Shown: in pieces, positions 1 through 64,000 of the stretch
Numbering within the stretch: position 1 is the first letter of the stretch
Layout: each line of letters starts with the position of its first letter
Assembly: GCF_009193185.1 (NCBI RefSeq)
Contig: NZ_VUKF01000002.1
Coordinates: forward strand, 1 to 64,000
From: Georgenia thermotolerans
GTDB lineage: Bacteria; Actinomycetota; Actinomycetes; Actinomycetales; Actinomycetaceae
Direction: 5' to 3'
Length of the DNA stretch: 64,000 bases
Made by a program: the position numbers and the translations under genes
Notes under the pieces: generated by a model
Databases searched by the model: none
Seen by the model: the letters and a program-made list of their open reading frames with translations, nothing else
Told to the model about the DNA's origin: nothing

Positions 1-111
1 ACCATCACCATCCGCGCCGGCGACCACGACATCACCGCCGCCGACCCCCTACCCGCCGACCTCACCCAGGCCCTGACCCGCATCCACGCTCCGGACGGCA
101 CGTGGCACTAA
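1..111 (+). CDS. 3' end of an unidentified gene cut by the window edge
   Basis: An open frame runs in from the left edge for 36 codons and stops at TAA (109-111). The visible tail ends in PDGTWH. It carries no motif that I can assign. The DNA just after the stop contains TTGAGCCAACTCA (113-125), which reads partly as an inverted repeat, so the fragment could be the end of a transposase gene at an element boundary, but one edge alone cannot show that. Confidence 0.4.
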   Translation, partial: TITIRAGDHDITAADPLPADLTQALTRIHAPDGTWH

Positions 112-161
112 ATTGAGCCAACTCAGGATCATGGCCGAGTCTCCGCCGTCCGCATGCGCTG

Positions 162-209
162 GCCCCGTCCCGAGACGCCGCCTCCCGCTGGGCATCAGGG
201 GGACGGGGC
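162..209 (-). terminator. Hairpin downstream of the GCS2-type ligase gene
   Basis: The arms GCCCCGTCCC (162-171) and GGGACGGGGC (200-209) are perfectly complementary over 10 bp around a 28-nt loop. The hairpin starts 7 nt beyond the stop of the leftward gene. There is no T run, as is usual for terminators in this genome. Confidence 0.4.
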
Positions 210-215
210 AGGGCC

Positions 216-1691
216 TCAGGGCACCGGCCAGGTGTGCACCGGCTCGTTGGCGTTCATGTGGCGCATGTACTCGCGCAGCATCTCCCGCAGCGCGGTCGGG
301 CGGTCCATCCCACGCTCCTCGAACGCCTCCGTCGCGGCGACCTGCCACGACGCGCCGTTGACCTTGAGCTTGGCGCGGGCCTCGATGATCCCGAGGTACT
401 TGTCGATCACGTCCGCGGCCACGCCCAGCCGCTCCAGGCCACGGTGGGCGAGGGGGAGGAGCACCCGCAGGACGAGCTCGTCCCAGTCGACCTGTCCCGC
501 GCCGGGCCAGTACAGCCGCGCGGCGGCGCCCTCGCGCGCCGCCTCGTGGAAGTTCTGCCGGGCGGCCTCGAAGCTCATCCGCGACCACACCGGCCGCTCG
601 TCCGCGACCATCTCCACCGCGGCGCCGTAGAAGAAGGCCGCGTTCGCGATGACGTCGACCACCGTCGGGCCCGAGGGCAGCACCCGGTTCTCGACCCGCA
701 GGTGCGGCTGCCCGTCGGAGACGTCGTAGATGGGCCGGTTCCAGCGCCAGATGGTGCCGTTGTGCATGCGCAGCTCGGACAGCTGCGGCGTGCCCCCGGC
801 GTCGAGGACGGCGAGCGGGTCCTCGTCGCTGACCTCCGGGAGCAGCGCGGGGTAGTAGCGCACGTTCTCCTCGAACAGGTCGAAGATGGAGTTGATCCAC
901 CGGTCCCCGAAGGGCACCAGCGGGCGCACCCCCTGGTTGCGCAGCTCGGGCGGGCGGGTGTCGGTGGCCTGGAGGAACAGCTCGGTGCGCGTCTCGGCCA
1001 TGAGGCGGTGGCCGAACAGGTACGGCGAGTTCGCCCCGACGGCGAGCTGCGGTCCGGCGAGGACCTGGGCGGCGTTCCAGTACCGCGGGAAGCTCGCCGG
1101 GCGGACCTGCAGGTGCAGCTGCACCGAGGTGCAGGCGGCCTCGACGGCGACGGTGTCGTTGGTCATCTGCAGCCGCTCCGGGCCGGGGATGTCCAGCGCG
1201 ATGTCCTCGCGGCGGGCGGACATGACCGCCTGGTCGAGCATGCGGTAGCGGGCGTTCTCGGAGAACCACGAGAAGCCGTGCTCCGGGCGCGGCAGCGTCG
1301 GCAGGATGCCGATCATGCAGATGTCCGAGCCGACGTCGCCGGCGCGGTCGCGGGCCCGGTTGAGGTTCTTGCGCAGCGCGCTCTCGAGCTGGGCGAGCGA
1401 CTGGCCGTCGATGCGGCGCGGCTCGATGTTCACCTCGATGTTGAACCGGCCGAGCTCGGTCTGGAAGCGCATGTCGTCGATGTGCGCGAGCACGTCGGCG
1501 TTGTTCATCGCCGGGTCGAGGTTCCCGTCGACGAGGTTGAGCTCGATCTCCAGGCCGGTGCGCCACTCCTCCTCGACGAACGAGCCCTCCTCGAGCATCC
1601 GTGCGAGGGCGTCGAGGCAGCGCTGCACGGCCTCCCGGTGCCGGCTGTGGTCCCGCCGCGAGTAGACCTTCGCCTGGACGTCCTGCCCCAT
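216..1691 (-). CDS. Glutamate-cysteine ligase family protein (GCS2 type)
   Basis: A 491-residue member of the GCS2 family, cytosolic ATP-dependent ligases that couple the gamma-carboxyl of glutamate to an amine, classically cysteine. The family signature is seen in the segment TGLEIELNLVD near residue 45, in FNIEVNIEP near residue 95, and in the histidine-rich VQLHLQV strand. Start chosen at ATG 1691 because AGGAGGTGAGC lies directly upstream; an in-frame ATG nine codons earlier lacks such a site. Actinobacteria usually make mycothiol rather than glutathione, so the true acceptor (ergothioneine or another gamma-glutamyl product) is open. The gene stands alone. Confidence 0.85.
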   Translation of the reverse strand: MGQDVQAKVYSRRDHSRHREAVQRCLDALARMLEEGSFVEEEWRTGLEIELNLVDGNLDPAMNNADVLAHIDDMRFQTELGRFNIEVNIEPRRIDGQSLAQLESALRKNLNRARDRAGDVGSDICMIGILPTLPRPEHGFSWFSENARYRMLDQAVMSARREDIALDIPGPERLQMTNDTVAVEAACTSVQLHLQVRPASFPRYWNAAQVLAGPQLAVGANSPYLFGHRLMAETRTELFLQATDTRPPELRNQGVRPLVPFGDRWINSIFDLFEENVRYYPALLPEVSDEDPLAVLDAGGTPQLSELRMHNGTIWRWNRPIYDVSDGQPHLRVENRVLPSGPTVVDVIANAAFFYGAAVEMVADERPVWSRMSFEAARQNFHEAAREGAAARLYWPGAGQVDWDELVLRVLLPLAHRGLERLGVAADVIDKYLGIIEARAKLKVNGASWQVAATEAFEERGMDRPTALREMLREYMRHMNANEPVHTWPVP

Positions 1692-1852
1692 GCTCACCTC
1701 CTGTCGGCCGGGTCTCACGCCGAGGCCCGGTCGTTCTCAGCATGCGGTGACCGGCGCGCCGTCGCACGTCGGCGCGGGGCCCGCAGCGCGTCTCCCGGCC
1801 CGCGCGCGCAGCGATGGCTCGCGCCGGCGCCCGAGATGATGGAATGGGCGGG

Positions 1853-3613
1853 ATGGACAGCACGACGACGCCCCGACGGCGCTGGGAGTGGTGGCACCGA
1901 CAGACCCCCACCACCCGGCGCACCATCCGCACGGCGCTGACCCTGCTCGTCACCGGTCTGCTCGCCGCCGCCTTCGGCGTCACCACCGCGTCCACGCACG
2001 CCTCGCTGGGCCCGCACCGGGCCGACCTCCATGTCACGCTCGACCGCCAGGTCACCGTCCAGCTCGGCCCGCTGGGCGCGCTGAGCATCGCTTCCCCGCT
2101 GCCCTGGCCGCTGGGCGTCGACGTCGTCGTCGAGGAGATCCCCTCCGCCCTCAGCCCCGCCGGGGGCAACCCGCTCACGGGGCTGCTGGGGGACGCCAAG
2201 GCGTACGGGCAGCTCTTCAGCGAGCCGGAGGCGGCCCTGCACGACGCCGTCACCGGCCTGGTCCGTGACGCGCTCGGCCGCACGGCCGTGGCGTGGTCGA
2301 TCATGCTCGTCCTGCTCGCCGCCGGGCGGCTGGCCTCGGGGGGCCGGCTGCGCGACGAGCTCAAGGCGGCGCTCGCCCGTCCGGGCGTCGCCGCGCTGGC
2401 CGGGGCCGCCGCCCTGAGCACCGTCGCCGTCGTCGTGGTGCCCGCCGCCACCCCGGACCGCCCGGCGGGGTACAGCCCGGCCGTGCTCGACGGCACCCCG
2501 CTGCAGGGCGCGCGGATCACCGGGCGGCTGGCCGACGTCGTCGCCGCCTACGGCCCGACGGTGAAGAACGCCTACGAGCGTAACGAGAAGTTCTACGACG
2601 AGGTGACCCGCAACCTCACGGCCGCCTACGCCGCCGACCCCGCGTCGCACGCCCCGCCGTCGGTGGAGACCCCCGGTGCCGGGACGCCGGCGCCCGACCA
2701 GGGCACGGACGCAGCCGCCGCGGGTCCGGCCGCCGACCCGCCCGCCGACCCCGTGACCCTCCTCTTCGTGTCCGACCTGCACTGCAACGTCGGCATGGCG
2801 CGGGTCATCACCGCCGCGATGGAGCAGTCCGGCGCGCAGGTGCTCCTCGACGGCGGCGACACGGTGATGAGCGGGACCTCGGTGGAGTCCTACTGCGTCA
2901 ACGCCTTCGCCCGCGCCGTGCCGCGGCACGTGCCGGTCGTGGTGTCCACCGGCAACCACGACTCGGCGACCACGGCCCAGCAGGAGCGCGCCGCGGGCCG
3001 CACCGTGCTCAGCGGCGACGTGGTGGAGGTGGAGGGGGTGCGGATCCTCGGGGACACCGACCCCACGGTCACCACGGTCGGCGCCGGAGGCACCCGGCCC
3101 GAGCGCAACGAGACGATCTTGGCCATGGGCCGGCGGCTGGCGGACATCGCCTGCGCGGAGCAGCGCGACGGACGCCCGGTCGACATCCTGCTCGTGCACA
3201 ACCCGCGCGCCGGCAACGCCACCATGCGGCGCGGCTGCGCGAGCCTGCAGCTGTCCGGCCACTGGCACCGCACCGTGGGCCCGGAGGTCCGCGGGCACGC
3301 GGTGCGCTACGTCAGCGCCTCGAGCGGCGGCGCCGCCCCCGGCGCCGCCACGGTCGGACCGCTGTCCGCGCCGGCCGCGCTCACCGTGGTGCAGGCCGAC
3401 CGCGCCACCGGGGTGCCCTACGCCCTGCGCCGCATTACGATCGACAAGGACGCCCAGGTGACGCTCGGCCCCTGGACCCCGCTCCCGACGGCGCCCCCCG
3501 CGGACCTGCCCGACGGCGCAGCCGCCTCCGGCGCCCCGGCCGACCAGGCCACCCCGGGCGGCACGCCCGGCGAGCAGGCCACCGCGCCCGACGGCGCCAC
3601 GCCCACCCCGTAG
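1853..3613 (+). CDS. Membrane-anchored calcineurin-like metallophosphoesterase
   Basis: A 586-residue protein with hydrophobic segments at about residues 25-45, 145-165 and 178-198 and then a C-terminal phosphoesterase domain. The two-metal motifs appear in order: SDLHC (near 305), GGDT (near 332), GNHD (near 366), LVHNP (near 447) and GHWHR (near 468). The substrate is unknown; the family covers nucleases, phosphatases and lipid-head-group hydrolases. The catalytic domain follows the last membrane segment, so it probably faces the outside. The C-terminus is a Pro/Ala-rich tail. The start is uncertain: ATG 1853 is preferred because the basic MDSTTTPRRR leader directly precedes the first membrane helix; ATG 1844 and ATG 1814 are in frame. 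Confidence 0.8.
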   Translation: MDSTTTPRRRWEWWHRQTPTTRRTIRTALTLLVTGLLAAAFGVTTASTHASLGPHRADLHVTLDRQVTVQLGPLGALSIASPLPWPLGVDVVVEEIPSALSPAGGNPLTGLLGDAKAYGQLFSEPEAALHDAVTGLVRDALGRTAVAWSIMLVLLAAGRLASGGRLRDELKAALARPGVAALAGAAALSTVAVVVVPAATPDRPAGYSPAVLDGTPLQGARITGRLADVVAAYGPTVKNAYERNEKFYDEVTRNLTAAYAADPASHAPPSVETPGAGTPAPDQGTDAAAAGPAADPPADPVTLLFVSDLHCNVGMARVITAAMEQSGAQVLLDGGDTVMSGTSVESYCVNAFARAVPRHVPVVVSTGNHDSATTAQQERAAGRTVLSGDVVEVEGVRILGDTDPTVTTVGAGGTRPERNETILAMGRRLADIACAEQRDGRPVDILLVHNPRAGNATMRRGCASLQLSGHWHRTVGPEVRGHAVRYVSASSGGAAPGAATVGPLSAPAALTVVQADRATGVPYALRRITIDKDAQVTLGPWTPLPTAPPADLPDGAAASGAPADQATPGGTPGEQATAPDGATPTP

Positions 3614-3644
3614 GCGGCCACTCCGGGACGACCGGGCCCGCGCG

Positions 3645-3650
3645 CATACT
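3645..3650 (+). promoter_or_regulatory. Probable -10 box for the VKOR gene
   Basis: CATACT lies 22 nt before the GTG start in the 59-nt gap after the phosphoesterase gene, with GGGAGG between box and start. Confidence 0.35.
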
Positions 3651-3672
3651 GGGGCCGGAACAGGGAGGTCAC

Positions 3673-4377
3673 GTGAGCGCCAGGCGCACCCCGTCACGGC
3701 CGGACGACCGGCCCGAGCTCGACCGGCTCAGCGACGACGAGCTCGAGCGCGAGCTCGCGACGCTCGACCGGTCCCGGCCCAGCGCGCACCAGCGCGCGGG
3801 CGGCGCGCCCCGCGAGCTCGCCTGGCTGCTCACCGTCGCCGGGGTGCTCGGCCTGTGGGCCGCCGTCGAGCTCGTGCTCTCCGAGATCACCGTGGCCGCC
3901 AACCCCAACGCCTCCCTCGCCTGCGACTTCAACCCGCTCGTCGGGTGCGGCACCTTCATCACCACCTGGCAGGCGCACGTGCTCGGACCGCCGAACGCCG
4001 TGGTGGGCACGGCGGCGTTCGGCGCCCTGACCGCCGTCGGGCTCGTGCTGCTGGCCCGGGGCCAGGTGGCGCGCTGGTTCTGGCGGGTGCTGCTCACCGG
4101 GGTGAGCCTGGGGATGGTGTGGGTGTTCTGGTTCCAGTACCAGGCGCTGTTCGTCATCCGCGGCCTGTGCCCGTTCTGCCTGGTCGTGTGGACGGTGATG
4201 ATCCCGGTGTTCGTCCACACCTGGGCGCGCGCCGTCCAGGCCGGGCACGTCGCGGCCGGGGAGCGGCTGCGGCGAGCGCTCGTCCTCGACCGCTGGGTGA
4301 TCGTCGCGGTCTGGTACGCCCTCGTCGTCCTGGCCGTCGTCGTGGTCTTCTGGGACCGCTGGCTGCTGCTCCTCTGA
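3673..4377 (+). CDS. Vitamin K epoxide reductase (VKOR) family membrane protein
   Basis: A 234-residue integral membrane protein. It has the VKOR cysteine pairs: the loop pair C84 and C92 (CDFNPLVGC) and the redox-active C166-PF-C169. Members reduce a quinone while reoxidising a DsbA-like partner, so the likely role is disulfide-bond formation in exported proteins. An acidic cytosolic N-terminus of about 45 residues precedes the first helix; five hydrophobic segments are visible. The start is GTG 3673 with GGGAGG 5 nt upstream. No dsbA-like gene is adjacent. Confidence 0.9.
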   Translation: MSARRTPSRPDDRPELDRLSDDELERELATLDRSRPSAHQRAGGAPRELAWLLTVAGVLGLWAAVELVLSEITVAANPNASLACDFNPLVGCGTFITTWQAHVLGPPNAVVGTAAFGALTAVGLVLLARGQVARWFWRVLLTGVSLGMVWVFWFQYQALFVIRGLCPFCLVVWTVMIPVFVHTWARAVQAGHVAAGERLRRALVLDRWVIVAVWYALVVLAVVVVFWDRWLLLL

Positions 4378-4439
4378 GGGCTGCGACCGGCCAGGCCCTG
4401 ATCGGTGGGACCGCCCCGGCGTCCGCCGAGGCGGCGCGG

Positions 4440-4889
4440 TCAGCCCAGCGTGGGCGCGCCGAGCGCGGCGGGCACGTGCGCCCCCTCGCCCGCGGCACGC
4501 AGCGCCTCGCGCACCCGTTCGGCGGCGGCGTCGAGCTCCTCGGCGGGCACGTCCTCACGGGCGTTGTCGAACCGCAGCGCCGCCTCGCTCCACGCCGGCA
4601 TCACGTGAAGGTGGAGGTGGTCGATCTCGAAGCCCGCCACCAGCACCGCGGCCCGGGGGGCGTCGAAGGCGGCCATCTGGGCGCGCCCGACCGTCTTGGC
4701 GACCACCGCGAGGTGCGCGACGAGGTCGTCGGGGGCGTCGGTGTACTGCGGGACCTCCTCGCGGGAGACCACGAGCATGTGCCCCTCGGTGATCGGCGCG
4801 ATGGTGGAGAAGACCACGCAGCGCTCGTCCGCCCAGACGAACCGGCCCGGGAGCTCCCCGGCGATGATCTTGCTGAAGACGGTGCTCAT
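4440..4889 (-). CDS. HIT family hydrolase
   Basis: 149 residues with the histidine triad HLHLHVMP near residue 112 and the upstream FSTIAPITEGHMLVV strand typical of the family. HIT proteins hydrolyse nucleoside phosphoramidates or dinucleotides, or act as nucleotide-binding housekeeping enzymes; the substrate cannot be read from sequence. The last 25 or so residues are an Ala-rich extension. It converges on the VKOR gene. CAGGAT sits 6 nt before the ATG, so the message may be leaderless. Confidence 0.9.
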   Translation of the reverse strand: MSTVFSKIIAGELPGRFVWADERCVVFSTIAPITEGHMLVVSREEVPQYTDAPDDLVAHLAVVAKTVGRAQMAAFDAPRAAVLVAGFEIDHLHLHVMPAWSEAALRFDNAREDVPAEELDAAAERVREALRAAGEGAHVPAALGAPTLG

Positions 4890-4962
4890 GGCGTCATCCT
4901 GACATGCGGCCGGGGACCGTCGCCGTTCGGGCGCCGGCGCCGGTCCCAGGCCGGTGGCAGCG

Positions 4963-5724
4963 CTACTCCGGTCGCGGGGCCGCGATCTGGGCGGCCAGGT
5001 GCCCGCCGCCGTAGCCGTTGTCGATGTTCACCACACCCACCCCCGGCGCGCAGGAGTTGAGCATGGTGAGCAGCGCGGCCATCCCCTGGAAGCTCGCGCC
5101 GTAGCCCACCGAGGTGGGCACGGCGACCACGGGCGCGGAGACCAGCCCGGCCACCACCCCCGGCAGCGCCCCGTCCATGCCGGCGACGACGACGATCGCG
5201 GCGGCCCGGCGCAGGGTGTCCACACGGGCGAGGATGCGGTGCAGGCCGGCGATGCCGACGTCGACGACGAGCTCGGTGCGCCGGCCCAGGTACCGGGCGG
5301 TCAGCTCGGCCTCGCGGGCCACCGGCAGGTCGGACGTGCCGGCGCAGGCGACGACGACCAGGCCCCCGGTGGGCTCGGGCGGCTCGGGCGGCCAGGCGAG
5401 GAGGCGGGCCTCCGGCTCATGGCGGGCGTCGGGCAGGACGTCGAGGATGGCCGCGGCCCGCTCCTCGTCGGCCCGGGTGAACAGCGTGCGGGCGCCGGCA
5501 GGCGCGCCGTCGGCGTGCCGCTCGCGCAGGGCGGTGGCGATGGCCCGCAGCTGGGCGGGGGACTTGCCCTCGCAGAAGACGGCCTCGGCGTACCCGCGGC
5601 GGCGGGCCCGGTCGTGGTCGAGCTCCGCGATGCCCGCGGTGGGGTCGAACGCGTGGTCGGCGGTGGGACCGGCGGCCGGACCGGCCGCGGTCAGGGACTC
5701 GACGGTCGGGCGCGGGTCAGCCAC
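4963..5724 (-). CDS. larB: LarB, nickel-pincer cofactor biosynthesis carboxylase/hydrolase
   Basis: 253 residues with the C-terminal AIR-carboxylase-like core: the segments VVVVAGMDGALPGVVAGL, VPTSVGYG and NSCAPGVGVVNIDNGYG are LarB hallmarks. LarB carboxylates nicotinic acid adenine dinucleotide and hydrolyses its phosphoanhydride, the first step towards the nickel-pincer nucleotide of lactate racemase-type enzymes. The N-terminal segment with EGKSPAQLRAI is also typical. The ATG overlaps the end of larE by 8 nt, so the two are translationally coupled. Neither larC (nickel insertion) nor larA (racemase) is in the window. Confidence 0.9.
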   Translation of the reverse strand: MADPRPTVESLTAAGPAAGPTADHAFDPTAGIAELDHDRARRRGYAEAVFCEGKSPAQLRAIATALRERHADGAPAGARTLFTRADEERAAAILDVLPDARHEPEARLLAWPPEPPEPTGGLVVVACAGTSDLPVAREAELTARYLGRRTELVVDVGIAGLHRILARVDTLRRAAAIVVVAGMDGALPGVVAGLVSAPVVAVPTSVGYGASFQGMAALLTMLNSCAPGVGVVNIDNGYGGGHLAAQIAAPRPE

Positions 5725-6577
5725 GGCGGCCCACCTGCACCAGCGGGAGGGTGAACGCCCCGGACTGGATGCCCTTGAGGTCGACGACGACGAACCGGAA
5801 GCCGACCGCGCGGACCCCGCGCACCAGCTCCTCCCGCACGTCGTCCGCGGTGGCCCGGCCGAGCTCCGCCGTCGGCAGCTCGATGCGGGCGATGTCGCCG
5901 TGGTGGCGCACCCGCCCGTCCGAGAAGCCCAGCTCGCGCAGCACCTCCTCGGCCCGTTCCACCTGGCGGAGCTTCTCGGGGGTGACCTGCTCGCCGTGGG
6001 GGATCCGCGAGGCGAGGCACGGGGCGGCGGGCTTGTCGGCGACCGGCAGCTCGAGGGCCCGGGCCACCTCGCGGACCTGCTCCTTGGTCAGCCCCGCGAC
6101 GGACAGCGGGCGCAGCACCCGGTGGTTGGTGGCCGCCTGGGCGCCGGGACGGTCGGGCCGCCGGGCGTCGTCGGCATTCTCGCCGTAGGCCACGGCGGCC
6201 AGGCCGTGCGCCGCGACCACCTCGTCGGAGATGCGGCGGAAGAGCTCGTCCTTGCAGAAGAAGCAGCGGTCGGCGCCGTTCTTGACGTAGTCGGGGTTCT
6301 CGCCCTCGTGGGTCTCGATCTCGACGACCCGGGCGCCGATGAAGGCGGCGGTCTCGTGGGCGCGGGCCCGCTCGGAGCGGGCGAGGGAGGGGGAGATGCC
6401 GAGGAGGGCGACGACGTCGTCGGCGCCGAGGCTGCGCACGGCCAGGGCGAGCAGCAGCGCGGAGTCGACGCCGCCGGAGTAGGCGACGCCCAGCGGCGCG
6501 GCGCCGGCGAGCTGGGCGCCGACGGCGTCGGCCAGGGAGAGCGTCTCCCCGGTCAGGTTCTCGAAGCGTGCCGGCAC
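5717..6577 (-). CDS. larE: LarE, ATP-dependent sacrificial sulfur transferase
   Basis: 286 residues. A PP-loop ATPase motif SGGVDS is at 34-39, followed by CFFCKDELF (105-113) and KPAAPCLASR (182-191). C187 corresponds to the cysteine that Lactobacillus plantarum LarE gives up as sulfur donor, so this looks like the single-use rather than the iron-sulfur type. LarE thiolates the product of LarB. The start is GTG 6577 with GAGGAGG 5 nt upstream; an earlier in-frame ATG lacks this. It is the first gene of the leftward larE-larB pair. Confidence 0.92.
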   Translation of the reverse strand: MPARFENLTGETLSLADAVGAQLAGAAPLGVAYSGGVDSALLLALAVRSLGADDVVALLGISPSLARSERARAHETAAFIGARVVEIETHEGENPDYVKNGADRCFFCKDELFRRISDEVVAAHGLAAVAYGENADDARRPDRPGAQAATNHRVLRPLSVAGLTKEQVREVARALELPVADKPAAPCLASRIPHGEQVTPEKLRQVERAEEVLRELGFSDGRVRHHGDIARIELPTAELGRATADDVREELVRGVRAVGFRFVVVDLKGIQSGAFTLPLVQVGRRG

Positions 6578-6672
6578 GGCGTCCTCCTCAGGTTGCTGGT
6601 GAATCACTGTACGGTCCGGCCGTCCGGCCGTGCCCACGCCGGGGCATCGCGGGGTGGCGGGCGCCCGACGCG

Positions 6673-6704
6673 CCGAAGGGCGCCGCGGGTGCAGCGCCCT
6701 TCGG
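6673..6704 (-). terminator. Terminator of the first GPH symporter gene
   Basis: The arms CCGAAGGGCGC (6673-6683) and GCGCCCTTCGG (6694-6704) form an 11-bp perfect stem with a 10-nt loop, 12 nt past the stop of the leftward symporter gene. Confidence 0.65.
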
Positions 6705-6715
6705 GTGACGAACGG

Positions 6716-8140
6716 TCAGGCGACGTCGTCGGGGTGGAGCTCGGCGTGCCGCTTGGCGCGGTTCTCCTGGATGCTCGTCATGATCTCCTGGAACTTCGCC
6801 TCGGTGAGCGGGTAGCGGGACATGATGAGGAAGGCGCCGAGGAAGAACGCCGCGGGCAGCAGCGCGCCCCAGGTCTGGATGCCGTCGAGCACCGACTGTG
6901 GCTGGACCTCCAGGGTGGCGTTGTAGCCGACGAAGCCGAGCACGTAGGCGCCGATGGCGGCGCCGACCGCCTGGCCGACCTTGCGGATGAAGGAGAACGC
7001 GGCGTAGGTGGCGCCCTCGGTGCGGATGCCGGTCTTGTACTCGCCGTACTCGACCGTGTCGGCCTCCAGCGCCCAGGTCATGGTGTTGAGCAGGCCCATG
7101 CCGAAGCCGATGAGGAACAGGCCGACGAGGCTGACCAGCAGGCTGTTGGCGATCGCGAAGACGAGGCCGCCGGCGATGCCGATCCCGGCCGCGGTCATGA
7201 AGCCGTGCTTCTTGCCGAGCTTGCGGGTGACGCCGGGGCCGAGCGGACCGACGTAGAGCACGGCGCCGGTGGTGATGATCGTGACGACGGCGGCCAGCCA
7301 GTTGCCGGCACCGGCGTACTGGGCCAGGGCGTGGTTGGCGATGTAGATGCCGAGCGCGGAGACGATGTTCTGGCCGATGAGGTAGAAGAGCGAGGAGCCG
7401 CACAGCCGCAGCAGCGGGCCGTTGTGCCGCAGCGTCTGCATGGTCTCCTTGAAGGTGACCCGCTCGACCTCGCGGTAGACCGTCTCCTTCGAGGTGAAGA
7501 ACGTGGTCATGAACATGACCATGCCGACGACGAGGAAGATGACGGCGGTGACCAGGAAGGTCGACGCGAGGTTGTCCGAGCTCTTGATCTTCGGGGCGAG
7601 GATGACCGAGAGCAGCAGGATGGTGCTGCCGGAGCCGACCATGCGGGCGGCGGACAGGCGGGAGCGGTCCACCGGGTTCTGGCTCATCGCGCCGGCGAGG
7701 GAGCCGTAGGGGATGTTCACCAGGGAGTAGAGCAGGCCGAGCAGGGCGTAGGAGACGGTCGCCCAGACGAGCTTGAGGCCGTAGCTCTCGACCGGGATCC
7801 AGAACGCCAGCAGGTTCGAGGCCAGCAGCGGCAGCGAGAACCACAGGATGAACGGCCGGAACTTGCCGAAGCGGGTCATCGTGCGGTCGACCATGCGCCC
7901 GGCGAACAGGTCCGCGAAGGCGTCCCAGATCTTGACGAAGAGGAAGATGCTGCCGGCGTGGGCGGGGCTGATGCCCACGACGTCGGTGTAGAAGACGAGC
8001 AGGAACAGGCCCGTCATCTGGAAGGCGATGTTGCAGCCGGCGTCGCCGGCGCCGTAGCCGAAGATCGTCCGGACGCTGAGGTGGGGACCCTGGGCGCTCG
8101 GTGCTGACCGCTGGACGGCCGTGGCCTGTGCGGTGCTCAT
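6716..8140 (-). CDS. GPH-family (MelB-like) glycoside/uronide:cation symporter 1
   Basis: 474 residues, twelve predicted membrane helices, with family landmarks GYGAGDAG near the start, the cytoplasmic loop DAFADLFAGRMVDRT and the conserved AGAMSQNP segment. GPH carriers import glycosides, pentosides or hexuronides with sodium or protons. Lying next to a beta-glucuronidase, a glucuronide substrate as for E. coli UidB is likely. It is closely related along its whole length to the symporter at 10396-11835. The start is ATG 8140 with AAGGAG 5 nt upstream. It has its own leader with a class A operator, so it can be expressed separately from uidA. Confidence 0.88.
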   Translation of the reverse strand: MSTAQATAVQRSAPSAQGPHLSVRTIFGYGAGDAGCNIAFQMTGLFLLVFYTDVVGISPAHAGSIFLFVKIWDAFADLFAGRMVDRTMTRFGKFRPFILWFSLPLLASNLLAFWIPVESYGLKLVWATVSYALLGLLYSLVNIPYGSLAGAMSQNPVDRSRLSAARMVGSGSTILLLSVILAPKIKSSDNLASTFLVTAVIFLVVGMVMFMTTFFTSKETVYREVERVTFKETMQTLRHNGPLLRLCGSSLFYLIGQNIVSALGIYIANHALAQYAGAGNWLAAVVTIITTGAVLYVGPLGPGVTRKLGKKHGFMTAAGIGIAGGLVFAIANSLLVSLVGLFLIGFGMGLLNTMTWALEADTVEYGEYKTGIRTEGATYAAFSFIRKVGQAVGAAIGAYVLGFVGYNATLEVQPQSVLDGIQTWGALLPAAFFLGAFLIMSRYPLTEAKFQEIMTSIQENRAKRHAELHPDDVA

Positions 8141-8244
8141 GGAATCTCCTTGACGGAAAAAGGATGCTCGCCCTCTGCTGCCCCCCATGCATGGCCGGGC
8201 GGAAGGTCGTAGCGCGTTGGAACTGTTATCCGTCCCCGGCACCC

Positions 8245-8272
8245 GCAAGTTCCATCACTTGCCATGGGTTGC
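8245..8272 (-). promoter_or_regulatory. Class A operator-like site before GPH symporter 1
   Basis: Read on the minus strand, 8272-8251 gives GCAAC-N4-GGCAAG, matching the shared pattern GCAAS-N4-GGCAAS found at four other places in the window. It overlaps a GCAAG-N8-CTTGC inverted repeat (8245-8262). It is about 110 nt from the ATG. The likely binder is the LacI regulator at 12159-13412 (inference). Confidence 0.5.
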
Positions 8273-8378
8273 ACGACGGTTGTCGGGAGTTGCCCGGGCC
8301 GATGGCGGCTCGAACGGCGCGCTGGCGCGGAGGCCCGTGCGCCGAGGTGACGAGGGCCACGTTCGCCGGGCAACGGCA

Positions 8379-8410
8379 CGGGCCCGGCTCCGCAGGCGGA
8401 GCCGGGCCCG
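8379..8410 (-). terminator. Terminator of the beta-glucuronidase gene
   Basis: A perfect 15-bp stem, CGGGCCCGGCTCCGC (8379-8393) with its complement (8396-8410), and a 2-nt centre that in practice leaves a 4-nt loop. It lies 45 nt past the uidA stop in the direction of transcription. Confidence 0.75.
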
Positions 8411-8454
8411 AGGCACCCGTGGCCGGGGACGCCGAGCAGCGCCCCGGGGAAGGG

Positions 8455-10326
<1,872 letters not shown>

Positions 10327-10395
10327 TCACGCGGGTGCGCGGACGCGGGGCGGACGACAGGTGGGGGATGCGGCGGTGCGGCCGTTGCGGCCGGA

Positions 10396-11835
10396 TCAGC
10401 CGGCGCCGGCGAGGCTCTCGCCCCCGTGCAGCTCGGCGTGGCGCTTGGCCCGGTTCTCGACGATACCGTGCACGATCTCCTTGAACCGCTCCTCGGTGAG
10501 CGGGTAGGTCGACATGATCAGCAGCGCGACGAGGAAGAAGGCCGCGGGCAGCACCGCGCCGGCGGTCTGCATGCCCGCGAGCACCTGCGGCGTCTGGCTC
10601 ACGGGGTGGTCCGACGTCGACGGCTGGAAGCCGATGAAGGCCAGGGCGTAGGAGGCGATGGCGGCGCCGACCGCCTGGCCGACCTTGCGGGTGAAGGAGA
10701 AGGCGGCGTACGTGGCGCCCTCGGTGCGCACGCCCGTCTGGTACTCCCCGTACTCGACGGTGTCGGCCTCGAGTGCCCAGGTCATGGTGTTGAGCAGCGC
10801 CATGCCCAGGCCGATGAGGAAGAGCCCGAGCAGGGCGATGACGAGGCTGTTGCTCGCCCAGAAGACGAGGCCGCCGAGGATGGCGACGCCGGCGGCGATC
10901 ATGAACCCGCGCTTCTTCCCCAGGCGCCGGGTGACGGTCGGCCCGAACGGGCCGACGTAGATGACCGCGCCCGTGGTGATGATGGTCGCGACGGTCGCGA
11001 TCCAGCCGGCGGCGCCGGTGACGTACTGGGACAGCACGTCGTTGGCGAGGTAGATCGTGAGCGCGGAGACCACGTTCTGGCCGGTGAGGTAGAAGAACGA
11101 CGACAGGCACAGGCGCACCAGCGGGCCGTTCCTCCCCAGGGTGGCGAAGGTCTCACGCAGGCTCACGCGTTCGACCTCCCGGAAGACCGTCTCCCGGGAC
11201 GTGAAGAAGGTGGTGAGGAACATCGCCATGCCCACGACGAGGAAGACGACGGACACGACGATGAAGGTCAGGTGGAGGTTCGGGGCCGACTTGATCCGCG
11301 GGGCGAGGACGATGGCGAGGAGCAGGATGGTCGTGCCCGAGCCGACCATGCGCGCGGCGGCGAGGCGCGAACGGTCCACCGGGTTCTGGCTCATGGCCCC
11401 GGCCAGGGAGCCGTAGGGGATGTTGACGAGCGAGTAGAGGACCCCGAGCAGGGCGTAGGTCGCGTACGCCCAGACGAGCTTGTAGCCGTAGGTGGAGAAG
11501 TCCGGCATCGAGAAGGCCAGCACGTTCGACACCAGCAGGGGCAGCGAGAACCACAGGATGAAGGGGCGGAACTTGCCCCACCGCGTCATCGTCCGGTCCA
11601 CCATCCGGCCGGCGAAGATGTCGGCGAAGGCGTCCCACACCTTCACGACGAGGAAGATGGTCCCGGCGTCGGCCGGGTGGATGCCCTCGACGTTCGTGTA
11701 GTAGACGAGCAGGAACAGGCCGGTCATCTGGAAGGCGATGTTGCAGCCCGCGTCGCCGGCGCCGTACCCGACGATCGTCTTGCGCGGCAGGTGGGGGACC
11801 GCCGCGTTCTCCAGCGTGCTGGTCATGGTCGCCAT
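10396..11835 (-). CDS. GPH-family glycoside/uronide:cation symporter 2
   Basis: 479 residues with the same landmarks as symporter 1 (GYGAGDAG, DAFADIFAGRMVDRT, AGAMSQNP, ALEADTVEYGEY) and twelve hydrophobic segments. The two are clear paralogues that bracket uidA. This gene is the first of a leftward unit with uidA, 138 nt downstream. The start is placed at ATG 11835 behind GGGAG; ATG 11826 is an alternative. It diverges from the LacI gene at 12159, and the operator at 12091-12112 lies between them. The substrate is probably a glucuronide, inferred from context. Confidence 0.88.
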   Translation of the reverse strand: MATMTSTLENAAVPHLPRKTIVGYGAGDAGCNIAFQMTGLFLLVYYTNVEGIHPADAGTIFLVVKVWDAFADIFAGRMVDRTMTRWGKFRPFILWFSLPLLVSNVLAFSMPDFSTYGYKLVWAYATYALLGVLYSLVNIPYGSLAGAMSQNPVDRSRLAAARMVGSGTTILLLAIVLAPRIKSAPNLHLTFIVVSVVFLVVGMAMFLTTFFTSRETVFREVERVSLRETFATLGRNGPLVRLCLSSFFYLTGQNVVSALTIYLANDVLSQYVTGAAGWIATVATIITTGAVIYVGPFGPTVTRRLGKKRGFMIAAGVAILGGLVFWASNSLVIALLGLFLIGLGMALLNTMTWALEADTVEYGEYQTGVRTEGATYAAFSFTRKVGQAVGAAIASYALAFIGFQPSTSDHPVSQTPQVLAGMQTAGAVLPAAFFLVALLIMSTYPLTEERFKEIVHGIVENRAKRHAELHGGESLAGAG

Positions 11836-12158
11836 GCGCTGCTCCCGTCAGCGGGTGGCCGGGACCGGCGCACCCGTGGCACCGCGGGGGCGTCGGCGAC
11901 GGCCGCGAGACCGGTCTGCACCATTGACCCACCGGGCCCGGGGGAGGGCAATCGGGCCCGCGGGTGCGGCCGGTGCACGACAATGAGTCCGTTCGCCGGC
12001 CCGGCCGGCGCCGCGCAGCGCCGCGCCGCGCCGGACCAAGGTCCCGACCCGTCGTGCGATCTTTCCGACACCCGGAGAAGCGCCTGCGGAGCAAGCGGTT
12101 GCCATATCTTGCAGCCAGGCACGTACCGTGGGTGCCGGGGACGAGGAGGGACGCGCGC
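11836..12158. other. Divergent promoter region between symporter 2 and LacI regulator 1
   Basis: 323 bp without a gene. It holds the ribosome-binding sites of both flanking genes and one class A operator-like site at 12091-12112, placed 47 nt before the regulator start. No clear sigma-70 promoter pair stands out. Confidence 0.6.
12091..12112 (-). promoter_or_regulatory. Class A operator-like site in the divergent regulator/symporter region
   Basis: On the minus strand it reads GCAAG-N4-GGCAAC and ends TTGC; 18 of 22 positions equal the site at 19394-19415. Its plus-strand start GCAAGCGGTTGC is itself a palindrome with a central CG, typical for LacI-family operators. The location suits autoregulation of the lacI gene and control of the symporter 2-uidA unit. 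Confidence 0.6.
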
Positions 12159-13412
12159 ATGGCGCACGACGACGGCACGACGGACGCTGGCCTCACCGGT
12201 CCCAGCGACCCTGCGCCCGATGCGGAGACGCCTGCGGGCGAGGCGCCCCCGATGCGGGCGGGGGAGGTCGCCCCCGGGCTTGACGCGCCGGAGGAGGGGA
12301 ACGCCACCACGGGCGCGACCGAGGCCGATGCCGTCTCGGTGCCGGAGGAACCGGTCACGACCGGCCGTCCCCGGCGACGCGGGGTGCCCACGATCTACGA
12401 CGTGGCCGAGGCCGCCGGCGTGGCGCCGTCGACCGTGTCCCGGACGTTCTCCCGGCCTGGCCGGGTCAACTCCGAGACGGCCGCGCGCATCCGCCAGGTG
12501 GCCGCCGACCTGGGCTATCGGACGAACCCCATGGCGCGCGCCCTGTCGACGACGCACACGAGCCTGCTCGCCCTCGTCGTCCCGGACATCACCAACCCCG
12601 TGTACTTCGAGATCATCAACGGCGTCCAGGACGAGGCCGCCGAGGCCGGCTACACGGTCGTGCTGGTGGACTCGCGGGAGTCGGACCGTCGTGAGCGCGA
12701 GGCCCTCGAGCGGGCCCTGCCGATCGTGGAGGGCATCGTGCTGGGCACCTCGCGGATGTCGGACGCGTCCATCCGGATGATCGCCAAGCAGCGGCCGATG
12801 GTGGCGATCAACCGCGCGGTGCGGGAGATCCCGTCGGTCGTCCCGGACAACTCCCGCGGCGTGCGCCGCGCGCTCGAGCACCTCGGCGAGCTGGGCCACG
12901 AGCCGGTGACCTACCTCGCCGGGCCGGAGGCGTCGTGGGCCGACGGGATGCGCTGGCGGGGGCTGAGAGAGGCCTCCCTCGAGCTGGCCGTGCACGTGCG
13001 ACGCCTCGGCCCGCTCGCCCCCACGGTGGCGGGTGGCGTCGCCGGCGCCAAGGCCTGGCTGCAGTCGCCCACCACCGCGGTGATCGGGTTCAACGACCTC
13101 GTGGCGATCGGCTTCATCCGCTACGTCACCTCCCGGGGCGTGCGGGTGCCGGAGGACGTGTCGGTGGTGGGTTACGACAACATCTTCGCCGCCGACCTGG
13201 TCACGCCGCCGCTCACCACCGTGGCGACGCCCCGCCGGGCGCTGGGAGCCGCCGCGGTGCGCAACCTCCTCGCCCAGATCAAGGGGGCCCACCCACGCGG
13301 GGGGCCGCCGGTCGTCGTGCCGGTCAAGCTCGTCGAGCGGCAGAGCACCGGCCCGGCCCCCGCCCAGGCGCCCGCCGCCGGGACGCCGCCGCGCGGGATC
13401 CCGGTGCGCTGA
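12159..13412 (+). CDS. LacI-family regulator 1, predicted controller of glucuronide/glucuronate genes
   Basis: 417 residues. A LacI helix-turn-helix (TIYDVAEAAGVAPSTVSRT) lies near residue 80, followed by the hinge segment and a periplasmic-binding-protein fold with PDITNPVYFEIINGV, ending in a Pro/Ala-rich tail. The roughly 75 residues before the DNA-binding domain are acidic, low in complexity and unusual for the family; ATG 12159 is nevertheless favoured because GAGGAGGG is 5 nt upstream. It sits between uidA/symporters and uxaC-uxuB and close to three class A operators, so it probably represses these genes until a uronate ligand binds (inference). Confidence 0.9.
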   Translation: MAHDDGTTDAGLTGPSDPAPDAETPAGEAPPMRAGEVAPGLDAPEEGNATTGATEADAVSVPEEPVTTGRPRRRGVPTIYDVAEAAGVAPSTVSRTFSRPGRVNSETAARIRQVAADLGYRTNPMARALSTTHTSLLALVVPDITNPVYFEIINGVQDEAAEAGYTVVLVDSRESDRREREALERALPIVEGIVLGTSRMSDASIRMIAKQRPMVAINRAVREIPSVVPDNSRGVRRALEHLGELGHEPVTYLAGPEASWADGMRWRGLREASLELAVHVRRLGPLAPTVAGGVAGAKAWLQSPTTAVIGFNDLVAIGFIRYVTSRGVRVPEDVSVVGYDNIFAADLVTPPLTTVATPRRALGAAAVRNLLAQIKGAHPRGGPPVVVPVKLVERQSTGPAPAQAPAAGTPPRGIPVR

Positions 13413-13472
13413 CGACCGGCGCCGGCGCACCGCGCCGGGGCGCTCCAGGCCGCGGCCCGGGGCTCGGGACAA

Positions 13473-13494
13473 GCAACTGGCGGCAACACGTTGG
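13473..13494 (+). promoter_or_regulatory. Class A operator-like site before uxaC
   Basis: It reads GCAAC-N4-GGCAAC followed by TTGG, matching the shared pattern, and ends 32 nt before the uxaC ATG. At that distance it should overlap the promoter. Confidence 0.55.
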
Positions 13495-13526
13495 CGCGCG
13501 GCGGCCGCCGCCGGAACGATGGCGGC

Positions 13527-14954
13527 ATGACCACCTCTGACGACGACGTCCTCCACGTCCACCCCGACCGGTTGCTGCCCTCCGAGCCGGGCCTGCGCAC
13601 GATCGCGCGCGAGCTCTACGACTCCGTCAAGGACCTGCCGATCATCTCGCCGCACGGGCACGTGCCGCCCCAGTGGCTCGCGGACGACGTCCCGTTCGAG
13701 GACCCCACGTCGCTGCTGATCACGCCCGACCACTACGTCAACCGGCTGCTCCACGCCAACGGCGTGTCCCTCGCCGACCTCGGCGTCAACCAGGAGACCT
13801 TCACCGACGAGCAGAAGCGCAACGCGTTCCGCCTACTGTGCGCGAACTGGAAGGCCTACCGCGGCACCCCGGTGAAGTTCTGGTTCGAGTCCGAGCTCGC
13901 CGACATCTTCGGCATCACGCTCGCGCCCAGCGAGGCCAACGCCGACGCCATCTACGACCAGATCGCCGAGGCCATCGCCACGCCCGAGTTCCGGCCTCGG
14001 GCGCTGTACAAGAAGTTCGACATCGAGTTCATCGCCACCACCGACGACCCCGTCGACGACCTGCGCTTCCACGAGAAGCTCGCGGGCGACCCGACGTGGG
14101 AGGGCAAGGTCGCCCCGACGTTCCGGCCCGACAAGTACCTCGAGCCCGCCACGGAGGCGTGGAACGGCCTGGTCGACCGGCTCGGAGAGGTCGCCGGCGT
14201 GGACACCGGCACCTACGCCGGCTGGGTCGCCGCGATGGAGAACCGCCGCGCGTTCTTCAAGGACCGCGGCGCCGTCTCCTCCGACCACTCCCACCGCGAC
14301 CCCGGCGCGGTCAAGCTCGACGACGCCGAGGCCGAACGGCTCTACGCCAAGGCCCGCGCCGGTGAGATCACGCCCGAGGAGGGCGACGCGCTGCGCCGGG
14401 ACTTCGTCTTCCAGCAGGCCCGGATGGCCTCCGAGGACGGGCTGGTCATGACGATGCACCCGGCCGTGTACCGCAACCACCACGCCGAGAGCTTCGAGCG
14501 GTACGGCGCCGACGTCGGCGGCGACATCCCCATGGGGGTGGAGTTCACCAACAACCTCCGGCCGCTCCTGTCGGCGTTCGGCACCAACCCGAACTTCCAG
14601 CTGGTCCTGTTCACCATCGACGAGACCGTGTACTCCCGCGAGCTCGCGCCTCTGGCCGGCTTCTACCCGTCGGTGTACGTCGGCGTGCCCTGGTGGTTCA
14701 TCGACGAGCCGGACGCCATCCGCCGCTTCCGCCGGGCCGTGACCGGCTCCGGCGCCGGCTTCGGGCGCACGTCCGGGTTCATCGACGACACCCGCGCCTT
14801 CCTCTCCATCCCGGCCCGGCACGACATGAGCCGGCGCCTCGACGCCGGGTACCTCGCCGAGCTCGTCGGCGAGCACCGCCTCACCATGGACGAGGCGCTC
14901 GACACCGCGTACGACCTCGTCGTCACCCAGCCCCGGAAGGCGTTCAAGCTGTGA
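13527..14954 (+). CDS. uxaC: Glucuronate isomerase UxaC
   Basis: 475 residues, the usual UxaC length (about 470). It has the amidohydrolase-like metal motif SPHGHVPP near residue 40, the RLLHANGV segment, and the C-terminal GVPWWFIDEPDAI block characteristic of the family. It interconverts D-glucuronate and D-fructuronate (or galacturonate and tagaturonate) in the cytosol. It receives glucuronate from UidA or an importer. ATG 13527 is used; no strong ribosome-binding site precedes it. Its last bases overlap the GTG of uxuB, so the two are one operon. Confidence 0.95.
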   Translation: MTTSDDDVLHVHPDRLLPSEPGLRTIARELYDSVKDLPIISPHGHVPPQWLADDVPFEDPTSLLITPDHYVNRLLHANGVSLADLGVNQETFTDEQKRNAFRLLCANWKAYRGTPVKFWFESELADIFGITLAPSEANADAIYDQIAEAIATPEFRPRALYKKFDIEFIATTDDPVDDLRFHEKLAGDPTWEGKVAPTFRPDKYLEPATEAWNGLVDRLGEVAGVDTGTYAGWVAAMENRRAFFKDRGAVSSDHSHRDPGAVKLDDAEAERLYAKARAGEITPEEGDALRRDFVFQQARMASEDGLVMTMHPAVYRNHHAESFERYGADVGGDIPMGVEFTNNLRPLLSAFGTNPNFQLVLFTIDETVYSRELAPLAGFYPSVYVGVPWWFIDEPDAIRRFRRAVTGSGAGFGRTSGFIDDTRAFLSIPARHDMSRRLDAGYLAELVGEHRLTMDEALDTAYDLVVTQPRKAFKL

Positions 14955-16354
14955 CCACCGCCCTGCCCCGCCTCTCGCGGTCCGCCCACGGCCGCCCCGC
15001 CGCCCCGGTGCGCATCGTGCACCTGGGCATCGGCAACTTCACCCGCGCCCACCAGGCCTGGTACACCGAGCACGCCCCGGACGCGGGCGAGTGGGGGATC
15101 GCCGCCTTCACCGGGCGCCGCCCCGACACCGCCGAGGCCCTCGCCCCCCAGGACGGGCTCTACACCCTCATCACCCGGCGGGCCGAGGGGGACACCTTCG
15201 AGGTCATCGGCTCCCTCTCCGCCGTCCACGCCGCCGCCGAGACCGCCGCGTTCCTCGACTACCTGCGCGCCCCGACGACGGCGATCATCACCACGACCGT
15301 CACCGAGGCGGGGTACATGCGCGGCGCCGACGGGCACCTGGCGGTGGACAACGCCGACGTCGCCGCCGACATCGAGGCCCTCAAGGCCGACCCGACGGCG
15401 AGCACGCGCACCACCCCGGCCAAGGTCGTCGGCGGCTTCCTCGCCCGCCGCGCGGCCGGCGCCGGTGCGCTGACCGTGCTGCCGTGCGACAACCTGCCCG
15501 ACAACGGCCCGGCGTTCCGGACCGTGGTCCAGGACCTCGCCGCACAGGTCGACCCGACGCTGCAGGCGTGGATGGACGAGCACGTCTCCTGGGCCACCTC
15601 GATGGTCGACCGCATCACGCCCGCCACCACCGACGCCGAGCGCCAGGCCGTCGCCGACAGCGAGGGTTACGAGGACGCCTCGCCGGTGCCCACCGAGCCG
15701 TTCAGCGAGTGGGTCGTCGCCGGGGCGTTCCCCGCCGGCCGGCCCGCCTGGGACGCGGCCGGGGTGACCCTGGTCGACGACGTCCGCCCGTTCGAGCAGC
15801 GCAAGCTGTGGCTGCTCAACGGCTCGCACTCGCTCATGGCCTACGCCGCGACCATCCTCGGCCACGAGACCGTGGCCGACGCCGTCGCCGACCCGACCGT
15901 GCGCGGCTGGGTCGAGGAGTGGTGGGACGTGGCCGGCCCGCACCTGCCGCTGAGCGCGGACGAGGTCGCGAGCTACCGCCAGGCCCTGCTCGACCGGTTC
16001 TCCAACCCCCGCGTGCGGCACCTGCTCGCCCAGATCGCCGCCGACGGTTCGCAGAAGATCCCCGTGCGGATCCTGCCCGCGCTGCGCCTGGAACGGCAGG
16101 CCGGCCGCCTGCCCGACGGCGCGGTGCGCCCGCTCGCCGCCTGGGTGCTGCACCTGCAGGGCCATGGCGCGCCGGTCAAGGACGCCCGCCGGGACGACGT
16201 CCTGGCCGCCGCACACGGCGACGTCGCCGAGGCCACCACGGCGCTGCTGCGCCTGCTCGCGCCGGACATGCTGCCCGACGACGAGCTGGTCGCCGCCGTC
16301 GTCGCGAAGGCGGAGGAGATCCTCGCCCGCGAGGACGCCGCGAGCCACATCTAG
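14951..16354 (+). CDS. uxuB: Mannitol dehydrogenase family protein, probable fructuronate reductase (UxuB)
   Basis: 467 residues of the long-chain polyol dehydrogenase family. The N-terminal nucleotide-binding segment is GIGNFTRAHQ, the middle contains TVTEAGY and LPCDNLPDNG, and the C-terminal domain has KLWLLNGSHS and QKIPVR, with catalytic Lys and His/Asn in these blocks. Coupling to uxaC through a GTGA overlap makes fructuronate to mannonate the likely reaction; tagaturonate or mannitol would be the family alternatives. The next pathway enzyme, mannonate dehydratase UxuA, is not in the window. Confidence 0.88.
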   Translation: MTTALPRLSRSAHGRPAAPVRIVHLGIGNFTRAHQAWYTEHAPDAGEWGIAAFTGRRPDTAEALAPQDGLYTLITRRAEGDTFEVIGSLSAVHAAAETAAFLDYLRAPTTAIITTTVTEAGYMRGADGHLAVDNADVAADIEALKADPTASTRTTPAKVVGGFLARRAAGAGALTVLPCDNLPDNGPAFRTVVQDLAAQVDPTLQAWMDEHVSWATSMVDRITPATTDAERQAVADSEGYEDASPVPTEPFSEWVVAGAFPAGRPAWDAAGVTLVDDVRPFEQRKLWLLNGSHSLMAYAATILGHETVADAVADPTVRGWVEEWWDVAGPHLPLSADEVASYRQALLDRFSNPRVRHLLAQIAADGSQKIPVRILPALRLERQAGRLPDGAVRPLAAWVLHLQGHGAPVKDARRDDVLAAAHGDVAEATTALLRLLAPDMLPDDELVAAVVAKAEEILAREDAASHI

Positions 16355-16383
16355 CTCGCCGGCCGGCGCCCGGCCTGCCGGCC

Positions 16384-16424
16384 GTGAGGGGTGGTGGGGC
16401 ACCTCGTGCCCCACCACCCCTCAC
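16384..16424. terminator. Bidirectional terminator between uxuB and CoA-transferase 1
   Basis: A perfect 19-bp stem (arms 16384-16402 and 16406-16424, beginning GTGAGGGGTGG) with a 3-nt loop CTC. It serves both convergent genes. Confidence 0.85.
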
Positions 16425-16431
16425 GTCTGCC

Positions 16432-18057
16432 CTACCGGGCGAGTACGGCACGCAGGCGGCCGTGCCGCGGCAGCTCGGGCAGGTCGAGACCCACGGGTCC
16501 GGGGAGGAACAGCCGGCGGTCCATCTCGGTGAGGTCGTCGGCCACCCGCAGCGGCACCTCGCTCCGGGCGAGGACGTGCCGCTCGATATCGACCCCGGGG
16601 GCGAGCTCGATGACGGTCAGGCCCTCGTCGCGCAGCTCGAGCACGCACCGCTCGGTGATGTACAGCACCCGCTGCCCCCGCTCGCGGGACAGGGCGCCGC
16701 TGAACGTCACGCCGGCGACCTGACGGACGAGCTTGGTGTGTGGCCCGTCCTCGACGATGTCCAGCGCGCCGTCCTCGGTCACGGTGATCCGGCGGCGGCC
16801 CGCCGTGAACGACCCCAGGAACACGATGGCCGGCGCGCCGGTGGTGATGTCTGCGAACCCCCCGACGCCGGCCGTGACGTGCCGGCGCCCGGGGAGGTGG
16901 TGCACGTTGACGTCGCCGGACGGGCCGATCTCCAGGAACGACAGGAGGGAGTGCCCGAACCCGCCGCCCTGGAGGAGGGTGAACTGGTCCGCGCTCTGCA
17001 TGATCGCGTCGGGACTCTGGGCGCAGCCGAAGGCGAAGTCGAGCAGCGGCACACCACCGACCGCGCCCTGCTCGAGCACCCACGACACCGCCGTGCCCTC
17101 GCCCTCCTCCACGAGCACGTGCGGCACGAGCGCCGAGACGCCGAAGCCGAGGTTCACGGTCTCGCCGCGGGACAGCTCGAGCGCCCCCCGCCGCGCGACG
17201 ACCTTCTCCACGGAGAAGGGGAGCGGGGGGAGGGAGTCGACCGGGCGCCGCACCTGCCCGGCGATCGCCGGGTCGAACACGGTCGCGGTGGTCTGGGTCT
17301 GCTCGGGTGCGAGCACGACGGCGTCCACGAGGATCCCCGGGACGCGGACGCTCTGCGCCGGGAGGGTCCGGCCCTGAGCAAGGCGCTTGACCTGGGCGAT
17401 GACGATGCCGCCGTTGTTCTTCGCCGCGTAGGCCTGGTCCAGCGCCCCGAGCGGTGAGCCCTCGTCCTCGAAGGTGAGGTTGCCGTACTCGTCGGCGGTG
17501 GTGGCACGCACGACGGCGACCTGGGGCGCCAGCGCCCGGAAGAAGAGGTACTGCTCGTCGGCGACCTCGGTGACCTCGACGAGATCGGCCGGCGTCGCGG
17601 CGTTCATCCGTCCGCCCTGCAGCCGTGGGTCCACGAACGTGCGCAGGCCCACCGGGGTCAGGACGCCCGGCTGGTGCGCCGCCGCGGCACGGTGCATCTG
17701 GAACAGGACGCCGGACGGGAAGTTGTAGGCGGCGACCTCCTCCCGCTCGACCATCCGCCAGATGGCCGGTGGCGTGGCACCGGAGGGGCCGGAGGGCAAG
17801 GACCCCACGATGACACGCCCGAGCAGCCCCGGGTGCGCGAGGTGGTCGATGCCCTTGACGCCGTACATGTCGCCCGCCGCGATGGGGTGGACGGTCGTGA
17901 GGTTCCGGGGTGCTGACGTCTCGGCGAACCGCTCGCCGATGCCGCGCAGCACGGCGTCGGGGCAGCCGAGCGCCGAGGACGAGCTCACCGTGACGACGTC
18001 GTCGTCGGCGATGAGGTCCGCGGCCTGGCGGGGCGACAGGACGGCGACTTTCTGCAT
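16432..18057 (-). CDS. Fused acyl-CoA:carboxylate CoA-transferase 1 (YdiF/propionate CoA-transferase type)
   Basis: 541 residues containing both halves of a family I CoA-transferase in one chain: an alpha-like half with the GSLPSGPSG region and a beta-like half whose active-site glutamate is in VLEQGAVGG, near residue 330. Such enzymes move CoA between short-chain carboxylic acids through a glutamyl-CoA thioester. The start is ATG 18057 behind AAGGAG. It probably belongs to the same branch as LacI regulator 2, which lies 80 nt upstream on the same strand. A diverged paralogue lies at 30707-32260. The substrate is unknown. Confidence 0.87.
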   Translation of the reverse strand: MQKVAVLSPRQAADLIADDDVVTVSSSSALGCPDAVLRGIGERFAETSAPRNLTTVHPIAAGDMYGVKGIDHLAHPGLLGRVIVGSLPSGPSGATPPAIWRMVEREEVAAYNFPSGVLFQMHRAAAAHQPGVLTPVGLRTFVDPRLQGGRMNAATPADLVEVTEVADEQYLFFRALAPQVAVVRATTADEYGNLTFEDEGSPLGALDQAYAAKNNGGIVIAQVKRLAQGRTLPAQSVRVPGILVDAVVLAPEQTQTTATVFDPAIAGQVRRPVDSLPPLPFSVEKVVARRGALELSRGETVNLGFGVSALVPHVLVEEGEGTAVSWVLEQGAVGGVPLLDFAFGCAQSPDAIMQSADQFTLLQGGGFGHSLLSFLEIGPSGDVNVHHLPGRRHVTAGVGGFADITTGAPAIVFLGSFTAGRRRITVTEDGALDIVEDGPHTKLVRQVAGVTFSGALSRERGQRVLYITERCVLELRDEGLTVIELAPGVDIERHVLARSEVPLRVADDLTEMDRRLFLPGPVGLDLPELPRHGRLRAVLAR

Positions 18058-18088
18058 GGTCGATCTCCTTGGCCGGCGATGCGGCAGA

Positions 18089-18154
18089 GGTGGTGGTGGG
18101 GGAGTCAGGGCACGTCGGGACGGTGGTGGTGGCGGAGTCAGGGCACGTCGGGAC
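18089..18154. repeat. 33-bp tandem duplication at the 3' end of LacI gene 2
   Basis: Two adjacent 33-bp units (18089-18121 and 18122-18154) differ by a single base; each contains GGAGTCAGGGCACGTCGGG. The second unit encodes the last codons and stop of the leftward LacI gene (HRPDVP, stop at 18138), so the first is a copy of that coding end lying in the gap before the CoA-transferase. Confidence 0.85.
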
Positions 18155-19166
18155 GGTGGCGGCGGGGGCGCCACGAGCCCGTCGAGGCGCGCACCCGGAG
18201 GGCCGGCGGGACGAGCCGGGGCCCCGTGACGACCGTCTGCCCGGCCAGCAGGTCCAGCAGCACGGCGGCGCACGTCCGGCCGACCTCTTCCGCCCGGGTC
18301 GCGACGGAGGTCAGCGGGGGCACCTGCTGCTCGGCGGCGGGGATGTCGTCGAAGCCGGCGACCGCCACGTCCGGCCCCGGCGTGACGCCCGCGCGCCGCA
18401 GGCCCGTGGCCACGCCCATGGCGACGACGTCGTTGTAGCCCACGATGCAGTCCGGCCACGCCCCGCCGCCCAGGAGCTCCGCGACCGCGTCGGCGGCGGC
18501 CGCGGCGGTCTCCACGCCGGTCGCCGGCTCCGTGACGAGCTCGAACGCCCCGGCGGCGCCGGCGCGGAGCCCCTCGCTCCGCTCCCGCCAGGCGGAGGAG
18601 TCGGGTGGGCCGCCGAGCAGCACGACGCTGCGCATGCCGGTGGCCGCGAGGTGCCGGCCCAGCAGGCGTCCGGCCTCGACGTTGTCGGGCCCGACGTACG
18701 GGGTGGGGCCGGAGAGGTGCCGGGCGAACATGACGAGGGGGATGCCATGCGCGTCCAGCGGCGCCGTCACGTCGGCGGTGCTCGCGTGCGCGGGCAGGAG
18801 CAGCACGCCGTCGACGCGGTGCTCGGCCATGGCGGTGAGCAGCTCCGCCTGCCGGGCCGCGTCATCCCTGGAGCACCCGATGAGCAGCGTCCGGCCCTCC
18901 CGGTGCACCTGGTCCTCGAGGGCCATGACGAGTGCGGCGAAGTAGGGGTTGCTGAGGTCGGTGAGGACCAGCCCGAGCGTGCCTGTCCGGGCGCGTCGCA
19001 GGTTCGCCGCGGAGCGGTCGTAGACGTACCCGAGCTCGGCCATGGCCCGGCGCACCCGCTCCGAGGTCTGGGGCGAGATCCGGCTGCTGCCGCTGACCAC
19101 GAGCGAGGCGGTCGAGCGGGAGACGCCCGCCCGCGCGGCGACGTCCTTGAGAGTTGCGCGTGCCAC
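18138..19166 (-). CDS. LacI-family regulator 2
   Basis: 342 residues. The helix-turn-helix TLKDVAARAGVSRSTASLV begins at residue 5, followed by the usual hinge and an effector domain with LVLTDLSNPYF. The start is GTG 19166 with AAGGAGG upstream. The recognition helix differs from those of the two other LacI proteins in the window (SRSTAS here against APSTVS and SVATVS), so it should read a different operator. The B motif 19208-19221 lies 42 nt before its start and fits autoregulation. It is upstream of CoA-transferase 1 on the same strand. The effector is unknown. Confidence 0.9.
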   Translation of the reverse strand: MARATLKDVAARAGVSRSTASLVVSGSSRISPQTSERVRRAMAELGYVYDRSAANLRRARTGTLGLVLTDLSNPYFAALVMALEDQVHREGRTLLIGCSRDDAARQAELLTAMAEHRVDGVLLLPAHASTADVTAPLDAHGIPLVMFARHLSGPTPYVGPDNVEAGRLLGRHLAATGMRSVVLLGGPPDSSAWRERSEGLRAGAAGAFELVTEPATGVETAAAAADAVAELLGGGAWPDCIVGYNDVVAMGVATGLRRAGVTPGPDVAVAGFDDIPAAEQQVPPLTSVATRAEEVGRTCAAVLLDLLAGQTVVTGPRLVPPALRVRASTGSWRPRRHRPDVP

Positions 19167-19207
19167 GTTCCCTCCTTGGTTGCCCGCACCGTAGCGCGCG
19201 GTGGTAG

Positions 19208-19221
19208 ATCGATCCAACAGC
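19208..19221 (-). promoter_or_regulatory. Class B operator-like motif, copy 1
   Basis: On the minus strand it reads GCTGTTGGATCGAT, and the plus strand continues the palindromic core GATCGATC. It is 42 nt upstream of LacI gene 2, so autoregulation is likely. Confidence 0.45.
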
Positions 19222-19323
19222 GCTGGTCAGCGGGTCGGTCACTCACGCCCTGCCCAGCCGCGCGTGGACCTGCGGGTTGGGGTGCGGACGTGCCCTGACG
19301 CTGGGTACCATGGCCAGCGCGCT

Positions 19324-19337
19324 GCTGGTGGATCGAT
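19324..19337 (+). promoter_or_regulatory. Class B operator-like motif, copy 2
   Basis: It reads GCTGGTGGATCGAT, identical to copy 1 at 13 of 14 positions and in the opposite orientation, 103 bp away. Paired sites of this kind permit looping by a tetrameric LacI protein. Confidence 0.45.
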
Positions 19338-19393
19338 GCCGCCCTCCCCCCGACGCCGCGGGAAGAGCCCCGCTCGCGCGCGCCGGCGGCAAG

Positions 19394-19415
19394 GCAAGCG
19401 ATGGCAACTGTTTGC
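19394..19415 (+). promoter_or_regulatory. Class A operator-like site upstream of the TRAP genes
   Basis: GCAAG-N4-GGCAAC ending in TTGC; 18 of 22 positions match the site in the uidA/lacI divergent region. The right part, GGCAACTGTTTGCC, is an inverted repeat. It links the TRAP importer to the glucuronide regulon. Confidence 0.6.
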
Positions 19416-19498
19416 CGACACCGGACGCCATCTGCCTGAATGGGTGTGGTCCACCTCACCGCGCACCGACATCCGGACACCTGTTTCCCGTCCGGGCC

Positions 19499-19512
19499 TG
19501 TAACCGGTTACG
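19499..19512 (+). promoter_or_regulatory. Class C operator palindrome upstream of the TRAP genes
   Basis: TGTAACCGGTTACG contains the perfect 12-bp palindrome GTAACCGGTTAC with a central CG, the classic LacI/GntR-type operator shape. A second copy precedes CoA-transferase 2 (32292-32307). Confidence 0.6.
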
Positions 19513-19643
19513 GTGGCGGACTAGCCCCTCCCGCCGGGGCGGTGATCGAGGCACTGCTGCTGATCGCCGGCCCGGCACCAGATCCGACGCGCACGGGAAA
19601 CCGCCACCGCGCAGCGGCTCATCGACGAGCAGAAGAGGAAACC

Positions 19644-20681
19644 ATGAAGCGCAGCAAGACTCTCTCGATCGCGGCTGTCGTCAGCGCCGCCGCGCTGACC
19701 CTCGCCGCGTGCGGCGGGGGCGGTGACAAGGCGGACGGCAGCGACGGCGCCGCCGCCGCCGACGGCAAGACCCTCCGCCTCGCCATCAACCAGACCGAGG
19801 ACTACCCCTCCACCGTGGCCCTCACCAGCTTCGGCGAGAACCTCTCCGAGGCGACCGACGGCCGCTGGTCCGTCGACGTCTACCCGAACGAGCAGCTCGG
19901 CGCGCAGGCCGAGGCCCTGCAGCTCGTCGCCGACGGCGCGGTCGACCTCGCCGTCGTCGCCGGTCCTCAGCTGGAGAACCTCAACAAGGACTTCGTCGTC
20001 TTCAACCTCCCGACGGTCTTCAAGAGCGTGGAGCACGAGACCTCGGTCATCAACGACCCCGAGATCACCTCCGAGCTGTACTCCTCCCTCGAGGACCAGG
20101 GGATCAGCGTCGTGGGCGGCTTCACCGCCGGCATGCGTGGCGTCTACACGAAGGAAGGCCCCATCAACACGCCGGAGGACCTTGCCGGCATGAAGATCCG
20201 CGTCCAGGAGACCGACACCAACATCCAGATGATCGAGGCCATGGGCGGCAAGGCCACGCCGATGTCCTTCGGTGAGGTGTACACCGCGCTGCAGTCCGGC
20301 GTCATCGACGGCGCCGAGAACGCCGAGCCGTCCTTCGTGACGCAGAAGCACTACGAGGTCGCCAAGTACTTCTCCTACACGGACCACCTCATCAACACCG
20401 ACTACCTCGTCATCAACAGCGACCTGCTGAAGTCGATGTCCGAGGACGACCAGAAGATCTTCCGCGAGCAGTGGGACGGCTTCCTCGACGAGTTCAACGG
20501 CCTGTGGGAGGAGTCCATCTCCACGGCCATCGACGAGGCCAAGGCCGCCGGCGTGACCTTCACCGAGCCCGACAAGGAGGCCTTCGCCGAGAAGCTCGCC
20601 CCGCTGGTCGAGAAGAACATCACCAACGACACGCAGCAGAAGCTCCTCGACGCGACGCGCGCCGCCGCGCCGGCCGCCTGA
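19644..20681 (+). CDS. dctP: TRAP transporter solute-binding lipoprotein (DctP type)
   Basis: 345 residues. The N-terminus is a lipoprotein signal ending LTLAAC, with the lipidated Cys at 23, so the protein is tethered outside the membrane. The DctP family core is visible: the carboxylate-binding arginine in MKIRVQET, then FGEVYTALQSGVIDGAENAEPSF. TRAP receptors bind organic acids; family members of this type include uronate binders. Three LacI-type operator motifs precede the gene, one shared with the glucuronate genes, so uronic or other sugar acids are the likely cargo. AGAGGAAACC precedes ATG 19644. First gene of dctPQM. Confidence 0.92.
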   Translation: MKRSKTLSIAAVVSAAALTLAACGGGGDKADGSDGAAAADGKTLRLAINQTEDYPSTVALTSFGENLSEATDGRWSVDVYPNEQLGAQAEALQLVADGAVDLAVVAGPQLENLNKDFVVFNLPTVFKSVEHETSVINDPEITSELYSSLEDQGISVVGGFTAGMRGVYTKEGPINTPEDLAGMKIRVQETDTNIQMIEAMGGKATPMSFGEVYTALQSGVIDGAENAEPSFVTQKHYEVAKYFSYTDHLINTDYLVINSDLLKSMSEDDQKIFREQWDGFLDEFNGLWEESISTAIDEAKAAGVTFTEPDKEAFAEKLAPLVEKNITNDTQQKLLDATRAAAPAA

Positions 20682-20722
20682 CGGACACCCGAAGAGGCCG
20701 AGGCAACGAAAGTAGGTTTGCG

Positions 20723-21382
20723 TTGAAAGCCGTCACCAGAGTGCTGGACAGGGTCCTGTCCGTCGCCTGCATCATCCTGTTCGCCGTACTCGTGGTGGAC
20801 GTGGTCTGGCAGGTCGCCTCGCGCCAGCTGCTGGGGAACCCCAGCACCTGGAGCGAGGAGGCCGCTCGCTACATCTTCGTCTGGCTCGGCCTCTTCGGGT
20901 CCGCGCTCGTCTTCTCCGAGCGTGGCCACATCGCGGTCGACTTCGTCGTCCGTCTGTTCCCCAAGCCGCTCATGCGCGCGGCGCTGATCTTCGTCCAGCT
21001 CGCGATCATCACGCTGGCCGCCGTCGTCTTCATCTACGGCGGGTGGAAGTACGTCCAGCAGTCCTCGGGACAGCAGCTGTCCGCGCTGCCGTTCACCGTC
21101 GGCACGATGTACACCGTCATGCCGATCACGGGCGTGCTCATCGTCTGGTACGCCCTCACCCACCTCATCGAGGCGCTGCGTGTCCCGGACCCCGCCTCGC
21201 TGCTCGCGGTGGACGAGGAGGCCGAGGCGGCCCTCGCCACGTACGGCGACGACGAGACCGCCGCCATCGCCACCGCCACCTACGGCGCCGGCGACTCCGC
21301 CGCCGCCACCGAGCTCGGCGAGTCCGGCCTGGACGACGACCGTCCTGGCGCGGGCACCGACACCACCCGCCGGGAGGGCTGA
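20723..21382 (+). CDS. dctQ: TRAP transporter small membrane subunit (DctQ type)
   Basis: 219 residues with four membrane helices and the DctQ signatures RQLLGNPSTWSEEAARYIFVWL and a following ERGHIAVD loop. It pairs with DctM to form the membrane part of the importer. The start appears to be TTG 20723; there is no in-frame ATG or GTG nearby and only a weak AGG upstream. A C-terminal tail of about 55 residues, acidic and with two ATYG elements, follows the last helix; most DctQ proteins end soon after it. It ends 2 nt before the dctM start. Confidence 0.88.
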   Translation: MKAVTRVLDRVLSVACIILFAVLVVDVVWQVASRQLLGNPSTWSEEAARYIFVWLGLFGSALVFSERGHIAVDFVVRLFPKPLMRAALIFVQLAIITLAAVVFIYGGWKYVQQSSGQQLSALPFTVGTMYTVMPITGVLIVWYALTHLIEALRVPDPASLLAVDEEAEAALATYGDDETAAIATATYGAGDSAAATELGESGLDDDRPGAGTDTTRREG

Positions 21383-21384
21383 CC

Positions 21385-22698
21385 ATGGACCCCGCAACCC
21401 TTGCCGCGATCATCCTCGTCGTCGGGATCTTCAGCTGCATCGCGCTGGGCGTGCCGATCGCCGTGTCGATCGGGCTGCCCTCGCTGCTGGCCACCATCGC
21501 CGTGCTCGGTTTCGACAGCGCGATCATCGCCGCCCCCCAGCGGATGTTCACCGCGGTGAACAACTTCTCGCTCCTGGCCATCCCCTTCTTCGTCCTCGCC
21601 GGCGTGCTGATGAACAGTGGCGGCATCGCCGGCCGGCTCATCGACGCCGCCAAGGTGATGGTCGGCCGGATGCCCAGCTCCCTGGCGCAGACCAACGTCG
21701 TCGCCAACGCCATGTTCGGCGCCGTCTCCGGCGCGGCGGTCGCCGCCGCGGCGGCCATCGGCTCGGTGATGTCGCCGCGCATGGCCAAGGAGGGCTACGA
21801 CAAGTCCTTCGCCACCGCGGTCAACGTCGCCTCGGCACCCGCGGGCATGCTCATCCCGCCGTCCAACACGCTGATCATCTACTCCCTCGCCTCGAGCACC
21901 TCGATCGCCGCGCTGTTCATGGGCGGTGTCGGCCCCGGTCTGCTGTGGGCGCTGACGTGCGGTGTCGTCGCGTACATCGGGTCGCGCAAGTACGGTGGCC
22001 GGCCGACCACCGACCACCCCGGCCTGAAGCTCTCGCTCCTGGTCATCTGGCGGGCCGTGCCCTCGCTGCTGATGATCGTCATCGTCATCGGCGGCATCCT
22101 CACCGGCCAGTTCACCCCGACGGAGTCGTCGGTGATCGCGGTGGTCTACTGCCTGATCCTCGGCTTCGTCTACCGCACGGTGAAGGTGCGCGAGCTGCCC
22201 GGGATCCTCCTCGACGCCGCGCGCACCACCGCGGTGGTCATGCTCCTGGTGGCCGTCTCCGGCCTGCTGTCCTGGGTCATGTCCTTCGCCCGGATCCCGC
22301 AGCTGATCTCCGAGACCCTGCTCGGCGTCTCGAGCAGCCAGGTGGTGATCATCCTCATCATGACCGCCATCCTCCTGGTGGTCGGCTGCTTCATGGACCC
22401 CGCCCCGGCGATCCTCATCTTCACGCCGATCTTCCTGCCGCTGTGGAAGTCGTTCGGCTACGACCCGATCCACTTCGGTGTGTTCATCACCTTCGCCTTC
22501 TGCGTCGGCGTCATCACGCCACCGGTCGGCAACGTGCTCTTCGTGGGTGCGAGGGTGGCGAACATGCGCGTGGAGCCGGTGATCCGGAAGCTGGTCCCGT
22601 TCTTCGTCGGCCTGGTCGTCGCACTGCTCGTCACGGCCTTCTGGCCCTCGCTCACCACGTGGCTGCCGATCCAGATGGGCCTCATGGCCGCGCCGTGA
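21385..22698 (+). CDS. dctM: TRAP transporter large membrane subunit (DctM type)
   Basis: 437 residues, about twelve membrane segments, the usual DctM length. It has the conserved NSGGIAGRLIDAAKVMVG and ASAPAGMLIPPSN segments and the FTPTESS loop. It is the sodium-coupled permease that accepts the ligand from DctP. ATG 21385 follows GGGAGGG in the end of dctQ. A strong terminator follows the gene, so downstream genes may be expressed less than the transporter. Confidence 0.95.
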   Translation: MDPATLAAIILVVGIFSCIALGVPIAVSIGLPSLLATIAVLGFDSAIIAAPQRMFTAVNNFSLLAIPFFVLAGVLMNSGGIAGRLIDAAKVMVGRMPSSLAQTNVVANAMFGAVSGAAVAAAAAIGSVMSPRMAKEGYDKSFATAVNVASAPAGMLIPPSNTLIIYSLASSTSIAALFMGGVGPGLLWALTCGVVAYIGSRKYGGRPTTDHPGLKLSLLVIWRAVPSLLMIVIVIGGILTGQFTPTESSVIAVVYCLILGFVYRTVKVRELPGILLDAARTTAVVMLLVAVSGLLSWVMSFARIPQLISETLLGVSSSQVVIILIMTAILLVVGCFMDPAPAILIFTPIFLPLWKSFGYDPIHFGVFITFAFCVGVITPPVGNVLFVGARVANMRVEPVIRKLVPFFVGLVVALLVTAFWPSLTTWLPIQMGLMAAP

Positions 22699-22755
22699 TC
22701 CGGTTGCCGGCGGCCTGACCGGCCGCGCGGGCGGTCCGCCGCCGCCCCGCACCAC

Positions 22756-22788
22756 CGGGCCGGCCCTCGCACGACGAGGGCCGGCCCG
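22756..22788 (+). terminator. Terminator after dctM
   Basis: The arms CGGGCCGGCCCTCG (22756-22769) and CGAGGGCCGGCCCG (22775-22788) form a 14-bp stem with a 5-nt loop, 57 nt after the dctM stop. It may be partial, since genes continue 31 nt later. Confidence 0.7.
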
Positions 22789-22818
22789 CCCCGTCCCCAC
22801 GAAAGTTCAGGAACGACT

Positions 22819-24069
22819 GTGCAGCAACTGCCCCCGCTCCACCGGCACTGGCTCGAGCACGAGAGCCTTCGCCTGCTCGACTTCGGCCGGGCCTCATGCC
22901 GCGAGGACTCCGGCTTCGGCTGGCTCGACGCCGACGGGCGCCTCACCCCCGGCGAGCCCCAGCACCTCTACATCGCGGGCCGCATGACGCACGTGTACTC
23001 GCTCGGCAGCCTGCTGGGCGTCCCCGGCTGCGCACCGATCGCGGCGCACGGCGTGCGGGTCCTGTCGACCCTCTACCGGGACGCCGAGCACGGTGGGTGG
23101 TTCACCGCGCTCGACGCGTCCGGTCGCCCGCTGAACACCGACAAGGCCGCCTACCCCCACAGCTTCGTCATCCTCGCGGGCGCCTCCGCGAGCATCGCCC
23201 AGGTCGCCGGCGGCGCCGAGCTGCTCGAGGACGCCCTGGCCGTCGTGGACGAGCGGTTCTGGGACGACCGGGACGGCATGGTCGTCGAGCAGTGGGACCG
23301 CGCGTTCACCACGCTGCTCGACTACCGCGGCCTCAACGCCAACATGCACATGCTCGAGGCCTACCTCGCTGCCTTCTCCGCCACGGGGCGGGCGGAGCTG
23401 CTCGAGCGGTCCCTGCGGATCAGTGAGCGCGCCTGCGACGCGGCGCGGGCGCAGGGCTGGCGCCTGCCCGAGCACTTCGACGCTTCTTGGCGGCCCCTCC
23501 TCGGGTTCAACGCCGAGCGGCGCGACGACCCCTTCAAGCCTTACGGCTCCACGGTCGGGCACTGGTTCGAGTGGGCCAGGCTGCTCCTGCTCGTCGAGCA
23601 GGCCTGCGCCGAGGCCGGTCGCGCGGCCCCGGCGTGGCTGCGCGAGTCCGCGCTGGCCCTCTTCGACCTCGGGGTCGCCGAGGGGTGGCGCGCCGACGGT
23701 CGGGACGGCTTCGTCTACACCGTGGACTGGGAGGGCCGCCCCGCCGTGCGCAACCGCCTCCACTGGGTCGCGGCCGAGGCCATCGGGGCCGCGGCGACCC
23801 TGCTGGCGGTGACCGGCGAGCCTCGCTACCGGCACTGGTACGACACGTGGTGGGACTACGTGCGCGCCTACCTCGTGGACACCGACCGGGGTTCGTGGCA
23901 CCACGAGCTCGACGTCGACAACCGGCCGTCGAGCCTGATCAAGAAGGGCAAGGCGGACGTCTATCACGCCCTCCAGGCCACCCTCGTCCCGCTGCTGCCG
24001 GTCCGGCCCGGCCTCGCTCGCGCCGTCGCCGACGCCGCCGACCGGCCGGCGCCCCAGTCCGTCCGCTGA
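22819..24069 (+). CDS. AGE-family aldose-ketose isomerase/epimerase
   Basis: 416 residues of the N-acylglucosamine 2-epimerase superfamily, an (alpha/alpha)6 barrel. The catalytic-histidine neighbourhoods are seen in LNANMHMLEAYLAA and KKGKADVYHALQATL, which place it nearer to YihS-type mannose/fructose (or sulfoquinovose) isomerases than to renin-binding-protein epimerases. The start is GTG 22819 with AGGAA upstream. It begins a four-gene rightward group with an oxidoreductase, a NagB-like protein and LacI regulator 3. The substrate is probably the sugar brought in by the TRAP system or made from it; I cannot name it. Confidence 0.85.
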   Translation: MQQLPPLHRHWLEHESLRLLDFGRASCREDSGFGWLDADGRLTPGEPQHLYIAGRMTHVYSLGSLLGVPGCAPIAAHGVRVLSTLYRDAEHGGWFTALDASGRPLNTDKAAYPHSFVILAGASASIAQVAGGAELLEDALAVVDERFWDDRDGMVVEQWDRAFTTLLDYRGLNANMHMLEAYLAAFSATGRAELLERSLRISERACDAARAQGWRLPEHFDASWRPLLGFNAERRDDPFKPYGSTVGHWFEWARLLLLVEQACAEAGRAAPAWLRESALALFDLGVAEGWRADGRDGFVYTVDWEGRPAVRNRLHWVAAEAIGAAATLLAVTGEPRYRHWYDTWWDYVRAYLVDTDRGSWHHELDVDNRPSSLIKKGKADVYHALQATLVPLLPVRPGLARAVADAADRPAPQSVR

Positions 24070-24131
24070 ACCACCCCGCGCTGCGGCGCGCCCCCACCCG
24101 CGCCGGACGGCGCGAGAAGGAAGGAGTCCAC

Positions 24132-25286
24132 ATGCGCACGCTGCGCATCGCGATGAACGGCGTCACCGGACGCATGGGATACGGGCAGCACCTCCGCAAC
24201 GCCATCCTGCCCATCCGGGACGCCGGTGGCGTGGTCCTGCCCGACGGCTCCACGGTGCAGGTGGAGCCCGTCCTGGTGGGCCGGCGGGCGGACCGGCTGC
24301 AGGAGATCGCCGCTGCGCACGGCATCGAGCGGTGGAGCACCGACCTCGACGCGGTGCTGTCCGACGTCGACGTCTACTTCGACGCCCAGGCCACCGCGGG
24401 CCGCGCCGCGGCGGTGCGCACGGCGATCGCGGCCGGCAAGCACGTCTACGCCGAGAAGCCCTCCGCCCAGACCGCGACGGAGGCGTTCGAGCTGGCCCGG
24501 CAGGCGGAGGCGGCCGGGGTGACGACCGGCGTCGTCCACCACATGCTCTACCTCCCGGGGCCGGCCGCGCTGCGCCGGCTCGCCGCGGAGGGGTTCTTCG
24601 GACGGATCCTGTCGGTGCGTCTGGAGTTCGGGTACTGGGTGTTCGACGGCGAGCACCGGGCGGGCCAGCGGCCGAGCTGGAACTACCGGGCCGAGGACGG
24701 CGGGGGCATCACCGCCGACATGTTCACGCACCTCAACTACCTCGTCGAGCGCATCGTCGCGCCGGTGCGCGGGGTCTACGCCGTGGCGACGACGCACGTG
24801 CCGCGGCGGTGGGACGAGCAGGGCGAGCCCTACGCCGCGACGGCGGACGACGCCGTCTACAGCACGCTGGATCTCGACGGCGGGGCCGTGGCGGTGGTCA
24901 ACGCCTCCTGGGGGGTGCGGATGTTCCGTGACGAGGTGCTGCAGATCCAGGTCGACGGGACGGCCGGGTCCGCGGTGGCGGGGTTCCAGAGCTGCGTCAC
25001 CCAGCACGCCTCGGTCACCCCGGCGATGTCCGGCGACACGGCCCGGCCGCTGTCGGACGAGCGGACGCGGTGGGCGGCCGTCCCACCCTCCGGGCCGGCG
25101 GCGAGCCCGTTCCGGCTGCAGTGGGAGGACTACCTGCGCGACGTCGCCGCCGGGCGCCCCCACGCCAACGATCTGGGGTCGGCGGCCCGGGGGGTCCAGC
25201 TCGGGGAGCTGGCGCTCACCTCCTCCGGGAGCCGGCAACGTGTCGCGGTGCCGGCGCTGGTGCCGGCAGGAAGAGGCACCCGATGA
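24132..25286 (+). CDS. Gfo/Idh/MocA family NAD(P)-dependent oxidoreductase
   Basis: 384 residues. The N-terminal Rossmann part has MNGVTGRMG and the family EKP motif (K109 in YAEKPSAQ), followed by the substrate domain with GGGITADMFTHL, where an acidic or histidine residue normally completes catalysis. The family oxidises or reduces sugars, inositols and sugar phosphates. GAAGGAAGGAG precedes ATG 24132. The last codons overlap the start of the next gene (ATGA). Together with the isomerases and DUF993 protein nearby it implies a keto-sugar intermediate (inference). Confidence 0.88.
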   Translation: MRTLRIAMNGVTGRMGYGQHLRNAILPIRDAGGVVLPDGSTVQVEPVLVGRRADRLQEIAAAHGIERWSTDLDAVLSDVDVYFDAQATAGRAAAVRTAIAAGKHVYAEKPSAQTATEAFELARQAEAAGVTTGVVHHMLYLPGPAALRRLAAEGFFGRILSVRLEFGYWVFDGEHRAGQRPSWNYRAEDGGGITADMFTHLNYLVERIVAPVRGVYAVATTHVPRRWDEQGEPYAATADDAVYSTLDLDGGAVAVVNASWGVRMFRDEVLQIQVDGTAGSAVAGFQSCVTQHASVTPAMSGDTARPLSDERTRWAAVPPSGPAASPFRLQWEDYLRDVAAGRPHANDLGSAARGVQLGELALTSSGSRQRVAVPALVPAGRGTR

Positions 25287-26041
25287 GCGGGCTCCGGACC
25301 CGGGTGTTCCCCGACCGCGCGGCGATGGGGGCCGCCGCCGCGGCCGACGTGGCCGCGGAGCTGCGCGCTCGCCTGGCCCGGCAGCCTGAGGTGCGGATGG
25401 TGTTCGCTGCCGCACCGAGCCAGCAGGAGATGCTCGACCGCCTGGTGGCCGCGGAGGGCATCGACTGGCGGCGGGTGACCGCGTTCCACATGGACGAGTA
25501 CCTCGGCCTGGCCCCGGAGGCGCCGGAGCGCTTCGCGCGCTGGCTGGACGTTGCGCTGTTCGGCCGCGTACCGTTCGGCGCCGTGCACCGTCTGGATCCC
25601 GGCGGCGACCCCGAGGGCGAGGCCGCCCGCTACAGCGCGCTCCTGGCCGAGGCACCGCTCGACGTCGTCTGCCTGGGCATCGGGCAGAACGGCCACCTCG
25701 CCTTCAACGACCCGCCGGTCGCCGACCTCGAGGACCCTCTGGCGGTCAAGGTCGTCGACCTCGACGAGAGCTGCCGGCGCCAGCAGGTCGACGACGGCTG
25801 CTTTCCCTCGCTCGACCGCGTGCCGCGCCGCGCCATCACCCTGACCATCCCGCGGCTGCTGGACGCCGCCCGGCTGTTCTGCGTGGTCCCCGGGAGCGCC
25901 AAGCGGGTCGCGGTCCGCGCGGCGCTGACCGAGCCCGTGGGCCCGGCCCACCCGGCCACGGCGCTGCGCACCCACCCGGACGTCACGCTCTACCTGGATG
26001 CCGACTCCGCGCCCGAGCGGCTCACGCCGGCCGAGGCGTGA
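25283..26041 (+). CDS. NagB/6-phosphogluconolactonase-fold protein with altered active site
   Basis: 252 residues of the glucosamine-6-phosphate deaminase/lactonase fold. FHMDEYLGL gives D71, the residue equivalent to E. coli NagB D72. The next catalytic block reads GIGQNGHLAFNDP: H138 is kept, but N136 stands where NagB has D141 and D143 where it has E148. The phosphate loop VPGSAKRVAVRAAL is present. It is therefore a diverged subfamily and should not be called a deaminase without evidence; a sugar-phosphate isomerase or lactonase role in the local pathway is possible. It overlaps the dehydrogenase gene by ATGA. Confidence 0.8.
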   Translation: MSGLRTRVFPDRAAMGAAAAADVAAELRARLARQPEVRMVFAAAPSQQEMLDRLVAAEGIDWRRVTAFHMDEYLGLAPEAPERFARWLDVALFGRVPFGAVHRLDPGGDPEGEAARYSALLAEAPLDVVCLGIGQNGHLAFNDPPVADLEDPLAVKVVDLDESCRRQQVDDGCFPSLDRVPRRAITLTIPRLLDAARLFCVVPGSAKRVAVRAALTEPVGPAHPATALRTHPDVTLYLDADSAPERLTPAEA

Positions 26042-26075
26042 GCGCACCGCGGGGCCTCGGGACGGGGCGGGAGCA

Positions 26076-27077
26076 GTGAGCAGGTCCAGACCGGACACGG
26101 TGACCGCACGGTCGGTCGCCCGGGAGGCCGGCGTGTCGGTGGCCACCGTCAGCCGGGTGATGGCCGGCAGCGAGAAGGTCACCGCCGAGCGCCGCACGCA
26201 GGTCCTCGCCGCCGCCGAGCGGCTGGGCTACCGGCCCAACGCCATGGCCCGGAGCCTGGCCACGGGCCGCTCACGGTCCGTCGGGGTCGTCGTGCCGAAC
26301 CTGTCGAACCCCTACTTCTACGACGTCATCCGCGGCATCGGCCGGGCCAGCGCGGAGGACGGCTACCGGATGGTCGTCACCGACTCGATGGAGGACCCGG
26401 CCGCGGAGCGGGCGCTCGTCGACGACCTCATGCGGTACGTCGACGCGCTGGTGCTCGTGGGCCCCCGCGAGGACCACGAGCTGCTCGACGAGCTCGCCGG
26501 CGAGACCAAGCCCGTGGTGATGCTCATCGGGCCGCGCTGGGTCACGCCGCTGCCCGACGTCACCGTGGACAACCTGGGCGGGATGCAGGCCGTCTACCGC
26601 CACCTCGCCGAGCTGGGGCACCGCACGGTCGCCTACCTCTCGGGCCCGCCGGCGTCAGCCCAGAACGCGGTGCGCCTGCGCGCCGTGGCCGAGGCGGAGC
26701 GGCTGGGCATGACCGTCACGGTGGTCCCGGCCGGCGGGACCATCGATGCGGGCCTGGACGCCACGGACGCCGCCCTGGAGCACCGGCCGACGGCGATCGT
26801 GGGCTTCAACGACCTCGTCGCGCTGGGCGCGCTGCACCGGCTCGAGCAGCTGGGCATCCGCGTGCCGGAGGACGTGTCGCTGACCGGGTTCGACGACATC
26901 GTGTTCAGCGCCTACTCCTCGCCGCGGCTGACCACCGTGCGCACCCCGCGCGAGGAGCTGGGCCGGGAGGGCTGGAGGCTGCTGCACGGGAGGATGGGCG
27001 GCGCGCCGGTGGCCTCGCCGGCCCCGCTGCCCGCCCAGCTGGTGGTGAGGGACTCCACCGCTCCACCGCCCCGCTGA
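26076..27077 (+). CDS. LacI-family regulator 3
   Basis: 333 residues. The helix-turn-helix (SVAREAGVSVATVSRVMAGS) begins near residue 12, followed by the full effector domain (VVVPNLSNPYFYDVIRGI; VGFNDLVALGAL). The start is GTG 26076, with GGGAG very close upstream; this is weak, so translation may be coupled to the previous gene, which ends 34 nt before. Its most likely targets are the class C palindromes at 19499-19512 and 32292-32307, which flank the catabolic block that contains it (inference from position). Confidence 0.88.
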   Translation: MSRSRPDTVTARSVAREAGVSVATVSRVMAGSEKVTAERRTQVLAAAERLGYRPNAMARSLATGRSRSVGVVVPNLSNPYFYDVIRGIGRASAEDGYRMVVTDSMEDPAAERALVDDLMRYVDALVLVGPREDHELLDELAGETKPVVMLIGPRWVTPLPDVTVDNLGGMQAVYRHLAELGHRTVAYLSGPPASAQNAVRLRAVAEAERLGMTVTVVPAGGTIDAGLDATDAALEHRPTAIVGFNDLVALGALHRLEQLGIRVPEDVSLTGFDDIVFSAYSSPRLTTVRTPREELGREGWRLLHGRMGGAPVASPAPLPAQLVVRDSTAPPPR

Positions 27078-27080
27078 CCT

Positions 27081-27119
27081 GCTGACCTGCCGGCCCGCCG
27101 GGCGGTCCGGCAGGTCAGC
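27081..27119. terminator. Bidirectional terminator between LacI gene 3 and the five-gene operon
   Basis: The arms GCTGACCTGCCGG (27081-27093) and CCGGCAGGTCAGC (27107-27119) are perfectly complementary over 13 bp, with further pairing inside the 13-nt interior. It lies between two convergent genes. Confidence 0.8.
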
Positions 27120-27122
27120 GGG

Positions 27123-27968
27123 TCAGTGGGCGGTGTCGGGGGCGGGGAGGCGGGCCCAGCGGTCGGCGACGAGGTCGACGACGTCCACGGGGTTCTCGGC
27201 CCACCAGCGGTCGGAGAGCACCTCGATCTCGAACAGGCCGGTGTAGCCGTGACGGCGGGCCATCCCGATGGTGCCGGTCAGGTCGATGCACCCGTCGCCG
27301 ATCATCCCGCGGCTCGACAGGTGCCCGCCGAGGGGCAGCACCCAGTCGGACAGGTGCACCCCCAGCACCCGCTCGCCCGCGCGGGCGAGCTCCCGTTCCA
27401 GGGCGTGGTCGAACCAGCAGTGGTAGATGTCGACGACGAGGCCGAGGGCGTCGTCGTCGAGCTCGTCGATGACGTCGTTCGCCTGCTCCAGGGAGCACAC
27501 CACGCTCCGGTCGGCCGCCATCATCGGGTGCAGCGGCTCCAGGCCGAGCCGCACCCCGGCGCCACGGGCGTGGTCCAGGCAGGCGGCGAGCCCCTCGGCC
27601 ACGTGCCGTCGCGCGTCGGCCAGGGTGACGCCGTCGGCGCGGGTGGGGGAGGGCAGGCCCCCGGGCAGCACGACCAGCGTGGGCGCACCGATCGCGGCGG
27701 CGACGTCGATCGCCTCTTTCGTCGCGTCCACCGCACGGCGCCGCTCGCCGGCGTCGTCGGCGGGGAAGAAACCCCCACGGCACACGCTGCTCACCGCGAG
27801 GCCGGAGTCGGCGATCATCCGCGCCGCGGCCTCCGGCCCCACCGGCGCGATGGTCTCCAGCCAGGGCGCGACGCCGCCGAAGCCGCGGGCCCGGGCCCGG
27901 GCGAGCAGGTCCGCGAGCGGCAGGTCCTTGACCGTCCACGCGTTGAGGCTCGCCTGTGCCAGCTCCAT
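27123..27968 (-). CDS. TIM-barrel sugar isomerase/epimerase (xylose isomerase-like)
   Basis: 281 residues of the AP-endonuclease-2/xylose isomerase-like TIM-barrel family. Metal-ligand neighbourhoods are visible in GLEPLHP, VVDIYHCW, VHLSDW and LFEIEVLS, spaced as in hydroxypyruvate isomerase and tagatose epimerase relatives. The likely role is isomerisation or epimerisation of a small keto sugar or sugar acid. It is the last gene of the five-gene leftward operon and its ATG overlaps the TGA of the DUF993 gene, so the two are translationally coupled. Confidence 0.85.
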   Translation of the reverse strand: MELAQASLNAWTVKDLPLADLLARARARGFGGVAPWLETIAPVGPEAAARMIADSGLAVSSVCRGGFFPADDAGERRRAVDATKEAIDVAAAIGAPTLVVLPGGLPSPTRADGVTLADARRHVAEGLAACLDHARGAGVRLGLEPLHPMMAADRSVVCSLEQANDVIDELDDDALGLVVDIYHCWFDHALERELARAGERVLGVHLSDWVLPLGGHLSSRGMIGDGCIDLTGTIGMARRHGYTGLFEIEVLSDRWWAENPVDVVDLVADRWARLPAPDTAH

Positions 27969-29164
27969 CAGGCCCCCTCGATCCCGAGGGCGGCGAGCCA
28001 GCGGCGCACCACGTGGGCCGTGCGCTCGGGGTCGACGAGGATCCGCGCCTGCCCGGCGAGCTCGACCAGGCGGGCCAGGTGCAGCACGGAGCGGCCCGCC
28101 TCCAGGCCGCCGAGCATGCGCGGGTGGCCCTGGTAGCCCTGGAGGTAGGAGACGAAGGCGACCCCCGTCTTGTAGTAGCTGGTCGGGGCGGCGAAGACGT
28201 GACGGGAGAGCTCGACGGTCGGGCCGAGAAGCTCGCGGTAGCCGGCCTCGTCACCCACGTCGAGGCGGCGGAGCGCCGCGGCGGCGGTCGGGGCGCACAG
28301 CGCGAAGGCGCCGAGCAGCGCGTCGCTGTGACCCTGCTCGTCCCCGGCGATGAGGTCGAGGTAGTTGTAGTCGTCCCCGGTCAGCACGCGCACGCCGTCC
28401 GGGAGCGCCCGGCGCATCGCGATCTCGCGGTCGGCGTCGAGGAGGGACATCTTGATGCCGGCGACCTTCCCGGCGCTGTCGGCGATGACGGCGCGGACCA
28501 CCTCGGTGGCGGCGTCGAGCGAGCCTCCGCCCCAGTAGCCGCGCAGCTGCGCATCGAACGCCGCGCCGAGCCAGTGCAGCACGACGGGCCGCCGCGCGGA
28601 CGCCAGCACCGTCCCGTACACGGCCGCGTAGTCCTCCGGCCCCCGCGCCGCCCGGGCGAGCTCGCGGCTGCACATGAGCACGGCGGTACCGCCGCGGGAC
28701 TCCACGAAGTCCAGCTGCTCGAGGTAGGCGTCGGTGACGGCGGCGAGATCCGCCGGCCCGGTGAGCTGGTCGGTGGCCACGCCGACGACGACGCGCCCGT
28801 CCGGGCTGCCGTAGAGCTCGGTGCACCGGGCGAGGGAGGCCTCGACGAGCGTCTGGACGTCCGGCCAGGTGATGCCCATCCCGCGCTGCGCGGTGTCCAT
28901 CGCCTCGGCGACGCCGAGCCCGGTGGCCCAGACCCGCTCGCGGACGGCGAGCGTGGCGGGCCAGTCCACCTGCCCCGGCGCGGCCGGCGTGGCACTGGTC
29001 AGCGGGTCGGCGACGACGTGGGCGGCCGCATAGGCCACCCGGGAGCGCGGCGGGGCGCCTCGCTCCGCCCCCTCCGGGGCGGGCAGCAGCTCGACCTCGG
29101 CGAGCGTGCCGTCCGGGCGCGGCAGGGCCACGGTCGTGGCCCGCCTCAGGCTGGTGGTAGTCAC
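27968..29164 (-). CDS. DUF993 family protein (dihydrodipicolinate synthase-like aldolase fold)
   Basis: 398 residues. I recognise DUF993, a group related to the DapA/NAL aldolases: a TIM-barrel core with VGVATDQLTG, the lysine-bearing strand GKVAGIKMSLLD where DapA-type enzymes form their Schiff base, and TGDDYNYLDLIAGD. No member I know of has an assigned reaction. In this operon it could cleave or form a carbon-carbon bond in a keto-acid intermediate (inference). ATG 29164; 12 nt separate it from the SDR gene. Confidence 0.8.
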   Translation of the reverse strand: MTTTSLRRATTVALPRPDGTLAEVELLPAPEGAERGAPPRSRVAYAAAHVVADPLTSATPAAPGQVDWPATLAVRERVWATGLGVAEAMDTAQRGMGITWPDVQTLVEASLARCTELYGSPDGRVVVGVATDQLTGPADLAAVTDAYLEQLDFVESRGGTAVLMCSRELARAARGPEDYAAVYGTVLASARRPVVLHWLGAAFDAQLRGYWGGGSLDAATEVVRAVIADSAGKVAGIKMSLLDADREIAMRRALPDGVRVLTGDDYNYLDLIAGDEQGHSDALLGAFALCAPTAAAALRRLDVGDEAGYRELLGPTVELSRHVFAAPTSYYKTGVAFVSYLQGYQGHPRMLGGLEAGRSVLHLARLVELAGQARILVDPERTAHVVRRWLAALGIEGA

Positions 29165-29176
29165 CGTGTCTCCTTC

Positions 29177-29914
29177 TCAGACCAGGGCGTAGCCGCCGTC
29201 GACGGGCAGCGTGTGCCCGGTGACGAAGCCGGCGGCGTCGGACAGCAGGAACAGGGCGGGTCCGGTCACGTCCGCGGGCCGGCCGAAGCGGCCCATGGGC
29301 GTGCGCGCGAGGATCCGGTCGTGGTTCTCGGGCCGGGCGAGCATCTCGGCGGTCATCTCGGTGACGATGTACCCCGGTGCGATGGCGTTGATCCGCGGCC
29401 CGGTGCCGCCCAGCTCGGCGGCCAGGCCGCGGACGAGGTGGGACAGGGCCGCCTTGACCGAGCCGTAGGGCACGATCCCGGGCACGGCGCGGTCCGCGGA
29501 CATCGAGGAGATGGCGAGGACGCTGCCCGGGCGGTCGTCGGTGCCGCGCTGGAGGGCGCCGACCAGCGCCCGGACGGTGCGGTAGAAGGACGAGAGGTTC
29601 ACGTCGAGCAGCCGGGCCCAGTCGGCCTCGGCGATGTCGACCGCCGCGGTGCGCACCTGGATGCCGGCCGCGACGACGAGGTGGTCCAGGCCGCGGCCGT
29701 CCAGCCACGCCGTCAGCTCGCCGGGGAAGTCCGGCGCCGCGACGTCGGCCTGCAGGGCGGCCTGGGAGACGGCCGCCGCGACGTCCGTGACAGCCGGGTT
29801 GCGGTCGACGAACAGCACCTCGGCGCCCGCTCCGGCGAGGGCCTGGGCGATGTCGCGTCCGATGCCGCTCGCCGCGCCGGTGACGATGGCGGTGCGCCCG
29901 GCGAACTCGCTCAT
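29177..29914 (-). CDS. Short-chain dehydrogenase/reductase
   Basis: 245 residues with a complete classical SDR set: TGAASGIG (12-19) for the cofactor, an ISSMS strand carrying the catalytic Ser, YGSVK with Tyr and Lys, and the C-terminal VDGGYAL. An aspartate in the second strand (LFVDRNP) favours NAD. The substrate is unknown; in context a hydroxy-acid, 3-hydroxyacyl-CoA or sugar acid is plausible. The ATG overlaps the TGA of the crotonase gene, indicating coupled translation. Confidence 0.9.
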   Translation of the reverse strand: MSEFAGRTAIVTGAASGIGRDIAQALAGAGAEVLFVDRNPAVTDVAAAVSQAALQADVAAPDFPGELTAWLDGRGLDHLVVAAGIQVRTAAVDIAEADWARLLDVNLSSFYRTVRALVGALQRGTDDRPGSVLAISSMSADRAVPGIVPYGSVKAALSHLVRGLAAELGGTGPRINAIAPGYIVTEMTAEMLARPENHDRILARTPMGRFGRPADVTGPALFLLSDAAGFVTGHTLPVDGGYALV

Positions 29915-30693
29915 CGGGCGGCCGCCTTCGCGGCCGCCCGCGCCGCCTTGGCGGCGAGGAAGTCGGCCATCCGGCCGGCGAACTCCTCGCCGGGGAGGGT
30001 GTGCTCGCTGAGCTCGGTGAGCGCGGCGGCGGAGGCCTCCACGCCATCGGCGAGCAGCTCACGGTTGAGCCAGCGCTTGGAGCGGGCGACGGCGTCCGGG
30101 GCGCCCGCGGCGATGCCGGCCAGGACACGGGCGAGCGTCGGCTCGAGCTCGTCGGCGCCGACCGCGTAGGTGGCCAGGCCGAGCTCCTTGGCCTCGGCGT
30201 GGCCGATGACGTCGCCCGCCAGCGCCAGGCGGGCGCCGAGCCGGCGGCTCGAGGCGGCGGGCATGGCGCCGAAGTAGACGGTGGCCCACACGCCGATCTT
30301 CGTCTCCGGGAGCCCGAACGTGGCGTCGGGGCCGGCGATGACGATGTCGCTCCAGGTCACGAGCTCCACCCCGCCGCCCAGCGCCGAGCCCTCGACGACC
30401 GAGACGACCGGGAGGGGGGAGGCGGCGATGGCGCGGAAGGTCGGCAGCATGCCGGTGACGAAGTAGTCGACGCCGGCCTGCGGGGTGTCCAGGGCGCGCA
30501 TGGCGTCGATGTCGTTGCCGGCGCAGAACGACCGGGCGTCCCCGCGCAGCACGATCGCGCGGTTGGCCGGGTTCTCGGCGGCCCGCTCGACGGCCTCGCG
30601 CAGCGCCGTCCAGGCGGCGAGGTCCATGGAGTTGCGCTTGGCGGGCCGGTCGAACTGGACGACGACGTGGTCGTCGTGCTGGGTGGTGATCAT
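29911..30693 (-). CDS. Enoyl-CoA hydratase/isomerase (crotonase) family protein
   Basis: 260 residues with the crotonase oxyanion-hole segments FCAGNDI and ALGGGVEL and the second catalytic-region motif GLPETKIG, so both glutamate positions of true hydratases appear present. It acts on acyl-CoA thioesters, supplied presumably by the CoA-transferase encoded 13 nt upstream. The C-terminus is an Ala/Lys-rich helix. Placing an acyl-CoA enzyme next to an SDR and sugar-type isomerases is unusual for simple sugar catabolism. Confidence 0.9.
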   Translation of the reverse strand: MITTQHDDHVVVQFDRPAKRNSMDLAAWTALREAVERAAENPANRAIVLRGDARSFCAGNDIDAMRALDTPQAGVDYFVTGMLPTFRAIAASPLPVVSVVEGSALGGGVELVTWSDIVIAGPDATFGLPETKIGVWATVYFGAMPAASSRRLGARLALAGDVIGHAEAKELGLATYAVGADELEPTLARVLAGIAAGAPDAVARSKRWLNRELLADGVEASAAALTELSEHTLPGEEFAGRMADFLAAKAARAAAKAAAR

Positions 30694-30706
30694 GGTTCTC
30701 TCCTCC

Positions 30707-32260
30707 TCACGCCACGGGCGCGAGCTGGTCGGTGGTGGCGAGCGGGGCGAAGCAGGCGGCGGGCATCGGGGCGACGGCCCGGACGAGGGGCCGGAAGTCG
30801 AGGTGGGCGAGGATGTCGCGCTCGATGTCGATCCCGGGGGCCACCTCGATGAGCTCCAGGCCGTCGGCGGTGAGCTGGAACACGCACCGCTCCGTGACGT
30901 ACAGCGCGCGGCGGCCCTGGGCGGCGGCGTAGGGGCCGGCGTAGGTGACCTCCTCGACCTCGGGCACGAACTTGGCCACCTGGCCCTCCTGGTCGATGAC
31001 CAGCCGACCGTCCTCGAGGTGGACGCGCAGGCCCTTGGCCGTGAAGGAGCCGCAGAAGACGGCGGTGCGGGCGTTCTGGCTGATGTCCACGAACCCGCCG
31101 GGTCCCATGACCTTGCCGCCGAAGGCGGAGACGTTCACGTTGCCGTGCCGGTCGGTCTGGGCCATGCCCAGGCAGGTGACATCGATGAGGCCGCCGGCGA
31201 AGATGTCGAACTGGACGGCCGAGCTGACCCGGGCGCTGGGCCCCGTGGCCATCCCGAACAGGTCACCGAGCTCGGGCACCCCGTTGTACAGGCCCTGCTC
31301 GACGGCGAGCTGCACCGTGCCCAGGCGCCCCTCCTCGCGCAGCACCTTCCCGACGTCCGCGCTCATGCCGAAGCCGAGGTTGAGCACGTCGCCCGCCCCG
31401 ACCTCCATGGCGGCCCGGCGCGCCACCACCGCCCGGATCGGGTCGGTGATGCCCGCGGGCCCCTCGAGGCTCGCGGGGGCGACGGGTGCGAACAGTGCCG
31501 GGTCCTCCTCACAGACGTAGGTCTGGGTCTGCTCCGGCACCACCACCACGTAGTCGACGAGCGCCCCGGGCAGGAAGACCCGCCGGGGGTCGATCCGCTC
31601 CACCCGCCGCTTGACCTGGACGATGACCACGCCGCCGTTGCCGCGCGCAGCCTGGGCGGCCTCGAGGGCGTCGAGGATGGCGGGCTCGGCGTCAGCCCCG
31701 ATGTTGCCCTGGTCGTCCACCTCGGTGCCGCGCACGATGGCGACGTCGACCTGGAGCGGCTTGTAGCGCAGGAACTCCTCGCCGTCGAGCTCGAGGACCT
31801 CGACGAGCTCCTCGGTGGCGGCACCGTTGGCGCGACAGCCCTTCAGACGCGGGTCGGCGAAGGTGTGCAGTCCCGTCCGGGTGATGTAGCCGGGCCGGCG
31901 GGCGCCGGACTCGCGGTACAGGTGGGTGATCACCCCGGCGGGCATGACGTACGCCGCGATCTTCTCCTCGGCGGCGAGCTGCATCATCGAGGCGGACCAG
32001 GTCCAGTGCCCGCCGATGACCTTGCGGACCATGCCCTCGTGCGCGAAGCCGTTGACGCCGCGGGAGCCGCGGTCGCCCACGCCGAGGGCGTGGACGAGGG
32101 TGAGGTCGCGCGGCGAGGCGCCGTCCAGGAAGCGCCGCTCGACCGCGGCGATGACCGCCGTGGGTTCGAGCATGCCGCCGCCGTTGGCCGCCAGGGCGAC
32201 CGTCGCGCCGTCGCGCACGTGCGCGGCCGCTTCCTCCGCGGTGAGGAACTGCACCGTCAT
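30707..32260 (-). CDS. Fused acyl-CoA:carboxylate CoA-transferase 2
   Basis: 517 residues, same two-half architecture as CoA-transferase 1 (TGLHTFADPRL, VPEQTQTYV, LNLGFGMSADV and the active-site Glu in VEQGLYNGVPE), but clearly diverged from it. First gene of the operon CoA-transferase - crotonase - SDR - DUF993 - TIM-barrel isomerase. The start is ATG 32260 behind GGAGGT. The class C palindrome lies 32 nt upstream, in promoter position. The probable role is activation of the pathway acid to its CoA ester. Confidence 0.88.
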   Translation of the reverse strand: MTVQFLTAEEAAAHVRDGATVALAANGGGMLEPTAVIAAVERRFLDGASPRDLTLVHALGVGDRGSRGVNGFAHEGMVRKVIGGHWTWSASMMQLAAEEKIAAYVMPAGVITHLYRESGARRPGYITRTGLHTFADPRLKGCRANGAATEELVEVLELDGEEFLRYKPLQVDVAIVRGTEVDDQGNIGADAEPAILDALEAAQAARGNGGVVIVQVKRRVERIDPRRVFLPGALVDYVVVVPEQTQTYVCEEDPALFAPVAPASLEGPAGITDPIRAVVARRAAMEVGAGDVLNLGFGMSADVGKVLREEGRLGTVQLAVEQGLYNGVPELGDLFGMATGPSARVSSAVQFDIFAGGLIDVTCLGMAQTDRHGNVNVSAFGGKVMGPGGFVDISQNARTAVFCGSFTAKGLRVHLEDGRLVIDQEGQVAKFVPEVEEVTYAGPYAAAQGRRALYVTERCVFQLTADGLELIEVAPGIDIERDILAHLDFRPLVRAVAPMPAACFAPLATTDQLAPVA

Positions 32261-32291
32261 CGTTGACCTCCGTCGTGTTGGGCTACGGCGC

Positions 32292-32307
32292 ATGTAACCG
32301 GATACAT
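32292..32307 (-). promoter_or_regulatory. Class C operator palindrome before CoA-transferase 2
   Basis: ATGTAACCGGATACAT has outer halves ATGTA/TACAT that are perfect inverted repeats and a central CCGG. It agrees with the TRAP site at TGTAACCGG-TAC. It is 32 nt from the ATG of the operon. Confidence 0.6.
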
Positions 32308-32420
32308 CCGCGAGAGGCAACCGGCCGCACGACGTCCCACGCCGCCGTCCTCGGGCGACGCCACCGCGCTGACCTGCGGCGATACGGTCTCCGACGGGAC
32401 GGGGACGTGCCGCAGAGGGG

Positions 32421-32442
32421 GTGCCCGGTTGCCGTCTGTTGC
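32421..32442 (-). promoter_or_regulatory. Possible fifth class A site, upstream of glycerate kinase
   Basis: On the minus strand it begins GCAAC-N4-GGCAAC, matching the core pattern of the other class A sites, but the third TTGC element is missing. It is 67 nt before the glycerate kinase start. Confidence 0.35.
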
Positions 32443-32497
32443 CCCCGGGGCCCCTGCCGCACGGTCGGTGAGGCGCCGGTGCGGGCACCGCCACGGC

Positions 32498-32503
32498 TAG
32501 GGT
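32498..32503 (+). promoter_or_regulatory. -10 box of a leaderless promoter (glycerate kinase)
   Basis: TAGGGT ends 6 nt before GTG 32510, which puts the transcript start at or next to the start codon and selects this GTG over the one at 32504. Confidence 0.65.
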
Positions 32504-32509
32504 GTGGCC

Positions 32510-33724
32510 GTGCTCGCAGCCCAGCCCCTCTCCGTGCTCGTCGCCCCCGACTCCTTCAAGGGCTCGGCCAGCGCCGAGGAGGTCTGCGCGGCGGTCGCCG
32601 CCGGCGTCCGCGGGGTCTGCCCGGACGCCCGGGTGACCACGGTGCCGATGGCGGACGGGGGCGAGGGCAGCCTCGACGCCCTCATGGCCGCCTGGCACGT
32701 GCGGCCCACCGAGGTGACCACCGTCGACGCCCTGGGCCGGCCCTGCACCGCGCGCCTGGGCCTGGCCCCCGGCGGCCGGACCGCCGTGGTCGAGCTGGCG
32801 GAGGCGTCCGGGCTGCCACGCGTGAGCGACCGGCCGCCCGCGCCGCTCGACGCTCACACGGTCGGGGCCGGCGAGCTCGCCCGCGCCGCGCTCGACGCGG
32901 GGGCCGAGGAGGTGCTCGTGCTGGTGGGAGGCTCGGCCAGCACGGACGGCGGCACCGGCATCCTCCACGCCCTGGGCGTCCGCTTCCGGGACGCCGCGGG
33001 CGAGGCCGTCCGGCCGGGCGGCCGGCACCTGGCACGCATCGCGACCGTCGACGTCACCGGGCTGCACCCGCGGGCGCGGGCCGTGCGCTGGCGCATCGCC
33101 GTCGACGTCGACAACCCGCTGACCGGCCCGCGCGGGGCGGCCGCCGTCTTCGGCCCGCAGAAGGGCGCTGACCGCGACGACGTGGCCGCGCTGGAGCGTG
33201 GCCTGCAGAGCTACGCGCGTGTCCTCGCCACCGCGGCCGGGTGCGAGCCCACGAGCCTCACCACGCTTCCCGGCGGGGGAGCCGCCGGAGGCGTACCGGT
33301 CGGCCTGCACGCCCTGCTCGGCGCCGAGCTGGCGCCGGGCTCCCGCCTGGTGGCCGACGCCGTCGGCCTGGCCGAGGCGATGACCGGTGCGGACCTCGTG
33401 ATCACCGGCGAGGGGGCGTGCGACGACCAGTCCCTCCACGGCAAGGTCGTCGACCTCGTCGCGACCACGGCCCGTGGCCTGCCGCGCCCGCCCGCGGTCG
33501 TCGTCCTCGCCGGGGCGGTGCGGGTGGGCCAGGACGAGCTGGCCGGGCACGGCGTCGCCGCGGCGCTCTCGATCGCTCCGGGGCCCGCCACGCTCGCCGA
33601 GCTCACCGGCCGGACGGCGGAGCTGCTGGCGGAGCGGGCCGGGGCGGTGACCGGTCTGTACCTCGCCGGTCGGGCCGCCGCGCAGCGCACGGTCGAACCG
33701 GCCGCCGTCCCGCCCGGGGACTGA
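32510..33724 (+). CDS. Glycerate kinase
   Basis: 404 residues of the GarK/GlxK-type glycerate kinase family: APDSFKGSASAEEVCAA at the N-terminus, PMADGGEGS, then VGGSASTDGGTG and GAAGGVPVGLHALLGAEL. It phosphorylates D-glycerate to 2- or 3-phosphoglycerate, feeding three-carbon acids from sugar-acid breakdown into glycolysis. This fits the neighbouring uronate and unknown acid pathways. It is transcribed away from the CoA-transferase operon. Start chosen from the leaderless promoter. Confidence 0.92.
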   Translation: MLAAQPLSVLVAPDSFKGSASAEEVCAAVAAGVRGVCPDARVTTVPMADGGEGSLDALMAAWHVRPTEVTTVDALGRPCTARLGLAPGGRTAVVELAEASGLPRVSDRPPAPLDAHTVGAGELARAALDAGAEEVLVLVGGSASTDGGTGILHALGVRFRDAAGEAVRPGGRHLARIATVDVTGLHPRARAVRWRIAVDVDNPLTGPRGAAAVFGPQKGADRDDVAALERGLQSYARVLATAAGCEPTSLTTLPGGGAAGGVPVGLHALLGAELAPGSRLVADAVGLAEAMTGADLVITGEGACDDQSLHGKVVDLVATTARGLPRPPAVVVLAGAVRVGQDELAGHGVAAALSIAPGPATLAELTGRTAELLAERAGAVTGLYLAGRAAAQRTVEPAAVPPGD

Positions 33725-33752
33725 GGTCCCGGGGGAGAGCTGGTGGCCTGCG

Positions 33753-33758
33753 TAGACT
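33753..33758 (+). promoter_or_regulatory. -10 box of a leaderless promoter (HbpS-like gene)
   Basis: TAGACT lies 8 nt before ATG 33767; no ribosome-binding site is present in between. Confidence 0.55.
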
Positions 33759-33766
33759 CCCCGCCC

Positions 33767-34249
33767 ATGACCACCGCCACCACCGAGCTCTACGAGCGCA
33801 TCCTCGCCGACGAGGCCGAGATCGTCTTCCCGTCCTTCGACCGGCAGGACGCCTGGGAGCTGGGCTGCCAGATGCGCGCGGCCGCGCTCGCCCGGTCCCT
33901 GCCGATCGTCATCGGCATCGTGCTCGGCCAGCAGCAGGTGTTCCGCTCGGCGCTGGACGGTTCGAGCGCGGACAACGACGCCTGGCTCGCGCGGAAGACC
34001 GCCGTCGTCCTGCGGTACGGGCGCAGCTCGATGGGCGTGGGGGAGCTGTTCCGGGTCCAGGGCCGCGTCTTCGAACGTGACAGCCGCCTGGACCCGGACG
34101 CCTTCGCCGCCCACGGCGGCGTGTTCCCGGTGCAGGTGGCCGGCACCGGCGTCGTGGGGGCGGTGGGCGTGTCCGGCCTTCCTCAGGCGGAGGACCATGC
34201 CTTCGTCGTCGGTCAGCTCCGCGAGTTCCTCGCGGCCCGCCGCCGCTAG
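33767..34249 (+). CDS. HbpS/UPF0303-like small protein
   Basis: 160 residues resembling the UPF0303 branch of the heme-degrading/HbpS-like domain family (FDRQDAWELGCQM; ALDGSSADNDAWLARK; GVVGAVGVSGLPQAEDH). Members bind heme or small oxidised ligands or act as sensor components; no enzymatic residue set is certain. It has no signal peptide. It lies between glycerate kinase and a MarR gene on the same strand, each with its own leaderless promoter. Confidence 0.75.
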   Translation: MTTATTELYERILADEAEIVFPSFDRQDAWELGCQMRAAALARSLPIVIGIVLGQQQVFRSALDGSSADNDAWLARKTAVVLRYGRSSMGVGELFRVQGRVFERDSRLDPDAFAAHGGVFPVQVAGTGVVGAVGVSGLPQAEDHAFVVGQLREFLAARRR

Positions 34250-34281
34250 CGCCGGTACACCGCCCGGGGCGGCGGGGCCCG

Positions 34282-34287
34282 TAGGGT
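34282..34287 (+). promoter_or_regulatory. -10 box of a leaderless promoter (MarR gene)
   Basis: TAGGGT ends 6 nt before ATG 34294. Confidence 0.6.
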
Positions 34288-34293
34288 GTGCCC

Positions 34294-34761
34294 ATGGAGA
34301 AGGCCCAGGTCACCGCGCCCGCCACGGCCACCGGCCGGCTGGCCGCGGAGGCGTGGGAGTCCCTCTTCCGCACCCAGGTCGCCCTCATGCGCCGGTTCGA
34401 GAACGACGGCGACTTCGCCCCGCTGCGCCCGCGCGAGTACGACGTGCTCTTCACCCTCAGCCGCGCCGAGGGCCGGCGGCTGCGGCTGCGCGACCTCAAC
34501 GACCAGGTCTTCATGAGCCAGCCCAGCCTCAGCCGGATGGTCGACCGGCTCGAGCGGCGGGGCCTGGTCGCCCGCGAGCCGGCGCCCGACGACGCCCGCG
34601 GGATCCTCGTCGGCCTCACCGAGGACGGGCTCGCCCTGCAGAAGCAGGTGGGCCGCCAGCACGTGCGCAGCATCGCGCGCTACGTGGGCGGCGCGCTGGA
34701 CGAGGACGAGCTGCGCACGCTGCTGGCGCTGACCTCGAAGCTGCGGGCCTACCGGCCCTGA
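34294..34761 (+). CDS. MarR-family transcriptional regulator
   Basis: 155 residues with a winged helix: LRLRDLNDQVFMSQPSLSRMVDRLERRGLV is the recognition-helix region (given in parts, near residues 67-96), followed by the wing REPAPDDARGILVGLT. MarR proteins are dimeric repressors that respond to small phenolic or redox signals. Neither the target nor the ligand can be told from sequence; neighbours are an HbpS-like gene and nhaA. ATG 34294 is fixed by the leaderless box. Confidence 0.88.
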   Translation: MEKAQVTAPATATGRLAAEAWESLFRTQVALMRRFENDGDFAPLRPREYDVLFTLSRAEGRRLRLRDLNDQVFMSQPSLSRMVDRLERRGLVAREPAPDDARGILVGLTEDGLALQKQVGRQHVRSIARYVGGALDEDELRTLLALTSKLRAYRP

Positions 34762-34779
34762 CTCACGCCCCGCCCGAGG

Positions 34780-34800
34780 GGCGGCGCGCCGAGCGCCGCC
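34780..34800 (+). terminator. Terminator after the MarR gene
   Basis: GGCGGCGC (34780-34787) and GCGCCGCC (34793-34800) form an 8-bp stem with a 5-nt loop, 19 nt after the stop. Confidence 0.5.
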
Positions 34801-34861
34801 GCACACGGGGTGTGGCACCGATCTCGGGTGCCGGCCCTGCCACCGGGGCAGCACCGTCCCG

Positions 34862-34928
34862 TATGCTGGGGGCAGGTGAGCCGGGAAGTCTGGTCGGCAC
34901 TGCTGCCGCCGACCCCAGGAGCCCCTTC
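34862..34928 (+). promoter_or_regulatory. nhaA promoter and structured 5' leader
   Basis: A TATGCT -10 box (34862-34867) is followed by about 55 nt of leader. The leader contains the segment CTGGTCGGC pairing with GCCGACC-CC-AG around a 9-nt loop, with a second GC-rich part beside it and the start codon shortly after. It may be a cis-acting RNA sensing an ion or pH. I cannot place it in a named riboswitch class. Confidence 0.4.
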
Positions 34929-36212
34929 GTGACCCAGCCGCGTGAGCACCACCACGTCCCGACCACCCACCCGCGTCGCGGCCTCGCCGTGCGCCTGCAG
35001 GACGAGCGCTTCTCCGGCCTGCTCCTGCTCGTGGCCGCCGTCCTCGCGCTGGTGTGGGCCAACTCGCCGTGGCGGGAGAGCTACTTCGCCCTCGCCGGCA
35101 CGGTGATCGGCCCCGCCGCCCTCCACCTCGACCTGCCGGTCTCCGCCTGGGCCGCGGACGGGCTGCTCGCCATCTTCTTCTTCGTCGTCGGCCTCGAGCT
35201 CAAGACCGAGTTCGTCACAGGCTCCCTGCGCAAGCTGAACGAGGCGCTGCTGCCCATGCTCGCCGCCGTCCTCGGCATGGCCGGCCCGGCGATCATCTAC
35301 ACCCTCGTCCAGGTCGGCACCGGCTCCGGCGCGACCGCGGGCTGGGCCATCCCCACGGCCACGGACATCGCCTTCGCCCTGGCGCTCCTGGGCATCTTCG
35401 GCAAGGGCCTGCCGCCCGCGCTGCGGGTGTTCCTCATGACCCTCGCGGTCGTCGACGACCTGCTCGCCATCACCGTCATCGCGATCTTCTACACCGAGGA
35501 GATCCACCTGCTGCCGCTGCTCGGGGCGCTGGCGCTCGTCGCCGTCTTCGCGCTGCTCGTGCGGCGACGCGTGAGCGCCTGGTGGGTGCTGGTCCCGCTC
35601 GGCCTCCTCGCGTGGGGGCTCATGCACGCCTCGGGCGTGCACGCCACGGTGGCGGGGGTGCTGCTCGGGCTGAGCGTTCCCGCCCGCGCCGGCCGGGGCG
35701 AGCACGACGCCATGACCCACCGGTTCGTCACCCGCGTGCAGCCGTGGTCGGCCGGCGTGGTGCTGCCGGTGTTCGCCTTCTTCGCGGCCGGCGTCTCCGT
35801 GGTCGACTCCGGCGGCATCGGCGAGGTGCTCTCCGACCCCATCGCGCTCGGCGTCATGGCCGGCCTCGTGTTCGGCAAGACGCTCGGCATCTGGGGCGGC
35901 GTGGCGGTGCTGGTGAAGACCACCCGCCTGCGCCTGGGCAACGGCGTGGACCTGGCCGACCTGCTCGGGGTCGCGATGCTCGCCGGGATCGGCTTCACCG
36001 TCTCCCTGCTCATCGCCGACCTCTCGTTCGGCGGAACCGATGCCGGCAGCTCGGCGAAGCTCGCCGTGATCGTCGGCTCCGTGATCGCCGCCCTCCTTGG
36101 TGGCATCACGCTCCGGCTGCGCGCCCGGGTCCGGGTCCGGGGTGCCGGTGCCCGCCGGGCGGGCGTCGGGCCCCGGCGTCGCGCCGTGCCCGCGGGTGCG
36201 CGGCGCCCGTAG
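34929..36212 (+). CDS. nhaA: Na+/H+ antiporter NhaA
   Basis: 427 residues, twelve helices. The ion-binding aspartates are in the family motifs ATDIAFALALL and VVDDLLAITVIA, and FFFVVGLELK and GIGFTVSLLIADL are also typical. It exchanges internal sodium for protons and supports growth in salt or alkaline conditions. The start is GTG 34929; GAGG-like bases are weak (CCAGGAGCCCC), placed 8 nt upstream. A basic Arg-rich tail of about 30 residues follows the last helix. The 5' leader looks structured. Confidence 0.93.
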   Translation: MTQPREHHHVPTTHPRRGLAVRLQDERFSGLLLLVAAVLALVWANSPWRESYFALAGTVIGPAALHLDLPVSAWAADGLLAIFFFVVGLELKTEFVTGSLRKLNEALLPMLAAVLGMAGPAIIYTLVQVGTGSGATAGWAIPTATDIAFALALLGIFGKGLPPALRVFLMTLAVVDDLLAITVIAIFYTEEIHLLPLLGALALVAVFALLVRRRVSAWWVLVPLGLLAWGLMHASGVHATVAGVLLGLSVPARAGRGEHDAMTHRFVTRVQPWSAGVVLPVFAFFAAGVSVVDSGGIGEVLSDPIALGVMAGLVFGKTLGIWGGVAVLVKTTRLRLGNGVDLADLLGVAMLAGIGFTVSLLIADLSFGGTDAGSSAKLAVIVGSVIAALLGGITLRLRARVRVRGAGARRAGVGPRRRAVPAGARRP

Positions 36213-36238
36213 TCCTCGTCCGCGCGCCGGCACGGCGT

Positions 36239-36266
36239 GGCCGGCCCGCACGAGGGCGGGCCGGCC
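36239..36266. terminator. Terminator between nhaA and dps
   Basis: GGCCGGCCCGC (36239-36249) and GCGGGCCGGCC (36256-36266) form an 11-bp stem with a 6-nt loop between two convergent genes. Confidence 0.7.
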
Positions 36267-36301
36267 GGCGCTGAGGGCGGGGCGGCCGCCGCTGAGCCCG
36301 C

Positions 36302-36754
36302 TCAGTCGCTGGTGCTGGCCCGGAGCATCCAGGCCTGCTTCTCCAGGCCGCGGGCTATGCCGATGAGCAGGTCGGCGCTGAGGGGGTCGGTCTCGTCGAG
36401 CTCGTCCAGGCGCTCCTTCATCCGGTCGGCCGCGCCCTGCAGCCGCTCCTCGAACATCCGGATGACCTTGTCGTCGGCCAGCGGGCCGCCGTCGAGCTGC
36501 GGCAGGCCCGAGCCCTCGGCCACGGCGGCGGCCCGGCCGTCCGGGGTGCCGCCGACCGCGACGAGCCGCTCGGCGACCTCGTCGGACCCGGCGCGCACCT
36601 CGGCGATGATCTCGTCGAGCTGGAGGTGCACCGAGCGGAAGCGCGGGCCGTGGAGGTTCCAGTGCGCCTGCTTGCCCTGCAGGGCGAGGTCGACCAGGTC
36701 GACGAGCGCCTGCTGCAGGCTCGTCTCGACGATGGCGGGCAGCGTCTTGGGCAT
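36302..36754 (-). CDS. dps: Dps-family DNA-protecting ferritin
   Basis: 150 residues, a single four-helix bundle. The inter-subunit ferroxidase ligands of Dps are all present with canonical spacing: H31 and W32 in QAHWNLHG, H43, D47, D58 and E62. It oxidises and stores iron using peroxide and shields DNA in stress. ATG 36754 is preferred because AGGAG is then 7 nt away; ATG 36760 would put the site directly against the start. It stands alone and converges with nhaA. Confidence 0.93.
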   Translation of the reverse strand: MPKTLPAIVETSLQQALVDLVDLALQGKQAHWNLHGPRFRSVHLQLDEIIAEVRAGSDEVAERLVAVGGTPDGRAAAVAEGSGLPQLDGGPLADDKVIRMFEERLQGAADRMKERLDELDETDPLSADLLIGIARGLEKQAWMLRASTSD

Positions 36755-36868
36755 GGACATGCTCCTTCCTGCCCCGGAACGGGGCCACGATGGGGTCCCT
36801 CTCACCCTAGGTAGCCCCTTGCGGCGCCGCCCGTCGAGCCGCTCACCGGGGCCGGCGGGGCGCTGCGA

Positions 36869-36874
36869 TAGCCT
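36869..36874 (+). promoter_or_regulatory. -10 box of the leuS leader transcript
   Basis: TAGCCT ends 6 nt before the ATG of the leader peptide, so the message probably begins at that ATG. Confidence 0.55.
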
Positions 36875-36880
36875 TGGACC

Positions 36881-36916
36881 ATGACGGCCGCGGTGCTCCT
36901 TACGCAGCCGCGCTGA
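36881..36916 (+). CDS. Leucine-containing leader peptide of leuS
   Basis: A short ORF encodes MTAAVLLTQPR and stops with TGA. It has two consecutive leucine codons, CTC and CTT; CTT is rare in this genome. It is leaderless and followed by RNA structures ending in an intrinsic terminator before leuS. This is the layout of a ribosome-mediated attenuator in which slow decoding of Leu codons, from low charged tRNA-Leu, raises leuS expression. Too short to be tested by similarity; inferred from position and codons. Confidence 0.6.
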   Translation: MTAAVLLTQPR

Positions 36917-36953
36917 CACCAGCGGGCGCCCCCGGCGCCGCACCAGCGCGGCT
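36906..36953 (+). promoter_or_regulatory. Leader hairpin overlapping the leader-peptide end
   Basis: AGCCGCGCTG (36906-36915) pairs perfectly with CAGCGCGGCT (36944-36953), with an inner GGCGCC-CCC-GGCGCC hairpin. The first arm lies on the last leader codons and stop, so a ribosome stalled on the Leu codons would block it. Confidence 0.55.
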
Positions 36954-36954
36954 C

Positions 36955-36977
36955 ACCTCCCTGTCGGGAGGTTTTCT
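36955..36977 (+). terminator. Intrinsic terminator upstream of leuS
   Basis: ACCTCCC (36955-36961), loop TGTC, GGGAGGT (36966-36972), then TTTCT. It is one of very few hairpins in the window with a real T run, and it precedes rather than follows a gene, as in attenuation. Confidence 0.7.
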
Positions 36978-37019
36978 CATGTCCGGAGCCCCGAGCATCA
37001 CTGAGCAGGAAGAGCACCC

Positions 37020-39983
<2,964 letters not shown>

Positions 39984-39998
39984 GCCCCGCCCGCCGGC

Positions 39999-40042
39999 GG
40001 CCAGGCTGCCATTCCGGCCGTCGCCGGAACGGCAGCCTGGCC
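39999..40042 (+). terminator. Terminator after leuS
   Basis: GGCCAGGCTGCC (39999-40010) pairs with GGCAGCCTGGCC (40031-40042); after a single mismatch, TTCCGGC (40012-40018) pairs with GCCGGAA (40023-40029) around CGTC. The stem is about 19 bp in all. Confidence 0.85.
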
Positions 40043-40192
40043 GCGGCCAGAGTGGCGGTGCGGCTGCGACCGGACCGCCCGCCGGACCGGCTCTCCGGCT
40101 CCTGGCGGGTGGACGCTCCGTGGACACCTCGGCACGACGGGCGCGGATCGGCCACAGTTGGGGCAGGAACCTTCCGACCCTGGAGCGAACTG

Positions 40193-41215
40193 ATGGAGAC
40201 TGCGGCACCCGAGAACCGCGCGACGGTGCAGCGCGGCACCTTCGACGGCGAGCCGACGTGGGTCCTCACGCACCCCGACGGCGCCCGCCTCGTCGTCGCG
40301 GAGACCGGGGCGACGCTCCTGTCCTGGCAGGTCCCCGGGCCCGACGGGCGGCCGGTGGACCTGCTCGACGGGTACACCTCGGCCGCCGAGCTCGAGGCCC
40401 GGGACGGCTACCGCAACGCGGTCCTCGTGCCCTGGTCCAACCGCGTGCGCGACGCGGCGTACACCTTCGCCGGACAACGGCATGAGCTGGTCGCGAACGA
40501 CGACGGCGAGGCGCTGCACGGCCTGGTCACCGCGGCACGGTTCACCCGCGCGCAGGTCGCCGCGAGCGACAGCGACCGCACGGTGCGTCTGCGCACCGCC
40601 ATCGCCCCCGGGGACCACCCCGGCTACCCCTTCGCGCTCGACGTCGCGGTGACCTACTCGCTCGGCGTGGGCTCGGAGGGCGAGGCGCGCCTCGACGTCG
40701 AGCTCAGCGTGGTCAACACCGGCGACACGGCCGCGCCCGTGGCCCTGGGCTGGCACCCCTACCTGCGCCTGCCCGGGCACGCCGCCGTGAACGACCTCGA
40801 CCTGACGATCCCGGCCCGCGCCCGGGTGCTCACCGACGAGAACCTCGTCCCGCTGGCCGGCGAGCAGGCGTACGCGGGCGTGAGCGCCCCGGCACGGTAC
40901 GCCCCCCTCGGCACCGCGGTGCTCGACGACGCCTTCACCCACCTCGTGCCCGACGAGGACGGCGTGGTCGCCACCGTGCTGCGCTCCCCGCGCACCGGCG
41001 ACACCCTCACGGTCGAGCAGGAGCCGGACCAGGCCCGGGTGGTGCACCTCTTCACCGGCGACACGCTCGACCGGGACCCGCGCGCCTCGGTCGCCGTCGA
41101 GCCCTGCCAGCTGATGGCCGACGCCTTCAACCGGGCGGACACGGCCGAGGCGGTCGCCCTCGCGCCCGGGGCCCGGCGGCAGCTGGTCAGCGGGATCGTC
41201 TACCGCCGCGGCTGA
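40193..41215 (+). CDS. Aldose 1-epimerase family protein
   Basis: 340 residues of the GalM-type beta-sandwich family. Active-site regions are seen: NRVRDAAYTFAG (substrate Arg), EALHGLV (first His), LGWHPYLRL (catalytic His) and SVAVEPCQ (catalytic Glu). It interconverts alpha and beta anomers of hexoses in the cytosol. GGAG lies 8 nt before ATG 40193. It is a single gene after the leuS terminator. Confidence 0.9.
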   Translation: METAAPENRATVQRGTFDGEPTWVLTHPDGARLVVAETGATLLSWQVPGPDGRPVDLLDGYTSAAELEARDGYRNAVLVPWSNRVRDAAYTFAGQRHELVANDDGEALHGLVTAARFTRAQVAASDSDRTVRLRTAIAPGDHPGYPFALDVAVTYSLGVGSEGEARLDVELSVVNTGDTAAPVALGWHPYLRLPGHAAVNDLDLTIPARARVLTDENLVPLAGEQAYAGVSAPARYAPLGTAVLDDAFTHLVPDEDGVVATVLRSPRTGDTLTVEQEPDQARVVHLFTGDTLDRDPRASVAVEPCQLMADAFNRADTAEAVALAPGARRQLVSGIVYRRG

Positions 41216-41247
41216 CGCGTTCGCTCCTCACGCCGGCCCTCGATCGA

Positions 41248-41253
41248 TATGGT
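41248..41253 (+). promoter_or_regulatory. -10 box of a leaderless promoter (P-loop kinase)
   Basis: TATGGT ends 6 nt before GTG 41260. Confidence 0.6.
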
Positions 41254-41259
41254 CCGCCC

Positions 41260-41721
41260 GTGAGCCGGGTGATCTTCATGTGCGGCCCGGCCGGAGCCGG
41301 GAAGACGACGTACGCCCGGCGCCTGGAGTGCGAGGGGATGACACGGCTCTCCTTCGACGTGGAGACGTGGCAACACGGCATGGCGACGATGCCCCTCCCG
41401 CCGGACGTCCGGGACGAGATCGAGGCGGGCCTGCGGGTCCGGCTGCTCGAGCTCGTCGCCGCGGGCGCAGATGTCGTTCTCGACTTCTCGTTCTGGTCGC
41501 GGCGCATGCGCGACGACTACCGCACGCTGCTGGCACCGACGGGCGTCGTGCCCGAGACGGTCTACCTCGCGACCGATCGGGCAACGGTCCTGAGCCGTGT
41601 CCGGAACAGGCGCGGCAGCCACCCCGACGACGTCGTGCTCACCGAGGAGCTCGCCGCCGGGTACTTCGACGGTTTCGAGCCACCGACTGCCGACGAGGGC
41701 CCGTTGACTGTGATCCGCTAG
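41260..41721 (+). CDS. Small P-loop ATPase/kinase-like protein
   Basis: 153 residues with a Walker A motif GPAGAGKTT (9-17), a DFSFWSRRMRDDYR segment resembling the lid region of zeta-toxin/gluconate-kinase-like P-loop kinases, and an R-x5-R lid (RVRNRRG). It probably phosphorylates a small molecule or nucleotide. No antitoxin-like partner is adjacent, so I do not call it a toxin. Start from a leaderless box. Confidence 0.75.
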   Translation: MSRVIFMCGPAGAGKTTYARRLECEGMTRLSFDVETWQHGMATMPLPPDVRDEIEAGLRVRLLELVAAGADVVLDFSFWSRRMRDDYRTLLAPTGVVPETVYLATDRATVLSRVRNRRGSHPDDVVLTEELAAGYFDGFEPPTADEGPLTVIR

Positions 41722-41787
41722 CCCGGGACGACGTCTGGTCCTTTGTCACGGGGCGGATGTCCCGATGCTTCCACCGGGCGCACTGGG

Positions 41788-42657
41788 TCAGGGCGCGTAC
41801 GCGACGAAGGCGAACCGTCGCGAGTCCGGCGCCCACCCGTTGACGTTGGTGGTGCCCTGGCCGCCGCGCAGCGCGACCAGGTCGCGCGGGGGAGCGGACC
41901 GGTCGGCGGGCAGCAGCCGGAGCAGGACGTCCAGGTCGGCCGGGTGCCCGGCGGTGCCGGGCGGGTAGCTGAGGTAGACCACCCACCGTCCGTCGGGGGA
42001 GACGTGGGGGAACCAGTTGACGCGCTCGTCGTCGGTGACCTGTTCGACGTCCTCGCCCGCCCACCGGAACAGCTGGGCGTGACCGGGGGAGGCACGCTCG
42101 GAGTTGAACCACACCGACCCGTCCGGGGCCAGCTCCGCGCCGTCGTCGGGGAAGGCGTCGTCCGTCAGCTGCCGGTCCGGGCCGCCGGCCGCGGGGACGG
42201 TGTAGACGTTGGTGACCCACCGGCCCGCGGCGTCCAGGCCGCCGCCGATGTAGCTGAGGGTGCGTCCGTCGGCGGAGACGCCGTGCAGGTAGTGCTTGAA
42301 CCGGCGCGCCTCCGCCCGGCCGTTGCTCACCCGGCGTCCCGCCCCGCCGGCCCACGGCACGGCGTACAGGTGGCCGTCGCGGCCGGAGACGTAGATGGTC
42401 GTGCCGTCGGGCGCGAGGACGTGGTCGTTGTTGATCGGCGGCACCCCGGTCGTGACGATCCGGTCGAGGACGGCGGGGCCGGCGCCGGGGGCGGGCATTC
42501 GGTAGAGCTCGCCGTCGCAGTTGACCACGAGCCAGCGGCCGTCCCGGCTCCAGTTCGGCGCCTCGACGTGCCGATCCGTCCGCAGCACCACCTCGCACCC
42601 GCCGGTGGCGACGTCGACGACGGTCAGCGCGGCGTGCCGCCCCGGGGCGAGGGTCAC
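41788..42657 (-). CDS. TolB-like beta-propeller protein
   Basis: 289 residues made of repeated beta-propeller blades with the WD40-like/TolB pattern: NWSRDGRWLVVN, LAPDGTTIYVSG, GVSADGRTLSYIG, LAPDGSVWFNS, VSPDGRWVVYLS and WAPDSRRFAFV. There is no signal peptide, so it is probably cytosolic in spite of the TolB likeness. The GTG 42657 start overlaps the TGA of the HerA-like gene (GTGA), so the two are coupled. Partner or ligand unknown. Confidence 0.82.
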   Translation of the reverse strand: MTLAPGRHAALTVVDVATGGCEVVLRTDRHVEAPNWSRDGRWLVVNCDGELYRMPAPGAGPAVLDRIVTTGVPPINNDHVLAPDGTTIYVSGRDGHLYAVPWAGGAGRRVSNGRAEARRFKHYLHGVSADGRTLSYIGGGLDAAGRWVTNVYTVPAAGGPDRQLTDDAFPDDGAELAPDGSVWFNSERASPGHAQLFRWAGEDVEQVTDDERVNWFPHVSPDGRWVVYLSYPPGTAGHPADLDVLLRLLPADRSAPPRDLVALRGGQGTTNVNGWAPDSRRFAFVAYAP

Positions 42658-44534
42658 CGCCGTCGCCTCGTGCCGAAGATGGAGCGGGTGATCTCCCGGC
42701 CCAGCTGGGTCCCGGCGGAGCGGAGCAGGCTGTCGAGCGCGCTCGACCGGGCGGACGCCGCTCGCCGCGACCCCGCCCGCTCGCGGGCCGCGTCCCGCTC
42801 GAGCTGTTCCTGCCGCTGCCGCAGCTCCCGGTCCCGCGCCCGCGCGGCCTTCTCCGCCTCCTCGGCCTGGGCCCGCGCCGCCCGGTCGGCCTCGGCCGTC
42901 GCCGCCGCGGCCCGGGCGGCCGCCTCCTGCTGGACCACCCGCGCGGCGAGCAGCTCGTAGGCGGACTCGCGGTCCACCGGCTCGCGGTAGCGGGCGGCGA
43001 GCGGGGACGCGGCGGTGAGCCGCTCGGCCGTGCCCGGTGCCGCCGGGCCCATGGTGGAGCGCGGGGCGCGGACGCGGGTGGCGGCCACCGGCGTCGGGGC
43101 GCCGGACTCGGACAGCACGGTGACGACGGCCTCGCCGGTGCCCAAGGAGGTGAGCACCGCCTCGAGGTCCAGCGGCGAGGTGGGGAAGGTGCGCACGGTG
43201 GCGCGCAGCGCGTCGGCGTCCTGCGGCGTGAACGCCCGCAGCGCGTGCTGGACCCGGGCGCCGAGCTGGGCCAGCACGTCGGCCGGGACGTCCTGCGGGG
43301 TCTGGGTGACGAAGAAGATCCCCACGCCGCGCGAGCGGACGAGCCGGACGGTCTGCACCACCTGGGCGAGGAACTCCTTCGAGGCCCCGGTGAAGAGGAG
43401 GTGCGCCTCGTCGAAGAAGAACACGAGCCTGGGGCGGTCGGCGTCGCCCACCTCGGGCAGGGAGCCGAACAGGTCGGCGAGGAGCCACATGACGAACGTG
43501 GAGAACAGCGCCGGCCGGTCCTGCAGGGCCGGCAGCTCCAGGGCGGAGATGACGCCGCGGCCGTCCGGCGCGGTGCGTAGCAGGTCGGTGGTCTCGAACG
43601 CCGGCTCGCCGAAGAACGCGTCGGCGCCCTGGGCCTGCAGCGCGGCGATCTCGCGCAGGACCACCCCGGCGGTCGCCGTCGAGATGCCGCCGATCTCCTT
43701 CAGCTCGGGCTTGCCCGCGTCGCTGGTGAGGTAGGCGACGGTGGAGCGCAGGTCCTTGAGGTCGAGCAGGGCCAGCCCCTGGGCGTCGGCCCAGTGGAAG
43801 ATCAGCTGCAGGCTGGACTCCTGGGTGTCGTTGAGCCCGAGGACGCGGCTCAGGAGCAGGGGGCCGAAGTCGGTCACGGTGGTGCGCAGCGGCACGCCGG
43901 CCCCGGCGCCGCCCAGCGCCAGCAACTCGACCGGGAAGGACGACGGCGCCCAGTCCTGGCCGAGCGCGCGGGTGCGGGCGAGCAGCTTGTCGCTCGAGGC
44001 GCCCGGCTCGGCCAGGCCGGTGAGGTCGCCCTTGATGTCGGTGAGGAACACCGGCACGCCGGCGCCGGAGAGCTCCTCCGCGAGCAGCTGGAGCGTGCGC
44101 GTCTTGCCCGTGCCGGTGGCCCCCGCGACGAGACCGTGGCGGTTGAGCATCGCAAGGGGGAGCCGGACCTGGGCCCCGGGGACCGGGGCGCCACCGTCCA
44201 GCAGCGCCCCGAGCGCGATGCTGGGCCCGGTGATGTCGTAGCCGTCAGCGACCTCGCGGGCGTACCCGGTGAGGGCGGCCGATGCCGGCGCGGCCGAGGG
44301 CGGCGGGGCCTCCAACGTCTCGGGCGCTGGAGGCGCCGGGGGTGTCGGTGCGGCCGCATCGGGGGCGGTGGGTCCTGCCGCCGGCGTCGCGGCGCCGGTA
44401 CCGCCGCTCGCCGCCAACGCGGCCTCGAGCGCGGCCTGGGCGGCGGCCGCGCGGGCCTCCGCCGCCTCGGCGGCCGCCTGGGCGGCCGCGGCGCGCAGGC
44501 GGGCGATGTCTGCGGCGTCCGGTGTGTCGGCCAT
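42654..44534 (-). CDS. HerA-like ATPase (DUF853 family)
   Basis: 626 residues. An Ala-rich coiled N-terminus of about 85 residues precedes the ATPase core with Walker A GATGTGK (138-144), a PVFLTDIKGDLTGLA strand, Walker B VFFFDEAHLLF and the arginine/sensor segment RSRGVGIFFVTQTPQDVPADVL; a charged, Arg/Glu-rich coiled segment ends the protein. It belongs to the HerA/FtsK-type translocase superfamily; the DUF853 branch has no settled role. ATG 44534 is set by TAGGAT 7 nt upstream. Confidence 0.88.
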   Translation of the reverse strand: MADTPDAADIARLRAAAAQAAAEAAEARAAAAQAALEAALAASGGTGAATPAAGPTAPDAAAPTPPAPPAPETLEAPPPSAAPASAALTGYAREVADGYDITGPSIALGALLDGGAPVPGAQVRLPLAMLNRHGLVAGATGTGKTRTLQLLAEELSGAGVPVFLTDIKGDLTGLAEPGASSDKLLARTRALGQDWAPSSFPVELLALGGAGAGVPLRTTVTDFGPLLLSRVLGLNDTQESSLQLIFHWADAQGLALLDLKDLRSTVAYLTSDAGKPELKEIGGISTATAGVVLREIAALQAQGADAFFGEPAFETTDLLRTAPDGRGVISALELPALQDRPALFSTFVMWLLADLFGSLPEVGDADRPRLVFFFDEAHLLFTGASKEFLAQVVQTVRLVRSRGVGIFFVTQTPQDVPADVLAQLGARVQHALRAFTPQDADALRATVRTFPTSPLDLEAVLTSLGTGEAVVTVLSESGAPTPVAATRVRAPRSTMGPAAPGTAERLTAASPLAARYREPVDRESAYELLAARVVQQEAAARAAAATAEADRAARAQAEEAEKAARARDRELRQRQEQLERDAARERAGSRRAASARSSALDSLLRSAGTQLGREITRSIFGTRRRR

Positions 44535-44541
44535 GGCGGGG

Positions 44542-44547
44542 ATCCTA
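44542..44547 (-). promoter_or_regulatory. -10 box of a leaderless promoter (HerA-like gene)
   Basis: On the minus strand TAGGAT ends 7 nt before ATG 44534. Confidence 0.6.
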
Positions 44548-44586
44548 TGTGCGGCGTCCCACGCGAGCGCCCGGGACGGGCGACCG

Positions 44587-44592
44587 TAGGGT
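44587..44592 (+). promoter_or_regulatory. -10 box of a leaderless promoter (degV)
   Basis: TAGGGT ends 7 nt before ATG 44600. It is 40 bp from the oppositely directed -10 of the HerA-like gene, so the divergent promoters are back to back. Confidence 0.6.
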
Positions 44593-44599
44593 GAGGGAC

Positions 44600-45493
44600 A
44601 TGAATCCGGACGTCGCCGTCGTCACCGACTCGACGGCGAGCCTGCCGGCGCGGGTGGCGGCCGCGCACGGCATCGGCGTCGTGCCGCTGCACGTCGTGGT
44701 CGGCGGGGAGGACCGGCTCGACGACGCCGCCTCCAGCGCCGAGCTGGTCGACCGCATGCGCGCCGGTGCCGCCGTGACCACCTCTCAGCCGTCGGTCGGT
44801 GAGCTCGTCGAGGCGTTCCGGGCCGCCGGGGACGGCCGTCGCGACGTGGTGAGCCTGCACCTGTCGGGCGAGCTGTCGGGAACGGTGGGCACGGCGCGGC
44901 GCGCCGCGGCCCTGCTCGCGGCCGAGGGCCGCCGGGTCCACGTGCTCGACACCCGCACGGTGGCCGGCGGCACCGGGCTGGCCGCCCTCGCGGCGGCGGA
45001 GGCCGCAGGCGCCGGCCGGCCGGTGGACCAGGTCGTCGCGGTGGCGCGCGAGACGGCCGCCAAGGCGCAGGTCCTCTTCGCGGTGCCGGAGCTCGGCTGG
45101 CTCCAGCGCGGCGGCCGGATCGGCGCGGGCGCGGCCCTCGTCGGTTCCGCGCTGGGCATCCGCCCCGTCCTCGGTATCGCCGACGGCCGGATCGCCGTGG
45201 TCGAGACGGTCCGCGGCCTGGCGCGCGCCCGGCGTCGGGTGGTCGCCCGTGCGGTGCAGGCGGCCGGCGGCCCCGGCGCGCGCGTGCCGCACCCGCCGGC
45301 GGTCAGGGTGCGGCTGGCCGTGCACCACTTCGGCGACGCCGCGGACGCCCGCGAGCTGCAGGATCAGCTGGCCGAGGCGCTGGCGGGCACCGGCGCCCTC
45401 GTGGCCGAGACGTTGCGCAGCGAGCTGACCGCGGTGGTCGGCGCGCACACCGGGCCGGGCGTGCTCGGCGTCGTCATCGCGCCGGCGGGCTGA
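44600..45493 (+). CDS. DegV family fatty-acid-binding protein
   Basis: 297 residues. The DegV fold is shown by VVTDSTASLP at the N-terminus, TTSQPSVGELVEAF, SLHLSGELSGTVGTA (fatty-acid carboxylate site) and LGWLQRGGRIG. In Gram-positives such proteins (FakB) bind a fatty acid for phosphorylation by FakA; no fakA is in the window. It precedes the competence genes, as in many Micrococcales. Position and leaderless box fix ATG 44600. Confidence 0.9.
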   Translation: MNPDVAVVTDSTASLPARVAAAHGIGVVPLHVVVGGEDRLDDAASSAELVDRMRAGAAVTTSQPSVGELVEAFRAAGDGRRDVVSLHLSGELSGTVGTARRAAALLAAEGRRVHVLDTRTVAGGTGLAALAAAEAAGAGRPVDQVVAVARETAAKAQVLFAVPELGWLQRGGRIGAGAALVGSALGIRPVLGIADGRIAVVETVRGLARARRRVVARAVQAAGGPGARVPHPPAVRVRLAVHHFGDAADARELQDQLAEALAGTGALVAETLRSELTAVVGAHTGPGVLGVVIAPAG

Positions 45494-45631
45494 GCCGACG
45501 GCGGTCGTCTCGGCGGTTCCTGGCCGCCGGCCACCGGAGCCCAGACCAGCGGCGCGCTCACCCGCCGCGCGGTCATGCCAGCCCGTCCACAACCCCGCCG
45601 CCCGGCCCCCGGCGGCGACGGAGGGCGCGCC

Positions 45632-45637
45632 TAGCGT
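45632..45637 (+). promoter_or_regulatory. -10 box of a leaderless promoter (comEA)
   Basis: TAGCGT ends 7 nt before GTG 45645. It overlaps the alternative GTG 45636, which argues against that start. Confidence 0.55.
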
Positions 45638-45644
45638 GCCCGAC

Positions 45645-46472
45645 GTGGACAGCTCCCGCCTGCACGCGCTGACCCGCGCGGCCTACTCCGCCGCCGCCGG
45701 GCACCTCGAGGTCGCGCCGGAGGACGACGACGTCCCGGCCCCCCGTCGCTGGCTGCCGGGCGGCCGGGCCGCAGCCGCCGCGGCGGCGGTGCTGCTCCTG
45801 CTCGGCCTCGGCTGGGCGGCGTGGTCCTGGGCGAGCGCGCCACCTGACCCGGTGCCGCTGCCGCCGGCCGCCGACGCCTCGCCGGCACCCAGCGCAGCGT
45901 CGGGGGAGGCGCCCGACGCCGCTGCCGACCGCGCCACCGCCGGGACGCCGTCCGCCGGTCCCGGGCCGGCCGCCACCGCGCCCGCGCAGCAAGTCGTCGT
46001 CCACGTGGCCGGCGCCGTCGCACGTCCCGGCGTCGTCGAGCTGGCGGGCGGGGCCCGGGTGGCGGACGCGGTGGAGGCGGCCGGCGGGGCCACCGAGGAC
46101 GCGGAGCTCGCGGCGGTCAACCTCGCCCGCGTGCTGGTCGACGGCGAACAGGTCTACCTGCCCCGCCCGGGCGAGGCCCTCCCCGGGGGGCAGGCAGGGC
46201 CAGCCCTCCCCGGGGTGCAGGGTGGCGGCGCCGATCCCGGAGCCGCGACCGGTCCGCTCGGCGGCGCCGGGGCCTCCGGCGGCCTCGTCAACCTCAACAC
46301 GGCGACCCTCGCCGACCTGGACGCGCTGCCCGGCGTGGGCCCGGCCATCGCCCAGCGCATCCTCGAGTGGCGCGACGCCAACGGCCGGTTCACCTCCGTC
46401 GACGACCTGGACGCCGTCCCCGGCATCGGGCCGGCCACCATGGAGCGGCTGCGTCCCCTGGTGACGGTGTGA
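45645..46472 (+). CDS. comEA: ComEA-like DNA-binding membrane protein
   Basis: 275 residues: cytosolic N-terminus, one membrane helix at about 41-61, a Pro/Ala-rich linker, an SLBB domain from about 115 (VVVHVAGAVARPGVVEL) and two helix-hairpin-helix motifs at the C-terminus (NLNTATLADLDALPGVGPAIAQ, given to residue 235, and DDLDAVPGIGPATM). It binds DNA outside the membrane for uptake through ComEC, whose gene overlaps it (GTGA). Start GTG 45645 from the -10 box; GTG 45636 is the alternative. Confidence 0.9.
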   Translation: MDSSRLHALTRAAYSAAAGHLEVAPEDDDVPAPRRWLPGGRAAAAAAAVLLLLGLGWAAWSWASAPPDPVPLPPAADASPAPSAASGEAPDAAADRATAGTPSAGPGPAATAPAQQVVVHVAGAVARPGVVELAGGARVADAVEAAGGATEDAELAAVNLARVLVDGEQVYLPRPGEALPGGQAGPALPGVQGGGADPGAATGPLGGAGASGGLVNLNTATLADLDALPGVGPAIAQRILEWRDANGRFTSVDDLDAVPGIGPATMERLRPLVTV

Positions 46473-48952
46473 CCGGCCCGCCGGTGCCCGCGCCCGCAGC
46501 GGACCAGCACGGCGACCCGGCGGCGCGGCCTGCCGGCCCCGGCGCGCCCGCGGGGCCGCCGCCGGCGCCGGTGGACGCCCGCCTCGTCCCGGCCGCCCTG
46601 ACCCTGTGGGCGGCGACCGGGTTGGGCGTCGCGGCCGATCCGGCCCTGCTCGGGGCGGCCGCGGTCCTGGCGGGCCTCGGCGCCATTGCCGCCGCCCTCC
46701 GGCTGCGCCGCCGAGCCCGTGCCCGGGGCCGCCACCGGGACGCGCCGGGCCCCCGGCCGGCCGCCGCGGTGCTGCTGGTGCTGGCCGCCCTGTGCGCCGG
46801 ACTCGCCTCCACGGCGGTGCAGGTCCACGCCCGGAGCACCGGCCTGCTGGCCGACCTGGACGGGGCCAGCGCGGTGCTCGTCGGCCACGTCACCGCCGAG
46901 CCGCGTCCGGTGTCCCGGCGCGAGTGGGAGAGCCTGCCGCGCCAGCGGCTCGAGCTCCGGCTGACCGAGGTCGCCGGCCGCGGGCAGGCCGGGCACACCC
47001 GGGCGCCGGTCGTCCTGGTCGGTCCCCCGGAGTGGGCCGAGGTCGCGCTGGGGGAGGTGGTCCGCGTCCGCGCCAGCGTGCGCGCCACCCCGCCCGGTGA
47101 CGCGGCCGCGGCCGTGGCCACGGCCCGGGCGGGGCCGACGGTGCTGGCCCGCCCCGGCGGTCACCTCGCGGTGGTCAACGACCTGCGCCGGGAGCTGCGC
47201 GGGCAGACCGCGGACCTGCCACCGCACGCGCGCGGCCTGGTGCCGGGCATCGCCGTCGGCGACGACCGGGCGCTGCCCGCGGACCTGGCCGCGGCGATGC
47301 GCGCGACGTCCCTGACCCACCTCACCGCCGTCTCCGGGGCCCACGTCGCCATCGTCCTCGGCGTGGTCCTCGCGGCTCTGGCCTGGGTGCCCAGGCGCTG
47401 GCGTGCCGGGGCCGCCGTCGTCGTGCTGGTCGCGCTCGTGACCCTGGTACGCCCCGAGGCCAGTGTCCTGAGGGCCGCCGTGATGGGCGTCGTCGTGCTC
47501 GCCGCGCTGGCGCTCGGGCGCCCGGCCCGCGCCCTGCCGGGGCTGTGCACCGCGGTCGTCGTCCTGCTGCTGGTCGACCCCTGGCTGGGGCGCGCCTACG
47601 GATTCGTGCTGTCGGTGCTCGCCACCGGCGGCCTCGTCCTCCTCGCCCGCCCGTGGACGCGGTGGCTGGCCCGTTGGGTGCCCCGCTGGCTGGCGGCCGC
47701 GGTGGCGCTGCCCGCCGCCGCCCAGGCGGCGTGCGCGCCCGTCGTGGTGCTCCTCCAACCCGCCGTGGCGACCTACGCCGTGCCCGCGAACCTGCTCGCC
47801 GCGCCCGCCGTGCCGCCGGCGACCGTGCTGGGCGTGGCGGCCACGCTGCTGGCGCCGCTGTGGCCGGGCGGGGCGCACGCGCTGGTGCACCTGGCCGCCG
47901 GGTGCACCTGGTGGATCGCCACGGTCGCCCGCGCCCTGGCCGCGGCCCCCGGCGCGCAGCTGCCCTGGCTGCCCGGCCCGGGCGGGCTGGTCGCCCTGGC
48001 CGTCCTGACCGCGGCGGCGGTGGCGGTGCTCGCCCGCGCCGGCCCGCGCGCCCCGCGCTGGGCCGCGGTCCCGGCGCTCCTGCCGCTGGTGGTGCTCGTG
48101 CTGCCCGGACCACGGCACCTGGCGGGCGGGCTGCTCCCCGGGCCCGGGCCACCGCCGGGCTGGTTGGCGGTGCAGTGCGACGTCGGCCAGGGCGGGGCGT
48201 TCCTGCTGCGCTCCGGGCCGGCCGCCGCCGTCATGGTCGACGTCGGGCCGGCCGGCGGGGCGGCCGTGGCCTGCCTGCACGAGGCCGGCGTGCGCCGCCT
48301 CGACCTGCTCGTGCTGACCCACGCCCACGCCGACCACGTCGGGGCCCTGGCCGAGGTGCTCGCCGCCGTCGACGTCGCCGGCGTGCTCCTCGGCCCCGGC
48401 CCGGAGCCTGCCGCCACGGTCGCCGCCGTCCTCGGCCAGCTCGACGGCGTGCCGGTCGCCCGGCCGGTGGCCGACGGCCCGGGGACGCGCGGGCGCGCCG
48501 GGGACGTCGCCTGGACGGTGCTGTGGCCGCCGGCCCGCGCGGTCCCGGCGCTCTCCGGGGCCGACGACGTCAACGACCTCTCCCTCGCCCTGGACCTGCG
48601 CCGCCCCGGTCTGCGCGTCCTGGCCCCGGGCGACCTGGAGATCGCCGGGCAGGCGGGCCTGCTGCGTGCGCTGCGCCAGGCCGCCGGGCCGGACGCGGCA
48701 CCGGTGGACGTCGTCGTCATGGCCCATCACGGCTCGGCGCGGCAGGACCGCGCGCTTGCGGCGCTGCTCGCTCCGCGCCTCGCGGTGGTCAGCGTCGGGG
48801 AAGGCAACGACTACGGCCACCCGGCCGCCGGGGCGCTCGAGCTCTACGCGGGGATCGGCGCCGCGGTGCTGCGCACCGACGCCTGCGGCACGATCGCCGT
48901 CGTCCCGGCCGGCGACGGCCTGGGAGCCGCCGCCAGGTGCCCGCCGCCGTGA
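46469..48952 (+). CDS. comEC: ComEC/Rec2 family DNA-uptake channel
   Basis: 827 residues. Membrane helices fill the first part, with the Competence domain (LTHLTAVSGAHVAIV near residue 285) in the middle, and a C-terminal metallo-beta-lactamase-like domain from about 567 (CDVGQGGAFLLRSG) with the metal motif THAHADH and a later MAHHGS. It forms the inner-membrane channel for single-stranded DNA; the C-terminal domain may degrade the other strand. A full competence operon is not seen here. GTG start inside the comEA stop. Confidence 0.92.
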   Translation: MTGPPVPAPAADQHGDPAARPAGPGAPAGPPPAPVDARLVPAALTLWAATGLGVAADPALLGAAAVLAGLGAIAAALRLRRRARARGRHRDAPGPRPAAAVLLVLAALCAGLASTAVQVHARSTGLLADLDGASAVLVGHVTAEPRPVSRREWESLPRQRLELRLTEVAGRGQAGHTRAPVVLVGPPEWAEVALGEVVRVRASVRATPPGDAAAAVATARAGPTVLARPGGHLAVVNDLRRELRGQTADLPPHARGLVPGIAVGDDRALPADLAAAMRATSLTHLTAVSGAHVAIVLGVVLAALAWVPRRWRAGAAVVVLVALVTLVRPEASVLRAAVMGVVVLAALALGRPARALPGLCTAVVVLLLVDPWLGRAYGFVLSVLATGGLVLLARPWTRWLARWVPRWLAAAVALPAAAQAACAPVVVLLQPAVATYAVPANLLAAPAVPPATVLGVAATLLAPLWPGGAHALVHLAAGCTWWIATVARALAAAPGAQLPWLPGPGGLVALAVLTAAAVAVLARAGPRAPRWAAVPALLPLVVLVLPGPRHLAGGLLPGPGPPPGWLAVQCDVGQGGAFLLRSGPAAAVMVDVGPAGGAAVACLHEAGVRRLDLLVLTHAHADHVGALAEVLAAVDVAGVLLGPGPEPAATVAAVLGQLDGVPVARPVADGPGTRGRAGDVAWTVLWPPARAVPALSGADDVNDLSLALDLRRPGLRVLAPGDLEIAGQAGLLRALRQAAGPDAAPVDVVVMAHHGSARQDRALAALLAPRLAVVSVGEGNDYGHPAAGALELYAGIGAAVLRTDACGTIAVVPAGDGLGAAARCPPP

Positions 48953-48993
48953 GGGTGCGCGGCGATGTCGGCGGCTCATGGCACCCTTGGGAC

Positions 48994-50001
48994 GTGCCTC
49001 CCTCCCGCCGCAAGACCACCAGCCCCGGCCTCACCTGGGACCAGGTCGAGCTCGCCCCGGTGGTGCTCGTCCGCGGCACCGAGGGCCTGCTCGCCGACCG
49101 CGCCGTCGACCGCCTGCTCGAGCAGGCCCGCGCGATCGACGCCGCCGTCGAGGTCACCCGGCTCGAGGCCGCTGCCTACGAGCACGGCCAGCTCGAGATG
49201 GTCGCCAGCCCGTCGCTCTTCGGCGAGCGCCGGTGCGTGGTCGTCGAGGGCGCCGAGGCGATGACCGACGCCCTGCTCGAGGACGCGCTCGTCTACCTGC
49301 GCGCCGTGCCCGACGACGTCTGGCTCGTCGTGCGGCACAACGGCGGCACGCGCGGCAAGAAGCTGCTCGACGCCATCGCGGCCGCCGGCTACCCGGTGGT
49401 GGCTTGCGAGCCGCTCAAGCGGGACTCCGACAAGGTGGACTTCGTCCGCGCCGACTTCAAGCGCGCCCGCCGCCGCATCGACGCCGAGGCCGTCCAGGCC
49501 CTGGTGGAGGCGGTGGGGGCGGACCTGCGCGAGCTCGGGGCGGCCACCACACAGCTCCTGGCCGACACCACCGGGGTCGTCACGGCGGAGGTGGTGCAGC
49601 GCTACTACGGCGGGCGCGTAGAGGCCACCGGCTTCAAGGTGGCTGACGCCGCCGTCGCCGGTCACGCCGGGGACGCCGTCGCGCTGCTGCGCCACGCCGT
49701 GGCCACCGGCACCGGGCCGGTGCCGCTCGTGGCGGCGCTGGCGATGAAGCTGCGCACGCTCGCCAAGGTCGCCGCCACCCGCGGGCGGTCGGGGATCTCC
49801 GCCGGCGAGCTGGGCCTGGCGCCCTGGCAGATCGACCGCGCCCGCAAGGAGCTCGACGGCTGGACCCCCGAGGGGCTCGCCGCCGCCATCACCGCCGTCG
49901 CCGCCGCCGATGCCGAGGTCAAGGGCCAGGGCCGCGACCCGGTCTTCGCCGTCGAGCGGGCCGTGCTCAAGGTCGCGGCCGCGCACGGCCGCCGCCACTG
50001 A
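48994..50001 (+). CDS. holA: DNA polymerase III subunit delta
   Basis: 335 residues with the clamp-loader delta architecture: LVRGTEGLLADRAVDRLL at the N-terminus, SLFGERRCVVVEGAE, LVVRHNGGTRGKKLLDAI in domain I and the C-terminal helical collar (FAVERAVLKVA). Delta opens the sliding clamp during loading. The order comEA-comEC-holA-rpsT is common in actinobacteria. Start GTG 48994; CACCCT 6 nt upstream could be a leaderless -10 box. Confidence 0.92.
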   Translation: MPPSRRKTTSPGLTWDQVELAPVVLVRGTEGLLADRAVDRLLEQARAIDAAVEVTRLEAAAYEHGQLEMVASPSLFGERRCVVVEGAEAMTDALLEDALVYLRAVPDDVWLVVRHNGGTRGKKLLDAIAAAGYPVVACEPLKRDSDKVDFVRADFKRARRRIDAEAVQALVEAVGADLRELGAATTQLLADTTGVVTAEVVQRYYGGRVEATGFKVADAAVAGHAGDAVALLRHAVATGTGPVPLVAALAMKLRTLAKVAATRGRSGISAGELGLAPWQIDRARKELDGWTPEGLAAAITAVAAADAEVKGQGRDPVFAVERAVLKVAAAHGRRH

Positions 50002-50138
50002 TCCGACGCCGGCACCACCAGCCACCGCCATCGACCGCGCGCGCCGTCCCGCAGCCGGCACCTCCGCGCAACCGCGCGGCCCGGCGGCCGGGGGAGCCGC
50101 ACGACGAGACGCCCCGCCCGTCTGCCGGGGCAGGTGAC

Positions 50139-50144
50139 TACCGT
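50139..50144 (+). promoter_or_regulatory. -10 box of a leaderless promoter (MFS gene)
   Basis: TACCGT ends 7 nt before GTG 50152. Confidence 0.55.
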
Positions 50145-50151
50145 TTTGTCC

Positions 50152-51561
50152 GTGATCACGCCTTCCGGGCGCCCCGCGGCCCCCGCTCTTACCCGCTCCG
50201 AGCGGCTGGACCGGCTGCCCTTCACCCGTGCCCACGGCCGCCTCCTCGGCGGGTCGGGCATCGGCTGGGCGCTGGACGCGATGGACGTCGGCCTCATCTC
50301 GTTCGTCATGGCGGCGCTGTCGAAGCAGTGGCAGCTCGACCCCACGACGCTCGGCTGGATCGGCTCCATCGGGTTCGTCGGCATGGCCCTGGGCGCGACC
50401 CTGGGCGGGCTGCTCGCCGACCGGTTCGGCCGCCGCAACGTCTTCGCCCTGACCCTGCTCGTCTACGGCCTGGCCACCGGCGCCTCCGCGCTGGTCAGCT
50501 CCGTCGCGGCGCTGCTGGTGCTGCGCTTCGTCGTCGGCCTCGGGCTCGGCTCGGAGCTGCCGGTCGCCTCCACCCTGGTCAGCGAGTACGCGCCCACCCG
50601 GGTCCGCGGCCGGCTCGTCGTCATCCTCGAGGCGTTCTGGGCGGTGGGCTGGCTCGCGGCCGCCCTGGTCGGCTTCCTCGTCGTCGCCCCGCACGACGAC
50701 GGCTGGCGCTGGGCCCTCGCCATCGGCGCCCTGCCCGCGGTCTACGCCCTGTACGTGCGCCGGTCCATCCCCGAGTCGGTGCGGTTCCTCGAGGCGGCCG
50801 GCCGGGAGGCCGAGGCCGAGGCGGCGGTCCGCGCGTTCGAGGACTCGGCCCCGATGTTCCGCCCGAAGGCACCCGCGCCCGCCGAACCCGCGCCCGCCGA
50901 ACCCGCGGCCGCCAGTCGCCCCGCCGGCGACCTCGCCGCCCCGCCCGTCGAGCACGCCGGCCCCACCCGCGGGTTCCGCGCCCTGTGGCGGCCAGACCTG
51001 CGCACCCGCACGGCGGGGCTGTGGGCGGTGTGGTTCTTTCTCAACTTCGCCTACTACGGGGCGTTCACCTGGTTGCCGACGCTCCTCGTCGCCGACGGGA
51101 TGACCATGGTCAGGTCCTTCGGCTACACGGTGATCATCACCGCCGCCCAGCTGCCCGGCTACGCGGTCGCCGCCTTCCTCATCGAACGCTGGGGGCGGCG
51201 CCCCACCCTGGCCACGTTCCTCCTCGGCGCCGCCGCGTCCGCCGCCCTCTTCGCCAGCGCGAGCACGTCGGCCGGCGTGATCACCGCCGGGTGCCTGCTG
51301 TCCTTCTTCGCCCTGGGCGCCTGGGGCGCCCTCTACGCCGTCACGCCGGAGATGTACCCCACCGCCGTGCGGGGCACCGGCGCCGGCTGGGCCGCCGGCT
51401 TCGGCCGCCTCGCCTCGATCCTCGCCCCGCTCGCCGTCCCCGCGCTCATGCACGTCGGGCAGCTCTGGCTGGTCTTCACCGTCTTCGCGATCGCGTTCGT
51501 CCTCGCCGCGGCGGGCGCGCTGCTGCTCAAGGAGCAGCGCGGGATCGCGCTCGAGGCCTGA
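50152..51561 (+). CDS. Major facilitator superfamily transporter
   Basis: 469 residues, twelve helices. The loop 2-3 signature GGLLADRFGRRN and the LVSEYAPTRVRGR segment place it near sugar-porter/aromatic-acid:proton symporters. The central cytosolic loop carries a Pro/Ala/Glu repeat encoded by two exact 15-bp units (50875-50904). The substrate cannot be told. GTG 50152 is chosen by the leaderless box; an earlier GTG (50134) would lie upstream of it. Separate from the glycosyltransferase that follows 97 nt later. Confidence 0.88.
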   Translation: MITPSGRPAAPALTRSERLDRLPFTRAHGRLLGGSGIGWALDAMDVGLISFVMAALSKQWQLDPTTLGWIGSIGFVGMALGATLGGLLADRFGRRNVFALTLLVYGLATGASALVSSVAALLVLRFVVGLGLGSELPVASTLVSEYAPTRVRGRLVVILEAFWAVGWLAAALVGFLVVAPHDDGWRWALAIGALPAVYALYVRRSIPESVRFLEAAGREAEAEAAVRAFEDSAPMFRPKAPAPAEPAPAEPAAASRPAGDLAAPPVEHAGPTRGFRALWRPDLRTRTAGLWAVWFFLNFAYYGAFTWLPTLLVADGMTMVRSFGYTVIITAAQLPGYAVAAFLIERWGRRPTLATFLLGAAASAALFASASTSAGVITAGCLLSFFALGAWGALYAVTPEMYPTAVRGTGAGWAAGFGRLASILAPLAVPALMHVGQLWLVFTVFAIAFVLAAAGALLLKEQRGIALEA

Positions 51562-51658
51562 TAGCGGCCCGCGGCGCTGACCGAGCGTTCACCGAGGCGT
51601 CACCGGACACACCGCTCCCGGTTCCCGCGGGGCCATCCGGGGTGGCCACGGTGGGCAC

Positions 51659-52798
51659 GTGCGCGTCGCCGTCGTCACCGAGTCCTTCCTGCCGTCCGCG
51701 AACGGGGTCACCACCTCGGTCCTGCGGGTCCTCGACCACCTCGCCGGCCGGGGGCACGAGGCGGTCGTCGTGTGCCCGGGCCCGGCGCCGAGCACCTACG
51801 CCGGGTACCCGGTGGTGCAGGTGCCGGCCTTCAGCTATCGCGGCTTCCGCGCCGCGGTGCCCTCGCCCGCGCTGGTGCGCGCGCTGGACGCCTTCCGCCC
51901 CGACGTCCTGCACGCCGCCTCGCCCTTCGGCCTCGGCGCCCAGGCGCTGTACGTCGCCCGGCGCCGGGGCGTGGCCACGGTCGCGGTCTTCCAGACCGAC
52001 GTCGCCGGCTTCGCGCGCAAGCACGGCCTGGCCGCCACCGCGCCGAGCATCTGGCGGTGGCTGCGCCACGTGCACTCCCACGCCGACCTCACCCTGGCGC
52101 CGTCCTCCGCCACCCTCGCCGACCTGGCCGCCAACGGCATCGGCCGGACCCGGTGGTGGGGCCGCGGGGTCGACGCCGCCACCTACCACCCCCGCCACCG
52201 CACCTCGCCCGCCGGTGCGGCGCTGCGGGCCCGCCTCCTGGCCGGGGCGCCGGCCGGGACGGCCCTGGTGGGGTACGTGGGGCGGCTGGCGCCGGAGAAG
52301 CGGGTCGAGCGGCTGGCCCGCCTCACACGGGTGCGTGGCGCCCGGGTGGTGCTCGTGGGCGACGGCCCCTCCCGCCCGGCGCTGGAGCGTGACCTCGGCG
52401 CCGGGGCGACCTTCCTGGGCCGGCTCGACGGGGAGGACCTGGCCCGGGCCTACGCGGCGCTGGACGTCTTCGTCCACACCGGCACCACCGAGACCTTCGG
52501 GCAGACCCTGCAGGAGGCCATGGCCAGCGGCCTGCCCGTGGTGGCGCCCGCGGCGGGCGGCCCGCTCGACGTCGTCGCCGAGGGGGAGACCGGGTACCTC
52601 TACGCGCCCGAGGACGACGCCGCCCTGGAGCGGGCCGTGCGCGTCCTCGTCGCCGACCCGGCAATGCGGGCCCGCATGGGCGAGGCCGGCCGGCGTCGCG
52701 TGCTGCCCCGCTCCTGGGACGTGCTCGGCGAGGCGATCGTGGGCCACTACGCCGACGCGATGGCCGCGGCGGGCGCCGCCCGCCGGGCCCGGGTGTGA
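51659..52798 (+). CDS. GT4 glycosyltransferase, probable mannosyltransferase
   Basis: 379 residues with a GT-B fold. The acceptor-side start ESFLPSANGVTTSVLRVLDHL is seen in part as SANGVTTSVLRVL, then VGRLAPEKRVE for nucleotide binding, and the EX7E motif as ETFGQTLQEAMASG. It resembles GDP-mannose-dependent mannosyltransferases such as MgtA/PimB that build actinobacterial glycolipids. Acceptor not certain. CACGGT 6 nt before GTG 51659 suggests another leaderless start. Confidence 0.85.
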   Translation: MRVAVVTESFLPSANGVTTSVLRVLDHLAGRGHEAVVVCPGPAPSTYAGYPVVQVPAFSYRGFRAAVPSPALVRALDAFRPDVLHAASPFGLGAQALYVARRRGVATVAVFQTDVAGFARKHGLAATAPSIWRWLRHVHSHADLTLAPSSATLADLAANGIGRTRWWGRGVDAATYHPRHRTSPAGAALRARLLAGAPAGTALVGYVGRLAPEKRVERLARLTRVRGARVVLVGDGPSRPALERDLGAGATFLGRLDGEDLARAYAALDVFVHTGTTETFGQTLQEAMASGLPVVAPAAGGPLDVVAEGETGYLYAPEDDAALERAVRVLVADPAMRARMGEAGRRRVLPRSWDVLGEAIVGHYADAMAAAGAARRARV

Positions 52799-52852
52799 AC
52801 CGCTCGCACCTGTGAACCCCGGCGCGGCCGTGTGCCGGGCGCACAGACGGCG

Positions 52853-52883
52853 ACGGCGCCGCCCCCGGGGGGAGCGGCGCCGT
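52853..52883. terminator. Bidirectional terminator between the glycosyltransferase and rpsT
   Basis: ACGGCGCCGC (52853-52862) and GCGGCGCCGT (52874-52883), a 10-bp stem with an 11-nt loop between convergent genes. Confidence 0.7.
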
Positions 52884-52935
52884 GCGGTGCTGTCGTGCGG
52901 CCGTCGGGCGCGAACCCGACCTGGCCGGAGCCGGC

Positions 52936-53196
52936 TCAGAGAGCGGCGACCTGCTTGGCCAGCTTGGACTTGCGGTTCGCGGCCTGGTTGGCGTGGATGA
53001 CGCCCTTGCTGGCCGCCTTGTCCAGCTTGCGGCCGGCAGTCTTCAGCGCCTCGCTGGCCGCGTCCTTGTCACCGGTGCTGATGGCCTCGCGGACCCGACG
53101 CACGTGCGTCTTGAGCTCCGACTTCACGGCCTTGTTGCGCAGGCGCGCCTTCTCGGCGGTGCGGATGCGCTTGATCTGGGACTTGATGTTCGCCAC
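52936..53196 (-). CDS. rpsT: 30S ribosomal protein S20
   Basis: 86 residues, highly basic, with the S20 hallmarks [20 protein letters not shown] at the N-terminus and [24 protein letters not shown] near the end (cited in parts). It binds the 5' domain of 16S rRNA. The GTG 53196 start has a purine-rich GAGAGAG upstream. It lies opposite the lepA gene, 1.6 kb away, an arrangement common in actinobacteria. Confidence 0.96.
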
Positions 53197-53206
53197 GTCT
53201 GGACTC

Positions 53207-53235
53207 TCTCTACGTTCGCCTGAGCGATCTGTCAA
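53207..53235 (-). promoter_or_regulatory. rpsT promoter
   Basis: On the minus strand TTGACA (53235-53230) is separated by 17 nt from TAGAGA (53212-53207). The -35 box is a perfect consensus, rare in this window and fitting a ribosomal gene. Confidence 0.6.
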
Positions 53236-53398
53236 CGGTCGGTGAGGGATGTGCCGCGACCGGGACTGGGGCGTGGGGATACCTCGTGGTTGGTCGGTGG
53301 CCGGGCAGCCGCCGACCAGGCGGCAAACCCAAGGAAGCACACTAGCAGGAGCGCCCCCGGGGCCGCGAGCACGCGCCGTGTGGCCGGCGTCTCGTCCC

Positions 53399-54007
53399 TC
53401 AGCCGTGCAGCTCCCGCAGCGCCCGCGCCACCTCGGCGAAGCGCGCCGGGGCGAGCGCGGCGCCCTGGCGGCGCACGGCCTCCGGGTCCACCCACAGCAG
53501 CCGGTCGAGGCGCACCTCGCTGGGCCGGCCCCGCGCGTCCCACGCCCCGGACCCGACGTCGATCCACCGCCGGCCCCACCGGGCCTCGTCGGCGGCGTCC
53601 TTGTCGTGGTCCTGGGAGGTCATCTGCGCGACCACCAGCCCGGCGCCCTCGCGGGCCAGGACGAGCACGGGCCGGTCCTTGCCCCGGTCGGGGTCGTCGT
53701 CGTACGGCACCCAGGTCCACACGACCTCGCCGGGGTCGGGCTGGTCGTCGTGCCGGGCGGCGTAGGTCAGGTCGGGCAGGCCCAGCCGGGCGACGTCGTA
53801 CTCGGTCGTCTCCCGAGAGGCCGCCTGGACCTGACGCTCGCCCGGGCTCGCCGCGGGCGAGGTGGCGCCCCGGCGGGCGGCGCCGGACCGGGGTCGGTGC
53901 GGCCGCGGTGGTGCGGCGGGCCGGTCCTTGCGCAGGCGTGCGGCGACGGCGGACGCGGCCGCGGCACCCGCCACCCCCAGGGCGCGGCGCCAGATGCTGC
54001 TGCTCAT
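53399..54007 (-). CDS. PemK/MazF-fold protein with N-terminal extension
   Basis: 202 residues. The C-terminal half is PemK-like: [24 protein letters not shown] and a later HDKDAADE. The first 75 residues are an Ala-rich possible membrane anchor followed by a Pro/Arg-rich linker. MazF/PemK toxins cleave RNA, but no antitoxin gene lies beside it and the segment expected for RNA cleavage is modified, so I favour a non-toxin, housekeeping role. TACCCT 6 nt before ATG 54007 gives a leaderless start. Confidence 0.8.
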
Positions 54008-54013
54008 CCGGGC

Positions 54014-54019
54014 AGGGTA
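54014..54019 (-). promoter_or_regulatory. -10 box of a leaderless promoter (PemK-like gene)
   Basis: On the minus strand TACCCT ends 6 nt before ATG 54007. Confidence 0.5.
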
Positions 54020-54051
54020 GTCGCCGGGCAGATCGGTCGCCGGGCAGGTCG

Positions 54052-54618
54052 TCAGCGGGCCAGCAGCGCCGCGGCGGTCGCGACGGCGCCGATCGCGGAG
54101 AGCGGCACGGCGGCCAGCGTGCCGAGCAGGGCGACCAAGGTCACCCGCAGGTCGTCCTTGAGATAGGGCGCGCGGACCGGGCCCCCGGCCGCCGCCAGGG
54201 CCGCCCGCTGGGCCGCCTCCACCCGCGGGAGGAACCGCGCGGTGCGCACGGCGTTCTCGGCCATCGCGGCGCTGAGGGCGTCCATCTCGGCCTGCACGGG
54301 GTCGGGCACGGCGCCGGGCTCGACGACGACGACGTCGCGGGAGGGCTGGTGCACGGTGCGCACGTGCAGGTCGCGGGTCTGGCGCTGGAGCCGCTCGCGG
54401 CGCACCGCGAGGACGAGGACCGGCACGGCGAGCACGAGCGCGAGGACGAGCGGCACCCAGGCGCCTCCGCCGGTCCCGGTGAGGCCGGCGAGCAGGCCCA
54501 GGGCGCCGAAGACGCCCACGCCCAGGCCGGCGGCGGTGAGCAGGAGGCCGCCGGGGCGCCGGGCCAGGCGCACCAGCGTCGGCACCACCTGGTTGAGGAA
54601 GTCCCCGGTCGCGGTCAT
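54052..54618 (-). CDS. Hypothetical membrane protein
   Basis: 188 residues. Two hydrophobic segments lie at about 25-45 and 55-73, then a soluble region with [21 protein letters not shown] (cited in part) and a C-terminal hydrophobic segment at about 162-185. I recognise no family. ATG 54618 is chosen because GAGCCT is 7 nt upstream; ATG 54624 is an alternative. It sits between a PemK-like gene and lepA and is common in this position only by my inference. Confidence 0.65.
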
Positions 54619-54765
54619 GGGCACCAGGCTCGCACGGCGACGGCGCCGGGGGAGGACGCGTCATCCGTGGGCGAACAGCGCCGTCGTCGACCGGTGCCCC
54701 GGCGTGGGACCATGGGGCGAGTTCTTGTCCGACGTGCCGCCCGTGCACCACGCGTAGAGGTAGCT

Positions 54766-56625
54766 GTGTCACCGATCCCCAGCCCGGCCCAGGCCGCGCA
54801 GATCCGCCCGGCGGCGACCCCGCCGGCGCTGCTGCGCAACTTCTGCATCATCGCCCACATCGACCACGGCAAGTCGACGTTGGCGGACCGCATGCTGCAG
54901 CTGACCGGGGTGGTGCAGCCGCGGGACATGCGCGCGCAGTACCTCGACCGCATGGACATCGAGCGCGAGCGCGGCATCACCATCAAGTCCCAGGCCGTGC
55001 GCATGCCGTGGCAGGTGGGCGAGCAGCCCTACGCCCTGAACATGATCGACACCCCGGGCCACGTGGACTTCTCCTACGAGGTCAACCGCTCCCTGGCGGC
55101 CTGCGAGGGCGCGATCCTCCTCGTCGACGCGGCCCAGGGCATCGAGGCGCAGACCCTGGCGAACCTGTACATGGCGCTGGAGAACGACCTCACGATCATC
55201 CCGGTGCTGAACAAGATCGACCTGCCGGCGGCGCAGCCGGAGAAGTACGCCGAGGAGCTCGCCGGGCTCATCGGCGGGGACCCCGCGGACTGCCTGAAGG
55301 TCTCGGGCAAGACCGGCGAGGGCGTCACCGAGCTGCTCGACCGGATCGTGGCGGACATCCCCGCCCCGGTCGGCGACGCCGACGCCCCCTCCCGGGCGAT
55401 GATCTTCGACTCCGTCTACGACACCTACCGCGGCGTCGTCACCTACGTGCGCGTCGTCGACGGCCAGCTCAGCCCGCGCGAGCGCATCGAGATGATGAGC
55501 ACCCGGGCCAGCCACGAGCTGCTCGAGATCGGCGTGATCTCGCCCGACCCGATCCCGTCCCAGGGCCTGGGGGTGGGGGAGGTCGGCTACCTCATCACCG
55601 GCGTGAAGGACGTGCGCCAGTCCAAGGTCGGCGACACCGTCACCAACCTGTCCAAGCCGGCCCCCGAGCCGCTCGGCGGCTATCGCGAGCCCAAGCCCAT
55701 GGTCTTCTCCGGGCTGTACCCCATCGACGGCTCGGACTACCCGCTGCTGCGCGACGCCCTGGACAAGCTCAAGCTCAACGACGCCGCCCTCGTCTACGAG
55801 CCGGAGACCTCCGTGGCCCTCGGGTTCGGCTACCGCTGCGGGTTCCTCGGGCTGCTGCACCTGGAGATCGTCCGCGAGCGGCTCGAGCGCGAGTTCAACC
55901 TCGACCTCATCTCCACCGCGCCGAACGTCTCCTACGACGTGGTCACCGAGGACGGCACGGAGGTCCACGTGACCAACCCGAGCGAGTTCCCCGAGGGCAA
56001 GATCAGCGCGATCCGCGAGCCCGTGGTGCGCGCGACGATCCTGGCCCCGAGCGAGTTCATCGGCGCGATCATGGAGCTGAGCCAGGGCCGGCGCGGGTCC
56101 CTGCGCGGCATGGACTACCTCTCCGAGGACCGCGTCGAGATCCGGTACACCCTGCCCCTGGCCGAGATCGTCGGTGACTTCTTCGACCAGCTCAAGTCCC
56201 GCACCCGCGGGTACGCCTCGCTGGACTACGAGGCCGACGGCGACCAGGAGGCCGAGCTGGTCAAGGTCGACATCCTCCTCAACCACGAGAAGGTCGACGC
56301 CTTCTCCGCCATCGTGCACAAGGAGAAGGCCTACACCTACGGCGTGACCATGGCGTCGAAGCTCAAGGAGCTCATCCCGCGCCAGCAGTTCGAGGTGCCG
56401 ATCCAGGCCGCCATCGGCTCGCGTGTCATCGCGCGCGAGACGATCCGTGCGCTCCGCAAGGACATGCTCGCCAAGTGCTACGGCGGTGACATCAGCCGCA
56501 AGCGCAAGCTGCTCGAGAAGCAGAAGGAGGGCAAGAAGCGCATGAAGAACATCGGCCGGGTCGAGGTGCCCCAGGAGGCCTTCATCGCCGCCCTCACGTC
56601 CGACGCCCCGACCGGGAAGAAGTGA
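54766..56625 (+). CDS. lepA: Elongation factor 4 (LepA)
   Basis: 619 residues. The GTPase domain has AHIDHGKST (P-loop), DTPGHVDF and NKIDLP, followed by the LepA-specific C-terminal domain ending in [13 protein letters not shown]. It back-translocates or remodels ribosomes, especially under ionic stress. The GTG 54766 start has AGAGG 5 nt upstream. The last bases overlap the start of the MOSC gene (GTGA). Confidence 0.97.
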
Positions 56626-57299
56626 CCGCGCCCGGGTCCGCCGTCGTCACGCACGTGTGCCGGGTCGCCCGGCTGCGGCCCGACGCCGGCACCGTGGGCG
56701 TGACCGCCATCGACAAGCACCCGGTGGACGGTCCGGAGCGCGTGGGCGCCTACGGCCTGCGCGGCGACGTCCAGGCCGACCGGCAGCACCACGGCGGGCG
56801 CGAGAAGGCGCTCTACGCCGTCGACCAGGCCGAGGCCGACCACTGGGCCGGCCAGCTGGCCGAGCCGGTGCCGCCGGGCCGCTTCGGGGAGAACCTCCGC
56901 GTGGCGGGCCTGGCCGTCGACGACGCCGAGATCGGCGAGCGCTGGCGCATCGGGGAGACCCTCGAGATCGAGGTGACGGGACCGCGCACGCCGTGCGCGA
57001 CGTTCGGCCGCTGGCTCGGGCAGGAGCGCTGGGTCCGGCGCTTCAGCGACCACGGCCGCACCGGGGCCTACCTGCGCGTGCTCACGCCCGGCCCGATCCA
57101 GGCCGGCGACCGGGTCGAGGTCACCCACCGGCCCGGGCACGGGGTGTCGGTGACCCGGTGGTTCACCGGCCGACGGCCCGAGGACGCCCGCGCGCTGCTC
57201 GCCCACGAGGAGGCCACGGGCTGGGCCATGGCGGAGTACCTGCGCGAGCACGTCCTCCGTGCCGCGGAGCGCCCCGCCCAGCTCGCCGGCGAACGCTGA
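56622..57299 (+). CDS. MOSC domain protein (YiiM-like)
   Basis: 225 residues with an N-terminal beta-barrel and the MOSC cysteine in GPRTPCATF near residue 125; RFGENL and [15 protein letters not shown] are typical. MOSC proteins bind sulfur or molybdenum cofactor and YiiM-like ones reduce N-hydroxylated substrates. Coupled to lepA by a 4-nt overlap. Confidence 0.9.
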
Positions 57300-57415
57300 G
57301 CCCCGCCGTCGCCCCGCTCGTTCCCGGACGTTGACGCCGGCGCCGTCCGGCGCGACCCTGGGAGCGGTCCGACTCGCGCACCGGCGCGGTCGGCGGGCGG
57401 GATCAGGGCGGGCGC

Positions 57416-58879
57416 ATGGATGCGACAACTCCTGACGTCATCGTCGTCGGCGGCGGGTCCGCGGGGTGCGTCGTCGCCGCCCGGCTGAGCGAGGAGCCGG
57501 ACCGGCGCGTGCTCCTGCTGGAGGCCGGGCCCGACTACCGGGCCGCCGACCTCCCGTCCCACCTGGCCGACGGCATCCACGGCCCGAGCATGGCCGGCCA
57601 CGACTGGGACCTGCCCGGGCACGCCCTCGGACGCGAGTTCCGGCTGCCGCGCGGCAAGGTCGTCGGCGGCTCCGGCGCCGTCAATGCCGCCTTCGCCCTG
57701 CGCGGCTCCCCACGCGACTACGACGCCTGGGACATGCCCGGCTGGTCGTTCGCGGAGCTGGTCCCCACCTTCGCCGCCCTCGAGCACGACCTCGACTTCC
57801 CGGAGGCGCCCCACCACGGCGATGCCGGGCCCGTGCCCATCCGCCGCTACGCCGGTGCCGAGCGTTCCGCGCTGGCGGCGGCGGCCCACGCCGCCGCGGC
57901 GGAGGCCGGTATCCCCGCCCTCGCCGACCACAACGCCCCCGGCGCCGTCGGCTCAGGACCGCTACCGGTCAACGCGGTGGGCGGCCGGCGCATGAGCACG
58001 GCGCTCACTCACCTCGAGCCCGCCCGGGACCGGCCCAACCTCGCCGTGCGCGGCGGCACGACCGTCGAACGCGTGATCATCCACGGCGGCCGGGCGCGGG
58101 GCGTCGAGACCGCGGCCGGGACCGTGACCGCGGGCGAGGTCGTCGTCTGCGCCGGCGCCTACCACGCCCCGGACCTGCTCCGCCGGTCCGGCGTCGACCT
58201 GCCCGCCGTGGGGGAGAACCTCGCCGACCACCCCGCGGTCAGCGTCGAGGCGCCCTACGCCGGGCCGGTGGCCGACCTCCCGCTCTACCAGTGGGTCGCG
58301 ACCCTGCACAGCTCGCTGGCCGACCGGGCGACCGACCCGCCGGATCTCCAGCTTCTCGCGGTCGGCCCCTACGCGAGCGTCCCCGGGGGGCCACCCGTGT
58401 TCCTCCTCGGCGCCGCGCTGCTCAAGCCGCGGTCGCGGGGACGGGTGCGCGACGGCGACGTCGACCTGGGTTACTTCACCCACCCGGACGACCTCCCGCG
58501 CCTCATCGAGGGCCTCCGCCACGTCGAGCGCCTGCTCGACACGGCACCGCTGCGCGCGCTGACCGACCCGCGGTGGCCCGGCCCCGCCCTGCCTGCCGCC
58601 GCCGACCTGGAGGCCTGGGTGGCCGCCGAGTGCTGGACCTACCACCACCCGGTGGGCACGTGCGCGATGGGGCCCGTGGTCGACGAGCACTGCCGGGTGC
58701 ACGGCGTGAGCGGACTGTCGGTGGTGGACGCCTCGGTGATCCCCGACGTGCCGTCGGCCAACACCAACCTCCCGACGATCATGCTCGCCGAGCGCGCCGT
58801 GGCCCTCCGAGGTGAGGGCGCCCCTGCCGGGCGGGCGGCGAAGTCCGTGCGGCGGAGTCGCCCGCGCACTGACGCGTGA
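57416..58879 (+). CDS. GMC family FAD oxidoreductase
   Basis: 487 residues, shorter than the usual 520-580. The FAD-binding motif VVGGGSAGCVVAARLSE is at 11-27, the PRGKVVGGSGAVNA signature near 78-91 and the second GMC block GAYHAPDLLRRSG near 246. The active site is in CWTYHHPVGTCAMG. It oxidises an alcohol using FAD. It resembles choline/glucose-type and MftG-type members; no mycofactocin genes are in the window, so the substrate is open. No signal peptide; ATG 57416. Confidence 0.9.
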   Translation: MDATTPDVIVVGGGSAGCVVAARLSEEPDRRVLLLEAGPDYRAADLPSHLADGIHGPSMAGHDWDLPGHALGREFRLPRGKVVGGSGAVNAAFALRGSPRDYDAWDMPGWSFAELVPTFAALEHDLDFPEAPHHGDAGPVPIRRYAGAERSALAAAAHAAAAEAGIPALADHNAPGAVGSGPLPVNAVGGRRMSTALTHLEPARDRPNLAVRGGTTVERVIIHGGRARGVETAAGTVTAGEVVVCAGAYHAPDLLRRSGVDLPAVGENLADHPAVSVEAPYAGPVADLPLYQWVATLHSSLADRATDPPDLQLLAVGPYASVPGGPPVFLLGAALLKPRSRGRVRDGDVDLGYFTHPDDLPRLIEGLRHVERLLDTAPLRALTDPRWPGPALPAAADLEAWVAAECWTYHHPVGTCAMGPVVDEHCRVHGVSGLSVVDASVIPDVPSANTNLPTIMLAERAVALRGEGAPAGRAAKSVRRSRPRTDA

Positions 58880-58901
58880 CCACCGCGCCGCTCGCCTCCG
58901 C

Positions 58902-59702
58902 TCACATCGACGGCATGTCGGTGGGCATCGGCGACGTCGTCGAGCCGGTCCACAGCGCCTGGGCCAGCTCGGGCCGCGCCGCCAGCAGGATCGCCACGCC
59001 GAGGGCGCCCACCGCGACGAGGCGCGAGGCGGCGACGCCGTGGGACCACAGCTTCTCCGCCGCGACGAGCCCGCTCAGCGTCGCCATCGCCACGAGGTTC
59101 ATCAGCCCGACCGCCATGAGCGCCACGAACAGCGCCCAGCAGCAGCCGAGGCAGTACAGGCCGTGGTGCACGCCCACCCGCAAATCCCGCAGCGGTCCGG
59201 TGACCTGCGCGTACCTCAGGAACTGGCCGAGGGGTGAGCGGCAGCTGCGCAGGCACACCCGCTTGAGCGGACTGACCTGGTAGACGGCGACGCCGACGAA
59301 CGTCGCGACGGCGAGCACCTGGGCAGTCCGTGGCTGGTCGGCGGCGAGCCGGCCCGCCGCCCGGGCCAGGAGGTAGGCGGGCAGGCCCGCGGCCGCCCAG
59401 ACGAGGAGATAGCCGCCCAGGAAGCCCGCGACGCGGCCGGGCCGCGACGCACCGAGGGCGCGCAGGTACAGGGCCGCGACCGGCGCGACGGCCGGCAGCA
59501 TCATGGCGGCCATCATGAGCGCCCACACCCCGAGGAAGGGCCCGACCGACAGGCCCATGGTCGCGGGCATGCCGGGGGCGCCCATGCCGCCGAGCGCCAG
59601 GGCGGCGGTCACCGCCCATGCCAGGGCCGCCGCGGCGAGGAGGACGGCGATGACCGCGTTGCGGCGGCCGAGCCACCCGGCGAGGGCGGTCGCGGCGCCC
59701 AT
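58902..59702 (-). CDS. DUF2182 membrane protein
   Basis: 266 residues, seven or so membrane helices. DUF2182 features: WALMMAAMMLPAVAP and the cysteine pairs CLRSC and CLGCC in loops; the Met-rich helix and a Met-rich C-terminus suggest metal (copper-like) binding. It follows the DUF1326 gene by 14 nt; these two families are commonly neighbours, so they probably act together. Function unknown. Confidence 0.85.
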   Translation of the reverse strand: MGAATALAGWLGRRNAVIAVLLAAAALAWAVTAALALGGMGAPGMPATMGLSVGPFLGVWALMMAAMMLPAVAPVAALYLRALGASRPGRVAGFLGGYLLVWAAAGLPAYLLARAAGRLAADQPRTAQVLAVATFVGVAVYQVSPLKRVCLRSCRSPLGQFLRYAQVTGPLRDLRVGVHHGLYCLGCCWALFVALMAVGLMNLVAMATLSGLVAAEKLWSHGVAASRLVAVGALGVAILLAARPELAQALWTGSTTSPMPTDMPSM

Positions 59703-59716
59703 CGCTCGGCGGTCCC

Positions 59717-60316
59717 TCAGGCAGCCCAGGCGAAGGGCCCCGAGAACCCGTTGGTCCCCGGGCTGTCCATCCGCACGCCGAAGGCGTCGACGTGGGAGCG
59801 GGTGGACCGGGCCAGCGCGAGCACGGGCGCCGGGAAGGTCATCCCCGTCACGGTCGCCACCTCGTCGGCACCGGGCACGACCCAGTCCTCGATCTCCATG
59901 TCAACGGCGTCACCCACGCGCACCCGGTGCGTCCGCCCCTCCTCGGAGTAGGTGATCGGCACCCGCTCGGCGCCGAGCATCTCACCGACCAGGGCCGACA
60001 CCGCCGCCCACATCCCGCCGCGCTGGCCGGAGAAGACGGCGGCGAGCGCGGCGAACTGCTCGTCCGTCGCGCCGTCGTCGACGTAGAGCCCGACCCTCCA
60101 GCCGCCCTCGCTCATGAGCCGCGGGGTGTCGTTCACGAGGACGGCGGTGCGGCCCGCCATGTCCACGCCGTCGACCGTGCCGGCATCGATGTGGAACGCG
60201 AGGGTCACCGTGCAGCGCTCCGCGGTGGCCGGCAGGGTCAGGCCCGAGGTCGTGCACGGACAGACCATGCCGCAGGGGCAGTGCTCGAAGTACGTGCCGG
60301 ACAGCTGCCAGGCCAT
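59717..60316 (-). CDS. DUF1326 protein
   Basis: 199 residues with the N-terminal cysteine motif CPCGMVCPC (13-21) directly after GTYFEH, the DUF1326 hallmark. Likely binds a metal or iron-sulfur cluster; no assigned function. No signal peptide. First of a pair with DUF2182. The gap of 168 nt upstream should hold its promoter. Confidence 0.85.
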   Translation of the reverse strand: MAWQLSGTYFEHCPCGMVCPCTTSGLTLPATAERCTVTLAFHIDAGTVDGVDMAGRTAVLVNDTPRLMSEGGWRVGLYVDDGATDEQFAALAAVFSGQRGGMWAAVSALVGEMLGAERVPITYSEEGRTHRVRVGDAVDMEIEDWVVPGADEVATVTGMTFPAPVLALARSTRSHVDAFGVRMDSPGTNGFSGPFAWAA

Positions 60317-60484
60317 GACCGTTCGCCTCCCCGGGGCCGGGAAGCGCGGCGCGGCGCCGGTGCGGGGTCAGCACCCGAACGCCGCTGCGCGCCGCCGGCC
60401 CGTCAAGCACGGCCCATTCTCGGCCCGGCCCGCGGCGCGGTCAACGAGGCGTGGCCACAACTGGGGACGGGCGAAGCCAGCCGC

Positions 60485-61069
60485 TCAGCGCACCGCCACG
60501 CGCATGACCCGCTGCGGGCCGTGCGAGCCGCCGAGGTACCGGCCGACGTCGTCGAAGCCCGCCGCGGCGTAGGCGCGCACCGCCGCGGGGTTCTTCTCGT
60601 TCACCGTCAGGTACAGCCACCGCGCGGCGGGGACGACCTCGCGGACCAGGGCCGGCAGCAGCCGGCCCGCGGCGCGCCCGTACCCGCGGCCCTGCTGGGC
60701 GTGGTCGATGTAGAACGCCCGCAGCAGCGCCGCCTCCCGGGGGCGGTCGGTCAGCTGGTCGAGGTAGCCGACGGCGTCGAGGACGCCGTAGCCCACGGCC
60801 TCGCCGTCGCGGGCGACGACGAAGGCGGTGCGGTGCGGCTCCCGGTCGGCCTCGGGCAGCGTGAGCTCCGCCCGCGAGCTGAAGCGCTCCTGCGCGGCGA
60901 GCGGGCGCAGCGCCACGGCCGCCGCCCGCCAGGCGAGGGTGGCCGGGTCGCGCCCGTCGAGGCGGTGCAGGGCGAGCGTGCCGGCGTCGCCGCCACCGGG
61001 CCCGCCGCGGGGCTCACCAGGCGCGGCGTGACGCATCTCGTGGTCGGCGGCCCGATCCGTGGTGGTCAT
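60485..61069 (-). CDS. GNAT family N-acetyltransferase
   Basis: 194 residues with the acetyl-CoA motif QQGRGYGRAAGRLL near residue 138 and the following NEKNPAAVRAYAAAGF. The acceptor is unknown. ATG 61069 is fixed by TATCCT 8 nt upstream, whose complement AGGATA is shared with the divergent hemW promoter. Confidence 0.85.
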   Translation of the reverse strand: MTTTDRAADHEMRHAAPGEPRGGPGGGDAGTLALHRLDGRDPATLAWRAAAVALRPLAAQERFSSRAELTLPEADREPHRTAFVVARDGEAVGYGVLDAVGYLDQLTDRPREAALLRAFYIDHAQQGRGYGRAAGRLLPALVREVVPAARWLYLTVNEKNPAAVRAYAAAGFDDVGRYLGGSHGPQRVMRVAVR

Positions 61070-61076
61070 GGTGGGA

Positions 61077-61083
61077 GAGGATA
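61077..61083. promoter_or_regulatory. Overlapping divergent -10 boxes for the acetyltransferase and hemW
   Basis: Minus-strand TATCCT (61083-61078) is 8 nt before ATG 61069; plus-strand GAGGAT (61077-61082) is 7 nt before ATG 61090. The gap between the two ATGs is only 20 nt, so the polymerase cannot occupy both at once. Confidence 0.5.
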
Positions 61084-61089
61084 GAGCCC

Positions 61090-62382
61090 ATGCCCGCACT
61101 TCCCGACGGCGAGACGCCGCCCGACGACGGCGCCCTCCCGCCCTCGGTCGCGACCGGCGCCGCCACCCGCGACCTCGGCGTCTACCTGCACGTGCCGTTC
61201 TGCCGGGTGCGCTGCGGCTACTGCGACTTCAACACCTACACCAACGCCGAGCTCGGCGGCGGCGCCAACGCCGCCAGCTACGCCGACACCGCCCTGCGCG
61301 AGATCGACCTGGCCGCCGGCGTCCTCGCCGACCCGGCGCTGGCGGCGGCCGGCCTGCCGGCGCGCCGGGTGTCCACCGTCTTCGTCGGCGGCGGCACGCC
61401 CACGATGCTGCCGGTCGCCGACCTCGCCCGCATGCTCGACGGCGTGCGCCGCACCTGGGGCCTGGCCGACGGCGCCGAGGTGACCACCGAGGCCAACCCC
61501 GACTCCGTCGACGCCGCCTCGCTCGCCGCGCTGGCCGAGGCCGGGTTCACCCGGGTCTCCTTCGGCATGCAGTCCGCCGTGCCGGCCGTGCTGGCCACCC
61601 TGGACCGCACCCACGACCCGCGCCGCCTGCCCGACGTCGTGCGCTGGGCCCGGGAGGCGGGCCTGGACGTCTCGGTGGACCTCATCTACGGCACCCCGGG
61701 AGAGTCGCTGGAGGACTGGCGCACCAGCGTCGAGGCCGCCGTCGCGCTCGAGCCGGACCACGTCTCGGCCTACGCCCTCGTCGTCGAGCCGGGCACGAAG
61801 ATGGGCGCCCAGGTGCGCCGCGGCGAGCTGCCGCTGCCGGACGACGACGACGAGGCCCGCAAGTACGAGCTCGCCGAGGAGCTGCTCGCCGCCGCCGGGC
61901 TGCACTGGTACGAGGTGAGCAACTTCGCGCGCCTGGCGCCGGGGGAGACCGGCGGGGACGGCGCGCCGCGCCAGGCCCCCCGGCACGCCAGCCGGCACAA
62001 CCTGGCCTACTGGCGCGGGCAGGACTGGTGGGGGGTGGGGCCCGGAGCGCACAGCCACGTCGGCGGCGTGCGGTGGTGGAACGTCAAGCACCCGCGCACC
62101 TACGCCCACCGCCTCGAGCAGGGTCTGAGCCCGGCCGCCGGGCGAGAGGTGCTCGACGACGCCACCCGCGAGCTCGAGCGCGTCATGCTCGGTGTGCGCC
62201 TCGCCGAGGGGCTCGAGCTGGCCCCGGGCACCGGCGCCGTGCCCGAGCACCTGCGCCCCGTCGTGGCCGACCTCATCGGCCAGGGCCTGATCGACTTCGC
62301 CGCCGCCCGCCACGGGCGCATCGCGCTGACGCTGCGGGGCCGACTGCTCGCCGACGTCGTCGTCCGGGCCCTGACGGACTGA
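61090..62382 (+). CDS. hemW: HemW radical SAM heme chaperone
   Basis: 430 residues. The radical SAM cluster cysteines are C38, C42 and C45 in CRVRCGYC, preceded by YLHVPF. Typical GGGTPTML and SFGMQSA blocks follow. Unlike HemN, HemW proteins act as heme chaperones rather than coproporphyrinogen oxidases. It precedes DUF3097 and hrcA, as in many actinobacteria. Confidence 0.94.
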   Translation: MPALPDGETPPDDGALPPSVATGAATRDLGVYLHVPFCRVRCGYCDFNTYTNAELGGGANAASYADTALREIDLAAGVLADPALAAAGLPARRVSTVFVGGGTPTMLPVADLARMLDGVRRTWGLADGAEVTTEANPDSVDAASLAALAEAGFTRVSFGMQSAVPAVLATLDRTHDPRRLPDVVRWAREAGLDVSVDLIYGTPGESLEDWRTSVEAAVALEPDHVSAYALVVEPGTKMGAQVRRGELPLPDDDDEARKYELAEELLAAAGLHWYEVSNFARLAPGETGGDGAPRQAPRHASRHNLAYWRGQDWWGVGPGAHSHVGGVRWWNVKHPRTYAHRLEQGLSPAAGREVLDDATRELERVMLGVRLAEGLELAPGTGAVPEHLRPVVADLIGQGLIDFAAARHGRIALTLRGRLLADVVVRALTD

Positions 62383-62427
62383 CCCGACGGACTGGCGGGC
62401 CGCCGGGGCCGGCGCCTCCGCGCCCGC

Positions 62428-63315
62428 TCACTCCGGCACCGCGGTGACGAAGTCGATGAGCTCCTCCATCCGCCCGAGCAGGGCGGGGGAGAGGTCCTTG
62501 TAGGAGCGCACCGTGCCGAGGATGCGCTTCCACCCCTGGGCGATGTCGGCCTGGTCGGCGTGCGGCCAGCCCAGGCCGGCGAGCGTGCCGACCTTGATGT
62601 CGGTCCCGCGCGGGACCCGCGGCCACTCCCGCAGCCCCACCCGCTCGGGGCGCACCGCCTGCCACACGTCCACGTAGGGGTGGCCCAGCACGAGCACGTG
62701 CGCGCCCGCCGCGCCGGCGGTCACCTTGGCCGCGATGCGCGACTCCTTCGACCCCGGCACCAGGTGGTCCACCAGCACCCCGGCGCGCCGGGACGGGCCG
62801 GGCCGGAAGTCGCGCAGCACCGCCTCGAGGTTGTCCACGCCGTCGAGCAGCTCGACGACGACGCCCTCCACCCGCAGGTCGTCGCCCCAGACCTTCTCCA
62901 CCAGCTCGGCGTCGTGGCGGCCCTCGACGTAGATGCGCGAGGCCCGCGCCACCCGGGCGCGCTGCTGCTCCACGGCGATCGAGCCCGACGCCGTGAGCCG
63001 GCGCCCGCCGGCCGTCACCGGCCCGCGCGGCGCGGCGGCCCGGGCCGGCGGGACCAGCCGCACCGGCTTGCCGTCCACCCAGAAGCCGGCCCCCAGCGGG
63101 AAGGTCCGAGTGCGGCCCTTGCGGTCCTCGAGCACCACGACGTGCATCCCGCCGGACTTCTCCACCCGGACCACCGCCCCGACCCAGCCGGTCTGCACCT
63201 CCTCGACCACCAGGCCCTTGTCGGCCGGCTGGTCGCGGGTGGTGGGACGGTGGGCGAAGGCCCCGGCGCGGTGGGGGTCGGAGGCGAGGACGTCGGATCC
63301 GTAGCGGTCGTTCAC
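62428..63315 (-). CDS. DUF3097 family protein
   Basis: 295 residues of DUF3097, a family almost confined to actinobacteria. Landmarks: the start segment LASDPHR, VEGRHDAELVEKVWGDDLR (TOPRIM-like acid residues) and GHPYVDVWQAVRP. TOPRIM-like metal binding suggests a nucleic-acid role, unproven. GTG 63315 with TAACCT 6 nt upstream gives a leaderless start. Converges with hemW. Confidence 0.85.
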   Translation of the reverse strand: MNDRYGSDVLASDPHRAGAFAHRPTTRDQPADKGLVVEEVQTGWVGAVVRVEKSGGMHVVVLEDRKGRTRTFPLGAGFWVDGKPVRLVPPARAAAPRGPVTAGGRRLTASGSIAVEQQRARVARASRIYVEGRHDAELVEKVWGDDLRVEGVVVELLDGVDNLEAVLRDFRPGPSRRAGVLVDHLVPGSKESRIAAKVTAGAAGAHVLVLGHPYVDVWQAVRPERVGLREWPRVPRGTDIKVGTLAGLGWPHADQADIAQGWKRILGTVRSYKDLSPALLGRMEELIDFVTAVPE

Positions 63316-63321
63316 CCAGGC

Positions 63322-63327
63322 AGGTTA
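63322..63327 (-). promoter_or_regulatory. -10 box of a leaderless promoter (DUF3097 gene)
   Basis: Minus-strand TAACCT ends 6 nt before GTG 63315. Confidence 0.6.
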
Positions 63328-63371
63328 AGGAGGTGTGCGGACCGCCACGACGCGCCCCGCCGCCCGGCGAG

Positions 63372-63403
63372 TAGAATTAGCACTCAGCACCACGGAGTGC
63401 TAC
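63372..63403 (+). promoter_or_regulatory. CIRCE operator with -10 box of hrcA
   Basis: TTAGCACTC (63377-63385), a 9-nt spacer and GAGTGCTAC (63395-63403) form CIRCE with one mismatch from consensus. TAGAAT (63372-63377) is the likely -10 box, overlapped by the operator. HrcA therefore represses its own gene until heat shock. Confidence 0.92.
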
Positions 63404-63508
63404 GTGCCGACCACCGGCGGCCCGGCGCGCGGGGCCCGCACACCCGGGCGTGCCGCTGGCCCGCGCGCGTGGCGCGGTGACGCACACTGACCGCGGGAGG
63501 AGGAAGAC

Positions 63509-64000
63509 ATGAGCGACGAGCGCCGCCTGGAGGTTCTGCAGGCGATCGTGCAGGACTACGTCAGCACGCGTGAGCCGGTGGGCTCCCGTGTGCTCGTCGA
63601 GCGCCACCAGCTCGGCGTCTCCCCGGCCACCATCCGCAACGACATGGCGGCGCTGGAGGAGGCCGGGTACATCGCCCAGCCCCACACCTCGGCCGGGCGG
63701 GTGCCCACCGACAAGGGCTACCGCGCCTTCGTCGACCAGATCGCCACGCTCAAGCCGCTCTCGGTGGCCGAGCGGCACGCCATCCAGGAGCTGCTCGACC
63801 ACGCCGTCGACCTCGACGACGTCGTCGAGCGCACCGTGCGCCTGCTCGCCCAGCTCACCCACCAGGTCGCCGTCGTGCAGTACCCGTCGCTGAGCCGCTC
63901 GGCGCTGCGCCACCTCGAGCTCGTCCCGCTGAGCCCGCACCGCCTGCTCGTCGTCATCATCACCGACGCCGGCCGGGTCGAGCAGCGTACGGTGGACACC
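63509..64000 (+). CDS. hrcA: Heat-inducible repressor HrcA, 5' part
   Basis: The first 164 residues are present; the gene runs off the right edge. The winged-helix part ([40 protein letters not shown]) is clear. GGAGGAGGAAG precedes ATG 63509. A CIRCE element lies 106 nt upstream. dnaJ would be expected next. Confidence 0.96.

Follow-up and report, generated by a model that had tools for sequence, protein, structure and literature searches.

In the Ali/Bad pathway of cyclohexanecarboxylate degradation, a CoA ligase and an acyl-CoA dehydrogenase act together with the crotonase BadK, the SDR BadH, and the ring hydrolase BadI. The DapA/N-acetylneuraminate lyase (NAL) class I aldolases carry a pyruvate-carboxylate motif, G[TS]xGE. 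According to the accessible part of the account of deoxyribonate catabolism in Klebsiella michiganensis, a CoA-synthetase activates and a thiolase cleaves, and a CoA-transferase was proposed to convert glyceryl-CoA into glycerate (PMC6365646). Relatives of three proteins considered below have deposited structures, namely the DUF993 protein SMc04132 (4dnh, released in 2012), the TIM barrel SMc04130 (3ju2), and a Gfo/Idh/MocA oxidoreductase (3oqb), under entry names reading “uncharacterized protein” or plain “oxidoreductase”. The literature searched gave no match to “DUF993” and none to SMa1406; the one paper listed for six further SMa tags was unrelated, the accessible text on SMc04130-04135 lists the genes without a substrate, and the titles and abstract openings returned for the gene set point to no such pathway. 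The DUF993 structure was deposited without a function, and our survey puts DUF993 at the center of a widespread catabolic module.

We analyzed the first 64,000 nucleotides of contig NZ_VUKF01000002.1 of Georgenia thermotolerans (hereafter the window), where a minus-strand operon at 27123-32260 encodes a CoA-transferase (CoAT1), a crotonase, an SDR, a DUF993 protein, and a TIM-barrel protein (table 1). The first-pass annotation had described five tightly packed genes behind an operator-bearing promoter, and this description held: a Pfam scan of the window genes of 11964-33724, apart from the small TRAP permease, confirmed families and strand, successive junctions are a 13-nt gap, a 4-nt overlap, a 12-nt gap, and a 1-nt overlap, and the operator was found 31 nt above the CoAT1 start. 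Purine-rich, Shine-Dalgarno-like stretches lie 5' of CoAT1 and of both starts that follow gaps. A glycerate kinase gene and CoAT1 diverge from a common intergenic region. In Microvirga (L316), a gene bearing the name of the heme-degrading-domain protein found behind the kinase also adjoins glycerate kinase and DUF993.

Table 1. Features of the operon, its facing genes, and their surroundings (window coordinates)
Feature	Position	Strand	Basis
CoAT2, second CoA-transferase, type of several proteobacterial DUF993 loci	16432-18057	-	Pfam
TRAP solute-binding protein	19440..20681	+	DctP; nearest solved structure 4n91
Second operator-like site, 1 mismatch, upstream of TRAP operon/binding protein	19499..19512	.	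TGTAWCCGGWTACA search
TRAP permease DctM	21043-22698	+	DctM
AGE-family sugar isomerase, nearest YihS	22819..24069	+	2rgk, 2afa, 2zbl, 7ag4, E 7e-106 to 1e-102
Gfo/Idh/MocA oxidoreductase, DUF993-linked subfamily	24132..25286	+	Pfam; nearest solved structure 3oqb, E=1.5e-102
NagB-like protein	25283..26041	+	PF01182
LacI-family regulator	25998..27077	+	Pfam LacI; 45% to LacI gene of Rhodococcus USK13 locus
TIM barrel resembling xylose isomerase, probable isomerase/epimerase of a sugar (acid)	27123..27968	-	Pfam AP_endonuc_2
DUF993 protein of DapA fold, candidate Schiff-base lyase/aldolase (K238)	27968..29164	-	PF06187
SDR dehydrogenase	29177..29914	-	Pfam adh_short_C2; YxxxK, TGxxxGIG
Crotonase/enoyl-CoA hydratase-like protein	29911..30693	-	Pfam ECH_1
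CoAT1, single-chain family-I CoA-transferase (YdiF type), operon gene 1	30707..32260	-	Pfam CoA_trans; YdiF 2ahu
LacI-type operator ATGTAACCGGATACAT, between CoAT1 and glycerate kinase	32292-32307	.	Pattern search
Glycerate kinase family gene	32504-33724	+	TIGR00045 372 bits vs cut-off 168; PF02595
Heme-degrading-domain protein, behind kinase	33743..34249	+	NF002696 175.8 bits vs cut-off 146

By its sequence, CoAT1 is a YdiF-type family I CoA-transferase, a single-chain alpha-beta fusion with the EXG glutamate and GxGGF. Its nearest solved structure is YdiF (2ahu, E=1e-116, nearly full-length match), and the EQG and GxGGF motifs (GPGGF in CoAT1), which we take to be the family I signature, are present in all six compared CoA-transferases, CoAT1 included. 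The CoAT2 gene, missing from the earlier account, encodes a protein 58% identical to the CoA-transferase of locus L148, 57% to that of L149, and 41% to CoAT1. The crotonase retains E110 and E130, presumably catalytic, as do all six crotonases compared (the window's included); five crotonases from other DUF993 loci share 27-33% identity with it, and no close relative appears among the 15 that were listed out of 1409 plasmid records with a match, where the best identity is 40% over two thirds of the protein. For the SDR, the best of those listed from at least 5000 matching plasmid records was the one encoded at the Rhodococcus USK13 DUF993 locus (50.8%; next 42.8%), and the best listed plasmid relatives of SDR and CoAT1 lie in one DUF993 locus. 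PDB searches at strict limits (1e-40, 1e-25) gave no match for SDR or crotonase.

The neighborhood survey proposed earlier found the five-gene set elsewhere, across distant phyla, so that the interpretation does not fall on the set occurring nowhere else: all five genes share the window's order and one strand in L273, an alphaproteobacterial locus (class of Rhizobium nepotum), and are split over two strands in L210 (Paraburkholderia). Related gene sets were identified in Rhodococcus, M. aquaticum, S. meliloti, Paracoccus, Janthinobacterium, Octadecabacter, Rhizobium, and Microvirga. Among sampled genomes, DUF993 occurred in 93 of 396 for the window's order, 91 of 249 for that of M. aquaticum, and 20 of 220 for that of Polaromonas, as well as in 25 of 289 alphaproteobacterial genomes; it was absent from the 20 same-family genomes listed. 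We examined the flanks of 59 + 25 + 17 + 18 DUF993 loci found in genome surveys, with genes called by tblastn at 1e-20 (large families). Counts are also given without plasmids because 15 plasmid loci were hand-picked, partly for listed hits to both CoA-transferase and DUF993; L314-L316, which have both genes, stand outside the 214 loci counted.

Of 214 DUF993 loci, 195 have the TIM gene within 10 kb, 182 have a Gfo/Idh/MocA gene from the same subfamily as the window's no more than 4 kb away, and 13 have a CoA-transferase within 10 kb. The two types alternate: the window-type Gfo is found at 0/13 CoA-transferase loci versus 182/201 others (p=1.6e-12), or 0/5 versus 175/194 without the hand-picked plasmids (p=1.7e-5), p-values that are optimistic because the loci share ancestry and are not independent. 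The five genes proposed as the linked unit are not conserved as such; the constant part is DUF993 and TIM plus a dehydrogenase, and the CoA genes are a swap-in module, rare (5/199) once the hand-picked plasmids are left aside. The window carries both modules, Gfo and CoA, plus the second CoA-transferase. In a quick DUF993 tree of 95 rows, which took in every CoA-type and “other” row 330 residues or longer and a randomly thinned subset of the Gfo-type rows, the CoA label needs six changes, at least four of them forced by starred branches; the window row, unlabeled, falls near L059 and L141 and apart from the proteobacterial CoA loci. No crotonase was found at the Rhodococcus and M. aquaticum DUF993 loci, an acyl-CoA dehydrogenase is present in some other CoA-type loci, and several CoA-type loci have aldehyde dehydrogenases, or sugar ABC importers in place of TRAP.

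The DUF993 protein matches profile PF06187 with 512 bits (cut-off 24) and SMc04132 with E 1.3e-112. Its AF2 model (pLDDT 87) superposes on 4dnh with a VIA Z of 54.8 and on many DapA chains with Z 29-30 (rmsd about 2.5, about 290 residues), and the modeled protein has the (beta/alpha)8 DapA fold in common with the DapA/NAL class I aldolases. It is longer than DapA proteins at both ends, model residues 40-379 covering the match. A profile alignment of only 6.6% probability (E 0.0055) pairs K238 with the lysine of a same-genome DapA-family protein, also aligns SGDD/TGDD positions, and sets His197 against Tyr. The lysine is present in 95/95 DUF993 rows, whereas the GTTGE-type motif of the DapA superfamily is found in none of the 95, its position being occupied, by eye, by MDTAQ; aldolase chemistry drawn by analogy with DapA may therefore mislead. 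The TIM protein matches 3qc0 (E 7e-59) and SMc04130 (E 8e-59), and in an alignment of 190 rows, from which loci with a stop or a match below 220 residues were dropped, E144, D180, H183, D208, and E249 are conserved throughout and residue 205 is H or Q.

The suggestion that the adjacent glycerate kinase takes part gained support, in that the kinase is a recurrent neighbor within 10 kb of DUF993 (35/214 loci; 15/59 in the actinobacterial set). It is enriched there over a background of 1.2%, set from genome match counts (of 42 genomes, 38 have 1-3 matches each and 4 have none). Its association with CoA-transferase is weak: 5/13 CoA-transferase loci versus 30/201 others (p=0.04), or 1/5 versus 27/194 (p=0.54) without hand-picked plasmids.

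With moderate confidence, we infer that the operon encodes the CoA-dependent form of a modular pathway that breaks down an acidic carbohydrate; DUF993 would perform a retro-aldol cleavage and the route would end in glycerate. The TRAP system would import the acid and the YdiF-type transferase charge it with CoA; the crotonase would hydrate or dehydrate the CoA-charged acid, and the SDR would oxidize a hydroxyl to a ketone, a step that in most loci may fall to the Gfo enzyme acting on a free sugar or sugar acid. DUF993 may then form a Schiff base via K238 and cleave the chain, the presumably metal-dependent TIM barrel isomerizing either a keto intermediate or the resulting C3 compound; glycerate would arise from one of the products and be phosphorylated by the kinase. 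Counted against this reading are the rarity of the CoA version, the divergent crotonase and its absence at the Rhodococcus and M. aquaticum loci, the absent GTTGE, the low-probability residue alignment to DapA, the weak CoA-transferase/kinase link, and an operator not kept at other CoA loci. If the variant works as proposed, it is a further route for CoA chemistry into sugar-acid catabolism, and the Gfo, DUF993, TIM, and CoA genes gain testable functions in many annotated genomes.

It is possible, though on balance unlikely, that two half-pathways adjoin instead, Gfo or SDR, DUF993, and TIM splitting a keto-sugar acid into a hydroxypyruvate-like C3 unit, from which isomerization and reduction give glycerate, plus an aldehyde or acid that CoA-transferase and crotonase would take up afterwards instead of opening the route. 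This would suit the 182 loci with a window-type Gfo, none of which has a CoA-transferase within 10 kb, the aldehyde dehydrogenases of CoA-type loci, the presence, within 10 kb at L158 (models below cut-off) and at L145, of both a 2-hydroxyacid-dehydrogenase-family gene and a glycerate kinase, and the weak similarity of TIM to models of 5-keto-L-gluconate epimerase (43 bits), hydroxypyruvate isomerase (32), and 2-oxotetronate isomerase (28), all far below cut-offs. However, the window-type Gfo is missing from 13/13 CoA-transferase loci, and a change of entry route therefore fits better than an added tail; GMC and aldehyde dehydrogenase beside CoA-transferase fit equally well with making the acid for activation.

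The CoA-dependent reading draws the TRAP side in through regulation. With up to three mismatches, the 16-mer operator ATGTAACCGGATACAT has no site in the window other than its own (0.02 expected), and the shorter TGTAWCCGGWTACA, at one mismatch or fewer, has three sites in the whole 4.6-Mb genome, at the CoAT1 promoter (0 mismatches), on the TRAP side (1), and on contig C50 (1), versus none for the reversed pattern. The operator said to be common to the facing and TRAP genes is thus confirmed for one TRAP-side promoter, where the binding-protein start is more likely nearer 19644 than as annotated. The LacI-family protein probably regulates both operators and would so control the TRAP and CoA operons together. 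The pattern is not kept at other CoA-type loci, with no match at two mismatches or fewer in L059, L141, L045, L273, L094, and L142 and one 2-mismatch match in L274.

The AGE protein matches sulfoquinovose isomerase YihS (E 1e-102 to 7ag4), its top NCBIfam model being D-mannose isomerase (456 bits, below the cut-off of 600), and glucosamine-6-phosphate deaminase models all fall below cut-off on the NagB-like protein. At E 1e-20, AGE matched 1, NagB 0, the TRAP binding protein 0, and the TRAP permease 2 of 215 searched loci; L040 also has a TRAP pair at a looser limit. AGE and NagB look like local additions, so that the earlier idea of a single pathway is supported for Gfo and the one common operator, and for AGE, NagB, and TRAP rests on common regulation and adjacency in this genome only. 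We consider it decidedly unlikely that the locus extends the neighboring glucuronide cluster, with TRAP importing a hexuronate, AGE isomerizing it, and the CoA operon degrading hexuronate or aldarate as an alternative to UxaC/UxuB: UidA and UxaC, scoring above cut-offs, and relatives of glucuronide symporters lie next door, and the closest structures to the TRAP binding protein are 4n91, 4p1l, and 4n8y, which we take to be uronate-bound, but the scarce matches to AGE, NagB, and TRAP and the ABC importers of CoA-type loci argue against it. A sugar-specific reading from those importers failed: for the ABC binding proteins of L141 and L211 the closest solved structure is 2rjo, and the search result for it gives no ligand. 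Very improbable, and already disfavored, is a chance or recent mosaic in this genome only, joining a Gfo-DUF993-TIM sugar locus to a CoA-transferase, crotonase, and SDR that serve in the unrelated breakdown of fatty or hydroxy acids; such a mosaic would accord with CoAT1 relatives (E 1e-60) in just 15 of 396 genomes from the phylum (the window's own and 14 outside its order), the lack of DUF993 in listed family members, and the unlike crotonase, but not with L273 and L210, the shared plasmid locus of SDR and CoAT1 relatives, or the common operator.

Among described systems, the levoglucosan pathway (LgdA/B1/B2/C) likewise has a 3-dehydrogenase and further enzymes acting on the keto sugar, whereas its accessible account includes neither DUF993 nor a CoA step (PMC7676230). 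The window Gfo scored 60 bits against levoglucosan dehydrogenase NF052479 (cut-off 650), and the canonical dehydrogenases for inositol and levoglucosan were rejected, as were isomerases of the aldarate type, the dedicated models lying far below cut-offs. CoA-transferase, dehydrogenase, and glycerate kinase occur together in the window as in the Klebsiella-type deoxyribonate route, which the CoA-dependent pathway would resemble in its CoA-bound sugar-acid intermediates, beta-hydroxyacyl-CoA dehydrogenase, CoA-transferase, and glycerate kinase; the accessible account of that route names no DUF993 or TIM barrel (PMC6365646). The deoxyribonate pathway as such was set aside because the scanned genes of 11964-33724 include no thiolase and do include DUF993 and TIM. 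Unlike Ali/Bad, those genes also include no acyl-CoA dehydrogenase; cyclohexane-1-carbonyl-CoA dehydrogenase ranks second among models for the acyl-CoA dehydrogenases of L149 and L141, at no more than half its cut-off and below acryloyl-CoA reductase. A bolder and quite unlikely reading is that DUF993 is a class I aldolase of a new kind whose donor is not pyruvate; at loci of the CoA type its substrate would be a polyhydroxylated acid, perhaps carbocyclic or anhydro, which it would open or split once Ali/Bad-like CoA charging, desaturation, hydration, and SDR oxidation had taken place. If true, this would be a general bacterial route to glycerate for sugar-like compounds without a reactive anomeric carbon (carbasugars, cyclitol acids, 1,5-anhydro sugars). 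The CoA operon would follow the same order of chemistry as Ali/Bad, with DUF993 and TIM where that pathway has BadI.

The operon is real and recurrent, and its operator is common to the facing TRAP operon. All five genes lie where the first-pass annotation had placed them, and their families were likewise confirmed: a CoA-transferase (CoAT1), a crotonase, an SDR, a DUF993 protein and a xylose-isomerase-like TIM-barrel protein (TIM). Going down the operon, a 13-nt gap is followed by a 4-nt ATGA overlap, a 12-nt gap and finally an overlap of 1 nt. The host genome comprises 4.64 Mb in 116 contigs, and the G+C content of the 64-kb window is 74.6%. Searched as a 16-mer with up to three mismatches, the operator ATGTAACCGGATACAT has no second match in the window. 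With one mismatch allowed, TGTAWCCGGWTACA occurs at three sites genome-wide, namely the CoAT1 operator, a site before the TRAP operon and a site on another contig (the latter two with one mismatch each); the reversed TGTAWCCGGWTACA control gave zero sites in the whole genome. Because TGTAWCCGGWTACA sites precede both the CoAT1 and TRAP operons, the earlier proposal that the operon, the facing genes and the importer share control can be retained for these two promoters. The LacI gene adjoining the operon is the natural candidate regulator.

Coordinates of features in the window and in other genomes or plasmids
Feature	Position	Strand	Remark
LarE, ATP-dependent sacrificial sulfur transferase	5717-6637	-	271 bits, above cut-off
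Glucuronide cluster	6716-16354		left of TRAP operon
CoAT2, second YdiF-type CoA-transferase	16432-18057	-	Pfam
LacI beside CoAT2	18138-19217	-	
TGTAWCCGGWTACA site before TRAP operon	19499-19512		one mismatch
Gfo/Idh/MocA oxidoreductase (Gfo)	24132-25286	+	
LacI, candidate regulator	25998-27077		
Five-gene operon	27123-32260	-	
Operator ATGTAACCGGATACAT	32292-32307		upstream of CoAT1
TGTAWCCGGWTACA site, another contig of the same genome	G000:C50:10241-10254		one mismatch
DUF993 gene in three pieces, same-order genome	G008:C1:379764-380957		different frames
TIM gene, S. meliloti ml47	L143, about 10163-11000		two tblastn pieces
E. coli accessory cluster	L313, 12001-17700		

A gene-neighborhood survey, the check proposed for the five-gene set, found that it recurs. 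A locus from the class of Rhizobium nepotum (L273) carries CoA-transferase, crotonase, SDR, DUF993 and TIM on one strand in the order of the window; L274 has the same order, but with two genes inserted between crotonase and SDR, and in Paraburkholderia sp. 22B1P ECH-CoAT and SDR-DUF993-TIM occupy opposite strands. On Sinorhizobium meliloti pSymA and in Paracoccus versutus (L149) the set is extended by acyl-CoA dehydrogenase, electron-transfer flavoprotein, glycerate kinase and aldo/keto reductases. Plasmid record NC_003037 of S. meliloti 1021 also holds a DUF993 match. Further variants occur in Janthinobacterium, Octadecabacter (a MaoC-type protein is present and crotonase is not among the listed genes), Rhizobium TH2 and Microvirga. 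The set of Rhodococcus USK13 and Mycobacterium aquaticum consists of CoA-transferase, acyl-CoA dehydrogenase, SDR, DUF993, TIM and LacI, with no crotonase match at either locus; among the matches listed, the Rhodococcus locus holds the best plasmid-borne relatives of CoAT1 (56.7%) and of the window SDR (50.8%). The window crotonase may have been recruited separately, since it shares only 27-33% identity with the crotonases of five other DUF993 loci.

Scanning public genomes with a DUF993 alignment confirmed at least 590 relatives. The 80 best of these loci, 119 stretches taken from additional genomes and 15 plasmid loci picked by hand made up the 214 DUF993 loci that were examined by tblastn. 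In 195 of the 214, TIM is no more than 10 kb from DUF993, and 182 have a Gfo of the window's subfamily (window-type Gfo) at 4 kb or less. A CoA-transferase within 10 kb marks 13 loci (CoA loci). All of these lack a window-type Gfo at 4 kb or less (Fisher p 1.6e-12), and 10 have an SDR within 5 kb. With plasmids left out, CoA-transferase is found in 5/199 loci, window-type Gfo in 0/5 CoA loci versus 175/194 others (p 1.7e-5) and SDR in 4/5 versus 9/194 (p 5.4e-5). Gfo-family genes of other subfamilies occur in four of the 13 (L148, L214, L141 and L059), those of L148 and L214 being 1,5-anhydrofructose-reductase-like. DUF993-TIM therefore looks like a core to which window-type Gfo and the CoA/SDR genes are alternative entry modules, given the absence of the former within that distance at all 13 CoA loci and the frequency of SDR there; unlike these loci, the window carries both.

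Three alphaproteobacterial plasmid loci (L144, L146 and L215) hold a Gfo-DUF993-TIM triad accompanied by importers of the tripartite tricarboxylate or ABC type and by an enolase-family gene, which suggests that the Gfo version also acts on acid substrates. An enolase-family gene lies near DUF993 in 10/25 alphaproteobacterial genome loci. The TIM gene that follows DUF993 in S. meliloti ml47 does not appear in the plasmid gene table and is perhaps broken; the fragmented DUF993 of a same-order genome reflects either gene decay or errors of assembly.

In a quick maximum-likelihood tree built from 95 DUF993 rows, with the window row unlabelled, proximity of a CoA-transferase required 6 changes versus 12.4 in shuffles, at least four of them forced by starred branches. 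The window DUF993 groups with L059, L141 and L045, apart from the proteobacterial CoA loci. In a sample of 396 genomes from the phylum, CoAT1 relatives at E 1e-60 were found in 15, including the window's own, the other 14 being labelled 'same phylum' only. The 20 listed genomes of the same family all lack DUF993. The operon was likely acquired by transfer.

Facing the operon are TRAP DctP and DctM, an AGE isomerase, Gfo/Idh/MocA, a NagB-like protein and LacI. The AGE protein has YihS/sulfoquinovose isomerase as its closest structures and D-mannose isomerase as its best NCBIfam model, under the cut-off. For the TRAP protein the closest structure is 4n91, which we take to be glucuronate-bound. 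The glucuronide cluster encodes UidA (865 bits), LacI, UxaC, a mannitol-dehydrogenase-family oxidoreductase and two glucuronide-symporter relatives, the first and third of these above their own cut-offs and the symporter relatives under theirs. At several loci of rhizobia and Paracoccus, a CoA-transferase of the CoAT2 subtype adjoins DUF993. Among the matches listed, CoAT2 has plasmid-borne relatives of up to 59%, several in records that also have a DUF993 match and some, as on two E. coli plasmids, in a cluster where no DUF993 gene is annotated. The E. coli accessory cluster comprises LacI, a CoA-transferase (57% to CoAT2), crotonase, an Nramp-type transporter and an FAD-dependent oxidoreductase, and is at least partially matched in 825/5426 genomes, 546 of which match 80% or more of it; ISEcp1 and CTX-M-14 annotations fall inside the stretch matched in strain BRG214.

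To the right of the operon lie a glycerate kinase and a heme-degrading-domain protein. A glycerate kinase gene occurs within 10 kb of DUF993 in 35/214 loci, and in 15/59 of the actinobacterial set. Among 42 genomes of the order (1.8-5.3 Mb), four have no match and the remaining 38 between one and three, some being pieces of a single gene, so that chance alone would account for about 1%; against a background that we set at 1.2%, the enrichment has a binomial p of 3.7e-16. This enrichment favors glycerate as an end product, as guessed in the first-pass annotation. The link to CoA loci is weak (5/13 versus 30/201 others, p 0.04) and not significant with plasmids left out (1/5 versus 27/194).

The AlphaFold model of DUF993 (pLDDT 87) matches 4dnh (SMc04132, hypothetical) with Z 54.8 and DapA enzymes with Z about 30. 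In an hhalign comparison with a DapA-family protein encoded by the host genome, at a probability of only 6.6% (E 0.0055), K238 falls on that protein's lysine, H197 on its tyrosine and TGDD on SGDD. K238, H197, D90, T91 and Q93 are invariant in 95/95 DUF993 rows, and G[TS][TSN]GE, a motif of the pyruvate-carboxylate pocket, is found in 0/95. Going by the roles of these motifs, we read DUF993 as a candidate Schiff-base lyase in which the usual pocket for the pyruvate carboxylate is no longer present. TIM, which has a relative in S. meliloti SMc04130, would fit a metal-dependent isomerase, as E144, D180, H183, D208 and E249 are kept in 190/190 retained rows (residue 205 is H or Q).

In our preferred reading, the acid would be charged with CoA before cleavage by DUF993. 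The first rival places charging after cleavage, the CoA genes handling the second cleavage product. As to the substrate, the only hint of a carbocyclic compound for the CoA version comes from the acyl-CoA dehydrogenases of L149 and L141, whose two best models are acryloyl-CoA reductase and cyclohexane-1-carbonyl-CoA dehydrogenase (far under cut-offs), and from an inosose-dehydrogenase-like match, under its cut-off, of one alcohol dehydrogenase neighboring that of L141. The operon would represent a new form of CoA-linked sugar-acid catabolism built around the uncharacterized family DUF993. For the deoxyribonate pathway of Klebsiella, CoA-bound sugar-acid chemistry leading to glycerate has been proposed in which a thiolase is the cleaving enzyme (PMC6365646); here DUF993 is the cleavage candidate.
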